Below are positions 1 to 36,562 of a stretch of 36,562 nucleotides of DNA, piece by piece. Position 1 is the first letter of the stretch, and the number at the start of each line of letters is the position of its first letter. Origin of the DNA: a virus. A program made the position numbers and the translations under genes. The stretch lies in the IMG/VR virus record IMGVR_UViG_3300021057_000026, positions 1-36,562 of that record. One strand, written 5' to 3'. The notes beneath the pieces are model-generated. The model was not told the DNA's origin and did no database searches. It saw nothing but the letters and a program-made list of their open reading frames with translations.

Positions 1-98
1 AAATTTTCTGTAACTAACTTTTCGTATTGGGATCCCAAGCTACTTTTTACTAAATCGCCAAGCGATTCACGCAATATCTTTTTGATTTTTCCTCTCAT
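1..98 (-). CDS. CTS-tagged late protein, 5' part only
   Basis: Only the first 32 codons are inside the window; the gene continues beyond the left edge. It starts MRGKIKKILRE|SLGDLV, a basic amphipathic stretch ending I/L-x-E like the other capsid-targeting-like tags in this window. A late motif lies at 121-128. An ATG at 111 is nearer the motif but opens a different frame, so 98 is chosen because it yields the tag. Function unknown; probably a virion internal protein by analogy. Confidence 0.65.
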   Translation of the reverse strand, partial: MRGKIKKILRESLGDLVKSSLGSQYEKLVTEN

Positions 99-120
99 CG
101 TTAGTGTTCATCGTATACTG

Positions 121-128
121 ATAAATAT
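121..128 (-). promoter_or_regulatory. late motif ATATTTAT before partial CTS gene
   Basis: Minus strand reads AATATTTATCAG. The start codon of the tagged frame is 22 nt downstream, a longer gap than at most late motifs here. Confidence 0.5.
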
Positions 129-138
129 TTCGATGAAT

Positions 139-159
139 AAAAAAAAGGGCTACACGCCC
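139..159 (-). terminator. rho-independent terminator (minus)
   Basis: Minus strand GGGC-GTGTA-GCCC hairpin followed by eight T. It would stop minus-strand transcripts arriving from the 463-771 gene before they reach the partial late gene. Confidence 0.6.
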
Positions 160-263
160 CTAAAAAATTAACCATAACAATGGAATACTTAACAATAGTT
201 TGAAACACTTACAGCTTTAGGTGGATTAACCCACCAGCCTGAAACTTGGTTAGTTTTTACAAT

Positions 264-292
264 AGAGTACACAACAATTTTTTTATTGTCAA
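264..292 (-). promoter_or_regulatory. weak early-type promoter
   Basis: TTGACA (287-292), 17-nt spacer, TACTCT (264-269). The -10 is poor. It is back to back with the plus promoter at 296-323, the two -35 boxes forming GTCAAGTATTGAC. Confidence 0.3.
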
Positions 293-295
293 GTA

Positions 296-323
296 TTGAC
301 TAAATTTAAAATGAGTGTAAGAT
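296..323 (+). promoter_or_regulatory. early-type promoter of ncRNA candidate
   Basis: TTGACT (296-301), 16-nt spacer, TAAGAT (318-323). Start of transcription is expected near 329-330, exactly where the 5' arm of the closing stem of the RNA candidate begins. Confidence 0.5.
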
Positions 324-327
324 TAGT

Positions 328-465
328 CAGCATCGTAGGCTCGTTAGTGGGGAGAGATCTCATAATATAAAATAATACCTCCGAACCTTGTACGAGAATA
401 GATTATTAACCTGAAGGCTGAGTGGTGATAATTGACGAGTATAGTAAACCTACGATGCTTTTTTA
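328..465 (+). ncRNA. structured RNA candidate with 11-bp closing stem
   Basis: The 5' arm AGCATCGTAGG (329-339) is perfectly complementary to CCTACGATGCT (449-459), which is followed by six T on the plus strand, so the closing stem can also act as terminator. Directly inside, CTCGT (340-344) can pair with ACGAG at 392-396 or at 435-439, giving two alternative folds. GGAG (351-354) can pair with CTCC (379-382). A promoter-like sequence ends just upstream. No open reading frame explains the region. It runs convergent to the 463-771 gene. Family unknown. Confidence 0.55.
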
Positions 466-771
466 CTTATCCAGGAATAAAAGTGCGATTTGTTTAGAAG
501 TTTCAGGATCCACACCATAAACTTCTTCCACATAGTTTGTGAGATAACGTAGCACTTGTCTAAAAGATACCAAATCCATTAAATCAAATTCAGTCCAAAC
601 CCCACTGTTGAAATCAAAGAAGATTTTATCATTGTTTATTGGAATGATTAGTCGCAGCGAATTTAGAATGGAATGAACATACTTGTGTTGTAAGATCATC
701 CGATTCGGTTCAAATGACTCGTTGGTAAAGTCTGCTGTCCAGGTTGCCGTTTTTACTATGAAAATTCTCAA
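463..771 (-). CDS. small protein with recurring helical C-terminus
   Basis: 102 aa; no ATG fits, the best start is TTG at 771, 18 nt after the TATTTA of a late motif (789-796). There is no CTS tag. The C-terminus YGVDPETSKQIALLF matches the helix (F/Y-G-I/V-D-x3-A/S-x2-I) that recurs in many CTS proteins of this window, so it is probably a member of that paralogous set. Function unknown. Confidence 0.6.
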   Translation of the reverse strand: MRIFIVKTATWTADFTNESFEPNRMILQHKYVHSILNSLRLIIPINNDKIFFDFNSGVWTEFDLMDLVSFRQVLRYLTNYVEEVYGVDPETSKQIALLFLDK

Positions 772-788
772 TAGGAAGAACTTTCTTA

Positions 789-796
789 ATAAATAT
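789..796 (-). promoter_or_regulatory. late motif ATATTTAT
   Basis: Perfect 8-mer upstream of the TTG-started gene 463-771. Confidence 0.5.
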
Positions 797-800
797 GGTC

Positions 801-1079
801 TTAGCCTTGTTTGCGCTTGAAACGGGCTGTAATGGCCTTAAATGGATTAGAATTGGAAAAGTAAAAATGTAACCCAAAGAAAAAAGCTGATAGGCAATAA
901 AAAATTCCTATGGTAGTCCAATACGAACCCGTAATATCCAGGATCATTTTCATTAGGACATCGTAACCCAGCGGAAGGAAGAACATCCCCGCCATCAGTG
1001 ATAGTGCTGCTTTTCTTTCTTTTGTCATACCTACAACTGTCCGTGTCCATGGATTATTACTTACTGATTCTTCTATCAA
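801..1079 (-). CDS. small two-helix membrane protein
   Basis: 92 aa, TTG start at 1079 (an in-frame stop lies two codons upstream). Two hydrophobic segments, about residues 25-46 and 54-74, with a basic tail ending KRKQG, predict an inner-membrane protein. Upstream is an unusual promoter with an early -35 and a late -10. A later ATG at residue 18 is an alternative start. No family recognised; small phage membrane proteins are often holin- or exclusion-like, but nothing here proves that. Confidence 0.6.
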   Translation of the reverse strand: MIEESVSNNPWTRTVVGMTKERKAALSLMAGMFFLPLGYDVLMKMILDITGSYWTTIGIFYCLSAFFFGLHFYFSNSNPFKAITARFKRKQG

Positions 1080-1117
1080 CCATTAGAAACGATTAATGAA
1101 GTTTATCTCTGTGAATA

Positions 1118-1147
1118 ATAAATATGGAATGTAAACCGAAAAGTCAA
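1118..1147 (-). promoter_or_regulatory. hybrid promoter: early -35, late -10
   Basis: TTGACT at 1142-1147, exactly 17 nt, then TATTTA at 1119-1124, part of a perfect ATATTTAT (1118-1125). It is the only place in the window where both classes overlap in this way. Confidence 0.5.
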
Positions 1148-1163
1148 TAGGTGCGGAGAAGTT

Positions 1164-2006
1164 TTATTCTCCTTTCCAATTGATTTCAAACGAAGAATTG
1201 CCTTCAACGTATTCTAAATACTTTCGTGCGTATTCACGGATCCTATCATCAAGTTTGTTTTTAAGGAAGTATTTGAATTCTTCACGAAACTTGATTAACT
1301 GCTGATATGGTTTTACATTTTTCGCTTTAGCCAGGGACCAACCGAGGTCGTTAACTAAGCCAAGAGAAACTTGGTAGATGTCAGTATTACAATATTCTCT
1401 AAACCAACTTTCAACCTCTTCATCAAGATACTCGAAAAATTGGGAGGTGATGTTATCTTCTAAAACACACCCACGATCATTAGGATCGTTGATGTACACA
1501 CCATAACACGAAGATCTAACATGACACGAAATCCATTCGCCTTCCGCATCCTCATCATCTTCATCATATGGTTCCTGGTAATAATCTATATACGCCATGT
1601 CGTTGGCAACGTCAGCAATTGTTTTACTGGTTTCATAACACTGTGAAGCATCGTTCTCTCCTAATAAAGAGTATAGAAGATCCTTCATACTATCATCGTG
1701 TGGTCTGTATAATTCACCTAAAAACACTTCGAGATTCATCCCATATGGATAATGTTCCTTGATAAAAAACCTGGCTATCTCTAAAGATTTTAGTTGATCG
1801 GTTACTTGAAACCCATCTTCATTAGATCTTAAATAATCTACCACTTCTCCATACAAGTCGTCAACGGAAGAAGGAATGGTAGAATCAAAATCCGAAACTT
1901 CAAATTGCTGAAGAAGTTGGCGAATATACTTTTGTAGCTCTTCGTCTGGAGGAAAATGCAACTCTATTTGATGCTCAACTAAAATTCTTTTGATAATGTG
2001 TTTCAT
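1164..2006 (-). CDS. CTS-tagged late protein, 280 aa
   Basis: Starts MKHIIKRILVE|HQIE, a typical capsid-targeting-like tag with an L-V-E cleavage pattern. Late motif variant GTATTTAT at 2012-2019 places the ATG 6 nt after TATTTA. The rest is acidic, with no family I recognise; a Cys-rich acidic middle occurs around residues 150-175. Probably a virion internal protein by analogy with T4 internal head proteins (inference). Confidence 0.75.
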   Translation of the reverse strand: MKHIIKRILVEHQIELHFPPDEELQKYIRQLLQQFEVSDFDSTIPSSVDDLYGEVVDYLRSNEDGFQVTDQLKSLEIARFFIKEHYPYGMNLEVFLGELYRPHDDSMKDLLYSLLGENDASQCYETSKTIADVANDMAYIDYYQEPYDEDDEDAEGEWISCHVRSSCYGVYINDPNDRGCVLEDNITSQFFEYLDEEVESWFREYCNTDIYQVSLGLVNDLGWSLAKAKNVKPYQQLIKFREEFKYFLKNKLDDRIREYARKYLEYVEGNSSFEINWKGE

Positions 2007-2011
2007 CCTTT

Positions 2012-2019
2012 ATAAATAC
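2012..2019 (-). promoter_or_regulatory. late motif (GTATTTAT)
   Basis: One-base variant; TATTTA is followed 6 nt later by the ATG of the gene ending at 1164. Confidence 0.6.
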
Positions 2020-2035
2020 TTGGATGAAATAAAAA

Positions 2036-2344
2036 CTATTGAGTATCGAAAGTAGGATAGCGTTGATTATTGTGTTTTGACTTAAGATATAATATTATAT
2101 ACTTCGCTGAAGTGGTGTTAAAGTCGTTCCCTTCAAAGTGAAAAGTTTTAGATCGTTTCTCCAATGCGCCATAATACGTAACTTCAAAACGTACTAATTG
2201 ATCCGAACTAAATTTGATTTTGTCAAATGGGTTTAGGACTTTCCCGACCGATTTTAGGTAAATTGTTGAATTCATTCTTGGCTCACTAATCATTCTGTAG
2301 ACAAAGATACTCAAAACTCCCCAAGTTACTTGGACAAATTCCAC
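2036..2344 (-). CDS. hypothetical protein, 102 aa
   Basis: GTG start at 2344; an internal ATG at residue 18 is an alternative. Beta-rich in appearance, no family recognised, no CTS tag and no late motif. Upstream 2328-2408 holds six ACTTG/ACTTA repeats at irregular spacing, which may be operator sites. Confidence 0.5.
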   Translation of the reverse strand: MEFVQVTWGVLSIFVYRMISEPRMNSTIYLKSVGKVLNPFDKIKFSSDQLVRFEVTYYGALEKRSKTFHFEGNDFNTTSAKYIILYLKSKHNNQRYPTFDTQ

Positions 2345-2408
2345 ACATACTTGGGCAAGTACTTACCAAGTTTATTAACTTGACAAAAAGACTTAGTAAA
2401 TGACTTGA
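2328..2408. repeat. ACTTR repeats upstream of 2036-2344
   Basis: ACTTGG 2328 and 2349, ACTTAC 2361, ACTTGA 2378, ACTTAG 2391, ACTTGA 2403. Two of them are flanked by inverted CCAAGT/CAAGT. Spacing is irregular (12-21 nt). Confidence 0.35.
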
Positions 2409-2425
2409 TTTATGGGGAAATTTGG

Positions 2426-2456
2426 CTATTAATATCCATAATTAATGGACTAATAG
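2426..2456. other. long hairpin followed by T-run
   Basis: CTATTA/TAATAG outer and TCCAT/ATGGA inner arms; then GGGGTTTTTAGGGG on the plus strand. It may be a terminator or processing stem. It lies in the 420-bp gap 2345-2764, where no gene was found. Confidence 0.4.
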
Positions 2457-2499
2457 GGGTTTTTAGGGGATAAACAACGCCAAAATTATGACTAATCAA

Positions 2500-2682
2500 G
2501 GGATTGACGTAAAAATAATAGAGATTTACATTGTTATATGAGATTTTCATAGTACCTTTGGCATGGTATTAGTCTTTAAACCACAATACCAAATTACAGT
2601 TGATTAATGCCTAAGAAGGCATCTTAACGTCAATTCCCAAAATGAAAAAGGTGGATCTTACCAATCCACCTTTTACTTTTTT
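2500..2682 (+). ncRNA. second structured RNA candidate, ends at terminator
   Basis: Arms GGGATTGACGT (2500-2510) and ACGTCAATTCCC (2627-2638) pair with one bulged base. Inside are a 7-bp hairpin TGGTATT/AATACCA (2564-2591) and a 6-bp hairpin ATGCCT-AAGA-AGGCAT (2607-2622). A strong terminator follows. The 5' arm contains TTGACG with TACATT 17 nt later, so transcription could instead start near 2540 and give a 140-nt RNA. Strand is inferred from the T-rich end. Confidence 0.4.
2646..2682. terminator. bidirectional rho-independent terminator
   Basis: AAAAGGTGGAT (2646-2656) pairs with ATCCACCTTTT (2664-2674) around a 7-nt loop; ACTTTTTT follows on plus and TTTTTC on minus. Confidence 0.7.
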
Positions 2683-2727
2683 AACCAATTAAACCACTAA
2701 CTTATAAAAAACCAAAACTCTATATTA

Positions 2728-2756
2728 ACCATACTTTATGAATACAAAGAAGTCAA
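2728..2756 (-). promoter_or_regulatory. early promoter without an adjacent ATG
   Basis: TTGACT (2751-2756), 17 nt, TATGGT (2728-2733). No start codon follows; the transcript would meet the terminator at 2646-2674 after about 60 nt, so a short RNA or an attenuated leader for 2036-2344 is possible. Confidence 0.55.
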
Positions 2757-2764
2757 TAGTTTGG

Positions 2765-3166
2765 TCAACTTTTTTTGACGAATCGCATAACTTTTTTGGG
2801 AACTCGGTCAATTGTGATTCTATTAGCTTTAAGATCTTCTTTTAAATAGTCCAGGACATACTTTTTAGCCCCTTTAACGTAGCTTTCGCTATAGAACCCA
2901 TATTTCATTGCCTCAGTAATCGCAAACATTTCTGCGTGATATTCCATTAAGAAATTATACTTCTTCTTTCCTGTAATAATATGACCGATTTCGTGAAGGC
3001 AAAAAAGAAAGGCTTTTAGGGATTTCGGCTCTGGAATCATAACCTCACGATGATCAATAAAAGCGTATGCGGTGCAATTAGTAGTCTTGAACCACTTCAG
3101 CACTTTTATATCGTATTTACGTAGTAAAAAGTGAACAATATTTTTATATTGAGCAGCCGTAGACAT
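2765..3166 (-). CDS. HEXXH zinc metallopeptidase-like protein (ImmA/IrrE-like)
   Basis: 133 aa from ATG 3166, chosen because TATTTA of a late motif (3171-3178) ends 5 nt before it; the frame stays open upstream to 3250 and encodes a hydrophobic stretch, so a longer form cannot be excluded. Residues 58-62 are HEIGH, the HEXXH zinc site, followed by HAEMFA with Glu75/Glu79 as possible third ligand, the layout of IrrE/ImmA-type minimal peptidases that cleave repressors. There is no CTS tag. Target unknown; late expression suggests action on a virion or host protein (inference). Confidence 0.65.
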   Translation of the reverse strand: MSTAAQYKNIVHFLLRKYDIKVLKWFKTTNCTAYAFIDHREVMIPEPKSLKAFLFCLHEIGHIITGKKKYNFLMEYHAEMFAITEAMKYGFYSESYVKGAKKYVLDYLKEDLKANRITIDRVPKKVMRFVKKS

Positions 3167-3170
3167 ACCT

Positions 3171-3178
3171 ATAAATAT
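3171..3178 (-). promoter_or_regulatory. late motif ATATTTAT
   Basis: Sets the start of the metallopeptidase-like gene at 3166 (5 nt after TATTTA). Confidence 0.65.
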
Positions 3179-3345
3179 CTCGAAAGGGATGAATTCGATC
3201 AGCAACCAGACAACGATTCCCAGGCCATCACCTGGCTGCTTTTTGACCAAATCTTTGCGGAAACGCTATACGTACCGACATCTTAACAAGGCAAAACTAT
3301 GTATTTTTACAATGCCTCTCAAGAAAGACACGAAATATAGTTTTT

Positions 3346-3375
3346 AACATATAAAATGTGGAAAAAAGGAGTCAA
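3346..3375 (-). promoter_or_regulatory. possible early promoter
   Basis: TTGACT (3370-3375) and TATGTT (3346-3351) with an 18-nt spacer; no nearby ATG. Weak candidate. Confidence 0.3.
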
Positions 3376-3401
3376 ACCCCTACTTGATTTTGTCGAATTA
3401 A

Positions 3402-3418
3402 ATTACAATAGTTGTAAT
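3402..3418. other. 7-bp hairpin
   Basis: ATTACAA-TAG-TTGTAAT between the genes at 3166 and 3430, without a T-run; purpose unclear. Confidence 0.35.
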
Positions 3419-3429
3419 TCTTGGGAAAC

Positions 3430-3933
3430 TTAGTCGATTTTACCACCCGAACTAAGGTACTCTAAAAACAATGTTCCAATAGCCAATGCTGGGATTTTTG
3501 ACCCGAATTCTCCCTGGATGTCGTGGACCATTTTACTGCTGTAGGCGGTCCTCCCTGTACTCATCTTTTTGTGGATATTGGAAAGATAATCTGCGTAATC
3601 TTTATGGCGACCTCCAAACGAATCCACCAATGCCTCGTACATCTCACTGTAGAACGCATGGAAATACTCCTTAATCTTCTTTTGTAAATCCGCAGGAAGA
3701 TCCGTCAAACGCTTAACATTCTCTCCTTCCCATTCTTGAATTACATGTTCTATTTCTGTCGTACTAATATCTCCCAACATATCTTTTAAAGTAGATGTAA
3801 TCGTACTCCTACCAACTTTATCACCGTGATGTGTTTTGAACGTAGGCTCGGTGTCTGTGGGTCTTTCGATAGTAACCTGGAACATACGATCCAGTGTCTT
3901 GCGGATGATATTACGTAATTTCGGGTGAACCAT
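3430..3933 (-). CDS. late protein with divergent CTS-like N-terminus
   Basis: 167 aa. N-terminus MVHPKLRNIIRKTLDRMF resembles the tag (IIRKTL) but lacks the I/L-x-E end, so cleavage is uncertain. Late motif 3950-3957 lies 17 nt upstream. Residues ISTTEIEHVIQEW match the recurring D/S-x3-A/I-x2-I-x2-W helix. The C-terminal half is alpha-helical. Function unknown. Confidence 0.7.
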   Translation of the reverse strand: MVHPKLRNIIRKTLDRMFQVTIERPTDTEPTFKTHHGDKVGRSTITSTLKDMLGDISTTEIEHVIQEWEGENVKRLTDLPADLQKKIKEYFHAFYSEMYEALVDSFGGRHKDYADYLSNIHKKMSTGRTAYSSKMVHDIQGEFGSKIPALAIGTLFLEYLSSGGKID

Positions 3934-3949
3934 TTTCTTAGCTTTTCAA

Positions 3950-3957
3950 ATAAATAT
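3950..3957 (-). promoter_or_regulatory. late motif ATATTTAT
   Basis: Overlaps the TGA stop of the upstream mini-gene 3957-4103. Confidence 0.55.
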
Positions 3958-4103
3958 CAGGTAAACTTCAAATTATACCCCTCCTCAATCCTCTTCGTCA
4001 AAACTATAAATGGTATTGGGTACATCATTACAAACTGAGAATACTGCCAACCAAAATGATCCTTCATCGGTAAGAAAATTTTATCATTTATAAATTTGTC
4101 CAT
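3957..4103 (-). CDS. early mini-protein, 48 aa
   Basis: MDKFINDKIFLPMKDHFGWQ... The ATG is 5 nt after the TAGAAT -10 of a perfect-spacing early promoter (4109-4137), so the mRNA is probably leaderless. It ends in the TGA that forms part of the next gene's late motif. Same style as the 22.6-30.2 kb minis. Function unknown. Confidence 0.6.
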   Translation of the reverse strand: MDKFINDKIFLPMKDHFGWQYSQFVMMYPIPFIVLTKRIEEGYNLKFT

Positions 4104-4108
4104 GCCCA

Positions 4109-4137
4109 ATTCTATGTAATCATATTCAAATAGTCAA
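4109..4137 (-). promoter_or_regulatory. early promoter
   Basis: TTGACT (4132-4137), 17 nt, TAGAAT (4109-4114); ATG 5 nt downstream at 4103. Confidence 0.65.
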
Positions 4138-4145
4138 TCCCAGGG

Positions 4146-4153
4146 ATATTTAT
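4146..4153 (+). promoter_or_regulatory. late motif ATATTTAT
   Basis: Plus strand; the HNH gene's ATG is 6 nt after TATTTA. It is divergent from the early promoter at 4109-4137. Confidence 0.6.
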
Positions 4154-4158
4154 CTGGG

Positions 4159-4584
4159 ATGTCGAGAAAGAGAAAAAAGAAAAAGAAGTCGAGAAAAGTT
4201 TCAGATAAGGATCCGCTTAAGACAAAAATTATCAACGCACTTTTGAGAAAGTTTCCCAAAATTAGAGCGAAGGTCAAATCAATTAAGAACCAAGATAAAA
4301 AGATCTATTACATTCGTGTGTGGATCATTACTGAAAGTCAACCGATCAAAAGTTTAAAGAACAGTGATAAAAGGGGGTTTAGAAAATATCATTTAGATCA
4401 CATATGTCCGATATCGTGGTGCTATTACAATGACATTCCCCCTGAGATCGCTGGAGATATTACCAACTTACAGTTCCTGCATTGGAGGAAGAATATTGAT
4501 AAGGGGGATTCCATAAATGAGGTGGATATCCAGATAATCATGGAAAGAGTTGGGCGGTTTTCGGGGACCTCTGATTATATGTAA
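4159..4584 (+). CDS. HNH endonuclease
   Basis: 141 aa. Very basic N-terminus (RKRKKKKKSRK). HNH core: LDHICPIS at 79-86 (Asp80-His81), Asn103 in DITNLQFL, and Asn112 in WRKNIDKGD, a common arrangement in free-standing phage HNH nucleases. The late motif gives the start. No intron boundary is visible next to it, so it is a stand-alone nuclease, homing or packaging-related; which one cannot be told from sequence. Confidence 0.8.
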   Translation: MSRKRKKKKKSRKVSDKDPLKTKIINALLRKFPKIRAKVKSIKNQDKKIYYIRVWIITESQPIKSLKNSDKRGFRKYHLDHICPISWCYYNDIPPEIAGDITNLQFLHWRKNIDKGDSINEVDIQIIMERVGRFSGTSDYM

Positions 4585-4647
4585 TTACATAATACCAGTG
4601 AGAATGAATGTTTTAGATATTTTCGCATATAATTTGTAACCTTTTCC

Positions 4648-4655
4648 TATCTTTG
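4648..4655 (+). promoter_or_regulatory. possible host-type -7 box
   Basis: TATCTTTG fits the Bacteroidota TAnnTTTG element, 29 nt before the ATG of the CAP protein; no convincing -33 box at the usual distance. Confidence 0.35.
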
Positions 4656-4684
4656 TTGGTATAACCTTTGTATACACGCAAACT

Positions 4685-5233
4685 ATGAGGACTGTATTAT
4701 TGACATTAGGGCTATTGTTAGCCGTTTTAACCTGGGGACAAACCTCGGTGAATGTTACTGTTAAGAAAACGGAAGTTACATACGATTCCACACGTCAAGC
4801 CACTTTAAAATATTATGAAGAACTCGACAAAGAACTTTTTGGGTTGATAAATGAATATCGTAAATCTAAAGGTAGAAAAGCGTTGGAGTGGGATCAGAAA
4901 CTATACGATGGAAGTAAACACCATTCGACCTACCAGGCTTTTGCTATGACTTCTGGACACGATGAGTCCATCGATGTGAAGGATTTTACTGAAGAGTCAT
5001 TTAAGGTGAGAGCGGCCAAGTATGATATATGGGGTGAGTGCGTTGCAACTACAGGAGGAAGTCCCCCTAACGTTCAGAAACTACTGGAACTCTGGAAAAA
5101 ATCGCCCTTACATAATAACATCTTACTTGATAAAAACTTTAAGCGAGGAGCTTGTAGTGTCGCATCAATAATGCAAGCATCTAACATTGGGGATAGACAA
5201 AAAAATTATTGTACGTTTGACGGAGCACAATAA
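4685..5233 (+). CDS. secreted CAP/SCP-domain protein
   Basis: 182 aa. Residues 1-18 form a signal peptide (MRTVLLTLGLLLAVLTWG, likely cleaved before Gln19). The rest has the CAP/SCP pattern: LINEYRKSKG at 54-63, a His near 79-80, GEC at 117-119 and SPLHNNILLD at 140-149 (His143), consistent with the CAP cavity residues. CAP proteins are extracellular and some act as proteases or lipid binders. Unlike its neighbours it has no late motif or early promoter. A strong terminator follows. It may act on the envelope, or is host-derived cargo. Confidence 0.75.
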   Translation: MRTVLLTLGLLLAVLTWGQTSVNVTVKKTEVTYDSTRQATLKYYEELDKELFGLINEYRKSKGRKALEWDQKLYDGSKHHSTYQAFAMTSGHDESIDVKDFTEESFKVRAAKYDIWGECVATTGGSPPNVQKLLELWKKSPLHNNILLDKNFKRGACSVASIMQASNIGDRQKNYCTFDGAQ

Positions 5234-5265
5234 AAAAGGCGAGAATTTTCTCGCCTTAATTTTTT
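5232..5265. terminator. bidirectional terminator between convergent genes
   Basis: AAGGCGAG (5236-5243) pairs with CTCGCCTT (5250-5257), loop AATTTT; T-runs on both strands. Separates 4685-5233 (+) from 5264-6280 (-). Confidence 0.8.
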
Positions 5266-6280
5266 AATGCCCTGGCATTTTACATCTAACACCAGAGTTA
5301 CTATATTTCTTCCCAGGCAACTTACCAAGTTTTTTAACTCTTGAATTTTTACCCTTAAAATGATAGGTACCGCTCGGTTTATTCACCGCTGTGGCATTAA
5401 ACATGTGATATGTTTTGTTTATTGATTTAACTTCTGGGTGTGTTTCCTCTTCTTCCACGTCTTTAACGATATCAATAAATACCTTTACGTATCGAGCGGA
5501 ACTATCAACGATCTTTTCTGATTGCCCAGCAACACCACTACCTTGCTCCACTTTAAAGTTCTGACACATGATAGTATCGCTGATACCCATATCGATCAGA
5601 GTCTTTTTAACCTGGTCATTACGAGCGTGAGATAAAGCTGCGTTTCCACCTTCTTTGTAACCCATAGATGCTAATTTTTGCTCCAGGCGAGAACTCAATC
5701 TCTGTTTATCGGTAGATGATTCGATTAGAACATTTACAATCGCACCATCCTTAGACATTGCTGTTACGGTATCAATCAGTGCTTGCTTACCCATAAATTC
5801 GAAACTACCAGATCCGAAGTTCTCTCCAAGATCCAAGCTAATTTCATATCTCTCAACAACAGTTTTATGAGCTACCTCTTTGAAAATGGTATCAACATCT
5901 ACACTGGTCAAATGATAACCAGCACGTAGTAAACTTTGAACCTGTTTCTCGTTTTTTACTGTGATATCACGATAGCGAACAGAGTCAGCATCTTCTAAAC
6001 GATCAATAGCCTTTTGAATGTTATTATCTTCAACACCCATTTTTTTAAGTTGAGAAATCACTTGTGGATTTTCCATAGCAGTTTTCAACTGACCCAGTTT
6101 TTCTGGTGAATAAGGTAGTTTATCCATGCTTTGCGCTGAAGAGGTAGCTACACCAGCTAACATCGCCACCGCTGCTGCAATATTTTGTAACCAACCTTCA
6201 GTTATCACCTCCTGATCCTGATGGACCGACTCGGTGATTATGCGAAGTTGATTTTCTGTAATTTTGATTTTACGTTTCAT
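5264..6280 (-). CDS. CTS-tagged protein with OmpA-like domain
   Basis: 338 aa. A longer tag, MKRKIKITENQLRIITE|S, ends I-T-E; a second possible site is VITE|G at 26-29. Residues 34-49 are a small-residue hydrophobic segment (AAAVAMLAGVATSSAQ). Residues about 145-275 resemble an OmpA-like peptidoglycan-binding domain: GSGSFEF, STD at 189-191, LSHARNDQVKKTLIDMGI at 216-233. Late motif 6285-6292, ATG 5 nt after TATTTA. It could be a virion protein that engages peptidoglycan during entry (inference). Confidence 0.7.
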   Translation of the reverse strand: MKRKIKITENQLRIITESVHQDQEVITEGWLQNIAAAVAMLAGVATSSAQSMDKLPYSPEKLGQLKTAMENPQVISQLKKMGVEDNNIQKAIDRLEDADSVRYRDITVKNEKQVQSLLRAGYHLTSVDVDTIFKEVAHKTVVERYEISLDLGENFGSGSFEFMGKQALIDTVTAMSKDGAIVNVLIESSTDKQRLSSRLEQKLASMGYKEGGNAALSHARNDQVKKTLIDMGISDTIMCQNFKVEQGSGVAGQSEKIVDSSARYVKVFIDIVKDVEEEETHPEVKSINKTYHMFNATAVNKPSGTYHFKGKNSRVKKLGKLPGKKYSNSGVRCKMPGH

Positions 6281-6284
6281 ACTA

Positions 6285-6292
6285 ATAAATAT
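6285..6292 (-). promoter_or_regulatory. late motif ATATTTAT
   Basis: 5 nt before the ATG at 6280; its first bases belong to the TAA stop of 6292-6471. Confidence 0.65.
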
Positions 6293-6471
6293 TAGTGAAT
6301 CTTGATAATGTATTCTTTTCTACCAACCTGAAACGCTGGGTGGGTGAAATCACCAGAAATATCCAGTAACATTTTAATAGGATGTAACGGATCATTAAAT
6401 GCGGGAATGGACACCCCTGGCTTACCAAGTGTGTATCTAAAAGCTACAATTTGTTCTTTAATCTCTTTCAT
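6292..6471 (-). CDS. hypothetical protein, 59 aa
   Basis: MKEIKEQIVAFRYTLGKPG... Overlaps the end of the 2H phosphoesterase gene by 14 nt, so probably translated from the same mRNA. It ends in the TAA that enters the next late motif. No family recognised. Confidence 0.6.
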   Translation of the reverse strand: MKEIKEQIVAFRYTLGKPGVSIPAFNDPLHPIKMLLDISGDFTHPAFQVGRKEYIIKIH

Positions 6472-7018
6472 CTACTTCCAGGTAATCAAAAATTTTATTA
6501 CCGTCTGGTTTACTATAAACCACTTTAGATGGTTTTAAAACAATCGGTTCTTCCAGGAGATCATGATATTTGGATCCGCATCCTGGTTTTACGTATGCTA
6601 TCGTTGTGTGGGGATGATAATCTGGGAAGTTCGTTGTGAATGGAAATTGCTTTAATGCCGCATTCATTTCGTGTAACTGTTCTCCAACAACATCAAATTT
6701 AACGACATCATATTCTGGATTGTTGAAGGTGGAAATGCTTTGCAGCATTACTTCAGGTGCCGTAAATTGCTTGATAGTATCCATAACCTCCTGATCATTT
6801 AATTCGTTAGAATGTAGCCCGTATAGAATTGTAATATGTGGTTCGTGCTCTAATCCGAATTGCGATTCTTCTGGTTTGTATAGATCCGCTGGATCTATCA
6901 TGGAAATTACATCTTTCCATTCTGGGATTTCGAAGAACAGCATCACACAACCGAAGTCGTATCCTTTTTTTGCTTTTTGTTCTTCTAAAACTCGTCTAAT
7001 AATACCTTGTAGTTTCAT
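6458..7018 (-). CDS. CTS-tagged 2H phosphoesterase-like protein
   Basis: 186 aa from ATG 7018 (late-motif spacing 5 nt; an upstream in-frame start exists but would bury the tag). Tag MKLQGIIRRVLEE|Q. Two H-x-T motifs, HIT at 61-63 (EPHITILYGL) and HTT at 137-139 (YHPHTTIAYV), are the catalytic pair of the 2H superfamily, which opens 2',3'-cyclic phosphates or cleaves 2',5'/3',5'-linked oligonucleotides. Phage Acb1 proteins use this fold to destroy CBASS cyclic nucleotides. The tag suggests packaging and delivery with the DNA (inference). Other 2H roles, such as RNA end processing, are possible. Confidence 0.8.
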   Translation of the reverse strand: MKLQGIIRRVLEEQKAKKGYDFGCVMLFFEIPEWKDVISMIDPADLYKPEESQFGLEHEPHITILYGLHSNELNDQEVMDTIKQFTAPEVMLQSISTFNNPEYDVVKFDVVGEQLHEMNAALKQFPFTTNFPDYHPHTTIAYVKPGCGSKYHDLLEEPIVLKPSKVVYSKPDGNKIFDYLEVDERD

Positions 7019-7022
7019 AATA

Positions 7023-7030
7023 ATAAATAG
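7023..7030 (-). promoter_or_regulatory. late motif variant (CTATTTAT)
   Basis: TATTTA is 5 nt from the ATG at 7018; the first base differs from ATATTTAT. Confidence 0.55.
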
Positions 7031-7038
7031 GCATCTAA

Positions 7039-7069
7039 TTGACTTTTTCAAGGCTATTGCTTAATTTTG
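7039..7069 (+). promoter_or_regulatory. early promoter with host-like -10
   Basis: TTGACT (7039-7044), 17 nt, TAATTT (7062-7067), also a perfect TAnnTTTG (7062-7069) with TTG 20 nt upstream. ATG 7074 is 6 nt after the hexamer: probable leaderless mRNA. Confidence 0.7.
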
Positions 7070-7073
7070 TGTG

Positions 7074-7418
7074 ATGGATAGGATACTAAAACACGTTAGG
7101 AAACACCTTTCATATAACCCAGGAATTGAATATTTAATCGGGACCTACAACAAAGAACTTAGACAGTTAGCTGAGATATCCGATGCTGGCTGGCGTGTAC
7201 GACAATATGAATCTTTGATCCATCTACGGAAAATCATTTTCATAGAAACCCTACAATCGATCTACGAGATAACTGGTTTAGATTTCGGGTTTAACAGGTC
7301 GCTGGTGGACCAATGCCTGGATAGATTAGGATTTACCTTACCTGACGGAATAAATGCTAAGGATGTTGAGATGATTAATGCCTTCAACTATATGAAGGGA
7401 TTACCGCTTACTTCCTAA
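7074..7418 (+). CDS. hypothetical helical protein, 114 aa
   Basis: MDRILKHVRKHLSYNPG...; ATG 7074 preferred over GTG 7071 because of promoter spacing. Predicted largely alpha-helical; no family recognised. Its 3' end overlaps the convergent gene 7401-8003 by 18 nt. Confidence 0.7.
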   Translation: MDRILKHVRKHLSYNPGIEYLIGTYNKELRQLAEISDAGWRVRQYESLIHLRKIIFIETLQSIYEITGLDFGFNRSLVDQCLDRLGFTLPDGINAKDVEMINAFNYMKGLPLTS

Positions 7419-8003
7419 TTGACTTCTTAGTTTAAAAAATTCAGATAGTACCACGTTTTTAAAATACTCTTCGATTTTTTGCTCGGTAACTTCGCCACGG
7501 TATTTCGGTAATGGAAAACGTTTAGTATTACCGTTACCCATTTTATAGTTGAATTGAAGGCCAGTCTTGTCGTCAGTAACCATTAAGGTCAGAAATATGC
7601 TATTTCCATATTGATCACGACTTCTATTTTGAAATGACCCCCAATCGTCGTTAAGGTATTTCCAACCCCCACCTTCTAACTGTGTAGCCATTTCTTTGAA
7701 CTTCGGTATGATTAAGGAATATAAGACCCATCCGTTAAGCGGAGCGGTGTTAATTAAAACCGTGTCCGAAAATAATACCTGGTAATTCTGAATATAAATT
7801 TGGAATGTGTTAGCCGCCTCGTATTTATCGAATCCAAGCTCCTCATCTAAATAATGAAACACGTCAGATGCCCTGATCGGATCCTCCAAATTATCACCAC
7901 CAAACTGTTTATGTATGATTCTAAGGATCTTCTTCTGATTATCAGTAAGAGTATCCAGGGTGTCTATAACCGCCTCTAAAAGTATATTTTGAATCTTCAT
8001 CAA
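7401..8003 (-). CDS. CTS-tagged late protein, 200 aa
   Basis: Tag MMKIQNILLE|A. Residues about 50-75 (LGFDKYEAANTFQIYIQNY) match the recurring F-G-I-D-x3-A helix. The second half is beta-rich (GSFQNRSRDQYGNSIFLTL...). Late motif 8021-8028 is 17 nt from the ATG, with the palindrome AGCGTATACGCT between. Function unknown. Confidence 0.75.
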   Translation of the reverse strand: MMKIQNILLEAVIDTLDTLTDNQKKILRIIHKQFGGDNLEDPIRASDVFHYLDEELGFDKYEAANTFQIYIQNYQVLFSDTVLINTAPLNGWVLYSLIIPKFKEMATQLEGGGWKYLNDDWGSFQNRSRDQYGNSIFLTLMVTDDKTGLQFNYKMGNGNTKRFPLPKYRGEVTEQKIEEYFKNVVLSEFFKLRSQLGSKR

Positions 8004-8008
8004 TTTAT

Positions 8009-8020
8009 AGCGTATACGCT
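8009..8020. repeat. palindrome AGCGTATACGCT
   Basis: A 12-bp perfect palindrome between a late motif and the ATG of 7401-8003, where most late genes have only 5-6 nt; possible operator. Confidence 0.5.
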
Positions 8021-8028
8021 ATAAATAT
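8021..8028 (-). promoter_or_regulatory. late motif ATATTTAT
   Basis: Upstream of 7401-8003, separated from it by the palindrome at 8009-8020. Confidence 0.5.
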
Positions 8029-8035
8029 CCACGAA

Positions 8036-8191
8036 TTAGCATAAAGTATTCTCCCACATGTATTCACCTGTTCCATCCGTCCTTACTCTCCAGAAGGGTA
8101 ATATGTCATATACGTAACAAATTGGGTGTTTTGAAACGCCTAACGAAGTGTCGTCAAGCGGCTCAGAGATTAAATCTAAAAATTCCACCAT
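8036..8191 (-). CDS. early mini-protein, 51 aa
   Basis: MVEFLDLISEPLDDTSLG... ATG is 5 nt after TAGAAT of the early promoter 8197-8225. Function unknown; resembles the minis of the 22.6-30.2 kb array in size and start. Confidence 0.6.
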   Translation of the reverse strand: MVEFLDLISEPLDDTSLGVSKHPICYVYDILPFWRVRTDGTGEYMWENTLC

Positions 8192-8196
8192 GATTA

Positions 8197-8225
8197 ATTC
8201 TACTATCAATAGAGGAGTTAATCAA
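8197..8225 (-). promoter_or_regulatory. early promoter
   Basis: TTGATT (8220-8225), 17 nt, TAGAAT (8197-8202), ATG 5 nt later. Confidence 0.65.
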
Positions 8226-8245
8226 GGTATGTGAATCGAAAGTTA

Positions 8246-8458
8246 TTAACACTCTTTTGAACTGAACCCGTGTTTGTGAAATTCCATTAAGATGAAGTCC
8301 ACGTTATTTAATCCGATGTACTTCCACTCATCTATATAACGCTGATCTATTTTAACAACTTCACCATTCTCGGTGAACGTAATACTTTCAAGATCCACTC
8401 GATTTATCTCAGCTAATTTTTCTCTTAATGCCTTGATTTCCTCAATAGAAACTACCAT
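8246..8458 (-). CDS. hypothetical protein, 70 aa
   Basis: MVVSIEEIKALREKLAEI..., starting 23 nt after the stop of 8482-9156 and so likely co-transcribed with it. Helical N-terminus, acidic. No family recognised. Confidence 0.6.
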   Translation of the reverse strand: MVVSIEEIKALREKLAEINRVDLESITFTENGEVVKIDQRYIDEWKYIGLNNVDFILMEFHKHGFSSKEC

Positions 8459-8481
8459 GATGCTATCCCCTTTTAGAATTA

Positions 8482-9156
8482 TTATAATTGTTTTGCTAAT
8501 TGAATAGCTATTGATTTGAATTGTTCAGGACTGTTAACCTTAATAAATTCTTTGCTATTAGGCCATTGGGTTAAAAGAATGTCCCCAGTAGCAGCCACAT
8601 GAGCAAAAATAGTTTTTTTCGGTAAGGGTCTAATAGGGATTTTAATTGAATTATTATCAAAAGAAATGTGATAATCACGATACCACCCCAATGACGTTAT
8701 GAAATTAAATAAATCTACAAGTCTTTTCTTATCCATACCACTAATCTCGAATAGTGATTCTGGAATATCGCCCTTCATTTTAAATTGCCCCCATAAAACT
8801 CTGTATGGAGAAATATGTAACCCTTTAATACTATTCTTAAAATTATCTGAATGTATAAAATGTTTCAGTATGTCATTCACCTCTTGTTCGTCTAAACCGA
8901 GAATTTCAGTAATACGAGAGGTAAATTTTTTTTTCAAACCTCTTTTAGATACCAAAGGTTCTAATTCATGTCTAATACCCTGTAGGTTTAGAATAAAACA
9001 TATTATGAAATGGTCAATCTCTACCGCACCTCCGTTAGAGGTTTCGTGGAATATTGAGCGCATAACCTTTTCGAAAGTAGGATAGAATTTTTCGTAATTC
9101 GCCACCGTTTCCTTTACGATATGAAGTTGTTCGATAATGATTTTCTTTAACTGCAT
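8482..9156 (-). CDS. CTS-tagged late protein, 224 aa
   Basis: Tag MQLKKIIIE|Q. ITEILGLDEQEVNDILKHF is a clear copy of the recurring helix (G-L-D-x3-V-x2-I-x2-F). Late motif 9161-9168, ATG 5 nt after TATTTA. Function unknown; probable virion internal protein. Confidence 0.75.
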   Translation of the reverse strand: MQLKKIIIEQLHIVKETVANYEKFYPTFEKVMRSIFHETSNGGAVEIDHFIICFILNLQGIRHELEPLVSKRGLKKKFTSRITEILGLDEQEVNDILKHFIHSDNFKNSIKGLHISPYRVLWGQFKMKGDIPESLFEISGMDKKRLVDLFNFITSLGWYRDYHISFDNNSIKIPIRPLPKKTIFAHVAATGDILLTQWPNSKEFIKVNSPEQFKSIAIQLAKQL

Positions 9157-9160
9157 AACA

Positions 9161-9168
9161 ATAAATAT
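9161..9168 (-). promoter_or_regulatory. late motif ATATTTAT
   Basis: Drives 8482-9156; 15 bp from the divergent late motif at 9183-9190. Confidence 0.65.
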
Positions 9169-9182
9169 CCGACCCTTTCAAG

Positions 9183-9190
9183 ATATTTAT
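9183..9190 (+). promoter_or_regulatory. late motif ATATTTAT
   Basis: Drives 9196-9453 (ATG 6 nt after TATTTA), divergent from 9161-9168. Confidence 0.65.
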
Positions 9191-9195
9191 TTTAT

Positions 9196-9453
9196 ATGAG
9201 ATTTTATAGATACCTTGAACCGTTGGAGGCTCTGGAAAAGGGGTGCATCTTAGAAATGCAAAACGGTATACTGATAGAAGTTACAGATCCTATTGAACAA
9301 ATGGGGGTTGTAATCATGAATGCTCAGACATCCGATTTCAACAAGTGTGTCGATCACATATTAGACTTTGTGAAGAAAAAGCCAGAATACGAGCCTTTAA
9401 TGGGAGAGTTATTGGATTTCGTAAGAGCTTACTTTAGTTACCTGGAGGATTAA
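9196..9453 (+). CDS. hypothetical late protein, 85 aa
   Basis: MRFYRYLEPLEALEKGC... No CTS tag although a late motif precedes it. Acidic C-terminus. It overlaps the convergent gene 9434-9739 by 20 nt. No family recognised. Confidence 0.65.
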   Translation: MRFYRYLEPLEALEKGCILEMQNGILIEVTDPIEQMGVVIMNAQTSDFNKCVDHILDFVKKKPEYEPLMGELLDFVRAYFSYLED

Positions 9454-9739
9454 TGCTACGCAAGTAACGAGCGTGTTCATGTGCTATCTCCAATACCTCT
9501 GAAACAGGCGCACCGTACATTTTAACTAAATCATTAACCATTCTATTTATCAATCTTAACTCGTTACTTTCATCGTAATAGTAGTAGTTGTAGTCCTCTT
9601 CATCCTCGTTCCACACCTTCACATATCTCTCATCGTCCTGATCAATGACAGCATCACTAAAATTAGCTTTTAGGTAATCCAACATCAAGTCCTTCATGGC
9701 TTTATTCAAATGCTCGGTCAATATACGTCTAATCTGCAT
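9434..9739 (-). CDS. CTS-tagged late protein, 101 aa
   Basis: Tag MQIRRILTE|H followed by LNKAMKDLMLDYLKANF, the shared first helix of the paralogous CTS family, then an acidic Tyr-rich linker and YGAPVSEVLEIAHEHARYL as second helix. Start shares a palindromic late motif with the divergent gene at 9750. Function unknown. Confidence 0.75.
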   Translation of the reverse strand: MQIRRILTEHLNKAMKDLMLDYLKANFSDAVIDQDDERYVKVWNEDEEDYNYYYYDESNELRLINRMVNDLVKMYGAPVSEVLEIAHEHARYLRSINPPGN

Positions 9740-9751
9740 ATTTATAAATAT
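9738..9751. promoter_or_regulatory. palindromic bidirectional late motif
   Basis: ATATTTATAAATAT, a perfect 14-bp palindrome, gives a late motif on each strand and overlaps both divergent ATGs by 2 nt (9739 minus, 9750 plus). Confidence 0.65.
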
Positions 9752-10196
9752 GAAACAGTTGATTAAAAGAATATTAAAGGAATCTACTCAACCAGCAGGG
9801 TATTTTTCCGATGCTTTGAGGACCGATATGATAGAAGAGGCCATGAAATTAATGGCGGAAGATCCTGAATACAATACTGGGACCCCTAATTACGATGATC
9901 TATTGGATCCGTGGGACGGGTACGAGTACCAGACTTATATTCAAAATGACCTGGAGAATAATCAGATCGTTTATTGGGAAGGGTGGAGTAAGCAATGTTG
10001 GGATTCGCTATACGCTAAACCAGAATATCATGGCTTAAGTAAACCAAAAGCTATTGTTAAATCCATCACGGAACGCTTTCCTAAGATCGCAGCGGATCTT
10101 GGGTTACATGTGGGAGGTTATGATTATTTCTTCCATGACATTTGGACTGAAGGCGTAGAGGATGGTTACATTATGAAAGTAATTCTAAAGAAATAA
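9750..10196 (+). CDS. CTS-tagged late protein, 148 aa
   Basis: Tag MKQLIKRILKE|STQPAGYF. ATG 9750 is 5 nt after TATTTA; an in-frame start further upstream would hide the tag. The body is acidic with many Trp/Tyr (DPWDGYEYQTY, YWEGWSKQCW) and no recognised family. A terminator follows directly. Confidence 0.75.
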   Translation: MKQLIKRILKESTQPAGYFSDALRTDMIEEAMKLMAEDPEYNTGTPNYDDLLDPWDGYEYQTYIQNDLENNQIVYWEGWSKQCWDSLYAKPEYHGLSKPKAIVKSITERFPKIAADLGLHVGGYDYFFHDIWTEGVEDGYIMKVILKK

Positions 10197-10204
10197 TAAA
10201 AAGC

Positions 10205-10231
10205 AAGGCCACTCCGATGAGTGGCCTCTTT
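10205..10231 (+). terminator. rho-independent terminator
   Basis: GGCCACTC (10207-10214), loop CGAT, GAGTGGCC (10219-10226), then TCTTTC; ends the gene 9750-10196. Confidence 0.65.
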
Positions 10232-10232
10232 C

Positions 10233-10266
10233 GTTAGTAGTGGCGTAGCGAATGCCACTGGCTAAC
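10233..10266. repeat. long inverted repeat near GIY-YIG gene
   Basis: GTTAG-T-AGTGGC ... GCCACT-GG-CTAAC, 11 paired bases around a 9-nt loop. It lies just downstream of the homing endonuclease gene; perhaps a terminator or target-site remnant. Confidence 0.4.
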
Positions 10267-10284
10267 TGGTCCCAAGGACAATCG

Positions 10285-10890
10285 TTAAACGTCTTTATAT
10301 TTCCAAAAGAAACCACGCCATTTATTTCTTCTGCCACCAAGCACATGAGATATTCCCCCGTGATGAGTGGAGTTATTATCTAATGCTGCTAAAATTATGC
10401 TGTTATATTCTTTTACCTCTCCATTATCAGAAATTCTAAGAATAGGTTTCCCTCTTCTCCCCTTTTTAATATATCTGGATGTACTTTTTTTAGTCTTTAT
10501 GGGTGTTTTTTTTGGTGCTCGATACCCATATCTTGGATTGCCAGCACCTTTATTTAGCTCACTAAGTTTTTTCTTAGTTTCTTCAGTATGTTTGAATCCT
10601 TTAGAAGAACCAGCCTTTTTCAGTACATTGTATTGTGGGTTAAGTTGACCTATCCAAAATTGCTCACGCTCTATTAAAAATTTAATGTTATCCACCACTT
10701 CCACAACTTCAAAAATAAACGTATTTTTCCCGTACTTATTCCACGCTCGTTGTAGATGAGGTGAGTGATGTTCATTTCTATCTAAATAGTGAACATGATT
10801 CCACCAACGCTTTTTAAAATATTCGGCAGATCCAACGTAACATTCATCACTTATCGTATTACGAATTTTATATATACCACCAACTTTCAC
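10285..10890 (-). CDS. GIY-YIG homing endonuclease
   Basis: 201 aa, GTG start overlapping the previous stop (TAGTG). GIY-YIG domain at about 1-95: GIY at 5-7, YVG at 18-20, Arg28, and Glu74/Glu76 in the ERE segment. Then a NUMOD3-like segment HTEETKKKLSELNKG (101-115) and a basic linker, and a C-terminal DNA-binding repeat (KPILRISDNGEVKEYNSI ... SHVLGGRRNKWRGFFWKY), similar to NUMOD/IENR elements. A free-standing homing endonuclease, probably cutting phage relatives lacking it. Confidence 0.85.
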   Translation of the reverse strand: MKVGGIYKIRNTISDECYVGSAEYFKKRWWNHVHYLDRNEHHSPHLQRAWNKYGKNTFIFEVVEVVDNIKFLIEREQFWIGQLNPQYNVLKKAGSSKGFKHTEETKKKLSELNKGAGNPRYGYRAPKKTPIKTKKSTSRYIKKGRRGKPILRISDNGEVKEYNSIILAALDNNSTHHGGISHVLGGRRNKWRGFFWKYKDV

Positions 10891-11678
10891 TATTTACAAA
10901 TTCTCGGAATCCCGTGGTGAGTTAACCAGTAATACATGATACCATCTTTAACAGAGGGACTATCAATTTCGAATGCCTGTGATAGATAATCGGCAAATGT
11001 TCTTTCGTATCTAAAGAAATCATACAACCCTTCAAAATCGAGAGTGTTATTATTCTTATTTATCATTTTACAAATAAAATCTACCAGGGTAGGGTCAGCT
11101 TTATAAAAAGACATAAACATTTCATTGGTATGAGGTGCTAAACTATCAGCCCAGTCAATAGAACCTCGGACACCCTGTTCGGTAAAAACAGTAGATCGTA
11201 CTTCATTTATATAGTTATAATCTTTATAAACTCTATAGGCTATATAGAGTTTCCCTTTGTGATCAATGCGAATTTCCGCCAAGATGATTGAAGTATCGTT
11301 TACCGCCATCACCGAATCTTCTACGTTTGCAGTGCAATAACCCTTTTTCTTGAGTTCGATAACAATAACATCGATCATATACTCAAAATCTAAGTCATTG
11401 ATCGATTCTTTAATCGGAGGTTTAGATATTCGTAATCTGATCCAGGTATTTAAAATTTCTAATGCCTGTTTTTTATCAACTGCGAATGTTTCTATAATAG
11501 AATTGGCTGCTCGTCCGTAACCGAAAGTACTTTCTCCTGGTTCATTAACATGCCCCTTCGGAGTTATTTTGGGAATGCCAGGCTGACTCTTCTCAACAGA
11601 AAAATTACTGTCGAGGTAAACCAGGATTAAGTCGTTTAATTTTTGATCTAAAGATTCTTTAATGATATTGCGGATCAT
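10890..11678 (-). CDS. CTS-tagged late protein, 262 aa
   Basis: Tag MIRNIIKE|S, then LDQKLNDLILVYLDSNF and, further on, FAVDKKQALEILNTWI: both helices of the recurring CTS-family domain. The C-terminal 150 residues are a separate domain, partly beta-strand (AEIRIDHKGKLYIAYRVYK), with no family recognised. Late motif 11683-11690, 5 nt spacing. The GIY-YIG gene is coupled to its stop. Confidence 0.75.
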   Translation of the reverse strand: MIRNIIKESLDQKLNDLILVYLDSNFSVEKSQPGIPKITPKGHVNEPGESTFGYGRAANSIIETFAVDKKQALEILNTWIRLRISKPPIKESINDLDFEYMIDVIVIELKKKGYCTANVEDSVMAVNDTSIILAEIRIDHKGKLYIAYRVYKDYNYINEVRSTVFTEQGVRGSIDWADSLAPHTNEMFMSFYKADPTLVDFICKMINKNNNTLDFEGLYDFFRYERTFADYLSQAFEIDSPSVKDGIMYYWLTHHGIPRICK

Positions 11679-11682
11679 ACAT

Positions 11683-11690
11683 ATAAATAT
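11683..11690 (-). promoter_or_regulatory. late motif ATATTTAT
   Basis: 5 nt between TATTTA and ATG 11678; lies at the 3' end of the gene 11695-11880. Confidence 0.65.
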
Positions 11691-11694
11691 CCAC

Positions 11695-11880
11695 TTATTT
11701 CACTATTTCCAACCAGAATAGGTCGAACTCCTCTCCAGCCTCCTCAACGAAGAATTCATCATATTTGATGATATATGAGATAGTACAACAAGGACATTTT
11801 TTCTGATCTAACACATCGTTCCAGGTTACGGTGAATGTGTGATCACAATTGTCCGTAAGACAGTGTAATTGATGTTCCAT
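11695..11880 (-). CDS. putative zinc-binding small protein
   Basis: 61 aa. HCLTDNCDHTF at 6-16 and KKCPCC at 27-32 give four to five Cys for a small zinc ribbon; the tail is acidic. Preceded by the late-motif variant ATATTTAG (11886-11893), ATG 6 nt after TATTTA. Last gene of the 13750-11695 run. Confidence 0.6.
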   Translation of the reverse strand: MEHQLHCLTDNCDHTFTVTWNDVLDQKKCPCCTISYIIKYDEFFVEEAGEEFDLFWLEIVK

Positions 11881-11885
11881 AATTA

Positions 11886-11893
11886 CTAAATAT
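11886..11893 (-). promoter_or_regulatory. late motif variant ATATTTAG
   Basis: Correct spacing (6 nt) to ATG 11880; overlaps the stop of the preceding gene. Confidence 0.45.
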
Positions 11894-12078
11894 TAAGCAA
11901 CCAGAACTTCTACCAACGGAAGAGGTGTTGTGTAATCGTATCCTATTCCTGGAGCAATATCCTCTACCGTTATTCTACCTACAGGTAAAATTTCAAATAT
12001 CTCATCGAATAAATTACCAGGCGTATTGTAATTTACTTCCAGAATTAGATCGATACACGTATCAATTATTTTTTCCAT
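11893..12078 (-). CDS. hypothetical mini-protein, 61 aa
   Basis: MEKIIDTCIDLILEVNYNTP...; starts 17 nt inside the previous gene, so translationally coupled. Acidic, no recognised family. Confidence 0.6.
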   Translation of the reverse strand: MEKIIDTCIDLILEVNYNTPGNLFDEIFEILPVGRITVEDIAPGIGYDYTTPLPLVEVLVA

Positions 12079-12247
12079 GATAATACCAATTCCCTGCGTT
12101 GATTCCTCCGTAACCCATCGGGTGTTTCAGTGGCTTATCCAACCTCATCAATCCCATCATTAAAGGTGTGATGAAATCTGATAATGTCATATACTCATCA
12201 AAAAGTTCGTTAATAACACTTCCTTGTGCTCGTAATAATTTTCTCAT
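12062..12247 (-). CDS. hypothetical mini-protein, 61 aa
   Basis: MRKLLRAQGSVINELFDEY..., Gly/Tyr-rich C-terminus. It sits in the operon transcribed from the early promoter at 13770-13798. Function unknown. Confidence 0.6.
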   Translation of the reverse strand: MRKLLRAQGSVINELFDEYMTLSDFITPLMMGLMRLDKPLKHPMGYGGINAGNWYYHGKNN

Positions 12248-12259
12248 AATCGAGGTGTA

Positions 12260-12415
12260 TTAAATGATTGTGATATAACGATTATCTTCGTTACGCCAGA
12301 CCGACAAATATATTTGGTAAGGTCCTTCCATAAGCCGAGTTAGTTTATGTAGGTGATCGGATTCGCTCATAAACCAAAACACCTCTCGCCTGACACCCCC
12401 CTCAAACTCACTCAT
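12260..12415 (-). CDS. hypothetical mini-protein, 51 aa
   Basis: MSEFEGGVRREVFWFMSESD...; ATGA overlap with the zinc-finger gene 12412-12639. It ends IYLSVWRNEDNRYITII. Function unknown. Confidence 0.6.
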   Translation of the reverse strand: MSEFEGGVRREVFWFMSESDHLHKLTRLMEGPYQIYLSVWRNEDNRYITII

Positions 12416-12639
12416 CTCTTTTCTAATATTTTTTTCCCTTTACCGACATGATATTTGTGGCACACAGAACATTTGTAGGCAACTACTTTGTGAATTTGTT
12501 GATCTTTTAAATTAAGACGTTTTGCCTCAGCAATCGCATCTTCTAAAGTCATGAATTTTTTCTTCGGCTGCTTTTTAGCAACCTTCGTTACGGGGTCGAT
12601 GTAAAGTAATTTTTCACAAACGTTCCCGACTGTGCTCAT
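12412..12639 (-). CDS. small zinc-finger phage protein
   Basis: 75 aa, Lys-rich. YKCSVCHKYHVGK at 54-66 (C56, C59, H60, H63) looks like the CxxCxxxHxG end of many small phage zinc-binding proteins. ATGA overlaps on both sides. Role unknown; nucleic-acid binding is plausible. Confidence 0.65.
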   Translation of the reverse strand: MSTVGNVCEKLLYIDPVTKVAKKQPKKKFMTLEDAIAEAKRLNLKDQQIHKVVAYKCSVCHKYHVGKGKKILEKR

Positions 12640-12809
12640 GACTTTTTATATGAATGTGGTACATTAGTAAATGGACTTACTCGCATATCTAACATCCTGG
12701 CGATGTCCTTGTCTAAAGTTTCCGCTGGTCGGAACCATCTTCTGACTATAACATCACCAGCATTCATTCTTAAGACATCACCAGTCAATCTACCCAATAG
12801 ATATTTCAT
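12636..12809 (-). CDS. hypothetical mini-protein, 57 aa
   Basis: MKYLLGRLTGDVLRMNAGDV...; ATGA overlap with both neighbours, so clearly part of the operon. No family recognised. Confidence 0.65.
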   Translation of the reverse strand: MKYLLGRLTGDVLRMNAGDVIVRRWFRPAETLDKDIARMLDMRVSPFTNVPHSYKKS

Positions 12810-13750
12810 CAGATCTTAATTTGTGCTGTGATATCGTTTGCGTTAATGGCCTTCTCACCCAGAGTTTCAATCATCTTTTCAAAAGTCAGATCACAATACT
12901 CATCAATCCAATCACCAACGTAATAAAGTTTTCTTTCGCCCACGATTAAACCGAAAAGGATGGGGTCTTTTTTCTTTTGGATTTCTTCGTCAGTAAGTTT
13001 GGTATTCTTACTATAAGGATCATAATGCAGAACTACATAATTGTCAAAAATATGTTTCTCATCAGCTTTGATTTTTTCATTCACTACTTTCTCTGGAATC
13101 ATCCTGGCAAAATTTTGGATCCAATCCAGGCGCAGACCCTTTGGGCATTTTTTTGCAAACTCCACCAACTGATCTTCGGTGATTAATTTTGTTTTACCCA
13201 TTGCCAACAATTGCGTTTCCGCACGTAGCGACTCGACCCTCGCAATCATATCCTCATAAAGCGCACGTTGACCAGTTTTTTTAAGATACTCAAGAGTAGC
13301 CTCATACTTTTGTATACGATCCCCAATTACTTGGAGTTCTTCAGTTGAATTCTTAACGCTTTTAAAGAACTCCTCCACACTCATAAGAGGTTCTTCTTCT
13401 TTTCTCACGGGAATCTCTTCGATAGTAAAGTTCGGCTCTTTTGGTTCCGTTATTGATGGTGTCTTATCTTTCGATAACAATCGCTTAAACCAACTTTTCT
13501 TTTTAGGGGGTCCTGAAACACTCCCAACCGCAATTCCTGCCGCTGTTATTGTTGCACCAGCACCGACTGCAAATGAAGGACCTGAGAAAGATATAAAATC
13601 ATCTCCATTACGCTCCGACATAAAACGATCTAATGCTCTATGTAGATATGCATTTTTATTATCATCGGTGCGGGTTTTCCATTTAGGTAGGTGAAAGTCT
13701 ACCTGGAACGTATCAAAAATATATAGTCCGTCTTTTCTGTGATTTAACAT
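12809..13750 (-). CDS. large operon-leading phage protein, 313 aa
   Basis: Three parts: a small-residue hydrophobic stretch (about 58-80, rich in Gly/Ala) that could insert in a membrane, followed by basic KKKSWFKR; a coiled coil (about 128-185); and a C-terminal domain (about 234-300) with DPILFGLIVGERKLYYVGDW and IDEYCDLTFEK, a pattern I have the impression recurs in large phage proteins but cannot name. First gene of an early operon that continues with five or more overlapping minis. Confidence 0.7.
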   Translation of the reverse strand: MLNHRKDGLYIFDTFQVDFHLPKWKTRTDDNKNAYLHRALDRFMSERNGDDFISFSGPSFAVGAGATITAAGIAVGSVSGPPKKKSWFKRLLSKDKTPSITEPKEPNFTIEEIPVRKEEEPLMSVEEFFKSVKNSTEELQVIGDRIQKYEATLEYLKKTGQRALYEDMIARVESLRAETQLLAMGKTKLITEDQLVEFAKKCPKGLRLDWIQNFARMIPEKVVNEKIKADEKHIFDNYVVLHYDPYSKNTKLTDEEIQKKKDPILFGLIVGERKLYYVGDWIDEYCDLTFEKMIETLGEKAINANDITAQIKI

Positions 13751-13769
13751 GGTTACTTACTTTAAAATA

Positions 13770-13798
13770 ACCATATAGAAAAGATCTGGAATAGTCAA
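13770..13798 (-). promoter_or_regulatory. early promoter of the 13750-11893 operon
   Basis: TTGACT (13793-13798), 17 nt, TATGGT (13770-13775); 19-nt leader to ATG 13750, one of the few early genes here that is not leaderless. Confidence 0.7.
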
Positions 13799-13805
13799 GG
13801 AACGA

Positions 13806-14213
13806 CTACCTCATTTTTTTCCAGCGAGAACGATCTCCGTAAAGTTTTTTAATAATTGGTTGATCTTCAAGTGAATTAAGATCGAAAACGCAACGTTCGC
13901 TCATGGTTTCCACCTGAGAAATCCAAGGGTCTACGATATAACGCCCGTCAACTATAGCAAAATCGTGTCCTCCCGCTGCTTGTGCAATTTCTGAAGTGGG
14001 ATTTTCATCTTCGAAGAATCCGAATACTGAACCATTTTCTTTATCAGCTATATAATGGGCGTATGAGGTACATTCAACACCAGAACCGTATCCAGGTATT
14101 GAGGATCCGTTCTCTTCGTCATACTCACAATAATAATCATTGTTATATTTGGTTTCTAACTCTTGGACTCTATTGTAAGTGTGCAAATGTTCAAGTATAA
14201 TCGCTCTGATCAT
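13806..14213 (-). CDS. CTS-tagged protein with papain/transglutaminase-like C-H-D residues
   Basis: 135 aa from ATG 14213 (5 nt from the late motif; a longer in-frame start hides the tag). Tag MIRAIILE|H. Cys48 in GVECTSYAHYI, His83 in GGHDFAIVDG and Asp95 in RYIVDPWI are spaced like the catalytic triad of small papain/transglutaminase-like enzymes (C ... H-x-F ... D-P). Such enzymes cleave, deamidate or cross-link proteins. With the tag, an injected host-modifying enzyme is a reasonable inference. Confidence 0.65.
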   Translation of the reverse strand: MIRAIILEHLHTYNRVQELETKYNNDYYCEYDEENGSSIPGYGSGVECTSYAHYIADKENGSVFGFFEDENPTSEIAQAAGGHDFAIVDGRYIVDPWISQVETMSERCVFDLNSLEDQPIIKKLYGDRSRWKKMR

Positions 14214-14217
14214 ACTA

Positions 14218-14225
14218 ATAAATAT
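14218..14225 (-). promoter_or_regulatory. late motif ATATTTAT
   Basis: Shares its first base with the TGA stop of 14225-14428; ATG 14213 is 5 nt after TATTTA. Confidence 0.65.
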
Positions 14226-14428
14226 CACCAGTGCTCCCATTCGGTAAGGTCTAATTCCTCACCATCATCCCGCTTAACCGTTACTATCTCCCCAAGCCCA
14301 GTCGGGGTAAAAATAAAAGAATAACCACCGCCAGCAGCACCGAAGTATTTGGGATCTCGATTTTCTAATTCATCACGCCACTTAACGTACTTTTCAAACT
14401 GCTGATCAGTCAATGTAAAGTTTTTCAT
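14225..14428 (-). CDS. hypothetical protein, 67 aa
   Basis: MKNFTLTDQQFEKYVKWRDE..., with a Gly-rich middle AAGGGYSFIF. ATGA overlap with 14425-14619. Last gene of the early operon starting at 15738. Confidence 0.65.
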   Translation of the reverse strand: MKNFTLTDQQFEKYVKWRDELENRDPKYFGAAGGGYSFIFTPTGLGEIVTVKRDDGEELDLTEWEHW

Positions 14429-14619
14429 AATGTTTTGAATAAATTGTTTGATAGTTTATGATATCGGAGCATAGGGTTAAATAGTAATTCGGGTTCGTAT
14501 TTGTTGATCATGCAGAACGAAGTATTCTTCATTTCAAAATAAAATGTGTCTATCATCCCACTGCTTGTAAAATCAATCGGTAGGTCTAATTGTTTAATTT
14601 TCCGTAGAAGTGTTTTCAT
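14425..14619 (-). CDS. hypothetical mini-protein, 64 aa
   Basis: MKTLLRKIKQLDLPIDF...; start 14619 lies 26 nt inside the nucleotidyltransferase gene. Longer in-frame starts exist but overlap that gene further. N-terminus resembles the M-K-x-L minis of the 22.6-30.2 kb array. Confidence 0.6.
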   Translation of the reverse strand: MKTLLRKIKQLDLPIDFTSSGMIDTFYFEMKNTSFCMINKYEPELLFNPMLRYHKLSNNLFKTL

Positions 14620-15031
14620 TTGGCGGTAGGTACATTCGCTTACCATAATGTGATAACATGCGAATTGCTGAACTTGAAATGTGTTTGAATTCAGTATCAC
14701 ATGGGATGTAGATTACTTGTAGGTCTGGTTTGAAATCTCTGAGGAAAGCGAGTTGTGTTTCTTCGTACTTTAAATCCGTTGAGTTCCTAAGACCACGCAC
14801 CAATGTTACCTCATACCCATATTCACTTTCAATTCTATTTATGAAATCGGTTAATAATCCGTCATATTGGTGAGTGATTCGTGGATCCCGCTCCCATTGC
14901 TCGTTGTTTTTTTCAGGATTAATTCCCTGGGCAATAATCAGTTTATCAAATAACCGACTCGCCTTTTGGATTATGTTCACATGTCCAATGTGGAGCGGAT
15001 TAAAACTTCCCGCATAAATTCCTATTCTCAT
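14594..15031 (-). CDS. CoaD-like nucleotidyltransferase (pantetheine-phosphate adenylyltransferase-like)
   Basis: 145 aa, slightly shorter than CoaD (about 160). GSFNPLHIGHVN at 8-19 carries the HxGH nucleotide site; RGLRNSTDLKYE at 79-90 and ISSSAIR at 118-124 match the CoaD family RGLR-D-E and ISS-x-x-R motifs. CoaD transfers AMP from ATP to 4'-phosphopantetheine in CoA synthesis; related enzymes make NAD or activated polyols, so the substrate is not certain. Fifth-last gene of an early operon with ATGA overlaps. Confidence 0.8.
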   Translation of the reverse strand: MRIGIYAGSFNPLHIGHVNIIQKASRLFDKLIIAQGINPEKNNEQWERDPRITHQYDGLLTDFINRIESEYGYEVTLVRGLRNSTDLKYEETQLAFLRDFKPDLQVIYIPCDTEFKHISSSAIRMLSHYGKRMYLPPNENTSTEN

Positions 15032-15216
15032 TTTTCTTTTGGATTTAATACTGGTCCATAACCATTAACTGTGTCGGTCATGCACACATCTCGTTCGGGA
15101 TCCATCAGACACTCTGTATGAAAAAAATAAAAACCAAATATCTCATTGAGATAATCATCCGTTATTATCTCCTGATCAAAAATTAGATCTCTCCATCTAT
15201 TTAAAACGTCCTTCAT
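15028..15216 (-). CDS. hypothetical mini-protein, 62 aa
   Basis: MKDVLNRWRDLIFDQEIITD..., ATGA overlap with the nucleotidyltransferase gene. Acidic. Function unknown. Confidence 0.65.
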   Translation of the reverse strand: MKDVLNRWRDLIFDQEIITDDYLNEIFGFYFFHTECLMDPERDVCMTDTVNGYGPVLNPKEK

Positions 15217-15394
15217 ATCCGAGTCTTTCTACTTCTTGTTTAATGGTTTGATAAAGCGGATCTGGTACAATTAATTTTCGATGGTAGATATCAAAAATAA
15301 ATGGCATCAGAAAATCCCATAATATTTCATGCATATGTGCGATATGATGGACTGGACTTCCGCTTAAATCAATATCGACAAGTAAACGTTTCAA
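15197..15394 (-). CDS. hypothetical mini-protein, 65 aa
   Basis: MKRLLVDIDLSGSPVHHIAH..., overlaps both neighbours (20 nt and ATGA). Two His pairs; no family recognised. Confidence 0.65.
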   Translation of the reverse strand: MKRLLVDIDLSGSPVHHIAHMHEILWDFLMPFIFDIYHRKLIVPDPLYQTIKQEVERLGYEGRFK

Positions 15395-15738
15395 ACCTCT
15401 ACTTTAGATATGAAAATGCTTTTCGGAAAATCACCAAACACCCATTTGGTTACATCACATAACCACATATCTAAATTGATTTCAATACCTTTATACGATT
15501 TCAAAAGGTAGAACGCTCCATTACCGAGTTCAAAAGCTAATTCACGTAATTTTAATTCATCCGCACCCTCAAAAGGATCTGTAGATAAATACAAATGTAC
15601 TTCACCAGTGCCTTCTGACATATATTCGAGCATTGTATCTGCGCCAGCAACCATTTCAAGATCGGCCTTCGCTCCAGGCCACGCTGGTAAGTCCACATAC
15701 CACCTGGTATCTGGATCCTGATAAAATCGTAATTTCAT
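15391..15738 (-). CDS. conserved WY-x-DLP protein, 115 aa
   Basis: First gene of the operon; ATG 15738 is 7 nt after the -10. Conserved-looking blocks WYVDLPAWPGAKADLEMV, AGADTMLEYMSEG, WLCDVTKWVFGDFP. I have seen this pattern in uncharacterised Bacteroidota/phage proteins (possibly DUF6717, from memory). Function unknown. Confidence 0.7.
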   Translation of the reverse strand: MKLRFYQDPDTRWYVDLPAWPGAKADLEMVAGADTMLEYMSEGTGEVHLYLSTDPFEGADELKLRELAFELGNGAFYLLKSYKGIEINLDMWLCDVTKWVFGDFPKSIFISKVEV

Positions 15739-15745
15739 AATTCTA

Positions 15746-15774
15746 ATCCTACTAAAAAGGAATTAGAAAGTCAA
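15746..15774 (-). promoter_or_regulatory. early promoter of the 15738-14225 operon
   Basis: TTGACT (15769-15774), 17 nt, TAGGAT (15746-15751), ATG 7 nt later. Confidence 0.7.
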
Positions 15775-16009
15775 CCTTGGAAATGGGAATATTTGCGTGT
15801 AGCGATTTGTATTTACTAACGGATAGATTAAATGTCAATACGTAATCCATTAATAAAAAAAGATCTACCTCTACGTCTTGGAAGTGTACGATTACATTGG
15901 TAGGGGCGATCCAGTAAAGAATTCCTGGTGGTGGTCCCCATTTAGGGTCTAATTTGTAATTGGGTAGGCGAGGCTCAAGGTTATTTATAGCGAAGATGAG
16001 TTCTTTCAT
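15752..16009 (-). CDS. hypothetical protein, 85 aa
   Basis: MKELIFAINNLEPRLPNYKL..., the M-K-E-L start of the mini family. Contains WGPPPGILYWIAPTN. Own early promoter with ATG 5 nt after TATAGT. Its 3' end carries the next operon's promoter. Confidence 0.65.
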   Translation of the reverse strand: MKELIFAINNLEPRLPNYKLDPKWGPPPGILYWIAPTNVIVHFQDVEVDLFLLMDYVLTFNLSVSKYKSLHANIPISKVDFLIPF

Positions 16010-16014
16010 TCTTA

Positions 16015-16043
16015 ACTATAAAGAGAAACTTTCGTAAAGTCAA
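16015..16043 (-). promoter_or_regulatory. early promoter
   Basis: TTGACT (16038-16043), 17 nt, TATAGT (16015-16020), ATG 5 nt later. The TGA of the response regulator gene is part of the -35. Confidence 0.65.
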
Positions 16044-16507
16044 TCAAACGGTTTTGTTTCAACCAACATTTTAAAAATATTGTGTGGAAATTTGCACGTC
16101 CTCCAATAAGTGATGATAATTTCTAATAATCTTACGCACTCATCAAAATTAGTTGTCTTTTGGAAGAATCCCTGAACTGAGAATTCAAAAGCAAGTTCAA
16201 TATCTACTTCGGAATCACCTCCAGTTAAAAAGATGAATGGAATACATTTTCTTCTTAATGTAGAATTTTCATATAATTTTTGTCGCAATTCTAATCCGCC
16301 CATTGTTGGCATATCTACATCACAGATAATCAACATCGGTTGTACATTAGATTTTAAATAGTTAAGGGCATCTACTGCGTTATCAAACGTCAATAACTTA
16401 TTGGTAATTCCGAGTGCGTGGAAAGCATGTTCCATGAGGAATAAATCATCTTTGTTATCATCGATTAAGACGATATCACCCTCTTTTAATGGCGAAACAT
16501 TTTCCAT
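16040..16507 (-). CDS. orphan response regulator (CheY-like receiver)
   Basis: 155 aa, single receiver domain: acidic pair Asp16-Asp17 (LIDDNKDD), phospho-acceptor Asp63 (ICDVDMP), Thr95 (FLTGGD) and Lys117 (FFQKTT), all canonical. The style (LIDDNKDDLFLMEHAF) is that of Bacteroidota stand-alone receivers. No histidine kinase or output domain is nearby, so it may tap into a host phosphorelay. The stop is embedded in the next promoter. A TATAAT (16537-16542 region) lies upstream without a good -35. Confidence 0.85.
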   Translation of the reverse strand: MENVSPLKEGDIVLIDDNKDDLFLMEHAFHALGITNKLLTFDNAVDALNYLKSNVQPMLIICDVDMPTMGGLELRQKLYENSTLRRKCIPFIFLTGGDSEVDIELAFEFSVQGFFQKTTNFDECVRLLEIIITYWRTCKFPHNIFKMLVETKPFD

Positions 16508-16574
16508 CTTTATTTTTATTAAAAAAGATGCAAAAATTATACCAGCGTAGGTGGAAATAAGTACCCCTACTTAA

Positions 16575-16838
16575 TTAGTTGGCTGTAAGGGTGTTTTGAG
16601 ATGCTTTGCGATTATTAAACCATTTGCTGATGTAACGGATTGCATCGGTAGTGGAAATATTAAAAGAGGCTGCTATATCATGATATAACTTACTCAATGC
16701 ACCCTGCGGATCCGCTGGCTCATCAATGAAACACATAGATTTTCCCTGTTTCTCAACAGAAAGAAAATTGTCAATGTATTTGAAAATTAATTCATCTAAT
16801 TTAGACTCTAAGTTCTCGGTGATAAGTTTCCTAATCAT
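16575..16838 (-). CDS. CTS-tagged late protein, minimal family member
   Basis: 87 aa. Tag MIRKLITE|N, then LESKLDELIFKYIDNFLSVEKQ and FNISTTDAIRYISKWFNNR. It is almost the N-terminal third of the protein at 10890-11678 (shared SVEK after the first helix) and represents the shared domain alone. Late motif 16844-16851, 6 nt spacing. Confidence 0.75.
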   Translation of the reverse strand: MIRKLITENLESKLDELIFKYIDNFLSVEKQGKSMCFIDEPADPQGALSKLYHDIAASFNISTTDAIRYISKWFNNRKASQNTLTAN

Positions 16839-16843
16839 ATCCT

Positions 16844-16851
16844 ATAAATAT
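16844..16851 (-). promoter_or_regulatory. late motif ATATTTAT
   Basis: 6 nt between TATTTA and ATG 16838. Confidence 0.65.
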
Positions 16852-16873
16852 GTGGGGAAACAGTAAATGGAGG

Positions 16874-17095
16874 TTATTTGAGTCTGTAATATCCCTGGCT
16901 CCAGAAAGAATCGGAGTTAGCAACTTTGTGGATTTTTTCCTTATTGAGTAGATTATTGAATACTCGCCAGGAAATTGTTCCGATATCATCTCCTTCTAAA
17001 TTATGAATAGTAGAATCACCCATGTAATGGTGGATGTAATTATCCGAACTTTCGGACAATAACTGTATTGCCTTTCTACTGGATAGTCCCATCAT
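16874..17095 (-). CDS. hypothetical protein, 73 aa
   Basis: MMGLSSRKAIQLLSESSDNY...; overlaps the upstream gene by 20 nt, so it is the second gene of a two-gene early operon. No family recognised. Confidence 0.65.
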   Translation of the reverse strand: MMGLSSRKAIQLLSESSDNYIHHYMGDSTIHNLEGDDIGTISWRVFNNLLNKEKIHKVANSDSFWSQGYYRLK

Positions 17096-17387
17096 TCAGC
17101 CAATATACTTTAGGCGCATTTTCCAGTTCATTCTTATAGTACTGTTCTCTATATTCTGTCAGAGTCTGATCCCAAGGACACTCATCATCTTCTAAAGCAT
17201 ACCACCACCCTTCGTTTTTCCAAATACTATCGGGTCGATTTACCCATTCAACTGCCGCATCCACTTCTTCTTTGGTTTGGAATACGAATGTTTCTTCGCA
17301 TACCATGATTGTAATGGCTAAGACCTTAAATCCTGCGGCTTGTAGATCCTTCAATAAAGGACTGTTCGGTGTACCGTAATTTGACAT
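17076..17387 (-). CDS. hypothetical protein, 103 aa
   Basis: MSNYGTPNSPLLKDLQAAGF...; Trp-rich acidic second half (WWYALEDDECPWDQ). ATG 6 nt after the -10 (TATGAT): leaderless. No family recognised. Confidence 0.65.
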   Translation of the reverse strand: MSNYGTPNSPLLKDLQAAGFKVLAITIMVCEETFVFQTKEEVDAAVEWVNRPDSIWKNEGWWYALEDDECPWDQTLTEYREQYYKNELENAPKVYWLNDGTIQ

Positions 17388-17393
17388 GATTCA

Positions 17394-17422
17394 ATCATAC
17401 ACAAGAAATATTATAAAATCAA
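17394..17422 (-). promoter_or_regulatory. early promoter
   Basis: TTGATT (17417-17422), 17 nt, TATGAT (17394-17399), ATG 6 nt later. Only 3 bp from the divergent late motif at 17426. Confidence 0.7.
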
Positions 17423-17425
17423 GGG

Positions 17426-17433
17426 ATATTTAT
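17426..17433 (+). promoter_or_regulatory. late motif ATATTTAT
   Basis: 5 nt from TATTTA to ATG 17438; an ATG inside the motif (17432) is in frame but not preferred. Confidence 0.65.
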
Positions 17434-17437
17434 GGGT

Positions 17438-17815
17438 ATGAGAATTACAATCAGGGAACACCTGGATAACAAATATGCTAACATTCTGGAGCAAATCATC
17501 AGATCAATGTTGAACTATAAAGTACGGCGTGATGTGAGTACGGGAAAGGTTGTATTAATGTTTTTAGGGGACGAGGAACGCTTTTCTACCTCTGTGGCGG
17601 ATAAGATGTATGTTGCCTGGGAATATGCTCGTAAATTGAAGAAATACGAGTCTGTGGGGTTGATAGAGGCGTTTTACTTGGTTCTAAAGGTGATCAATGA
17701 ACTCATGGTTGAATTAGATGCTAAACCTACCTGGGTGCCGAGTGCTTACGGTACAGAAGAGAAATATGCCGAAACATTTATCGGTAACAGAAAAGAAAAC
17801 GGGATGTTAGATTAA
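17438..17815 (+). CDS. CTS-tagged late protein, 125 aa
   Basis: Shortest tag, MRITIRE|H, followed by LDNKYANILEQIIRSML as in the sister proteins. Helical C-terminal half. It ends 4 nt inside the convergent gene 17812-18213. Function unknown. Confidence 0.7.
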   Translation: MRITIREHLDNKYANILEQIIRSMLNYKVRRDVSTGKVVLMFLGDEERFSTSVADKMYVAWEYARKLKKYESVGLIEAFYLVLKVINELMVELDAKPTWVPSAYGTEEKYAETFIGNRKENGMLD

Positions 17816-18213
17816 TCTCCTTTTGGTACGGAGTTGCTTTTAATAACTTCGTGATAAATAAAAGATGGTAATAGTCCCTTCGCCAACTCTATCTGTTTTT
17901 CATACTTGCTTATTAGATCCACGACCTTTTGACTCATCACTACGCACTTAGCTAATTCTTCATCGGTTAGAAAAACAAATACCTGGTCGGGTTTTACATT
18001 ATGACCTATGCTCGATGCTGTTGTATTTTTTAATCCGTGAAATTCGTAAGGAATAATTTGCCCGTCCTTTATTTCATATGGTTTATAACCTTTGCGTGTT
18101 AAGCGCAGAATGGTACCCTTCCCAATATAACCTGTGTTGGTTATCAAACGCTGTGTTTCTAACACATGATCAGGATCTGATTCCTGTATTACTTTTTTAA
18201 TGATATCCTTCAT
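17812..18213 (-). CDS. CTS-tagged late protein, 133 aa
   Basis: Tag MKDIIKKVIQE|S. The middle (GYIGKGTILRLTRKGYKPYE, KPDQVFVFLTDEELAKCV) looks beta-rich and SH3-like, but no family is recognised. Two control elements lie upstream: late-motif variant ATATTTAC (18218-18225) and a host-like TATATTTG box (18237-18244). Confidence 0.7.
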   Translation of the reverse strand: MKDIIKKVIQESDPDHVLETQRLITNTGYIGKGTILRLTRKGYKPYEIKDGQIIPYEFHGLKNTTASSIGHNVKPDQVFVFLTDEELAKCVVMSQKVVDLISKYEKQIELAKGLLPSFIYHEVIKSNSVPKGD

Positions 18214-18217
18214 AATA

Positions 18218-18225
18218 GTAAATAT
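18218..18225 (-). promoter_or_regulatory. late motif variant ATATTTAC
   Basis: TATTTA to ATG 18213 is 5 nt. Confidence 0.6.
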
Positions 18226-18230
18226 CGGTT

Positions 18231-18246
18231 AACGTACAAATATACG
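18231..18246 (-). repeat. 16-bp element shared with the recombinase promoter
   Basis: CGTATATTTGTACGTT on the minus strand, identical to plus 33087-33102. It contains TATATTTG (TAnnTTTG) inside CGTA/TACG inverted arms: promoter plus possible operator. Confidence 0.55.
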
Positions 18247-18268
18247 TAATTCAGGAGTAAACAAAGGG

Positions 18269-18427
18269 TCAACAATTTGGGTTCAAAAATCTATTGCTCC
18301 CGCTATAAAATTTCATATCCCTCGGAAGTACATTAAACGCAAAAGGATCTGCTAAATACAATGCTAATAACATCCTACTGTGAAATTCAGTAAGAGTGTT
18401 TTGAGAGAAGGAAACGATGTGTAACAT
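18269..18427 (-). CDS. mini-protein, 52 aa
   Basis: MLHIVSFSQNTLTEFHSRML...; start overlaps the previous stop (TAATG). Final gene of the operon starting with the lipoprotein at 19811. Function unknown. Confidence 0.6.
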   Translation of the reverse strand: MLHIVSFSQNTLTEFHSRMLLALYLADPFAFNVLPRDMKFYSGSNRFLNPNC

Positions 18428-18741
18428 TAGGTGTTGGTTAATTGATCGACAAAAATAACCATATTTTCGTTGGTTGAACTGACTTCTAACGCCATTAACG
18501 TTTTAAACGATTCGGTGGACGTAGGCTCAAACTTGTATGCGGTTTTTTTCCAAGCCTCGAATATTTCTTCGGCCTCAGCTAAATCAATACCATAAACCTC
18601 GCAGATCATATCTCTAAGTTCGGATAAATTTTTATACCTCTCTTCGTTCTTGACTTTCACCAATAGAGTATTACCGATAAGGATCGGTTTGAATAAACTA
18701 TTCAGATAATGAAAAATTAGGATATGAAATTTGTCTTTCAT
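18427..18741 (-). CDS. CTS-family domain without tag, 104 aa
   Basis: MKDKFHILIFHYLNSLFKPI ... YGIDLAEAEEIFEAWKKTA: both signature helices of the CTS family but no I/L-x-E tag and no late motif; it lies in an early operon (TAATG coupling on both sides). Perhaps an intracellular partner or ancestor of the packaged versions (inference). Confidence 0.65.
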   Translation of the reverse strand: MKDKFHILIFHYLNSLFKPILIGNTLLVKVKNEERYKNLSELRDMICEVYGIDLAEAEEIFEAWKKTAYKFEPTSTESFKTLMALEVSSTNENMVIFVDQLTNT

Positions 18742-18914
18742 TACAAGGGAAACTGATATACATTCCTACTCTGATTTGGTTTGGGTTCAAATAACTGCCA
18801 CAATCCACATAGTAAATCAAGATCTAAATTTACCAGCATGTAATCATGCATCGTATAATCGTCCCAGATTTTACATATTCTGGTTTTATGAAAGGCAATC
18901 CAGAGTGCATCCAT
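18741..18914 (-). CDS. mini-protein, 57 aa
   Basis: MDALWIAFHKTRICKIWDDY...; TAATG junction with 18427-18741 and 2-nt gap to 18917-19111. Function unknown. Confidence 0.65.
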   Translation of the reverse strand: MDALWIAFHKTRICKIWDDYTMHDYMLVNLDLDLLCGLWQLFEPKPNQSRNVYQFPL

Positions 18915-18916
18915 AA

Positions 18917-19111
18917 TTATGAGTTGATACTCTCTAAATTTTTTCGGGCATTCGTCCAGGCTTTACTTTTGGTATCGCCCTCACCTAAGCGGGTAGTTTG
19001 TTTAAAATCTGACCAGATTAGATAATAAGATTTGCCAAATGGTCCATTGGTTTTATATCTTTCGGCTCTGGCTCTGGGATATTTAATTTTTACAAATTCT
19101 TCTGCTCTCAT
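18917..19111 (-). CDS. small basic protein, 64 aa
   Basis: MRAEEFVKIKYPRARAERYK ... RLGEGDTKSKAWTNARKNL. Basic with conserved-looking Gly-Asp-Thr-x-Ala-Trp-x-Ala block, reminiscent of small phage proteins that bind nucleic acid; not identified. ATGA junction upstream. Confidence 0.65.
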   Translation of the reverse strand: MRAEEFVKIKYPRARAERYKTNGPFGKSYYLIWSDFKQTTRLGEGDTKSKAWTNARKNLESINS

Positions 19112-19242
19112 AATATTGCTTTTGTGTCTATATTGTCATTAATTCCCTGATGTATTACAAGTGAGGTAGTATCGAACTTCACATGAGTCCAAAAAAGTTT
19201 GCCGAACACTGCGCCCTTCATATCCGCTTGAAGTTCTTTCAT
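19108..19242 (-). CDS. mini-protein, 44 aa
   Basis: MKELQADMKGAVFGKLFWTH...; M-K-E-L start, ATGA junction with the next gene. Function unknown. Confidence 0.55.
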   Translation of the reverse strand: MKELQADMKGAVFGKLFWTHVKFDTTSLVIHQGINDNIDTKAIL

Positions 19243-19270
19243 CTCGCCTCATAGTATATTTTACCACCCA

Positions 19271-19393
19271 CTAATAATGCGATCCGTACAACATTTTCCT
19301 GGAAAATATTTTATTCTGGGTATTCTCTAAACCAAAACCTAATCTCCGTATGGGAAAGGGTAGACGAGAAGTATCTATTAATAATGACTGCAT
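19271..19393 (-). CDS. mini-protein, 40 aa
   Basis: MQSLLIDTSRLPFPIRRLGF...; supported mainly by the TAATG junction with 19393-19545. It contains FPIRRLGFG, like the PIR-x-x-x-GF block of several array minis. Confidence 0.5.
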   Translation of the reverse strand: MQSLLIDTSRLPFPIRRLGFGLENTQNKIFSRKMLYGSHY

Positions 19394-19545
19394 TAAAAAA
19401 GGTGCGGATCAAATTTATCCATCGGTTCGTTAGATCTTAACGACAATTGTATACATTGAAGAGCCGTGAACGCAGTTGCTTTAAAATCTGTGCAGTCAAG
19501 ACGTTTTGCTATGAACCCACGAAAATCATTGACCCATGTTATCAT
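19393..19545 (-). CDS. mini-protein, 50 aa
   Basis: MITWVNDFRGFIAKRLDCTD...; ATGA junction with the lipoprotein gene and TAATG with the next. Function unknown. Confidence 0.6.
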   Translation of the reverse strand: MITWVNDFRGFIAKRLDCTDFKATAFTALQCIQLSLRSNEPMDKFDPHLF

Positions 19546-19811
19546 CTTTGAGCCATCACTCTGTTTACTCCACAGGTATAGAAGGGAACTTCACACACTT
19601 TTGAGGTGGTACGAATTCTATCGCCTACCTTGTATTTTTTGAATGCTCGTTTGTTACACACAGTAACGGTATCATGCTCGTTAGCAACTACCAGGATCTG
19701 CTTTTCAACATCGTTTTTGTACAGAGTACCTTTATTGATTACAGTGTACGTTTCAGTGGTTTTGCAAGATGCTAAAAGTACCACAGCGCAAAGAACTACA
19801 ATTTTTTTCAT
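19542..19811 (-). CDS. small lipoprotein, 89 aa
   Basis: Signal peptide MKKIVVLCAVVLLASC with a lipobox LLASC (Cys16), then a short beta-rich domain (TVTVCNKRAF..., KVGDRIRTTSKVCEVPFY). An envelope-anchored early phage lipoprotein could act in superinfection exclusion (inference). First gene of an operon of about eight overlapping minis. Confidence 0.75.
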   Translation of the reverse strand: MKKIVVLCAVVLLASCKTTETYTVINKGTLYKNDVEKQILVVANEHDTVTVCNKRAFKKYKVGDRIRTTSKVCEVPFYTCGVNRVMAQR

Positions 19812-19836
19812 ACAGTTTTATTATTAGGTGTAATCA

Positions 19837-19865
19837 ACTGTACTGAAGATTGATTGATTAGTCAA
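19837..19865 (-). promoter_or_regulatory. early promoter of the 19811-18269 operon
   Basis: TTGACT (19860-19865), 17 nt, TACAGT (19837-19842), with a 25-nt leader to the lipoprotein ATG. Confidence 0.65.
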
Positions 19866-19951
19866 GGTGTTTTGTAAATCCGAAGGCTAAAAAGGCCACA
19901 ACTACTTAGTAATTAACCAATTAAAAAATAAAAAATATTATTTTCCGATGA

Positions 19952-20287
19952 TTATTCCGATAATTCCACCTTTTGGTTACGGACATCATCCTTTGGCATT
20001 GTATTAATGTAAACTTCTTCAATCTTAAAGATACCAACACCGAGATATTTTTTGGTTTTAGGATCTGGGTGTTCAACCATAGCCATGAAATTTTTTATCT
20101 CTTCAATCGCCTGTTCTTTGGTATCATACAAAACCGCATCTTTAACATCAGTGTTTAGATAGCGATCATCATATTTGTTAATGACGTATGTGTTTTTGTA
20201 CGGTTCCCTATATGTTTTAGGTCCCCCATAATAAGACCAGCGGCCATTGCATTCATTAGATCTTAAAATTACGTATTTAATTTCCAT
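19952..20287 (-). CDS. hypothetical protein, 111 aa
   Basis: MEIKYVILRSNECNGRWSYY...; ATG 5 nt after TATGAT (leaderless). The charged second half KEQAIEEIKNFMAMV suggests a small alpha/beta fold. No family recognised. Confidence 0.7.
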   Translation of the reverse strand: MEIKYVILRSNECNGRWSYYGGPKTYREPYKNTYVINKYDDRYLNTDVKDAVLYDTKEQAIEEIKNFMAMVEHPDPKTKKYLGVGIFKIEEVYINTMPKDDVRNQKVELSE

Positions 20288-20292
20288 AAATA

Positions 20293-20321
20293 ATCATAAT
20301 AAATTTTATGGTGAAAATCAA
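20293..20321 (-). promoter_or_regulatory. early promoter
   Basis: TTGATT (20316-20321), 17 nt, TATGAT (20293-20298), ATG 5 nt later; contains the TGA of 20318-20587. Confidence 0.7.
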
Positions 20322-20587
20322 GGCAAATCTTTGTAATACTTGGACTGAAAAAAGGCTTTAACTATATCCTTAGATTCCTCTGGAGATAATGCCCACTGTT
20401 CTACCAGGAACTCCTGCATTCGCTTTTTGATTTTTTGTTTTTGACTGTAGTTTCTCAGATATAATTTCTGAACGGGTCCAGTACCTTCAACCGTAAAAGC
20501 AATGTTCACATAATAACTATGATTATCACGCAATATTGGAAAATGCTGCTTTAAGCATTTGATAAAGGATTCATTAATCGATGGCAT
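20318..20587 (-). CDS. late protein without CTS tag, 89 aa
   Basis: MPSINESFIKCLKQHFPILR...; WALSPEESKDIVKAFFQSK matches the recurring helix (S-x3-S-x2-I-x2-F). Late-motif variant ATATTTAC at 20596-20603, 9 nt from ATG. Member of the CTS-domain family lacking the tag. Confidence 0.65.
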   Translation of the reverse strand: MPSINESFIKCLKQHFPILRDNHSYYVNIAFTVEGTGPVQKLYLRNYSQKQKIKKRMQEFLVEQWALSPEESKDIVKAFFQSKYYKDLP

Positions 20588-20595
20588 TTACCTAA

Positions 20596-20603
20596 GTAAA
20601 TAT
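20596..20603 (-). promoter_or_regulatory. late motif variant ATATTTAC
   Basis: Its first base is in the TGA stop of 20603-20752. Confidence 0.5.
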
Positions 20604-20752
20604 CATGAAAACTGACTTTTGAATGGCTTTAAAATCTGCCCCTCAATATGCCCTCTAATGAATGCGAGAGAAGGGTGGGGTTTGAAACCATATAAAAATA
20701 TGCGATACAGATCGGTACCAATGATGATGCTATCATTGAATAATGTTTTCAT
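20603..20752 (-). CDS. mini-protein, 49 aa
   Basis: MKTLFNDSIIIGTDLYRIFL...; the L-x-D-x2-I-x4-LYRI part resembles array minis such as 28431-28670. ATGA junction with 20749-20901. Ends in the TGA that begins a late motif. Confidence 0.6.
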   Translation of the reverse strand: MKTLFNDSIIIGTDLYRIFLYGFKPHPSLAFIRGHIEGQILKPFKSQFS

Positions 20753-20901
20753 AGCGAGTGCATCCCGAATTTATAATATCTGTATTCCATACTCTCCGTT
20801 ACATCATACATCATCTCATTCACCGACCTAAACCTTATATTATGATTAAATTCACGAACAGTCAAATAAAATGTAAACGTTAGATCTATTACCTCATACA
20901 T
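20749..20901 (-). CDS. mini-protein, 50 aa
   Basis: MYEVIDLTFTFYLTVREFNH...; start 8 nt inside the previous gene. A longer in-frame start overlaps that gene by 74 nt and is unlikely. Function unknown. Confidence 0.6.
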   Translation of the reverse strand: MYEVIDLTFTFYLTVREFNHNIRFRSVNEMMYDVTESMEYRYYKFGMHSL

Positions 20902-21217
20902 TAATTTTCTGTTTAAGGTTACTGATGCACCAGTATGTAACCAACTTACGAATACTTTCTTCGTCAAGACCTGTGAAATCTTCTATTTCACTTACTACCG
21001 TTTCCAGGTGATCGATGAATGGAGAATTACGATCTTTGAATTGATAGATGTGATTAAAATCTGGTTTACCAGTTAAGCGATCTTCTTCTTCGTAGCTGGT
21101 TATAATACCATATTCATAAAATTTATCCATCAGTTCGATAACTTTCTTACCGACTCTGGAATTTAGTAGCGCAGCGGTATCCAGGCTCTCACGTATAATT
21201 TGTCTGATACAAGTCAT
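20894..21217 (-). CDS. CTS-tagged late protein, 107 aa
   Basis: Tag MTCIRQIIRE|S, then LDTAALLNSRVGKKVIELMD and a final TGLDEESIRKLVTYWCIS, the family's second helix. Late motif 21225-21232, 8 nt from ATG. Function unknown. Confidence 0.75.
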   Translation of the reverse strand: MTCIRQIIRESLDTAALLNSRVGKKVIELMDKFYEYGIITSYEEEDRLTGKPDFNHIYQFKDRNSPFIDHLETVVSEIEDFTGLDEESIRKLVTYWCISNLKQKINV

Positions 21218-21224
21218 TCACAAT

Positions 21225-21232
21225 ATAAATAT
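21225..21232 (-). promoter_or_regulatory. late motif ATATTTAT
   Basis: TATTTA is 8 nt from ATG 21217. Confidence 0.55.
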
Positions 21233-21243
21233 CTGTAAAGTAT

Positions 21244-21576
21244 TTATTCGTCTGCTTTTCGAATATCGGTTATACGGAGTTGTTTGTGTGTTTCGATGGT
21301 AGCAATAACCCTCTGATTCGGATCTTTAACCTTGCCCTCAGTAAGTTTGCCGATCTCTTCATCAGACATTGAATTCACCTTAGCTACTATAGAAAGTAGT
21401 GTAAGAAAATTATGGAAATCTTCTTGTGTGAGAACATTTGCTCCGCATTTAGGACACACATCATTAACGTGCTTATAATAATCTTCCATTTTAATGGATG
21501 GATCCGTCCATCCACATCCTGGTGTATCGCATTTTAGACCACCACCAGTTAGCTCAATTTTGTCGTTTTGTTCCAT
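21244..21576 (-). CDS. zinc-ribbon protein, 110 aa
   Basis: Four Cys form a ribbon: LKCDTPGCGW (C16, C21) and DVCPKCGAN (C41, C44), followed by a helical tail. Similar small zinc-ribbon proteins are frequent in large phages; role unknown. TAATG junction with 21576-21767. Confidence 0.7.
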   Translation of the reverse strand: MEQNDKIELTGGGLKCDTPGCGWTDPSIKMEDYYKHVNDVCPKCGANVLTQEDFHNFLTLLSIVAKVNSMSDEEIGKLTEGKVKDPNQRVIATIETHKQLRITDIRKADE

Positions 21577-21767
21577 TATTTTATTGGATAATATATACTC
21601 CCATCATATCGAGTGATCGGGTTCGCAATATAGATGTGAGATGTGATTACTTTCAGATAGCCCATAAATTTAAGAGGATCGAAATTAGGCTGAGTATCGA
21701 CCAACCACCCGTTCTTATCCATGGTTTTAAAACACCACAACATTTTTTTCTGAAGTAAATCTTCCAT
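21576..21767 (-). CDS. mini-protein, 63 aa
   Basis: MEDLLQKKMLWCFKTMDKNG...; ATG 21767 chosen for the TAATG junction with 21767-21919. M-E-D-L start like array minis. Function unknown. Confidence 0.65.
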   Translation of the reverse strand: MEDLLQKKMLWCFKTMDKNGWLVDTQPNFDPLKFMGYLKVITSHIYIANPITRYDGSIYYPIK

Positions 21768-21919
21768 TAACGTAAAATCCAGCAATGGTTATCAGTGAAT
21801 GCAAAATCCTTGTTTTGAAATACCAAGTTATCTATGTAATCAGTTATTTCCCACAAACCATCTATTGTAAGTTCATATTGAATTGTCAATAGAAAGGTAT
21901 CTATACACACATCACGCAT
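21767..21919 (-). CDS. mini-protein, 50 aa
   Basis: MRDVCIDTFLLTIQYELTID...; ATG 5 nt after TATGGT, first gene of a three-gene early operon ending in the zinc-ribbon gene. Confidence 0.65.
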   Translation of the reverse strand: MRDVCIDTFLLTIQYELTIDGLWEITDYIDNLVFQNKDFAFTDNHCWILR

Positions 21920-21924
21920 GAATA

Positions 21925-21953
21925 ACCATACATTAAAATTGGTTGATAGTCAA
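21925..21953 (-). promoter_or_regulatory. early promoter
   Basis: TTGACT (21948-21953), 17 nt, TATGGT (21925-21930), ATG 5 nt later. Confidence 0.7.
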
Positions 21954-21954
21954 G

Positions 21955-22566
21955 TTAATCTTCGTAGAAAAAAGAAAGATCGATGTTAAAGAATCGTTCT
22001 AAACCTTTGTAGATTTCACGATCATGGAACCCGTATTCTTCTTGAAAATACTGCACCAATAATCCTATGAGAAAATATCTTTGAAGACCTTTGTAATCAT
22101 AAGTGTTATGAGCCTTTGCAGTGTAACAAGAGGTGATAATATCATGATGGAAACAATATTTCGGATTACCAAACACATTGTCTTTATAGCCGATATTACT
22201 TAGAACATCATAAATGAGTCCCACACTTTTTTCTTCGTTCTCATCTATGCGATTAGGAAAAAGCGGCTTGCGAATTTTCTTAGCCTCAAGTTCAAATAAT
22301 TGAAAAAATTCGGATGCCTGGGTAGCGGAAATGTCAAACATTTCTCTAAGCTGTTGTTTGATTTTAAAACTATCCAGGATGATTCTATCAGTATCCTTTT
22401 CTGCTAAGTAGGTTATCTTCTTATTAGGATCAAAATAAACGTCTATGATCGATTCAAGATAGGGTTTAACCAGAGAATACAGTTTATAGTCCTCCTCATT
22501 CCACAAAATAGTTATCCTGTTAGATTTTTTCGCCTCGGTTAAGATCTTCTTGATGATACTTTTCAT
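21955..22566 (-). CDS. CTS-tagged late protein, 203 aa
   Basis: Tag MKSIIKKILTE|A. Contains FDISATQASEFFQLFELEA (recurring helix) after YSLVKPYLESIIDVYF. A second part (115-203) repeats a similar layout, ending KGLERFFNIDLSFFYED. Late motif 22572-22579, 6 nt spacing. Function unknown. Confidence 0.75.
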   Translation of the reverse strand: MKSIIKKILTEAKKSNRITILWNEEDYKLYSLVKPYLESIIDVYFDPNKKITYLAEKDTDRIILDSFKIKQQLREMFDISATQASEFFQLFELEAKKIRKPLFPNRIDENEEKSVGLIYDVLSNIGYKDNVFGNPKYCFHHDIITSCYTAKAHNTYDYKGLQRYFLIGLLVQYFQEEYGFHDREIYKGLERFFNIDLSFFYED

Positions 22567-22571
22567 ATGAA

Positions 22572-22579
22572 ATAAATAT
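22572..22579 (-). promoter_or_regulatory. late motif ATATTTAT
   Basis: 6 nt from TATTTA to ATG 22566. Confidence 0.65.
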
Positions 22580-22601
22580 CTTATCCGAGTTCAAAAACCA
22601 A

Positions 22602-22772
22602 TCATACACCCTCCTGCCAAACGTAGAATTCTTCGTGGATACGCCAAAAACCCATATTAGCGGCGAATTTCATATCCAGATCCAGTGGAGTGGCATCGTG
22701 AGTCCCTATGACCTTCCCAAAGATAATTTTGTTATGTATACTGCGGTAACAGTATTCAGATAATTCACGCAT
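22602..22772 (-). CDS. array mini-protein 45, 56 aa
   Basis: MRELSEYCYRSIHNKIIFGK..., ending MGFWRIHEEFYVWQEGV. The aromatic C-terminus (x-F-W ... F-x-VWQ) is shared with 23113-23277 and others. 7-nt gap after the previous gene. Confidence 0.6.
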   Translation of the reverse strand: MRELSEYCYRSIHNKIIFGKVIGTHDATPLDLDMKFAANMGFWRIHEEFYVWQEGV

Positions 22773-22779
22773 CAAACCT

Positions 22780-22950
22780 TCACTTCTTTTGATAAATCTC
22801 CAGATACATTCTCATTTCCGATGCAACAAGATTTTGTCCACGTATTACGTAGTCGGGATTACCTTTTGTTCCCTCATTTACAATGATCAGATTTGTGTGC
22901 ATTGAAACCTCTAATGCTCTGATCAGATCTTCTATAGTAATTTCTTTCAT
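22780..22950 (-). CDS. array mini-protein 44, 56 aa
   Basis: MKEITIEDLIRALEVSMHTN...; ATGA junction with 22947-23111. Helical N-terminus. Function unknown. Confidence 0.6.
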   Translation of the reverse strand: MKEITIEDLIRALEVSMHTNLIIVNEGTKGNPDYVIRGQNLVASEMRMYLEIYQKK

Positions 22951-23111
22951 AACGATATCCAGAAAGTATCATAATACATAAATCCCATATTCCACAAGGG
23001 TGTGTTTTCCAACTGACACACAGTATCCCACATTCCCTTTGATGTGGATGTAGATGTGATCCTAAAATCGTACATCAGCAAATCATATGTGGAACTGCAT
23101 AGATCGAACAT
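22947..23111 (-). CDS. array mini-protein 43, 54 aa
   Basis: MFDLCSSTYDLLMYDFRITS..., ending WNMGFMYYDTFWISL, the aromatic C-terminal pattern. Starts 1 nt after the previous stop. Confidence 0.6.
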   Translation of the reverse strand: MFDLCSSTYDLLMYDFRITSTSTSKGMWDTVCQLENTPLWNMGFMYYDTFWISL

Positions 23112-23112
23112 G

Positions 23113-23277
23113 TTATTTTATTTGCCACACAAAAAGATCCGTAGCCACGAAGTTAAATTCCCACTTCCAAAGGTGATAATCAACATCACAAAGCATGTGA
23201 ATTGTGCTGGAGGTTCCTATTTTCGCAAGAACACCTCTGTTACAAAAGTCTGCTGTATCTGGTAATAAATCGATCAT
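23113..23277 (-). CDS. array mini-protein 42, 54 aa
   Basis: MIDLLPDTADFCNRGVLAKI..., ending WKWEFNFVATDLFVWQIK. Aromatic C-terminus paralogous to 22602-22772. Confidence 0.6.
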   Translation of the reverse strand: MIDLLPDTADFCNRGVLAKIGTSSTIHMLCDVDYHLWKWEFNFVATDLFVWQIK

Positions 23278-23283
23278 TTCCTG

Positions 23284-23412
23284 TTACTGCGGATCTATTA
23301 TGTCAAGATTAATATACAGCTTAATCAATAAAGCACCTTCAGTCAGATTCCAGATAAACAGAGTGGACTCATTACTATTAATTGTACTGATCAATTTTTG
23401 CATAGCTCTCAT
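23284..23412 (-). CDS. array mini-protein 41, 42 aa
   Basis: MRAMQKLISTINSNESTLFI...; ATGA junction with 23409-23561. Function unknown. Confidence 0.5.
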   Translation of the reverse strand: MRAMQKLISTINSNESTLFIWNLTEGALLIKLYINLDIIDPQ

Positions 23413-23561
23413 ATCATCATAAAAGTATCCTCAGCACTTTCCAAGGTAGTGTAAATAGATATCAATAAATTATCATACGTACAGTATCCTTCCCAGATAA
23501 CACGAAACTCATTAAGCAACGGTTCCATATCATGTAAACCTAATACGAGCGTTCCATACAT
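23409..23561 (-). CDS. array mini-protein 40, 50 aa
   Basis: MYGTLVLGLHDMEPLLNEFR...; ATG 6 nt after the -10 TACCGT of its own early promoter: leaderless. Confidence 0.6.
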   Translation of the reverse strand: MYGTLVLGLHDMEPLLNEFRVIWEGYCTYDNLLISIYTTLESAEDTFMMI

Positions 23562-23564
23562 TAT

Positions 23565-23765
23565 TTAACGGTACAAATTAATTTTTAAATAGTCAATACT
23601 TGTTCTTGTTTGTGGGGTCCAGGCAAAGGTTTCCATGGTTCTATGAAATCCCAGAACAAACCGAATTGGGAAATCTAAAGTGATGCAGTAATAAAATTTA
23701 TCTATCTTAGAATAAGTAAAATAGTTTTTCTGCGTATCCATACAATCTTTTATTATTTCCAGCAT
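23565..23765 (-). CDS. array mini-protein 39, 66 aa
   Basis: MLEIIKDCMDTQKNYFTYSK...; contains LDFPIRFVLGFHRTMETF, the P-I-R-x-V-x-G-F block shared with 26892-27077 and 29517-29657. ATG 23765 is 5 nt after TATCGT. Confidence 0.65.
   Translation of the reverse strand: MLEIIKDCMDTQKNYFTYSKIDKFYYCITLDFPIRFVLGFHRTMETFAWTPQTRTSIDYLKINLYR
23568..23596 (-). promoter_or_regulatory. early promoter
   Basis: TTGACT (23591-23596), 17 nt, TACCGT (23568-23573), ATG 6 nt later; inside the 3' end of the preceding gene. Confidence 0.65.
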
Positions 23766-23770
23766 AACCA

Positions 23771-23799
23771 ACGATACAGAAAAGTTTCTGCTTAATCAA
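23771..23799 (-). promoter_or_regulatory. early promoter
   Basis: TTGATT (23794-23799), 17 nt, TATCGT (23771-23776), ATG 5 nt later. Confidence 0.65.
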
Positions 23800-23802
23800 G
23801 AT

Positions 23803-23967
23803 CTACAGACGATACAGACCACCCCTATAAGCCTTGAAGTTAAGGGAGCGGAAAAAAAATCTGTTTACAGAAAACAAAGTCAGGGGTAATGGAAACGTGC
23901 TCTCGTAATGTGAAACAAAATTCAGCGGCTTTCCGATGCAAATAAGATTACAGCAAAGATCATTCAT
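23803..23967 (-). CDS. array mini-protein 38, 54 aa
   Basis: MNDLCCNLICIGKPLNFVSH...; ATGA junction with 23964-24092; Phe-rich second half. Function unknown. Confidence 0.55.
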   Translation of the reverse strand: MNDLCCNLICIGKPLNFVSHYESTFPLPLTLFSVNRFFFRSLNFKAYRGGLYRL

Positions 23968-24092
23968 GATATCTCCAATAATTTCTGTATAGGATCGGTT
24001 ATCAAAACAATCCGCTGCCCAGCCTTCACATAAAATAAAAACCGTTGTTTGTTCCCCGTATTGTCCGATATGTAGTTAGTTAGATCCTTCAT
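23964..24092 (-). CDS. array mini-protein 37, 42 aa
   Basis: MKDLTNYISDNTGNKQRFLF...; ATGA junctions on both sides. Function unknown. Confidence 0.55.
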   Translation of the reverse strand: MKDLTNYISDNTGNKQRFLFYVKAGQRIVLITDPIQKLLEIS

Positions 24093-24250
24093 CTATATAA
24101 TTTAGCTTTCCATCCCTCAAACGTACACCAATAATACCCCAGGTCAGGAAACAACGTGTTCTGAATGGTGGTAGTCATGATGCCTTTAATTTTCATATGA
24201 TGGATCTGATTAGCCAGAGCATTGAAACAATTATGTGTTAGTTTATTCAT
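24089..24250 (-). CDS. array mini-protein 36, 53 aa
   Basis: MNKLTHNCFNALANQIHHMK...; starts 8 nt inside 24243-24446; its ATG abuts copy A of the 35-bp repeat. Ends LGYYWCTFEGWKAKLYR. Confidence 0.6.
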   Translation of the reverse strand: MNKLTHNCFNALANQIHHMKIKGIMTTTIQNTLFPDLGYYWCTFEGWKAKLYR

Positions 24251-24446
24251 GATTTAAGGGGGCTGGGGTTTGAGAACTTCGGGTTACAAAACGGATCTTC
24301 CAGCAATAATCGGAGAAGGAAAATATAAACCCCATCTCCTGCATGACCACCTCTTCAATGAAATCAATATCTGTATAGTCAATAAAGAAATTATACATTT
24401 CGTATTCCCCACCAAACATACGTGTATGCCAGCACAGTTCTAACAT
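24243..24446 (-). CDS. array mini-protein 35, 67 aa
   Basis: MLELCWHTRMFGGEYEMYNF...; MGFIFSFSDYCWKIRF matches the aromatic pattern of other minis, but the last 12 residues (RSSQTPAPLNHE) are encoded by the 35-bp repeat, so the C-terminus looks extended by repeat insertion. Confidence 0.6.
   Translation of the reverse strand: MLELCWHTRMFGGEYEMYNFFIDYTDIDFIEEVVMQEMGFIFSFSDYCWKIRFVTRSSQTPAPLNHE
24248..24282. repeat. dispersed 35-bp repeat, copy A
   Basis: CAT-GATTTAAGGGGGCTGGGG-TTTGAGAACTTCGG; near-identical copies at 25081 and 26006, each starting at the ATG of a mini-gene. Confidence 0.65.
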
Positions 24447-24601
24447 GTACTCACCCAGGAATAAATTATATTGTTACTAAAATAGTCCATACTATATGCT
24501 AACAACCAACTTGCATCTATAACACTATAAAACCCAGGAATGCGATCAAAAATAAAAATATGTGCTATTTCTAAATAATCATTATTTAATATTTCCAGCA
24601 T
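24440..24601 (-). CDS. array mini-protein 34, 53 aa
   Basis: MLEILNNDYLEIAHIFIFDR...; ATG 6 nt after the -10 TAGCAT. Ends SMDYFSNNIIYSWVSTC, similar to 24620-24781. Confidence 0.65.
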   Translation of the reverse strand: MLEILNNDYLEIAHIFIFDRIPGFYSVIDASWLLAYSMDYFSNNIIYSWVSTC

Positions 24602-24607
24602 TACACA

Positions 24608-24636
24608 ATGCTACAAAACTTATCTGGTATTGTCAA
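24608..24636 (-). promoter_or_regulatory. early promoter
   Basis: TTGACA (24631-24636), 17 nt, TAGCAT (24608-24613), ATG 6 nt later. Confidence 0.6.
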
Positions 24637-24781
24637 CCCACGAATAATTGTCCCTACCACCGAACATAAACCGCCATTGTCTAAACACCGAATTTTCGAT
24701 ATCGTTAATGGCGTACCACCGATTAGTGTCGTAGTTGTTTCTCTTAACAGTAATCAGGATTGTAGTTATAAGAGTATTCAT
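24620..24781 (-). CDS. array mini-protein 33, 53 aa
   Basis: MNTLITTILITVKRNNYDTN..., ending RQWRFMFGGRDNYSWVDNTR. ATGA junction with 24778-24936. Confidence 0.6.
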   Translation of the reverse strand: MNTLITTILITVKRNNYDTNRWYAINDIENSVFRQWRFMFGGRDNYSWVDNTR

Positions 24782-24936
24782 TCCCAAACGTAGCGAAAAG
24801 GTATGTAGGTGAAACGCATCTCATAAAAAACCTTGGTATCGATACGCCTTACACTACCAACCATGGGTACAATATCAAGGTAAATTCCAAACGAAACTGT
24901 CATTATGGAACGGATCGGTTGTAGGTGTTGGTACAT
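24778..24936 (-). CDS. array mini-protein 32, 52 aa
   Basis: MYQHLQPIRSIMTVSFGIYL..., ending MRFTYIPFRYVWE. Start 24936 chosen to abut the previous stop (3-nt gap); the internal ATG at residue 12 is an alternative. Confidence 0.55.
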   Translation of the reverse strand: MYQHLQPIRSIMTVSFGIYLDIVPMVGSVRRIDTKVFYEMRFTYIPFRYVWE

Positions 24937-24939
24937 GGA

Positions 24940-25083
24940 TTAACGAAAATAAAATGTAGTGCCCTTAAACAATTTTTGTATAAGTGAATTAGAAACCATA
25001 ATAATCGGAAGATCGTAATTAATGACAGTATAATTATGCCACAGGTTATAAACAAGTCCCTGATCATTCATTAGATGTTTCAT
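24940..25083 (-). CDS. array mini-protein 31, 47 aa
   Basis: MKHLMNDQGLVYNLWHNYTV...; start codon lies at copy B of the 35-bp repeat. Function unknown. Confidence 0.55.
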   Translation of the reverse strand: MKHLMNDQGLVYNLWHNYTVINYDLPIIMVSNSLIQKLFKGTTFYFR

Positions 25084-25114
25084 TTTAAAAGGGGCTGGGG
25101 TTTGAAAACTTCGG
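25081..25114. repeat. dispersed 35-bp repeat, copy B
   Basis: CATTTTAAAAGGGGCTGGGG-TTTGAAAACTTCGG; between the stop at 25129 and the ATG at 25083. Confidence 0.65.
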
Positions 25115-25128
25115 TTATATATTCGATT

Positions 25129-25311
25129 TTAAAATTCAACATCATACAGAAAATACATTCCAGATCCATCCGCTCCCAGGTTGCGGTAAAGATCCATAGC
25201 TCCATGAGCGGATTCCATCAGGGTGCTGGTACCAGACGGTCCAAAGTAATTCCATCCACTAAAGGTTAGTTTATAGAACACCTCTGAATGTATGTGGAGT
25301 AGATCTTTCAT
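25129..25311 (-). CDS. array mini-protein 30, 60 aa
   Basis: MKDLLHIHSEVFYKLTFSGW NYFGPSGTST... The GW-x-x-FGP block is shared with 26557-26730 and 26892-27077. TAATG junction upstream. Confidence 0.65.
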   Translation of the reverse strand: MKDLLHIHSEVFYKLTFSGWNYFGPSGTSTLMESAHGAMDLYRNLGADGSGMYFLYDVEF

Positions 25312-25442
25312 TAGTCTTTTATTACGGCCTCCTGATCCCGCCCGACAAATTCACTGTACAGAGCTATCACAACCAGATCGTGATCGCAGACATTTTCCCA
25401 GATCTTAATCAGATGTCGATTATGGGTGTATAGCTCTTTCAT
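25311..25442 (-). CDS. array mini-protein 29, 43 aa
   Basis: MKELYTHNRHLIKIWENVCD HDLVVIALYS... Clear paralog of 26163-26309 (IW-x4-C-x-HDL-x2-I-x-IY-x3-VG-x-D-x-EA). ATGA and TAATG junctions; longer in-frame start rejected. Confidence 0.7.
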   Translation of the reverse strand: MKELYTHNRHLIKIWENVCDHDLVVIALYSEFVGRDQEAVIKD

Positions 25443-25687
25443 AAAACGGTTATATGTTTCTTCTTGCAATGATGATGCAGCGCAGGATACTCCCAAACGC
25501 TACCCTTAATATTCTCAACAAAGCTCGGATCCGAAAAACAATAATCATCTATTCTGACAGAATAAAAACAGTGTGATTCATTTACTCCAGCTACAGTACC
25601 AGTAAAGCCTCCTGCTTTAAAACTTGCATCTGCAACATAGACCCTGGTACCGATCCATTTTTCGTTGTATGTTGTTATTTTCATCAT
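25439..25687 (-). CDS. array protein 28, 82 aa
   Basis: MMKITTYNEKWIGTRVYVAD...; beta-rich with Gly (FKAGGFTGTVAGV), perhaps an SH3/KOW-like barrel, unlike its helical neighbours. Overlaps the previous stop. Confidence 0.6.
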   Translation of the reverse strand: MMKITTYNEKWIGTRVYVADASFKAGGFTGTVAGVNESHCFYSVRIDDYCFSDPSFVENIKGSVWEYPALHHHCKKKHITVL

Positions 25688-25881
25688 TTAAGGCGTTGTG
25701 GTATAAGATAAAAAGCATGATCAGGATTGCAGTGGGGATAAGTGTAACCCATATCTATTAACAGTATCTCATTCGTGGCAACATGCCCAGCAGCAGAATT
25801 ACTGATGCTGAAGGCAACAAACGTGTCCCGTTCAATTAGCAGAGCATGAAATCTCCAGAGGGCATTTATACATTCATTCAT
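25684..25881 (-). CDS. array mini-protein 27, 65 aa
   Basis: MNECINALWRFHALLIERDT...; starts 1 nt after the previous stop. Function unknown. Confidence 0.6.
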   Translation of the reverse strand: MNECINALWRFHALLIERDTFVAFSISNSAAGHVATNEILLIDMGYTYPHCNPDHAFYLIPQRLK

Positions 25882-25882
25882 T

Positions 25883-26008
25883 TTACTCAAAATTAAAATG
25901 TCTGTGTAGTTCGTGATATGCGTGTATTATAGATTCATCACATTTAAAGTGCGCTCTCCAAATTTCGAGAATATCAGAACTACGTGGATCAAAATATAAC
26001 TGGTTCAT
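25883..26008 (-). CDS. array mini-protein 26, 41 aa
   Basis: MNQLYFDPRSSDILEIWRAH..., ending YHELHRHFNFE, which matches the ELHRHINME end of 26740-26850. ATG abuts repeat copy C. Confidence 0.65.
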   Translation of the reverse strand: MNQLYFDPRSSDILEIWRAHFKCDESIIHAYHELHRHFNFE

Positions 26009-26040
26009 GATTTTAGGGGGCTGGGGGTTAGGAACTTCGG
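26006..26040. repeat. dispersed 35-bp repeat, copy C
   Basis: CATGATTTTAGGGGGCTGGG-GGTTAGGAACTTCGG; about 925 bp from copy B. Confidence 0.65.
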
Positions 26041-26055
26041 ACCGCAGAACGTTTT

Positions 26056-26151
26056 TTAGATACCAGGAACCTGAATCCTGACAAATCGAAAACGCTGATA
26101 CGGACTGATAAAAATCGTGTTATAAAGTACATTACATTTCAGGGTAAGCAT
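26056..26151 (-). CDS. array mini-protein 25, 31 aa (doubtful)
   Basis: MLTLKCNVLYNTIFISPYQR... Very short; kept because it fills an otherwise empty slot and has an M-x-x-L start. It could be a truncated paralog cut by repeat copy C. Confidence 0.35.
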   Translation of the reverse strand: MLTLKCNVLYNTIFISPYQRFRFVRIQVPGI

Positions 26152-26162
26152 ATGAATTTATT

Positions 26163-26309
26163 TTAATGTGTGCTCGGCAGATATGTCCATATTGCCTCGA
26201 TGTCAACACCGACAACTTGTTTGTAAATAGTGATCAGTTTCAGATCGTGATGGCAATACACTTGCCATATCATTTCAAACGCTCCGATGCTATAGTAAAA
26301 ATCTCCCAT
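26163..26309 (-). CDS. array mini-protein 24, 48 aa
   Basis: MGDFYYSIGAFEMIWQVYCH HDLKLITIYK...; paralog of 25311-25442. Overlaps 26290-26421 by 20 nt. Confidence 0.65.
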   Translation of the reverse strand: MGDFYYSIGAFEMIWQVYCHHDLKLITIYKQVVGVDIEAIWTYLPSTH

Positions 26310-26421
26310 CAATCGTTATTAGGGGTATATAAAAGTGCGCTCTGGTGTTTCCGTACACAACTTCGGTCCATATACAATTAAATACCCTATCACGAAAAAC
26401 CAGCTTTCTCAGATCATACAT
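26290..26421 (-). CDS. array mini-protein 23, 43 aa
   Basis: MYDLRKLVFRDRVFNCIWTE...; ATG 5 nt after TATGGT: leaderless. Confidence 0.6.
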   Translation of the reverse strand: MYDLRKLVFRDRVFNCIWTEVVYGNTRAHFYIPLITIDGRFLL

Positions 26422-26426
26422 AAACA

Positions 26427-26455
26427 ACCATACAAATTAAGCTCGGCAAAATCAA
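26427..26455 (-). promoter_or_regulatory. early promoter
   Basis: TTGATT (26450-26455), 17 nt, TATGGT (26427-26432), ATG 5 nt later. Confidence 0.7.
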
Positions 26456-26556
26456 GTCCCCAGGGCGTATATTAGATGATGTTTACCAAGAGGATCCGCA
26501 CACCATCATCAGATGGATCTGGGCGTTCACCCAGCGTTACGAGAGAGAAAACAGAA

Positions 26557-26730
26557 TTAAAAACTAACGTTAACATAAGTTTCGGTACCACCCCACTCAC
26601 TCATCAAAAAATCACAGAGAATACCCTCGATATTGCTCACGTAGTTTGCGTTCGGACCAAAGAACCCCCAACCATCAGAGTCCCCGAAACGGAACATCTC
26701 ATCGATAATGAATTCAACGGTGGTTTCCAT
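26557..26730 (-). CDS. array mini-protein 22, 57 aa
   Basis: METTVEFIIDEMFRFGDSDG, then WGFFGPNANYVSNI: nearly the same block as 26892-27077 (WSFFGPNANYVTDM). Function unknown. Confidence 0.65.
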   Translation of the reverse strand: METTVEFIIDEMFRFGDSDGWGFFGPNANYVSNIEGILCDFLMSEWGGTETYVNVSF

Positions 26731-26739
26731 TCAGTTTTC

Positions 26740-26850
26740 TCATTCCATATTAATATGTCTATGAAGTTCGCTAATGCGCTTATTACGCATCTTAATATAG
26801 ATATCAAGCAAAAATGCATTGCACAAAACTACAACACGTAAATTTTTCAT
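26740..26850 (-). CDS. array mini-protein 21, 36 aa
   Basis: MKNLRVVVLCNAFLLDIYIK..., ending SELHRHINME (see 25883-26008). ATG 6 nt after TATGGT; a longer in-frame start lies upstream of the promoter -10 and is rejected. Confidence 0.6.
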   Translation of the reverse strand: MKNLRVVVLCNAFLLDIYIKMRNKRISELHRHINME

Positions 26851-26856
26851 GGAGTA

Positions 26857-26885
26857 ACCATACAGATAAATCCGAATAAAATCAA
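26857..26885 (-). promoter_or_regulatory. early promoter
   Basis: TTGATT (26880-26885), 17 nt, TATGGT (26857-26862), ATG 6 nt later; just downstream of the stop of 26892-27077. Confidence 0.7.
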
Positions 26886-26891
26886 GACCCC

Positions 26892-27077
26892 TTAAATCGC
26901 CTCCAGAACGCCAGCATGAAAGCTGGTACAATATACAGCAGGGAATCCGATAACCATTCGGATCGGGAGATGCATATCCGTTACATAATTTGCGTTCGGT
27001 CCAAAGAAGGACCAGCCCTGTGCATACATGGGCATATCGTAAAACTCGTCGACGGAGATATCAATTAACTGTTTCAT
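26892..27077 (-). CDS. array mini-protein 20, 61 aa
   Basis: MKQLIDISVDEFYDMPMYAQ, then GWSFFGPNANYVTDMHLPIR and MVIGF. It carries both the FGPN block (26557, 25129 paralogs) and the PIR-x-V-x-GF block (23565, 29517 paralogs), linking the two subfamilies. Confidence 0.7.
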   Translation of the reverse strand: MKQLIDISVDEFYDMPMYAQGWSFFGPNANYVTDMHLPIRMVIGFPAVYCTSFHAGVLEAI

Positions 27078-27080
27078 TTA

Positions 27081-27245
27081 TCAGATTTTTAAAATTGCAA
27101 TAAAAAGACTTTCAACCGTATTCCCAAGCCCCATAGCCCTCTCTAACCCATAGTATGAATTTATGGTTGTATTAAAACGTGGCACATCGCTAAAGACAAA
27201 TTTATTTGCCAGAAAACGATAATCACAAAGCATTAATTCGAGCAT
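27081..27245 (-). CDS. array mini-protein 19, 54 aa
   Basis: MLELMLCDYRFLANKFVFSD...; 2-3 nt gaps to both neighbours. Function unknown. Confidence 0.6.
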   Translation of the reverse strand: MLELMLCDYRFLANKFVFSDVPRFNTTINSYYGLERAMGLGNTVESLFIAILKI

Positions 27246-27247
27246 GG

Positions 27248-27466
27248 TTAGTTTAGTTCTATGGGAAACTTCATTAGGCCGCTATAACAATCCAGGGAGA
27301 TCCACCTGATATTACCAGGCTTAATATCCCATCCCACATAGGTGCCGAATAATTCTAAGGCACCCATTAAAGCGGGATGAAGTGAATAGGTTCTTTTCAT
27401 TCGGATCCGAAAGCAATCACCATTCAGGCTTAATCCCCCGATATCATCCTTTAAAAGTTCCTTCAT
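27248..27466 (-). CDS. array protein 18, 72 aa
   Basis: MKELLKDDIGGLSLNGDCFR IRMKRTYSLH..., with ALELFGTYVGWDI, resembling LFGKYSM/LFGDVRI of 28183-28431 and 28431-28670. Confidence 0.65.
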   Translation of the reverse strand: MKELLKDDIGGLSLNGDCFRIRMKRTYSLHPALMGALELFGTYVGWDIKPGNIRWISLDCYSGLMKFPIELN

Positions 27467-27578
27467 ATAAAAAATGTTTGTATAGATGAGTGTCTATGGA
27501 TAACAGCGTATTATAAATCCGAATCGGCATCATCCACCAATTAATTAAGCTCTTGGTAGATCCGTATAGTTCTTTCAT
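27444..27578 (-). CDS. array mini-protein 17, 44 aa
   Basis: MKELYGSTKSLINWWMMPIR...; the 3' end overlaps the next gene by 23 nt. Function unknown. Confidence 0.55.
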   Translation of the reverse strand: MKELYGSTKSLINWWMMPIRIYNTLLSIDTHLYKHFLYEGTFKG

Positions 27579-27716
27579 TTAGGAGATATTAAGTTCTGAT
27601 CTCTTTAAAGCGTGATAAAAGGGGTGAACAAGGAATATGATCGAGAACCTGATGCCGCCAGATATCCTGTAGTTTCTATTCAGGATCCAGTAAATATTAT
27701 CTACTAATTGGTCCAT
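27579..27716 (-). CDS. array mini-protein 16, 45 aa
   Basis: MDQLVDNIYWILNRNYRISG...; TAA directly followed by the next ATG. Basic. Confidence 0.55.
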   Translation of the reverse strand: MDQLVDNIYWILNRNYRISGGIRFSIIFLVHPFYHALKRSELNIS

Positions 27717-27717
27717 C

Positions 27718-27831
27718 TTAGTTGGTCAGATACGTGGGTAAGCTGCAAGCAAACACCATGGTTTTATATATGATTTCAGACTGTGAATACATTTGATAAA
27801 TTTCAGAATCGGCTATGTAAAAGTCGAGCAT
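27718..27831 (-). CDS. array mini-protein 15, 37 aa
   Basis: MLDFYIADSEIYQMYSQSEI...; 1-nt gap to the next gene. Function unknown. Confidence 0.5.
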   Translation of the reverse strand: MLDFYIADSEIYQMYSQSEIIYKTMVFACSLPTYLTN

Positions 27832-27842
27832 GATATTGGGGG

Positions 27843-27977
27843 TTAATAAAGTTCTAACCGTTTGTACAGATCAGAGAATATTAGCTCTTTCTGATACACG
27901 CATCCGCTGATAGGGTAATGCACTGGATTGCGAAAAATCCAATCGACATACTGAATGATTAATATTACTTGGTTCAT
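27843..27977 (-). CDS. array mini-protein 14, 44 aa
   Basis: MNQVILIIQYVDWIFRNPVH...; preceded by CCCCTAAAATCA, a degenerate half of the 35-bp repeat. Function unknown. Confidence 0.55.
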   Translation of the reverse strand: MNQVILIIQYVDWIFRNPVHYPISGCVYQKELIFSDLYKRLELY

Positions 27978-28002
27978 GAATGGGAGTGATTTTAGGGGAG
28001 GG

Positions 28003-28170
28003 TTATAATTTGCGCTTGAATTTATACCTGAACCACTCCTCAATCTGTATTGCAGATGCATCACATATTAATCCGTACTGATTTAATAGATTATAAGCAG
28101 ACTTAATCTTTTTGTGAAGTCGATCTTTTTCTGCTTTAGGAGCATTCCTGGTTGTCTTAAGAGTTCGCAT
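28003..28170 (-). CDS. array protein 13, basic helical, 55 aa
   Basis: MRTLKTTRNAPKAEKDRLHK..., Lys/Arg-rich and helical, ending EEWFRYKFKRKL; unlike the acidic neighbours and possibly nucleic-acid binding. Confidence 0.6.
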   Translation of the reverse strand: MRTLKTTRNAPKAEKDRLHKKIKSAYNLLNQYGLICDASAIQIEEWFRYKFKRKL

Positions 28171-28182
28171 GAGAGGGTGATT

Positions 28183-28431
28183 TTAGAATATGCTTATTTG
28201 TTTATCATCTGCACCGCCATACTGATCCATGGATCTGATCACAAGCCCAGGAGGATGCTTTACTTTAAATCCGAGATCGACATCAAAGGCTGGAGCCATT
28301 GAGTATTTGCCGAACAGCTTAACGGTGTCGTTCATTGCCCCATACGGTTGTAACTGCTCTCCAACGGACACACGATAGAGATTATCGTTAATGCGTAAAC
28401 TATGAAGGTATATAAATAACAATTCTTCCAT
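28183..28431 (-). CDS. array protein 12, 82 aa
   Basis: MEELLFIYLHSLRINDNLYR VSVGE... LFGKYSM ... RSMDQYGGADD. Paralog of 28431-28670. TAATG junction. Confidence 0.7.
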   Translation of the reverse strand: MEELLFIYLHSLRINDNLYRVSVGEQLQPYGAMNDTVKLFGKYSMAPAFDVDLGFKVKHPPGLVIRSMDQYGGADDKQISIF

Positions 28432-28670
28432 TATTGAAAAATTTCTATTGTAGGACTACCAGAACTGTATTGGTCCATGTGCATAAATACAATACCATCT
28501 ACTGGTTCACCATCCCACCAATCAAAGTAGATTGGGTAAATACGAACATCACCAAACAATGTCAACACATTATCTAATGTATCGTAACTTATAATGGACT
28601 TTGGAATGCTAATACGATAATACCTATCATGCAGCATTAAATTATATAGCCTTACGAAAAGTTCTTCCAT
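28431..28670 (-). CDS. array protein 11, 79 aa
   Basis: MEELFVRLYNLMLHDRYYRI SIPKS... LFGDVRI ... MHMDQYSSGSP. Shares start, YRI/YRV, LFG and MDQY blocks with 28183-28431: a tandem duplicate. TAATG junctions. Confidence 0.7.
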   Translation of the reverse strand: MEELFVRLYNLMLHDRYYRISIPKSIISYDTLDNVLTLFGDVRIYPIYFDWWDGEPVDGIVFMHMDQYSSGSPTIEIFQ

Positions 28671-28942
28671 TACTTTTTTAGTTCCTTGCGATCAAAAATA
28701 TTTAGATCCAAAAATTTTACATCCCACCAGTGCGCCTCACCCAACGAGAAGAAACGCAGTGTCTGCGGCTTACGTAACCTACGCTTTAATGTGTAATGTT
28801 GGATCACCAGGTAATTCCCCATAGATTGCATTACTTCTTTAAATGCAGTATATAAACCATCTTCCTCATCAAAAGGTCTAACAACGGTGAACAGGCACCC
28901 GTTAAAACTTACTTTCCGTAGCGATTGTAAAAATTCAAACAT
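28670..28942 (-). CDS. array protein 10, 90 aa
   Basis: MFEFLQSLRKVSFNGCLFTV..., with TAFKEVMQSMGNYLV at the place of the LFG block: more distant member of the same group. TAATG junctions. Confidence 0.7.
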   Translation of the reverse strand: MFEFLQSLRKVSFNGCLFTVVRPFDEEDGLYTAFKEVMQSMGNYLVIQHYTLKRRLRKPQTLRFFSLGEAHWWDVKFLDLNIFDRKELKK

Positions 28943-29061
28943 TATCTGTATCTGATACTAATTTCTTCAGGAACAAGTGTTGTGTCTTTCAGAAGAATCC
29001 CCCTAAAATCACCCACCCAGTTCCAGCGCATTTCCATTATGTCAATCATTAAATCGTGCAT
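28942..29061 (-). CDS. array mini-protein 9, 39 aa
   Basis: MHDLMIDIMEMRWNWVGDFR..., ending LVPEEISIRYR; tandem paralog of 29061-29180 with identical length and TAATG junctions. Confidence 0.65.
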   Translation of the reverse strand: MHDLMIDIMEMRWNWVGDFRGILLKDTTLVPEEISIRYR

Positions 29062-29180
29062 TATTTGTATTGAATAAAATGTATTTCTGGCGGTACTACT
29101 TTATCGGGAAGTATTACTATCAGAAACCAATCTATAGTTCTAATACGCATATCTATTATTTTATTCTGTAGGCCAAGCAT
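29061..29180 (-). CDS. array mini-protein 8, 39 aa
   Basis: MLGLQNKIIDMRIRTIDWFL..., ending VVPPEIHFIQYK; same length and layout as 28942-29061. Confidence 0.65.
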   Translation of the reverse strand: MLGLQNKIIDMRIRTIDWFLIVILPDKVVPPEIHFIQYK

Positions 29181-29377
29181 TATTTCACCTCCTCAATCAA
29201 TTCCACCACATATGTCGTCCCGCTATTGTAATAGAAGAACATTGTCCAGTTATTGAGTGCGTAGCCCATGTTAAAGCCTTCGGTACCGATTGTTTTCACA
29301 CAATGCGGTATGAATTCTTTTCGCATCAGTTCTATGAACTCTTTCCTGGTCGCAACCATTCGCTTTTCTTCTTTCAT
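29180..29377 (-). CDS. array protein 7, 65 aa
   Basis: MKEEKRMVATRKEFIELMRK..., then FNMGYALNNWTMFFYYNSGT. ATG 29377 is 2 nt after the previous stop; an upstream in-frame start is inside that gene. Confidence 0.65.
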   Translation of the reverse strand: MKEEKRMVATRKEFIELMRKEFIPHCVKTIGTEGFNMGYALNNWTMFFYYNSGTTYVVELIEEVK

Positions 29378-29379
29378 TG

Positions 29380-29523
29380 TTATGCTTGCTCCCTCCAATA
29401 GATAAAACCATCCAATTTTAATTGTAAGAAACTTCGATACAACACCACTTCAAGCCGAGCCATTGTTTTATGACAATCAGTGGCTCCCATTACAGTTGAT
29501 GCAGTCCATAACATTTCTAACAT
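29380..29523 (-). CDS. array mini-protein 6, 47 aa
   Basis: MLEMLWTASTVMGATDCHKT...; ATG overlaps the TAG of 29517-29657 by 7 nt. Function unknown. Confidence 0.6.
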   Translation of the reverse strand: MLEMLWTASTVMGATDCHKTMARLEVVLYRSFLQLKLDGFIYWREQA

Positions 29524-29657
29524 AATAGCTCCGCCACAAATAAACCATAAAACACACGCATCGGAATATGAGCACCCCTTAGACCACTCCTTTCTAAAAA
29601 AGATAATGATATGTCGTGCCTTGGAGCAATTGATATGTTATACATGGTTTCCCTCAT
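29517..29657 (-). CDS. array mini-protein 5, 46 aa
   Basis: MRETMYNISIAPRHDISLSF..., with GAHIPMRVFYGLF, the PIR-x-V-x-GF block. ATG 29657 follows the stop at 29669 closely; a longer start overlaps the previous gene. Confidence 0.6.
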   Translation of the reverse strand: MRETMYNISIAPRHDISLSFLERSGLRGAHIPMRVFYGLFVAELLC

Positions 29658-29668
29658 CTCTATACTTT

Positions 29669-29791
29669 TTAAAATCGAGTTTGTATTCCTACACCATGTA
29701 AAAACCGACATATTGGTACACCAATAACTAAACTTCCGACCGCAATGTGATCTGTATTCACCTTGCCCATATCAGCGATTAATTGCAGCAT
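29669..29791 (-). CDS. array mini-protein 4, 40 aa
   Basis: MLQLIADMGKVNTDHIAVGS...; ATG 5 nt after a perfect TATGAT: leaderless. Confidence 0.6.
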   Translation of the reverse strand: MLQLIADMGKVNTDHIAVGSLVIGVPICRFLHGVGIQTRF

Positions 29792-29796
29792 TACCA

Positions 29797-29825
29797 ATCA
29801 TACCAACGAGTTTCGAGATAGTCAA
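29797..29825 (-). promoter_or_regulatory. early promoter
   Basis: TTGACT (29820-29825), 17 nt, TATGAT (29797-29802), ATG 5 nt later; the TGA of 29822-29947 is in the -35. Confidence 0.75.
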
Positions 29826-29947
29826 GACCCCTTAAATTTATCTATCCATAGATTTATGTATAATTGTTGAGCCGTTCTGTCATAATTAAATCCTTCCCAT
29901 AACTCATATGCTCCAGATAGGCTAACCATGTTACGTAATTCTCTCAT
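29822..29947 (-). CDS. array mini-protein 3, 41 aa
   Basis: MRELRNMVSLSGAYELWEGF...; ATGA junction with 29944-30057; its stop is embedded in the next promoter. Confidence 0.6.
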   Translation of the reverse strand: MRELRNMVSLSGAYELWEGFNYDRTAQQLYINLWIDKFKGS

Positions 29948-30057
29948 CGTGCGTAATGGAATACAATATTGGTAATGGCTGGCGTGAGGATCGGATCATA
30001 TTCGTGTGTGATCAGATACCAGCGCATTGTTAGAGTAAGGACCATTAATTCTTGCAT
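29944..30057 (-). CDS. array mini-protein 2, 37 aa
   Basis: MQELMVLTLTMRWYLITHEY...; begins 12 nt after the previous stop. Function unknown. Confidence 0.55.
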   Translation of the reverse strand: MQELMVLTLTMRWYLITHEYDPILTPAITNIVFHYAR

Positions 30058-30069
30058 TATAATCTGAGT

Positions 30070-30171
30070 TTACCAGAGGTTCACTATCATAATATAGGTT
30101 TTTAGCCTGGGCAATTGCAAACGGCATAATGGTGGAAATACACTAAGTATATCATAATTCAACTCATCCAT
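30070..30171 (-). CDS. array mini-protein 1, 33 aa
   Basis: MDELNYDILSVFPPLCRLQL...; ATG 7 nt after TATGGT. First gene of the mini-gene array. Confidence 0.5.
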   Translation of the reverse strand: MDELNYDILSVFPPLCRLQLPRLKTYIMIVNLW

Positions 30172-30178
30172 AGGTTGA

Positions 30179-30207
30179 ACCATACTGATAAAAAATTGAT
30201 AAGTCAA
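30179..30207 (-). promoter_or_regulatory. early promoter at the head of the array
   Basis: TTGACT (30202-30207), 17 nt, TATGGT (30179-30184), ATG 7 nt later. Confidence 0.7.
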
Positions 30208-30258
30208 ACTTTCTGAAATAAAAAATCCCCAAAAATTTTTTGAGAATACATTTTATTT

Positions 30259-30609
30259 TTAATAACCTTCTTCATCATCGTATTCTTCATACGACTCATA
30301 TTCGTAAGGCTGAGTATTTGCCCAGGCCGTAGCATGACTCAAAGCACTCATCAACCCGATGGCGAAGTCCTGTCTGATCAAGGTAGCAAGACCAGAAACA
30401 TTTACGTACTTCGGCTCCTCCAAAGTTCTATCAACAATGTTCCCCCTGAATGTTACATTATCCTTTTCATATACATGAACACTGCCATCATCATGGTTGT
30501 GTACTCCCACAAAACGACTGTTTAGATAATCAAATATCAGTTTCTGCATTTTCTCTGATATCTGCTTTTTGTTTTCCTGAAGTAATATTTGTTTGATTAA
30601 CTCTCTCAT
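30259..30609 (-). CDS. CTS-tagged late protein, 116 aa
   Basis: Tag MRELIKQILLQE|N. KMQKLIFDYLNSRFVGVHNH is the family's first helix and RQDFAIGLMSALSHATAWA the second. Acidic tail (EYESYEEYDDEEGY). ATGA junction with the upstream gene; no late motif of its own, so transcribed from 31441-31448. Confidence 0.75.
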   Translation of the reverse strand: MRELIKQILLQENKKQISEKMQKLIFDYLNSRFVGVHNHDDGSVHVYEKDNVTFRGNIVDRTLEEPKYVNVSGLATLIRQDFAIGLMSALSHATAWANTQPYEYESYEEYDDEEGY

Positions 30610-30980
30610 TTTAATAATTTTATTCGATAAATGATGTCAGGATTTTGATCAACATAAGTTTCTAACCATTTAATATAGATATCATGACTCACTTCTTCAG
30701 GAATACTGAATGTATCCTCTATAAATCTATCCACGTATAAGTTTACCATCTGAGCAGACTCCAACCAATTATTTCGATTGAAATAGACCACTTTTCTTAC
30801 ATCATCAACTTTTACATCATTTCTGTTGAAATGAAATTTAAAATTCTTATTTTTTGGATGAGTGGCTATCACGATATTATCTGACAAATATTTCATTATA
30901 AACTGATACATTTTATTCGACTCATTCTCCACTACCTTAGTTATGGTTTCGGTTAATATTTTTTTGATAATATCTTTCAT
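30606..30980 (-). CDS. CTS-tagged late protein, 124 aa
   Basis: Tag MKDIIKKILTE|T. KMYQFIMKYLSDNIVIA (helix 1), strands (NFKFHFNRNDVKVDDVRKVV) and FSIPEEVSHDIYIKWLETY (helix 2): a clean example of the shared domain. Second gene of a three-gene late operon. Confidence 0.75.
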   Translation of the reverse strand: MKDIIKKILTETITKVVENESNKMYQFIMKYLSDNIVIATHPKNKNFKFHFNRNDVKVDDVRKVVYFNRNNWLESAQMVNLYVDRFIEDTFSIPEEVSHDIYIKWLETYVDQNPDIIYRIKLLK

Positions 30981-30986
30981 GTATTT

Positions 30987-31436
30987 TTAGTCTTTAGGAT
31001 TTCCAGTCCCCTGGTAAATGAGGGTAATGTGTGATAATGGAATTGGTTGAAAGGTTACAACGTGCTTATTCTTTTTATCCCAATCAAAATGGCGATCCGT
31101 AAACCATTCGTTCGGTAATCCTTGCGTATCGATTCTGTAGATATCATCATCGTATGGTGAGTCAAACCAATCCTTTTTGTTTTCACTGTTGGTTGCAAAA
31201 ATTGCTGGAGGAAGATGCTTCTTGGAAATAGCACCATCTTCTTCATACCACGACATCGCATGAGATTCGTAACTATCACTAACAGTAGGTTTCAACCCCT
31301 GCTTTTGGATCTTCTTTCGGTAGTACGGATTGCTGGCATGATAAACATATCTCCCAACCTTTACTGGCTTTCCCCCTGGGCTATACTCAGCCTTTTGTTT
31401 AGCCTCCTGTAATATCTTACGAATAAGTTGTTTCAT
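30987..31436 (-). CDS. CTS-tagged ADP-ribosyltransferase-like protein
   Basis: 149 aa from ATG 31436 (5 nt from the late motif). Tag MKQLIRKILQE|A. The body resembles small ADP-ribosyltransferase/KptA-like folds: GRYVYHASNPYYRKKIQKQG at 28-47 (H-x-S with I-x-x-x-GL-x-P), AIFATNS at 79-85, DDDIYRIDTQGL at 96-107, and a final VTFQPIPLSHITLIY. T4 packages an ADP-ribosyltransferase (Alt) with a comparable tag, which modifies host RNA polymerase on entry. Fold assignment is by pattern only. Confidence 0.6.
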   Translation of the reverse strand: MKQLIRKILQEAKQKAEYSPGGKPVKVGRYVYHASNPYYRKKIQKQGLKPTVSDSYESHAMSWYEEDGAISKKHLPPAIFATNSENKKDWFDSPYDDDIYRIDTQGLPNEWFTDRHFDWDKKNKHVVTFQPIPLSHITLIYQGTGNPKD

Positions 31437-31440
31437 GTTA

Positions 31441-31448
31441 ATAAATAT
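31441..31448 (-). promoter_or_regulatory. late motif ATATTTAT
   Basis: TGATATTTATTAAC-ATG; its first T-G-A includes the stop of 31448-32197. Probably drives the three genes 31436-30259. Confidence 0.7.
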
Positions 31449-32197
31449 CAAATCAATTCACTTAACTCTATCAGGTCAAACACATCATCTTTTTGTAAAA
31501 TGGTTTTGAACTCATTACGGATTGTGTGTGAGATATCCACCCAATCAACTTGAACACCATAGCGTTTATTAGCAAACTTACCGCCCCCTAAATTCTCATA
31601 ATTTTCCTTAAGGAACAAAGTGATGTTCGTTAAAAGTTTAGCATCTCGATTGGTAAACAACCATTGTCTAAGAATATGCTGCATCTGAATGGCAACATCG
31701 GTTGTATAAATTAAATCATAGGCCATCGCTGTTTGCTGTAATACCACCAATCCAGTGATTGAATAATTAGAATTTTCTTTACTGAATATGTGAATTCCTT
31801 TAACCTCGTAATTAGATCTGATATAATCCAGTATTTGACTACTCAGCATCTCCACAACAGATTCAGTTTTTGATTCCTTAATCATACCTTGGTTTTTAGC
31901 TTGTTCATTAGCCCATGATACCACTGGCATTAGAACATCCTTGAAATCTATACCGAATTGTTTTTCCACGTCATATGCAATATCAATCAGGCTTATACTG
32001 TGTATTCGAGAGGCATCACTTAACCTGTCAAATAACCACATTCCAGGACTGTCGCTACTGCATGTAGAATATATCTTATAGTTGTTATTCAGATATGGTG
32101 TCAGTAATGAAAGTAATTTATTGACTGAGTTGGTATCAGAATTTGATGGATCTGTACTGACCACCTCAGTTAATATTTTTCTAATCAGCTTTTTCAT
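31448..32197 (-). CDS. CTS-tagged late protein with internal domain duplication, 249 aa
   Basis: Tag MKKLIRKILTE|V. Copy 1: VNKLLSLLTPYLNNNYKI ... FGIDFKDVLMPVVSWANEQ; copy 2: VEMLSSQILDYIRSNYEVKG ... TDVAIQMQHILRQWLFTNRD. So two shared domains in tandem, then a third block (KRYGVQVDWVDISHTIRNEF). Late motif 32202-32209, 5 nt spacing. Confidence 0.75.
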   Translation of the reverse strand: MKKLIRKILTEVVSTDPSNSDTNSVNKLLSLLTPYLNNNYKIYSTCSSDSPGMWLFDRLSDASRIHSISLIDIAYDVEKQFGIDFKDVLMPVVSWANEQAKNQGMIKESKTESVVEMLSSQILDYIRSNYEVKGIHIFSKENSNYSITGLVVLQQTAMAYDLIYTTDVAIQMQHILRQWLFTNRDAKLLTNITLFLKENYENLGGGKFANKRYGVQVDWVDISHTIRNEFKTILQKDDVFDLIELSELI

Positions 32198-32201
32198 ATC
32201 T

Positions 32202-32209
32202 ATAAATAT
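32202..32209 (-). promoter_or_regulatory. late motif ATATTTAT
   Basis: 5 nt from TATTTA to ATG 32197. Confidence 0.65.
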
Positions 32210-32221
32210 GAGTAGAAATCC

Positions 32222-32611
32222 TTAAGATTTAAGCAGATTCACGCTGTATGGCTTAATTCGAATTGATATCTTCTTCAGACCGTCATTGCTGTAACTACCA
32301 GTACCATTATGGATATGAGTTATCTTACCCACGACTTCCCAGTGCTCCACTTCAGCACCTGGAGGATCTAATACCTTGATCGAAAATGTAAATTTACCAG
32401 ATTTATACAGATCCTGGATCTTTGTTGGAATACTCTGCCCGATCACATCTAATAAGGTCGCATGAATATCCGACCATTTATCGCAGAACCACCCGCTTTC
32501 AACCGAAGGGAATTCTATCTCTTGGAATACCCATTCTGGTAGGGTAGGCACCGATACGATCCAGCGGTTATTCCTCTTTGGTTCGTACTCTGTTGGAAAC
32601 TTAATGTTCAT
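32222..32611 (-). CDS. tail-tube-like virion protein
   Basis: 129 aa from ATG 32611 (late motif GTATTTAT 32623-32630 would be internal to a longer frame opening at 32656). NNRWIVSVPTLPEWVFQEIE (N-R-x-x-V-S-x-P), then VLDPPGAEVEHWEVVGKI (D-P-x-G-x-x-V-E-x-W-x-x-x-G-K-I) and YSNDGLKKISIRIKPYSVNL resemble the gp19-like tail tube fold, including the D-P-T-G-x-x-V-E-x-W pattern of T4-like phages. Could be the tube or a baseplate paralog. Confidence 0.6.
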   Translation of the reverse strand: MNIKFPTEYEPKRNNRWIVSVPTLPEWVFQEIEFPSVESGWFCDKWSDIHATLLDVIGQSIPTKIQDLYKSGKFTFSIKVLDPPGAEVEHWEVVGKITHIHNGTGSYSNDGLKKISIRIKPYSVNLLKS

Positions 32612-32622
32612 AACGTTTCCAG

Positions 32623-32630
32623 ATAAATAC
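32623..32630 (-). promoter_or_regulatory. late motif variant GTATTTAT
   Basis: 12 nt from TATTTA to ATG 32611. Confidence 0.5.
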
Positions 32631-32784
32631 CCCCAGGTCCAAAATTTCCAACTCAAAATTTTCCCAAAAAATTTTTTGCAAAAGCCTCCCGATTTTAAAA
32701 CAGGGTCGTGTTTCGGAAAAGGGTCTAACTTTTCAATTCAAAATTTATAAAAAATTTTCTCACCACATAGCACCCCCCTTTTAC

Positions 32785-32832
32785 GGGGGGAGGGAAGGGG
32801 GGTGGGAGAGGGGATACCATAGGGGGGGGGGG
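32785..32832 (+). repeat. G-tract cluster (G-quadruplex potential)
   Basis: Plus strand has G6-A-G3-AA-G6-T-G3-AGA-G4 and then a run of 11 G (32822-32832). CCCCCC (32773-32778) can also pair with the first G6. Confidence 0.65.
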
Positions 32833-32894
32833 TACCCAGGGGTACGTAGGGGGAGGTATGCCGCCTGATCAGGACCTGGCCTCCCCCTGGGTAC
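32832..32894. repeat. large inverted repeat with nested palindrome
   Basis: GTACCCAGGGG (32832-32842) against CCCCTGGGTAC (32884-32894), GGGGGAGG (32849-32856) against CCTCCCCC (32880-32887) as an alternative inner arm, and CCTGATCAGG (32864-32873) at the centre. Possible recombination or replication site. Confidence 0.55.
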
Positions 32895-33086
32895 TACACC
32901 AACCCCCTAAATCAATCCCGCTTATCTAATGCAGAATAAACCGCATGACAATATTGCATATTGCGATGTGCGATAATTAGGTTTTCGTGCTGTCCGTTAA
33001 TTATGTTATTGTGTCATGTTGATAACTTTCGTATACTCCACCGTAACTAAAACCTTAATCGTGCGTTTAAGGTATTAGACAAACTT

Positions 33087-33102
33087 CGTATATTTGTACG
33101 TT
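33087..33102 (+). promoter_or_regulatory. host-type promoter/operator of the recombinase
   Basis: TATATTTG (33089-33096) fits TAnnTTTG; flanked by CGTA/TACG inverted arms. Identical 16-mer at 18231-18246 (minus). ATG is 6 nt after the box. Confidence 0.55.
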
Positions 33103-33816
33103 ATGAAAAAATTCGTTGCACTATACAGGGTATCTACTCAAAAGCAGGGGAACTCTGGCCTTGGTCTTGAGGCTCAACAAGACTGTGTTAGATCTTTCGT
33201 TCAATCCGCTGGCGGTGTCCTGGTCCGTGAGATCACCGAGGTTGAGTCGGGCGGTAATAAGGATCGCATCCAGTTCGGGTCAACTGTCAACCTGGACAAA
33301 CTCCTGGGCAAGCGTAAGCAACTGCGTGAGGCTATCGAGTTGGCGAAGATCGAGGGGGCAACCATCGTGGTGAAGGAATCATCTCGTCTTACTCGTTTCT
33401 CCCTGCTAATGGATTACCTACTCGCCAATGGAATCGACTTCGTGTGTGCAGCATCCCCGAACGATACTCCGCTAATCATAAAGTTCAAGACTGCGTTAGC
33501 AGAGGAAGAGTTGGTTAAGATCTCCGAGCGTACAACTGCTGCGCTCCAGATGAAGAAGGCCAAGGGCGTGAAACTTGGAACTTGCAATCTAACTGATCAG
33601 GGTAGACAAAAGGCTGGCGCAACTGTGCGTGAGAAGGCACTGAATGATGAGCACAACCGCAGGGCAATCTCCATGATTACAACCCTAAAAGGGATCGGAA
33701 GATCCTACCGAGCAATAGCCGAGCAGTTGAACTCAGGGGGTTTCAAAACATCCAGAGGCGGATCCTTCACTGGTTGGGCTGTCCAGGTTCTATACGAACG
33801 CCACTTGACTTTATGA
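33103..33816 (+). CDS. serine recombinase (resolvase/invertase family)
   Basis: 237 aa. Catalytic Ser11 and Arg9 in YRVSTQKQGNSGLGLEAQ; further active-site region KESSRLTRF (91-99); E-helix region FKTALAEEELVKISERTTAA; C-terminal helix-turn-helix GRSYRAIAEQLNSGG with RGGSFTGWAVQVLYERH. Size fits small resolvase/invertase-type enzymes rather than large serine integrases. The gene is clearly more GC-rich in codon choice than its neighbours, suggesting recent acquisition. Could mediate inversion, resolution or integration near the flanking palindromes. Confidence 0.9.
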   Translation: MKKFVALYRVSTQKQGNSGLGLEAQQDCVRSFVQSAGGVLVREITEVESGGNKDRIQFGSTVNLDKLLGKRKQLREAIELAKIEGATIVVKESSRLTRFSLLMDYLLANGIDFVCAASPNDTPLIIKFKTALAEEELVKISERTTAALQMKKAKGVKLGTCNLTDQGRQKAGATVREKALNDEHNRRAISMITTLKGIGRSYRAIAEQLNSGGFKTSRGGSFTGWAVQVLYERHLTL

Positions 33817-33884
33817 AAATAGTTGTGTAAGATTACTTGTTATTACTTCAGTTTGTCTGGGCTATCATTCATGGCCTCCTTTCG

Positions 33885-33920
33885 AAAAACCCCTGAGAGC
33901 GATCTTGGGGGTTTTTATTT
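33885..33920 (+). terminator. rho-independent terminator after recombinase
   Basis: AAAAACCCC (33885-33893) pairs with GGGGTTTTT (33908-33916), followed by ATTT. Confidence 0.65.
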
Positions 33921-33945
33921 CAGCGAAATTGTACTATAGGTTCAT

Positions 33946-33988
33946 AATGGTATTATAATTCCATCGGGACCTAACTTATAATACCATT
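33946..33988. repeat. 13-bp perfect inverted repeat
   Basis: AATGGTATTATAA (33946-33958) and TTATAATACCATT (33976-33988), 17-bp centre. Lies downstream of the recombinase; candidate recombination site or operator. Confidence 0.6.
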
Positions 33989-34122
33989 TCTGTATTAAAG
34001 GTAAATTTTCGTGTTTGGCTATAACTCACTTTTTTTACCCACTTAAGGCCAAATATAGATTCGGCAATCTATTACCGATTAGATCTTCTTTTAACAATAA
34101 AGGAACTGATTTAGGGGGTTTT

Positions 34123-34138
34123 CGGTAATATGTTACCG
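34123..34138. repeat. palindrome CGGTAATATGTTACCG
   Basis: 6-bp arms and 4-nt centre; half-site TTACCGAT also at 34070-34085. Possible operator. Confidence 0.45.
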
Positions 34139-34149
34139 ATCCAAAATGT

Positions 34150-34161
34150 GATCTAATGGGG
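34150..34161 (+). repeat. GATCYAATGGGK element 1
   Basis: GATCTAATGGGG; related elements at 34684 and 35688 lie next to -35 boxes of early promoters. Confidence 0.45.
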
Positions 34162-34446
34162 TCAAAAACCCAGACTGACACCCTGACATTCGGAAATTTT
34201 GGCAGGGGATTTTGTCATGTGTTTTCGGACCACACAACCCCCTAAACCACGTCTACCGTAATTTCCCTGCGGAATGATATCAAAAACGCAGATTATCATA
34301 TTAGCCCAAAATGACCAATACACTCGGTTTCTGTATGAAATGGTACAGTAAACCCCTTATATCGCTGCATTACGTTAGATCTGCTGAACGATCTTTCTTC
34401 CCCCTATATCGAGCCTCATCTGGTCTGATCGTGTCTTATAAATGAT

Positions 34447-34647
34447 CTAATCAATTGTGTACATCATTCTCCATCCCCTGTGAATTTTGCTGGGTGGATT
34501 TGTTCGGTAGTCTAAAAGGATCTGGTATATCAGGCTGGCTCTTTCATCCCCCATAAGTAACTTGTATTCCTTTACGGACAATACACGCTTTACCTGTTTC
34601 TTTAATTTTCTGGGTAGCCTTTTCTTTTCCCCCTTAATCTCTCTCAT
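34447..34647 (-). CDS. small basic protein, 66 aa
   Basis: MREIKGEKKRLPRKLKKQVK...: strongly basic N-terminus, then YKLLMGDERASLIYQILLDY. ATG 34647 is 5 nt after TATGAT; a TTG two codons earlier is less likely. Possibly nucleic-acid binding; no family recognised. Confidence 0.65.
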   Translation of the reverse strand: MREIKGEKKRLPRKLKKQVKRVLSVKEYKLLMGDERASLIYQILLDYRTNPPSKIHRGWRMMYTID

Positions 34648-34652
34648 GATCA

Positions 34653-34681
34653 ATCATACCCATCCCGATTCAAATAATCAA
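34653..34681 (-). promoter_or_regulatory. early promoter
   Basis: TTGATT (34676-34681), 17 nt, TATGAT (34653-34658), ATG 5 nt later. Confidence 0.7.
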
Positions 34682-34683
34682 GT

Positions 34684-34695
34684 GATCTAATGGGT
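34684..34695 (+). repeat. GATCYAATGGGK element 2
   Basis: GATCTAATGGGT, 2 bp upstream of the -35 of the minus early promoter at 34653-34681. Confidence 0.45.
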
Positions 34696-34770
34696 GAGCT
34701 TTCATGTTGCATTTATGATCTATTCTGATACATTCTTTACCTCTGAGATAGATCCTGATTTCGGGGGAGA

Positions 34771-34799
34771 TTGATTTAATAGGGATTATTCTATATGGT
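34771..34799 (+). promoter_or_regulatory. early promoter
   Basis: TTGATT (34771-34776), 17 nt, TATGGT (34794-34799), ATG 6 nt later. Confidence 0.7.
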
Positions 34800-34805
34800 T
34801 AACAC

Positions 34806-34949
34806 ATGAAAGATCTGCTCAGAATTTATATCTCTTTACCCACCAGCATGAAGTATTATTATCTTAAAAGTAATGGGCGACATAAACGACCTTCTTTCCT
34901 TAAAACTTTAAGTTCACTCCAATTCAGGAATATGGTATCAGGCAAATAA
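34806..34949 (+). CDS. early mini-protein, 47 aa
   Basis: MKDLLRIYISLPTSMKYYYL...; basic, M-K-D-L start like the array minis but on the plus strand. Leaderless. Followed by a terminator. Confidence 0.65.
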   Translation: MKDLLRIYISLPTSMKYYYLKSNGRHKRPSFLKTLSSLQFRNMVSGK

Positions 34950-34950
34950 A

Positions 34951-34973
34951 AAAGGGATCTAATCGATCCCCTT
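34951..34973. terminator. bidirectional terminator
   Basis: AAGGGATC-TAATC-GATCCCCTT hairpin with A/T-rich flanks between convergent genes. Confidence 0.55.
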
Positions 34974-34976
34974 ATA

Positions 34977-35627
34977 TCATTTCAGTATCACTTTACTCAG
35001 GTGCTCACTCTTTCCATCACCCGTATTTGCATAGATGAACTCGTACCTGTTCTTCTTTCTGTTTTCCTCTGTATTATCGCTGATATAGAAACTGTGTATT
35101 TTAAAATCTCTCTGACCATCAGCATACGAACAATTATGTGGTATGGTAAACTCCATTCCTTTTCTGTATTCTACTCCTGTTATCATATTCCTGAAATACA
35201 CTTCCCCATGATCGGTCATTCTGGATTCGTATACTTCCCTTCTTGGTGAGATCATCCTCCAGTCCTGTCCTGTTAGAAATTCTCTCCTGAACTTCTCTTC
35301 CGTAATCTGATCATTGGAATTCAGCACATAGAATTCTGTATCCTTTAGCTGTACCTTTATCTTTGAGTGGGTATGTTGGAATATTACCTCTTCTGGTTGT
35401 TCTTCCTTCTTAGCCTTATCTACCTTTATTTCTTTATTGGTATGTATTATAACTCTTACCCAGGGATTGTCCATATTCGCATCAATGAACTCTGTATAAT
35501 TAGATTTCCCCAGATCCTGGGCGATTTCCCTATCCAACGCCTTTACTGGATCATTATCATTGTTATATGTGTATACCGTGATGTTTCTGCCATCTGGTAG
35601 TATCGTGCTTACCTTTTCTACATCCAT
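34977..35627 (-). CDS. hypothetical protein, 216 aa
   Basis: MDVEKVSTILPDGRNITVYT...; largely beta-strand with charged linkers (KVDKAKKEEQPEE). No family recognised. ATG 35627 follows a 6-codon leader frame by 1 nt; promoter 35655-35683. Largest early-type gene at this end. Confidence 0.65.
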   Translation of the reverse strand: MDVEKVSTILPDGRNITVYTYNNDNDPVKALDREIAQDLGKSNYTEFIDANMDNPWVRVIIHTNKEIKVDKAKKEEQPEEVIFQHTHSKIKVQLKDTEFYVLNSNDQITEEKFRREFLTGQDWRMISPRREVYESRMTDHGEVYFRNMITGVEYRKGMEFTIPHNCSYADGQRDFKIHSFYISDNTEENRKKNRYEFIYANTGDGKSEHLSKVILK

Positions 35628-35628
35628 A

Positions 35629-35649
35629 TCATCTAATTTGATTAATCAT
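35629..35649 (-). CDS. six-codon leader peptide candidate
   Basis: MINQIR-stop. Its ATG is 5 nt after TATGAT, exactly the leaderless spacing, and its TGA is 1 nt before the ATG of 34977-35627, so it could couple translation. Very short, hence uncertain. Confidence 0.35.
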   Translation of the reverse strand: MINQIR

Positions 35650-35654
35650 TCATA

Positions 35655-35683
35655 ATCATACTTATTCCCCCTGAGTTTGTCAA
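35655..35683 (-). promoter_or_regulatory. early promoter
   Basis: TTGACA (35678-35683), 17 nt, TATGAT (35655-35660). Divergent from 35701-35729. Confidence 0.7.
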
Positions 35684-35687
35684 GGAT

Positions 35688-35699
35688 GATCCAATGGGG
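35688..35699 (+). repeat. GATCYAATGGGK element 3
   Basis: GATCCAATGGGG lies between the two divergent -35 boxes (35683 and 35701). Confidence 0.45.
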
Positions 35700-35700
35700 C

Positions 35701-35729
35701 TTGATTTAAGGGGATTTATTCTGTATGAT
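35701..35729 (+). promoter_or_regulatory. early promoter
   Basis: TTGATT (35701-35706), 17 nt, TATGAT (35724-35729), ATG 5 nt later. Nearly identical in full to 36468-36496. Confidence 0.75.
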
Positions 35730-35734
35730 TACCT

Positions 35735-35881
35735 ATGGAGAAAGAAAGACTTATTGCCTTTGTTAACTGGATCCTGGAGGAAAAGGAAAAAGGTAGCTTT
35801 GAAGATGCTTACAACTTTATTGATAAGTTAGAATATCAATTAGAACGATTGATGGATAATACACAAAATAATGGAGGATAG
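35735..35881 (+). CDS. early mini-protein, 48 aa
   Basis: MEKERLIAFVNWILEEKEKG...; acidic helix. Leaderless first gene of a plus-strand run. Confidence 0.65.
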   Translation: MEKERLIAFVNWILEEKEKGSFEDAYNFIDKLEYQLERLMDNTQNNGG

Positions 35882-36026
35882 TTTTTATAACTCCGATAAC
35901 TACGTTCTACGCTACGAATATATCTGGACGATTAGATTTGAACTGGTAGGTAATCCTTTTCTGTACCTCTCTTTCTTACCATCGTTTGGATTCAGAACTG
36001 TGAATGGACACGGTTATATTTCATAA
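35871..36026 (+). CDS. mini-protein, 51 aa
   Basis: MEDSFYNSDNYVLRYEYIWT...; starts 11 nt before the previous stop. Aromatic-rich C-terminus like array minis. Confidence 0.6.
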   Translation: MEDSFYNSDNYVLRYEYIWTIRFELVGNPFLYLSFLPSFGFRTVNGHGYIS

Positions 36027-36037
36027 ATAATTTGCCA

Positions 36038-36178
36038 ATGGAAGAGCTAATAGAGGGTTTCAAGCAATTTCTTAAATACGAGGGAATAGGTTATTATAAC
36101 ACATTGTATTTAGCATGTCCGATGCAGTCTATTCCTTATTATCTTACCATGGGATATCCCCCTGGATCTCTTGTGTGA
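36038..36178 (+). CDS. mini-protein, 46 aa
   Basis: MEELIEGFKQFLKYEGIGYY...; M-E-E-L start. 11-nt gap after the previous stop. Function unknown. Confidence 0.6.
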   Translation: MEELIEGFKQFLKYEGIGYYNTLYLACPMQSIPYYLTMGYPPGSLV

Positions 36179-36262
36179 TGTGAAGTGATAATGTATCGTT
36201 AATGTTTTCGGGTGGAATTCAAATAAACATTACTACAACGCATTTAACTCCAAGTTAGACTA

Positions 36263-36403
36263 ATGAATGAAATACTTTTAACCATGCACCCAGGCTTGAT
36301 ACGATTATGCAATCGTGCGGGAATTGCCGATTGGATTACCATCGCATTAATGGAACAATGCGGGTTTAATTACCGTGAATTCCGTTTCAGAGTAGATTTC
36401 TAA
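36263..36403 (+). CDS. mini-protein, 46 aa
   Basis: MNEILLTMHPGLIRLCNRAG..., ending FNYREFRFRVDF. No clear promoter. Function unknown. Confidence 0.55.
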   Translation: MNEILLTMHPGLIRLCNRAGIADWITIALMEQCGFNYREFRFRVDF

Positions 36404-36407
36404 ACCC

Positions 36408-36509
36408 ATGGAAGATAAATTCTATTTAGACATAGTTAGCATCATCACTGAGGATTCTAATAGAGGCTTGATTTTGGGGGATTTATTATGTATGATTACC
36501 TATGAATGA
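36408..36509 (+). CDS. mini-protein, 33 aa
   Basis: MEDKFYLDIVSIITEDSNRG...; its second half is encoded by the next gene's promoter, so it may be a shortened remnant. 4-nt gap to the previous gene. Confidence 0.4.
   Translation: MEDKFYLDIVSIITEDSNRGLILGDLLCMITYE
36468..36496 (+). promoter_or_regulatory. early promoter
   Basis: TTGATT (36468-36473), 17 nt, TATGAT (36491-36496), ATG 5 nt later. Confidence 0.75.
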
Positions 36510-36562
36510 TTTATTTTACTCGTTCCTACCTCTGCGCCAGGGACTCTTTCCTTCTAACGGAC
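36502..36562 (+). CDS. early mini-protein, 5' part only
   Basis: MNDLFYSFLPLRQGLFPSNG, continuing past the window end. M-N-D-L start, leaderless spacing. Confidence 0.55.
   Translation, partial: MNDLFYSFLPLRQGLFPSNG

Follow-up and report, generated by a model that had tools for sequence, protein, structure and literature searches.

Because CBASS-type defences switch on in the course of infection, an anti-signal enzyme that is synthesised only once infection is under way runs a race with them; if such an enzyme were already in the head, the timing of counter-defence would change. For phage T4, PMC9026906 gives a length of 10-19 residues for the capsid-targeting element (CTS), names residues 8 and 10 as those that determine its processing, and states that the first 10 residues of IPIII are enough to bring a protein into the head. 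The T4 acb1 gene adjoins ipI, whose product is injected, according to PMC9117128. Iyer et al. 2017 (PMC5512222) predicted that solo phage 2H proteins, and the 2H domains found in virion MuF/portal fusions, could act as RNases or as degraders of defence nucleotides.

The gene described here lies in the window, by which we mean the whole 36,562-nucleotide stretch of IMG/VR virus record IMGVR_UViG_3300021057_000026. Its main elements are the following:

6458-7018, minus strand: 2H phosphoesterase gene with an N-terminal capsid-targeting-like tag, 186 aa
6980-7018, minus strand: tag MKLQGIIRRVLEE, residues 1-13, with predicted cleavage after E13 (L11-x-E13), based on motif conservation and own-phage match; a low-confidence helix in the model
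6830-6838, minus strand: first catalytic HxT motif, H61-I-T63, invariant in 33 members
6602-6610, minus strand: second catalytic HxT motif, H137-T-T139, inside NFPDYHPHxT, invariant in 33 members and aligned with T4 Acb1 H113/T115

The minus-strand ORF encodes 186 aa plus a stop from an ATG at 7018; a start at the in-frame TTG at 7051 would lengthen the protein by 11 residues, but the ATG is favoured by the relatives. The product belongs to the 2H phosphoesterase superfamily, and the fold is firm, because both HxT motifs are invariant and fold matches reach a Z score of 14.1. The sequence-only reading had assigned it to this superfamily from the two motifs (HIT 61-63 and HTT 137-139), and the assignment is confirmed by the Pfam and fold matches and by the invariance of H61, T63, H137 and T139 in an alignment of 33 relatives. 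In Pfam, the window protein matched PF13563 (2_5_RNA_ligase2) at 33.1 bits, above the cut-off, and higher than PF23474 (Acb1), which barely passed at 27.9 bits versus a cut-off of 27; in PHROG it matched phrog_755 'RNA ligase' (39.5 bits, 8e-10). With the protein as sole query, a phmmer search of the PDB gave no relevant match, and PADLOC gave no match. The protein stands alone, its 186 aa including no MuF/portal or other virion domain. Its AlphaFold2 model (pLDDT 84.6, pTM 0.77) is confident in the core and renders residues 3-16, at the tag, as a low-confidence helix apart from the core, with residues 14-19 at pLDDT < 50.

By eye, a similar N-terminal stretch is present on 17 further window proteins. 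A strict regular expression recovered the tag in 15 of 43 window ORFs of at least 80 aa and in 2 of 34 internal-Met controls. When the N-termini in the window were compared in pairs, 39 of 903 comparisons scored at least 24, a score reached by none of 561 pairs of internal-Met segments. The tagged proteins, recognised by N-terminus comparison unless marked otherwise, are:

1164-2006, minus strand: tagged protein MKHIIKRILVEH
5264-6280, minus strand: tagged protein with a second tag type, MKRKIKITENQLRIITES
7401-8000, minus strand: tagged protein MKIQNILLEA (by eye; missed by the regular expression)
8482-9156, minus strand: tagged protein MQLKKIIIEQL
9434-9739, minus strand: tagged protein MQIRRILTEH
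9750-10196, plus strand: tagged protein MKQLIKRILKES, from the second ATG of the ORF
10890-11678, minus strand: tagged protein MIRNIIKES
13806-14213, minus strand: tagged protein MIRAIILEH, from the third start of the ORF (by eye)
16575-16838, minus strand: tagged protein MIRKLITEN
17438-17815, plus strand: tagged protein MRITIREH
17812-18213, minus strand: tagged protein MKDIIKKVIQES
20894-21217, minus strand: tagged protein MTCIRQIIRES
21955-22566, minus strand: tagged protein MKSIIKKILTEA
30259-30609, minus strand: tagged protein MRELIKQILLQEN
30606-30980, minus strand: tagged protein MKDIIKKILTET
30987-31436, minus strand: tagged protein MKQLIRKILQEA, with no Pfam match
31448-32197, minus strand: tagged protein MKKLIRKILTEV

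Several of these (9434-9739, 10890-11678, 30259-30609, 30606-30980 and 31448-32197) look by eye like paralogues with a common stretch around YLxxNF, so that a family of cargo proteins may have expanded in the window. The 30987-31436 product resembles, again by eye, an ADP-ribosyltransferase/RNA 2'-phosphotransferase. The second tag type, MKKVIRLTESDLxxIVKRVIxE, is common to many unrelated proteins (L173-L180 in record G004, L135 in G016, and window 5264-6280) and offers two candidate cleavage motifs, LTE and IxE. Elsewhere in the window, 4685-5233 encodes a CAP-domain protein of secreted type and 801-1028 a small membrane-type protein, and relatives of the two are neighbours in G004 (about 80.2-81.0 kb); two other window proteins had no relatives in viral contigs. 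Part of the likeness among tags within the window may be paralogy among small proteins, which makes comparison across phages the stronger test.

Related loci in IMG/VR numbered 49. In nearly all of the 2H relatives an extension precedes the conserved core, and its sequence varies between phage groups (for example MKDLIKKILKEE, MIKSFTQFIAGLFEKK, MIKLKSLLKEA and MESQEFKRMQELAGIIVEE). The first motif count used 46 of the 49 loci, leaving out L046 and L049 (incomplete) and L050 (too distant); together with L191-L194 and the window these made 51 rows, among which L045, L047 and L048 were uncounted (no recognised core), and the other 48 rows, with starts picked by eye, gave 32 distinct extensions (L035 has no ATG, and its extension was read from the stop onward). 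The motif [LI]xE occurred in 28 of the 32, compared with a shuffled mean of 11.6 (SD 2.6, maximum 22 in 20,000), and in 16 of 20 extensions after clustering (6.5 when shuffled). An independent set, from contigs unused before, took as the start the first ATG lying no more than 32 codons from the core (unresolved at 3 of 52 loci); of its 36 distinct extensions 31 contained the motif, where shuffling gave a mean of 10.5 and at most 21, and the five exceptions comprised two with VNE and three untagged or start-ambiguous sequences ending MSEKQTY/MSDKQTY. None of the control patterns [LI]E, [KR]xE and [AVG]xE was enriched in the relatives' extensions, while [LI]xxE (18/32 vs 11.0 shuffled) and [LI]xD (10/32 vs 4.0 shuffled) were weakly so. 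Across whole genomes, the frequency of [LI]xE at N-termini was weakly raised or not raised at all in several cases (ratios 0.70 to 2.53). The motif Glu sits at residue 10-19 of the extensions, inside the T4 CTS length range. Judged from these alignments, the extension on the 2H relatives is not a product of chance, and the motif counts, with the pairwise comparison within the window, uphold the earlier claim that the protein carries a tag.

Relatives confirmed came to 259 (80 of the 259 among the matches listed), and alignment A2 comprised 106 proteins hand-picked from 228 regular-expression matches plus the window proteins. In the tree, untagged rows require three label changes, and the T4 Acb1 branch is too long for placement. 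Similar untagged relatives starting MSEKQTY or MSDKQTY (L276, L279, L281, L283, L288, L300 and L302) form a natural control set for tag loss. At L043:9821-10675 a 2H relative has a Cys-rich N-terminal region where the tag would be, and ORF-281 of Tenacibaculum phage PTm1 is a remote, untagged 2H protein, the BFVD match being tied to ORF-281 by length and motifs.

The tags are also matched to the phages that carry them. Using 19 records, we scored each 2H extension against the N-termini of every other gene per record; an unnormalised tally of tag-like N-termini, comparing the own record with the others, was mixed and was replaced by a normalised permutation with controls. After removal of tag and genome effects, the excess in the own record was +4.40 (permutation SD 0.78; 0/20,000), rising to 4.90 in the 14 less related records (permutation SD 0.94; 0/20,000), and the window record's own excess was +6.2. 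Replacing N-termini with internal-Met segments (excess 0.23, p 0.31) or random segments (-0.05, p 0.54) abolished the signal, and five segments of the 2H body put in place of the tags gave none either (-0.27 to 0.75, p at least 0.06). The excess was absent for 4 of the 19 tags (G008, G006, G001 and G022). In G020, six other genes begin MIKL with a continuation similar to the 2H tag, and in G024 the 2H gene belongs to a series of consecutive MIKLK-like tagged genes at about 29151-36624 (L189), close to the major capsid gene. The series includes a second gene with a weak, below-cut-off match to tRNA_lig_CPD (2H-fold). Likeness of a tag to others of its own phage is how a capsid-targeting propeptide behaves, and the sequences are consistent with that role.

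The comparison with T4 extends to the tag itself: the N-termini of IPII/IPIII (MKTYQEFIAE), gp24 (MAKINELLRE) and gp22 (MLKEQLIAE) resemble the 2H tags. We take the T4 cleavage points to be MKTYQEFIAE|A in IPII/IPIII and MAKINELLRE|S in gp24. In G001, G003, G004 and G022, the major capsid protein opens with a short stretch ending LLES, such as MSSINSLLES. The T4-type protease PF03420 was matched in 8 of 25 records searched (6 over the cut-off) and gp23 (PF07068) in 9 of 25, and a gp21-type protease was found in 5 of 8 records of a further set; the window record, at 36.6 kb perhaps a fragment, matched neither PF03420 nor PF07068 and has no head gene. Fragment-only gp23 profile matches, in short ORFs apart from any full gene, occur in G019 (133357-133506 and 190314-190466), G015 (21885-22052) and G018 (12332-12475 and 56204-56458, both with an in-frame TAA). 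In G019 and G015, the tagged 2H gene adjoins a tagged GP88-family (PF17338) gene (L085:2194-3204, L133:4350-5417). T4 Acb1 is untagged, though T4 has a CTS system, and Molly, Colly and LR756508 have untagged 2H relatives, yet match PF03420 and gp23 (PF07068). The rule 'tag if and only if T4-type protease' was rejected on these three, and the tag is not obligatory, since untagged relatives occur in phages with a T4-type protease. Delivery in the capsid, as the sequence-only reading had proposed, draws strong support at the sequence level from the T4-CTS-like length, [LI]xE, the genome-matched tag and the T4-type protease and capsid genes of several carriers, and the lack of a head gene in the window record counts against it; on balance, the tagged 2H protein is probably delivered in this way.

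As to the substrate, all 33 aligned members matched PF23474 Acb1 in Pfam at E<=0.01, with 31 matching 2_5_RNA_ligase2 and 8 LigT_PEase, and the best PDB match of the family profile was Acb1 (9q2g, E=0.0031), followed by an archaeal 2'-5' RNA ligase-like protein (1vdx, 0.0084). Ligand residues of Acb1 were taken from PMC9117128. The T4 tetrad H44/T46/H113/T115 is conserved in the 2H relatives, and the positions of the stacking residues W74 and F107 are aromatic in 18 of 18 aligned rows (F in all 18 at W74; 16 F and 2 Y at F107). For a third stacking aromatic, Y12, the N-terminal strand of the relatives aligns unreliably with T4. Two further contacts are not conserved, the adenine-contacting E141 being mostly K and the lid W147 varied, in a C-terminal alignment that is itself uncertain. 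In the structure search, human Usb1 scored highest (Z 14.1), followed by drCPDase (13.4), Acb1 9q2g and plant ADP-ribose cyclic phosphodiesterase (both 12.6), LigT (12.5), rotavirus VP3 (12.4-12.5), poxvirus cGAMP PDE (12.2) and FBB1 Acb1 (11.9). With Usb1, CPDase, LigT, rotavirus VP3, poxvirus cGAMP PDE and Acb1 all fitting the model at Z 11.5-14.1, the predicted fold does not separate candidate substrates. The proposal of an Acb1-type anti-CBASS enzyme thus keeps the backing of the PF23474 and PDB profile matches and is weakened by the non-discriminating fold and the two unconserved contacts; from these comparisons, an anti-CBASS function is plausible and is the leading reading.

Were the same fold to serve another substrate from within the capsid, it might act as a Usb1-like 3' exonuclease or RNase, or as a phosphodiesterase of ADP-ribose cyclic phosphate or 2'-5' linked nucleotides. 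Usb1 heads the structural ranking, and the plant ADP-ribose cyclic phosphodiesterase and rotavirus VP3 are tied with Acb1. A fold in common proves no function, however, and the sequence matches favour Acb1 over LigT_PEase (33/33 vs 8/33 members), so that we regard these substrates as quite unlikely, even though Iyer et al. 2017 (PMC5512222) name Usb1-like RNase action first. That the helix is no capsid signal at all, and instead a general element of localisation or regulation in the phage (membrane, replication compartment or protein partner), is improbable. The tags are mostly amphipathic and lysine-rich, untagged homologues exist in phages with T4-type protease, and both capsid cleavage and virion presence are predictions from sequence; nevertheless, the [LI]xE constraint alongside unenriched control patterns, the likeness to the T4 CTS and the similar N-termini on the carriers' own capsid proteins, MSSINSLLES among them, speak against such an element.

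An alternative with the same capsid delivery is RNA end-healing, in which the packaged enzyme would act on the 2',3'-cyclic phosphate ends left when host anticodon nucleases cut tRNA or other RNA as infection begins. 2H enzymes open such RNA ends, and RNA ligases are frequent in carriers, their families being matched in roughly half of the records, with PF09511 in 10 of 28 records and PF09414 in 13 of 28 (11 over the cut-off); PF18760, found in 0 of 28 records and in none of the controls, is uninformative. In G019, a tagged kinase-plus-tRNA-ligase-CPD protein accompanies a tagged PolyA_pol (CCA-adding type) enzyme (L087; 206318-207256 and 214300-215460), a pair that is a possible packaged RNA repair kit. 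A 2021 jumbo-phage survey also gives phage 2H proteins a partial role in RNA end clearing (PMC7824862). Yet G001, G003, G021, G022, G023 and Colly, the last a complete circular record, have the 2H gene with no match to PF09511 or PF09414. The Rnl1-type ligases of G004, G005 and G010 begin, by eye, in the ligase body without an extension, so that 2H enzyme and ligase would not travel together (in the fourth ligase, from G019, the extension could not be judged), and Iyer et al. 2017 (PMC5512222) found these phage 2H domains in no case linked to RNA ligases. Taken together, we consider RNA end-healing unlikely.

The reading that we prefer is of a 2H enzyme with a capsid-targeting propeptide of the T4 internal-protein type, packaged, ejected with the DNA and acting on a defence nucleotide; as a whole it is tentative, falling a little short of an even prospect, whereas, given capsid delivery, a defence nucleotide is moderately likely as the substrate. 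From the 2H fold, the catalytic tetrad, the tag, the conservation of its motif and its match to the rest of the phage, all of them read from sequence, we infer docking, cleavage, packaging, ejection and substrate. During head assembly, the enzyme would be docked by its tag in the core of the prohead, whose protease would then cleave after Glu13 (L-x-E), and the cleaved enzyme would stay loose in the head and leave it together with the DNA at ejection. In the cell, it would most likely linearise a defence nucleotide, either a cyclic oligonucleotide of CBASS type or a related signal, ahead of phage transcription. Somewhat more doubtful, but quite possible, is the generalisation that many large phages, several with T4-type heads, have a modular capsid cargo system of dozens of unrelated proteins per phage, each with the phage's own protease-cleavable tag, in which an Acb1-like enzyme would be a recurrent cargo, re-tagged on moving between phages and destroying defence signals from DNA entry. 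Phage-specific tags would also provide a sequence handle for predicting injected phage proteins among uncharacterised ones.

Compared with Acb1 (T4 gp57B, FBB1; PF23474; Hobbs et al. 2022, PMC9117128), the protein is likewise phage-encoded, with a 2H fold, the HxT/HxT tetrad, a DYxPHxT block and aromatics at the W74 and F107 positions. It differs in lacking conserved counterparts of E141 and the lid W147, in its N-terminal tag, which T4 Acb1 does not have, and in an identity of about 14% to FBB1 Acb1 in a structure alignment. The best-scoring sequence families are PF13563 2_5_RNA_ligase2 and phrog_755 'RNA ligase', where 'ligase' is an annotation name that implies no activity. Like T4 IPI-IPIII/Alt, which are processed by gp21, it has a short N-terminal propeptide ending in hydrophobic-x-Glu that is common to unrelated proteins of one phage; unlike in T4, the tag sequences vary by phage, and the putative cargo, assigned a capsid role from sequence, consists of a 2H enzyme and many uncharacterised proteins. 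The earlier statement that delivery ahead of signalling was not described proved too strong, as a kindred idea was predicted by Iyer et al. 2017 (PMC5512222), although no packaged Acb1 was recognised in the literature searched, which took in a minority of subscription papers. With the polyvalent-protein 2H domains of that study, the present enzyme shares the prediction of virion delivery against host RNA or defence nucleotides; those domains are fused to MuF/portal, whereas the enzyme here is free and has an apparently removable tag. What was already predicted in 2017 is thus a virion-borne 2H protein directed against nucleotide signalling, and what appears to be new is that an Acb1-like enzyme, free of any fusion, carries a tag that matches its phage and is apparently removable.

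Follow-up and report, generated by a model that had tools for sequence, protein, structure and literature searches.

The window, that is, the whole 36,562-nt stretch of viral DNA analysed (IMG/VR record IMGVR_UViG_3300021057_000026), contains between positions 22602 and 30171 (~7.6 kb) an array of 46 open reading frames, called head to tail on the minus strand and numbered here in descending order of position, from m01 to m46. These minis are 31-90 aa long (median ~52 aa) and cover ~94% of the region, all on one strand, in agreement with an earlier note which, from the letters, had described about 45 short genes of this size. In fact, the best ORF tiling of the minus strand takes up 7050 of 7606 nt, far above the 2851 ± 443 nt (~38%; maximum 4085 nt) reached in 200 second-order Markov shuffles, and the plus strand of the array region gives 2241 nt. 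Moreover, the called frame ranked top of the six by codon preference in 29 of the 46 minis, with ~8 expected, this preference being weaker than in the larger genes of the window. Seven junctions are ATGA overlaps (-4), seven are TAATG (-1) and most of the remaining ones lie within ±12 nt, which also bears out the joining by ATGA, TAATG or gaps of a few nucleotides noticed before. The reading of the array as chance ORFs or as a non-coding repeat was ruled out by the tiling together with the start motif described below, and an Rfam search of the window gave no matches. Nevertheless, m25 (26056-26151) and m26 (26028-26132) are doubtful calls: at least one of them is probably spurious, since they overlap each other by 77 nt and both score poorly by codon preference. 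The start of m05 (29517-29711) is uncertain, this frame overlapping m04 (29669-29791) by 43 nt.

Detectable paralogues were found for 23 of the 46 minis, which form five families of 10, 5, 3, 3 and 2 members. What is called here the core family comprises m19 (27081-27245), m33 (24778-24936), m34 (24620-24781), m35 (24440-24601), m36 (24243-24446), m37 (24089-24250), m40 (23565-23765), m43 (23113-23277), m44 (22947-23111) and m46 (22602-22772). Family W consists of m17 (27444-27578), m24 (26163-26312), m30 (25311-25442), m41 (23409-23561) and, weakly, m32 (24940-25083); family G, with the sequence GWxFFGPNANY, of m20 (26892-27077), m22 (26557-26730) and m31 (25129-25311); and family L of m11 (28431-28670), m12 (28183-28431) and m18 (27248-27466), to which the 90-aa m10 (28670-28942) bears a weak likeness. 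The genes m08 (29061-29180) and m09 (28942-29061) pair with each other, and m21 (26740-26850) and m27 (25883-26008) have a C-terminal ELHRHxN in common. The start of the first mini, m01 (30070-30171; MDELNYD..., 33 aa), was moved to the ATG at 30171. The other ORF calls are m02 (29944-30057), m03 (29822-29947), m06 (29380-29523), m07 (29180-29377), m13 (28003-28170), m14 (27843-27977), m15 (27718-27831), m16 (27579-27716), m23 (26290-26421), m28 (25684-25881), m29 (25439-25684), m38 (23964-24092), m39 (23803-23967), m42 (23284-23412) and m45 (22780-22950), all, as the whole array, on the minus strand.

The paralogy is well above chance, as 15 mini pairs reached a Smith-Waterman score of at least 40, compared with 1.5 in shuffles, and paralogues sit nearer to each other than expected (p = 0.002). 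A description of the array as 45 paralogous genes holds for about half of it. The profile search with all minis as one alignment, which the earlier note had proposed, failed to demonstrate such a family: left-out members were not convincingly recognised by the profile of the others, 14 of 46 beating 95% of shuffles, and this figure fell to 7 of 46 when the first six residues were removed. The core family (~11 members), in turn, is recognised by the profile of its other members, with at most 2 of 500 shuffles reaching the score of each of ten members. As the set was initially picked by eye, there is some circularity in this leave-one-out test; the independent member is m34, recovered by a core profile built without it, with none of 4260 decoys scoring as high. 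When the first five residues are left out, m33 and m37 of the ten cease to stand out. Paralogues mismatch at 54%, 40% and 54% of codon positions 1, 2 and 3, respectively, a pattern of little weight given that protein similarity was used to select the pairs.

The start motif M-x-[EDQ]-[LIFM] opens 28 of the 46 minis, compared with 1 of 96 out-of-frame ATGs (p = 2e-16). The strict form, M-x-[EDKQ]-L, is present in 23, so that attributing it to nearly all of the genes was an overstatement. No Shine-Dalgarno signal was found upstream of the minis as a class (2/46). Regarding transcription, five predicted sites of early type, matching TTGA[CT]T-N17-TAT[GC][GA]T, serve the array on the minus strand: TTGACT-N17-TATGGT at 30179-30207, TTGACT-N17-TATGAT at 29797-29825, TTGATT-N17-TATGGT at both 26857-26885 and 26427-26455, and TTGATT-N17-TATCGT at 23771-23799, with an ATG 7, 5, 6, 5 and 5 nt past the -10 box, respectively, these being the start codons of m01, m04, m21, m23 and m40. 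This spacing of 5-7 nt implies near-leaderless mRNAs, if the sites act as their sequence suggests. Over the whole window the motif was counted 16 times, 13 on the minus and 3 on the plus strand, with ~0.45 expected per strand, and 14 of the 16 have an ATG 2-7 nt downstream (~0.07 expected per strand), an enrichment which confirms the recurrence of early-type promoters claimed for the array. That they are often embedded in the end of the preceding gene applies to the site at 29825, where the stop codon of m03 lies inside the TTGA of the -35 box; at 26885 and 23799 the -35 box comes within a few nucleotides after the stop. The array thus shows two traits of an early module, a tight cluster of small genes and multiple promoters inside it, the latter as five promoter-like sites defined by sequence motif, and early timing is suggested by the promoter type.

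Searches of all minis against Pfam, PHROGs and PADLOC-DB yielded isolated weak hits and no convincing match, so that none could be assigned to a known anti-defence or takeover protein by a model of these collections and the families are, as had been anticipated, not nameable. No relative of the array was found by megablast against phages, nor of the array genes tried in single-protein and alignment scans of viral and genome contigs. The sole outside relative found for a mini is a 49% identical stretch to m07 in a 642-kb phage (LR756502.1). The promoter, in its exact form, occurs 11 times in the 36-kb record and in none of ten other large phage records searched, which also lack the core family; scanning contigs for the promoter pattern gave two matches, both without minis and taken as chance. 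A scan for a C-rich repeat gave no match, and the search for relatives of the protein at 34977-35627 was likewise empty, while a search with the 313-aa protein at 12809-13750 reached phage contigs as long as 482 kb. The source would be a tailed phage, probably of jumbo size, with a host that makes no use of Shine-Dalgarno sites. The minis have no stretch of transmembrane hydrophobicity, reading as soluble proteins, and carry net charges from -9 to +9. The AlphaFold2 model of m46 is of low confidence (pLDDT 62) and gave no significant match in a fold search; its a-b-a-b-b order is the predicted fold of the core family. The prediction for family L (pLDDT 41) was of no use.

Taken with the presence of an Acb1-like neighbour, these features make it most likely, with a probability of roughly 0.55, that the array represents early operons of an uncultured phage forming a host-takeover or anti-defence module. 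Each operon would open at a sigma70-like promoter, with the transcript starting at, or within a few nucleotides of, the first ATG, and the downstream minis, lacking Shine-Dalgarno sites, would be translated by stop-start coupling at ATGA, TAATG and short gaps. Their products would be ~45 soluble proteins of ~50 residues, at least half of which would go back to some five ancestral mini-genes that were duplicated locally and then diverged fast. In the largest of the families, an N-terminal helix beginning with M-x-[ED]-L would be followed by a strand, a second helix and, at the C-terminus, a beta-hairpin containing a conserved Trp. These proteins would most likely bind and block host factors as infection starts, with duplication providing further variants while hosts change. 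The association of such dense arrays with takeover or anti-defence, put forward in the earlier note, is retained as the best reading by analogy and context, no mini being tied to a target. By analogy, the best comparison is the host takeover module of Bacillus phage SPO1, whose 26 genes lie in a terminal region of 12.4 kb and where mostly small early genes are also clustered with several internal promoters (PMC6873191). The SPO1 genes are fewer, have ribosome binding sites typical of high expression and in several cases shown host effects, whereas the array appears to achieve a similar organisation with smaller (~50 aa), locally duplicated genes, lacking Shine-Dalgarno sites and having a common start motif. 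In archaeal viruses, a conserved strong early regulatory sequence marks anti-defence genes, two of which have been validated (PMC11065993); the minis similarly lie directly behind a conserved early-type sequence, although that case concerns another domain of life and another promoter, and the minis are candidates. Furthermore, small uncharacterised ORFs of jumbo phages have been reviewed as plausibly concealing many anti-defence proteins (PMC13282480).

The genes around the array offer a different explanation. The larger neighbours carry a different upstream motif, ATATTTAT, with TATTTAT preceding most of them, and their N-termini, which include an [IL]-x-E site, are like the head-targeting ones of T4; one gene with such an N-terminus, elsewhere in the window, matches Acb1 (anti-CBASS) and 2'-5' RNA ligase. 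The minis could also be targeted to the head and leave it together with the DNA, with the amphipathic M-x-[ED]-L as a capsid-targeting sequence that stays uncleaved; they would then be small counterparts of the T4 internal proteins. Head-targeting-like genes flank the array and the first five residues of the minis resemble theirs (MKDII, MRELI, MKQLI); besides, residues 4 and 7 are the main determinants of targeting in T4, where a processing-blocked variant still targets (PMC9026906). T4 internal proteins and Alt do have a short N-terminal motif common to otherwise unrelated proteins, a scheme which the late-motif genes of the window fit with their [IL]xE. However, both marks of T4-type capsid-targeted proteins, the propeptide with [LI]-x-E and the late-type motif of the neighbours, are missing from the minis: TATTTAT is upstream of 0/46, the full head-targeting pattern is matched by 0/46, and [LI]xE near the N-terminus stays at chance level (7/46 versus 5.9 ± 2.3). 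The minis are thus a gene class separate from the larger genes, and head targeting is considered quite improbable.

Equally doubtful would be a reading of the minis as small regulators, or nucleic-acid-binding proteins, that were multiplied in this lineage and serve the transcription programme of the phage itself. As a precedent, a small protein family has been multiplied in the large Bacillus phage G, with ~35 copies of a zinc-ribbon protein, possible transcription factors (PMC7824862), but the minis form several families instead of one, contain neither a zinc ribbon nor another known domain and include no Pfam DNA-binding domain, and their range of charges is unlike that of a single DNA-binding family. 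The array might also be partly neutral, made up of ORFs that are either young or in decay and hitchhike on the promoters, with a minority being functional. The weak codon preference, the near lack of outside relatives, the absence of detectable paralogues for about half of the minis and the two doubtful overlapping calls point this way, yet the start motif and the near-complete tiling are unexpected without selection, which makes this unlikely.

If the host-takeover or anti-defence reading is correct, a single phage would hold ~45 uncharacterised, fast-evolving small proteins poised to be the first to act on the host. Such a set would offer new inhibitors of bacterial processes or defences in a small space, and counter-defence could be seen in it as driven by the local duplication of tiny genes. 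It may also be speculated, with little confidence, that M-x-[ED]-L at the N-terminus serves as a tag with a function of its own on early mini-proteins that otherwise differ, for instance a docking or localisation signal read by one phage component; the array would then be a library of interchangeable payloads with a common handle, renewed by duplication. Similar genes occur beyond the array: a core-family mini at 21767-21919 with its own early-type promoter (21925-21953) and a mini matching family W at 18741-18914, both on the minus strand. On the plus strand, a second run of minis occupies 35735-36509; early-type promoters lie there at 35701 and 36468, and a further mini starting at the latter (MNDLFYS...) runs off the contig end.

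In this IMG/VR virus record of 36,562 nt, 46 short ORFs encoding 31-90 aa (m01 at the high-coordinate end, m46 at the low-coordinate end) follow one another almost without gaps from 30171 down to 22602 on the minus strand, and take up 94% of that region. ORFs of at least 31 codons, tiled as fully as possible, occupied 7050 of the 7606 nt on the minus strand versus 2241 nt on the plus strand, and 2851 ± 443 nt in second-order Markov shuffles. When frames were ranked by codon preference, with 30 larger ORFs from the window as the training set, the called one came first among the six for 29 of the 46 mini-genes, the signal being weaker than that of the larger genes. Moreover, M-x-[EDQ]-[LIFM] opens 28 of the 46, versus 1/96 out-of-frame ATGs of the same strand (p = 2e-16), 4/79 internal in-frame ATGs and 3/137 plus-strand ATGs. 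Several codons (TTA, CTA, CTT, CTG and TTG) encode the Leu at position 4, which suggests that selection acts on the protein rather than the DNA. The earlier note had nearly all of these proteins starting M-x-E/D/K/Q-L; "nearly all" is an overstatement, as the strict M-x-[EDKQ]-L occurs in 23/46.

The same note regarded the array as 45 paralogous mini-genes, which is borne out for half of it, 23 genes being assigned to families, but not as a single family, since a profile built from the whole set did not pass as a test of one. Pairwise similarity was in excess (15 pairs scoring at least 40, versus 1.5 in shuffles). The core family (m19, m33, m34, m35, m36, m37, m40, m43, m44, m46 and the ORF at 21767-21919) shares M-x-[ED]-L, followed by a strand, a largely conserved [MW]-x-[FY] and, at the end, a near-invariant Trp. 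In addition, there are family W (m17, m24, m30, m32, m41 and the ORF at 18741-18914), family L (m11, m12, m18), family G (m20, m22, m31, with GWxFFGP) and the pair m08/m09. The leave-one-out test of the core family is partly circular because its set had been chosen by eye beforehand; m34, which was not part of the profile, outscored all 4260 decoys. Paralogues lie nearer each other than in random orders (mean 7.8 versus 15.8 genes, p = 0.002), as local duplication predicts.

The recurrence of early-type promoters within the array, also claimed at the outset, is supported by the motif TTGA-N18-20-TAT[CG][AG]TT, with 16 matches across the window (13 on the minus strand, 3 on the plus) versus about 0.45 expected per strand; 14 of these have an ATG 2-7 nt downstream (about 0.07 expected per strand). 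Five minus-strand matches (30207, 29825, 26885, 26455 and 23799) are promoter-like sites serving the array, with the ATG 5-7 nt past the -10 box, so that transcripts would begin at or beside the start codon. This would be unusual, since 87% of predicted transcripts in F. johnsoniae have leaders of more than 10 nt (PMC6847099). The exact pattern was not found in ten other large phage records. Seven junctions between mini-genes are of the ATGA type and seven of the TAATG type, and Shine-Dalgarno-like sequences are lacking upstream (2/46), an arrangement that would fit coupled translation where the host makes no use of such sites; Flavobacterium is a known case (PMC6847099). The only long gap, of 135 nt between m22 and m23 (26422-26556), contains a possible short minus-strand hairpin, CTGGG-TGAACG-CCCAG, and gave no match in Rfam. 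A 48-nt repeat occurs three times in the window (24246-24293, 25078-25125 and 26004-26051), and its C-rich stretch (ACCCCAGCCCC or similar, minus strand) stops right ahead of the start codons of m37, m32 and m27.

Searches of the mini-genes against Pfam, PHROGs and PADLOC gave isolated weak matches only; no transmembrane-like stretch was found in any of them, and their charges differ widely. The AlphaFold2 model of m46, built on the core alignment (pLDDT 62, pTM 0.36), has helices at 2-13 and 30-39 and two strands (42-46, 51-54), plus a single bridge residue at position 17; it is no more than suggestive, and gave no significant Foldseek match. A relative outside was found for m07 only, in LR756502.1, a 642-kb phage (49% over 53 residues, E = 4e-5). 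In that phage, 23 of 68 ORFs of 616093-642428 (reverse complement; stretch L024), mostly unlike in size and sequence, finish in a common peptide resembling RDxKLNxLGI, for which the expectation from shuffled proteins is 0, the pattern having been written after examples had been seen. As judged from sequence, the array's anatomy fits a putative early takeover or anti-defence module. Among described systems, the SPO1 host takeover module comes nearest in organisation; the array differs from it in gene size, apparently leaderless promoters, common start motif and degree of local duplication.

About 18 larger genes (1164-32197; count partly by eye) open with a short amphipathic stretch closing in [IL]-x-E, and most carry ATATTTAT a few nt ahead of the start. 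The set, which includes 17812-18213, 21955-22566 and 30259-32197, shares a MKxLI[RK]xILxE-like N-terminal motif, with MKDIIKKILTE and MKQLIRKILQE as examples. These N-termini resemble the capsid-targeting sequence of T4, which is cleaved after L/I-x-E (PMC9026906), and the genes probably encode head-targeted, ejected proteins under late-type promoters. The mini-genes form a different class, since TATTTAT precedes none of them and [LI]xE is no more frequent in them than by chance. Among the larger genes, 6458-7018 (minus strand) matches Pfam 2_5_RNA_ligase2 (7e-8) and Acb1 (2.1e-6), both over curated cut-offs, and its product, which starts with the head-targeting-like MKLQGIIRRVLEE, may be an anti-CBASS enzyme that the virion delivers. 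In another head-targeting-like gene, 30987-31436 (minus strand), the stretch YHAS...GLKP...IFAT recalls ADP-ribosyltransferases by eye; a sequence search of solved structures gave no match for its product.

The record is a fragment; the phage would be a large one, given that the best relatives of m07 and of the 313-aa protein encoded at 12809-13750 come from phages of 300-640 kb. In the window's most G+C-rich part lies a plus-strand serine recombinase gene (33103-33816), about 35% similar to Cellulophaga and Microcystis phage recombinases and preceded by TATATTTG, which is unlike the other promoters of the window.
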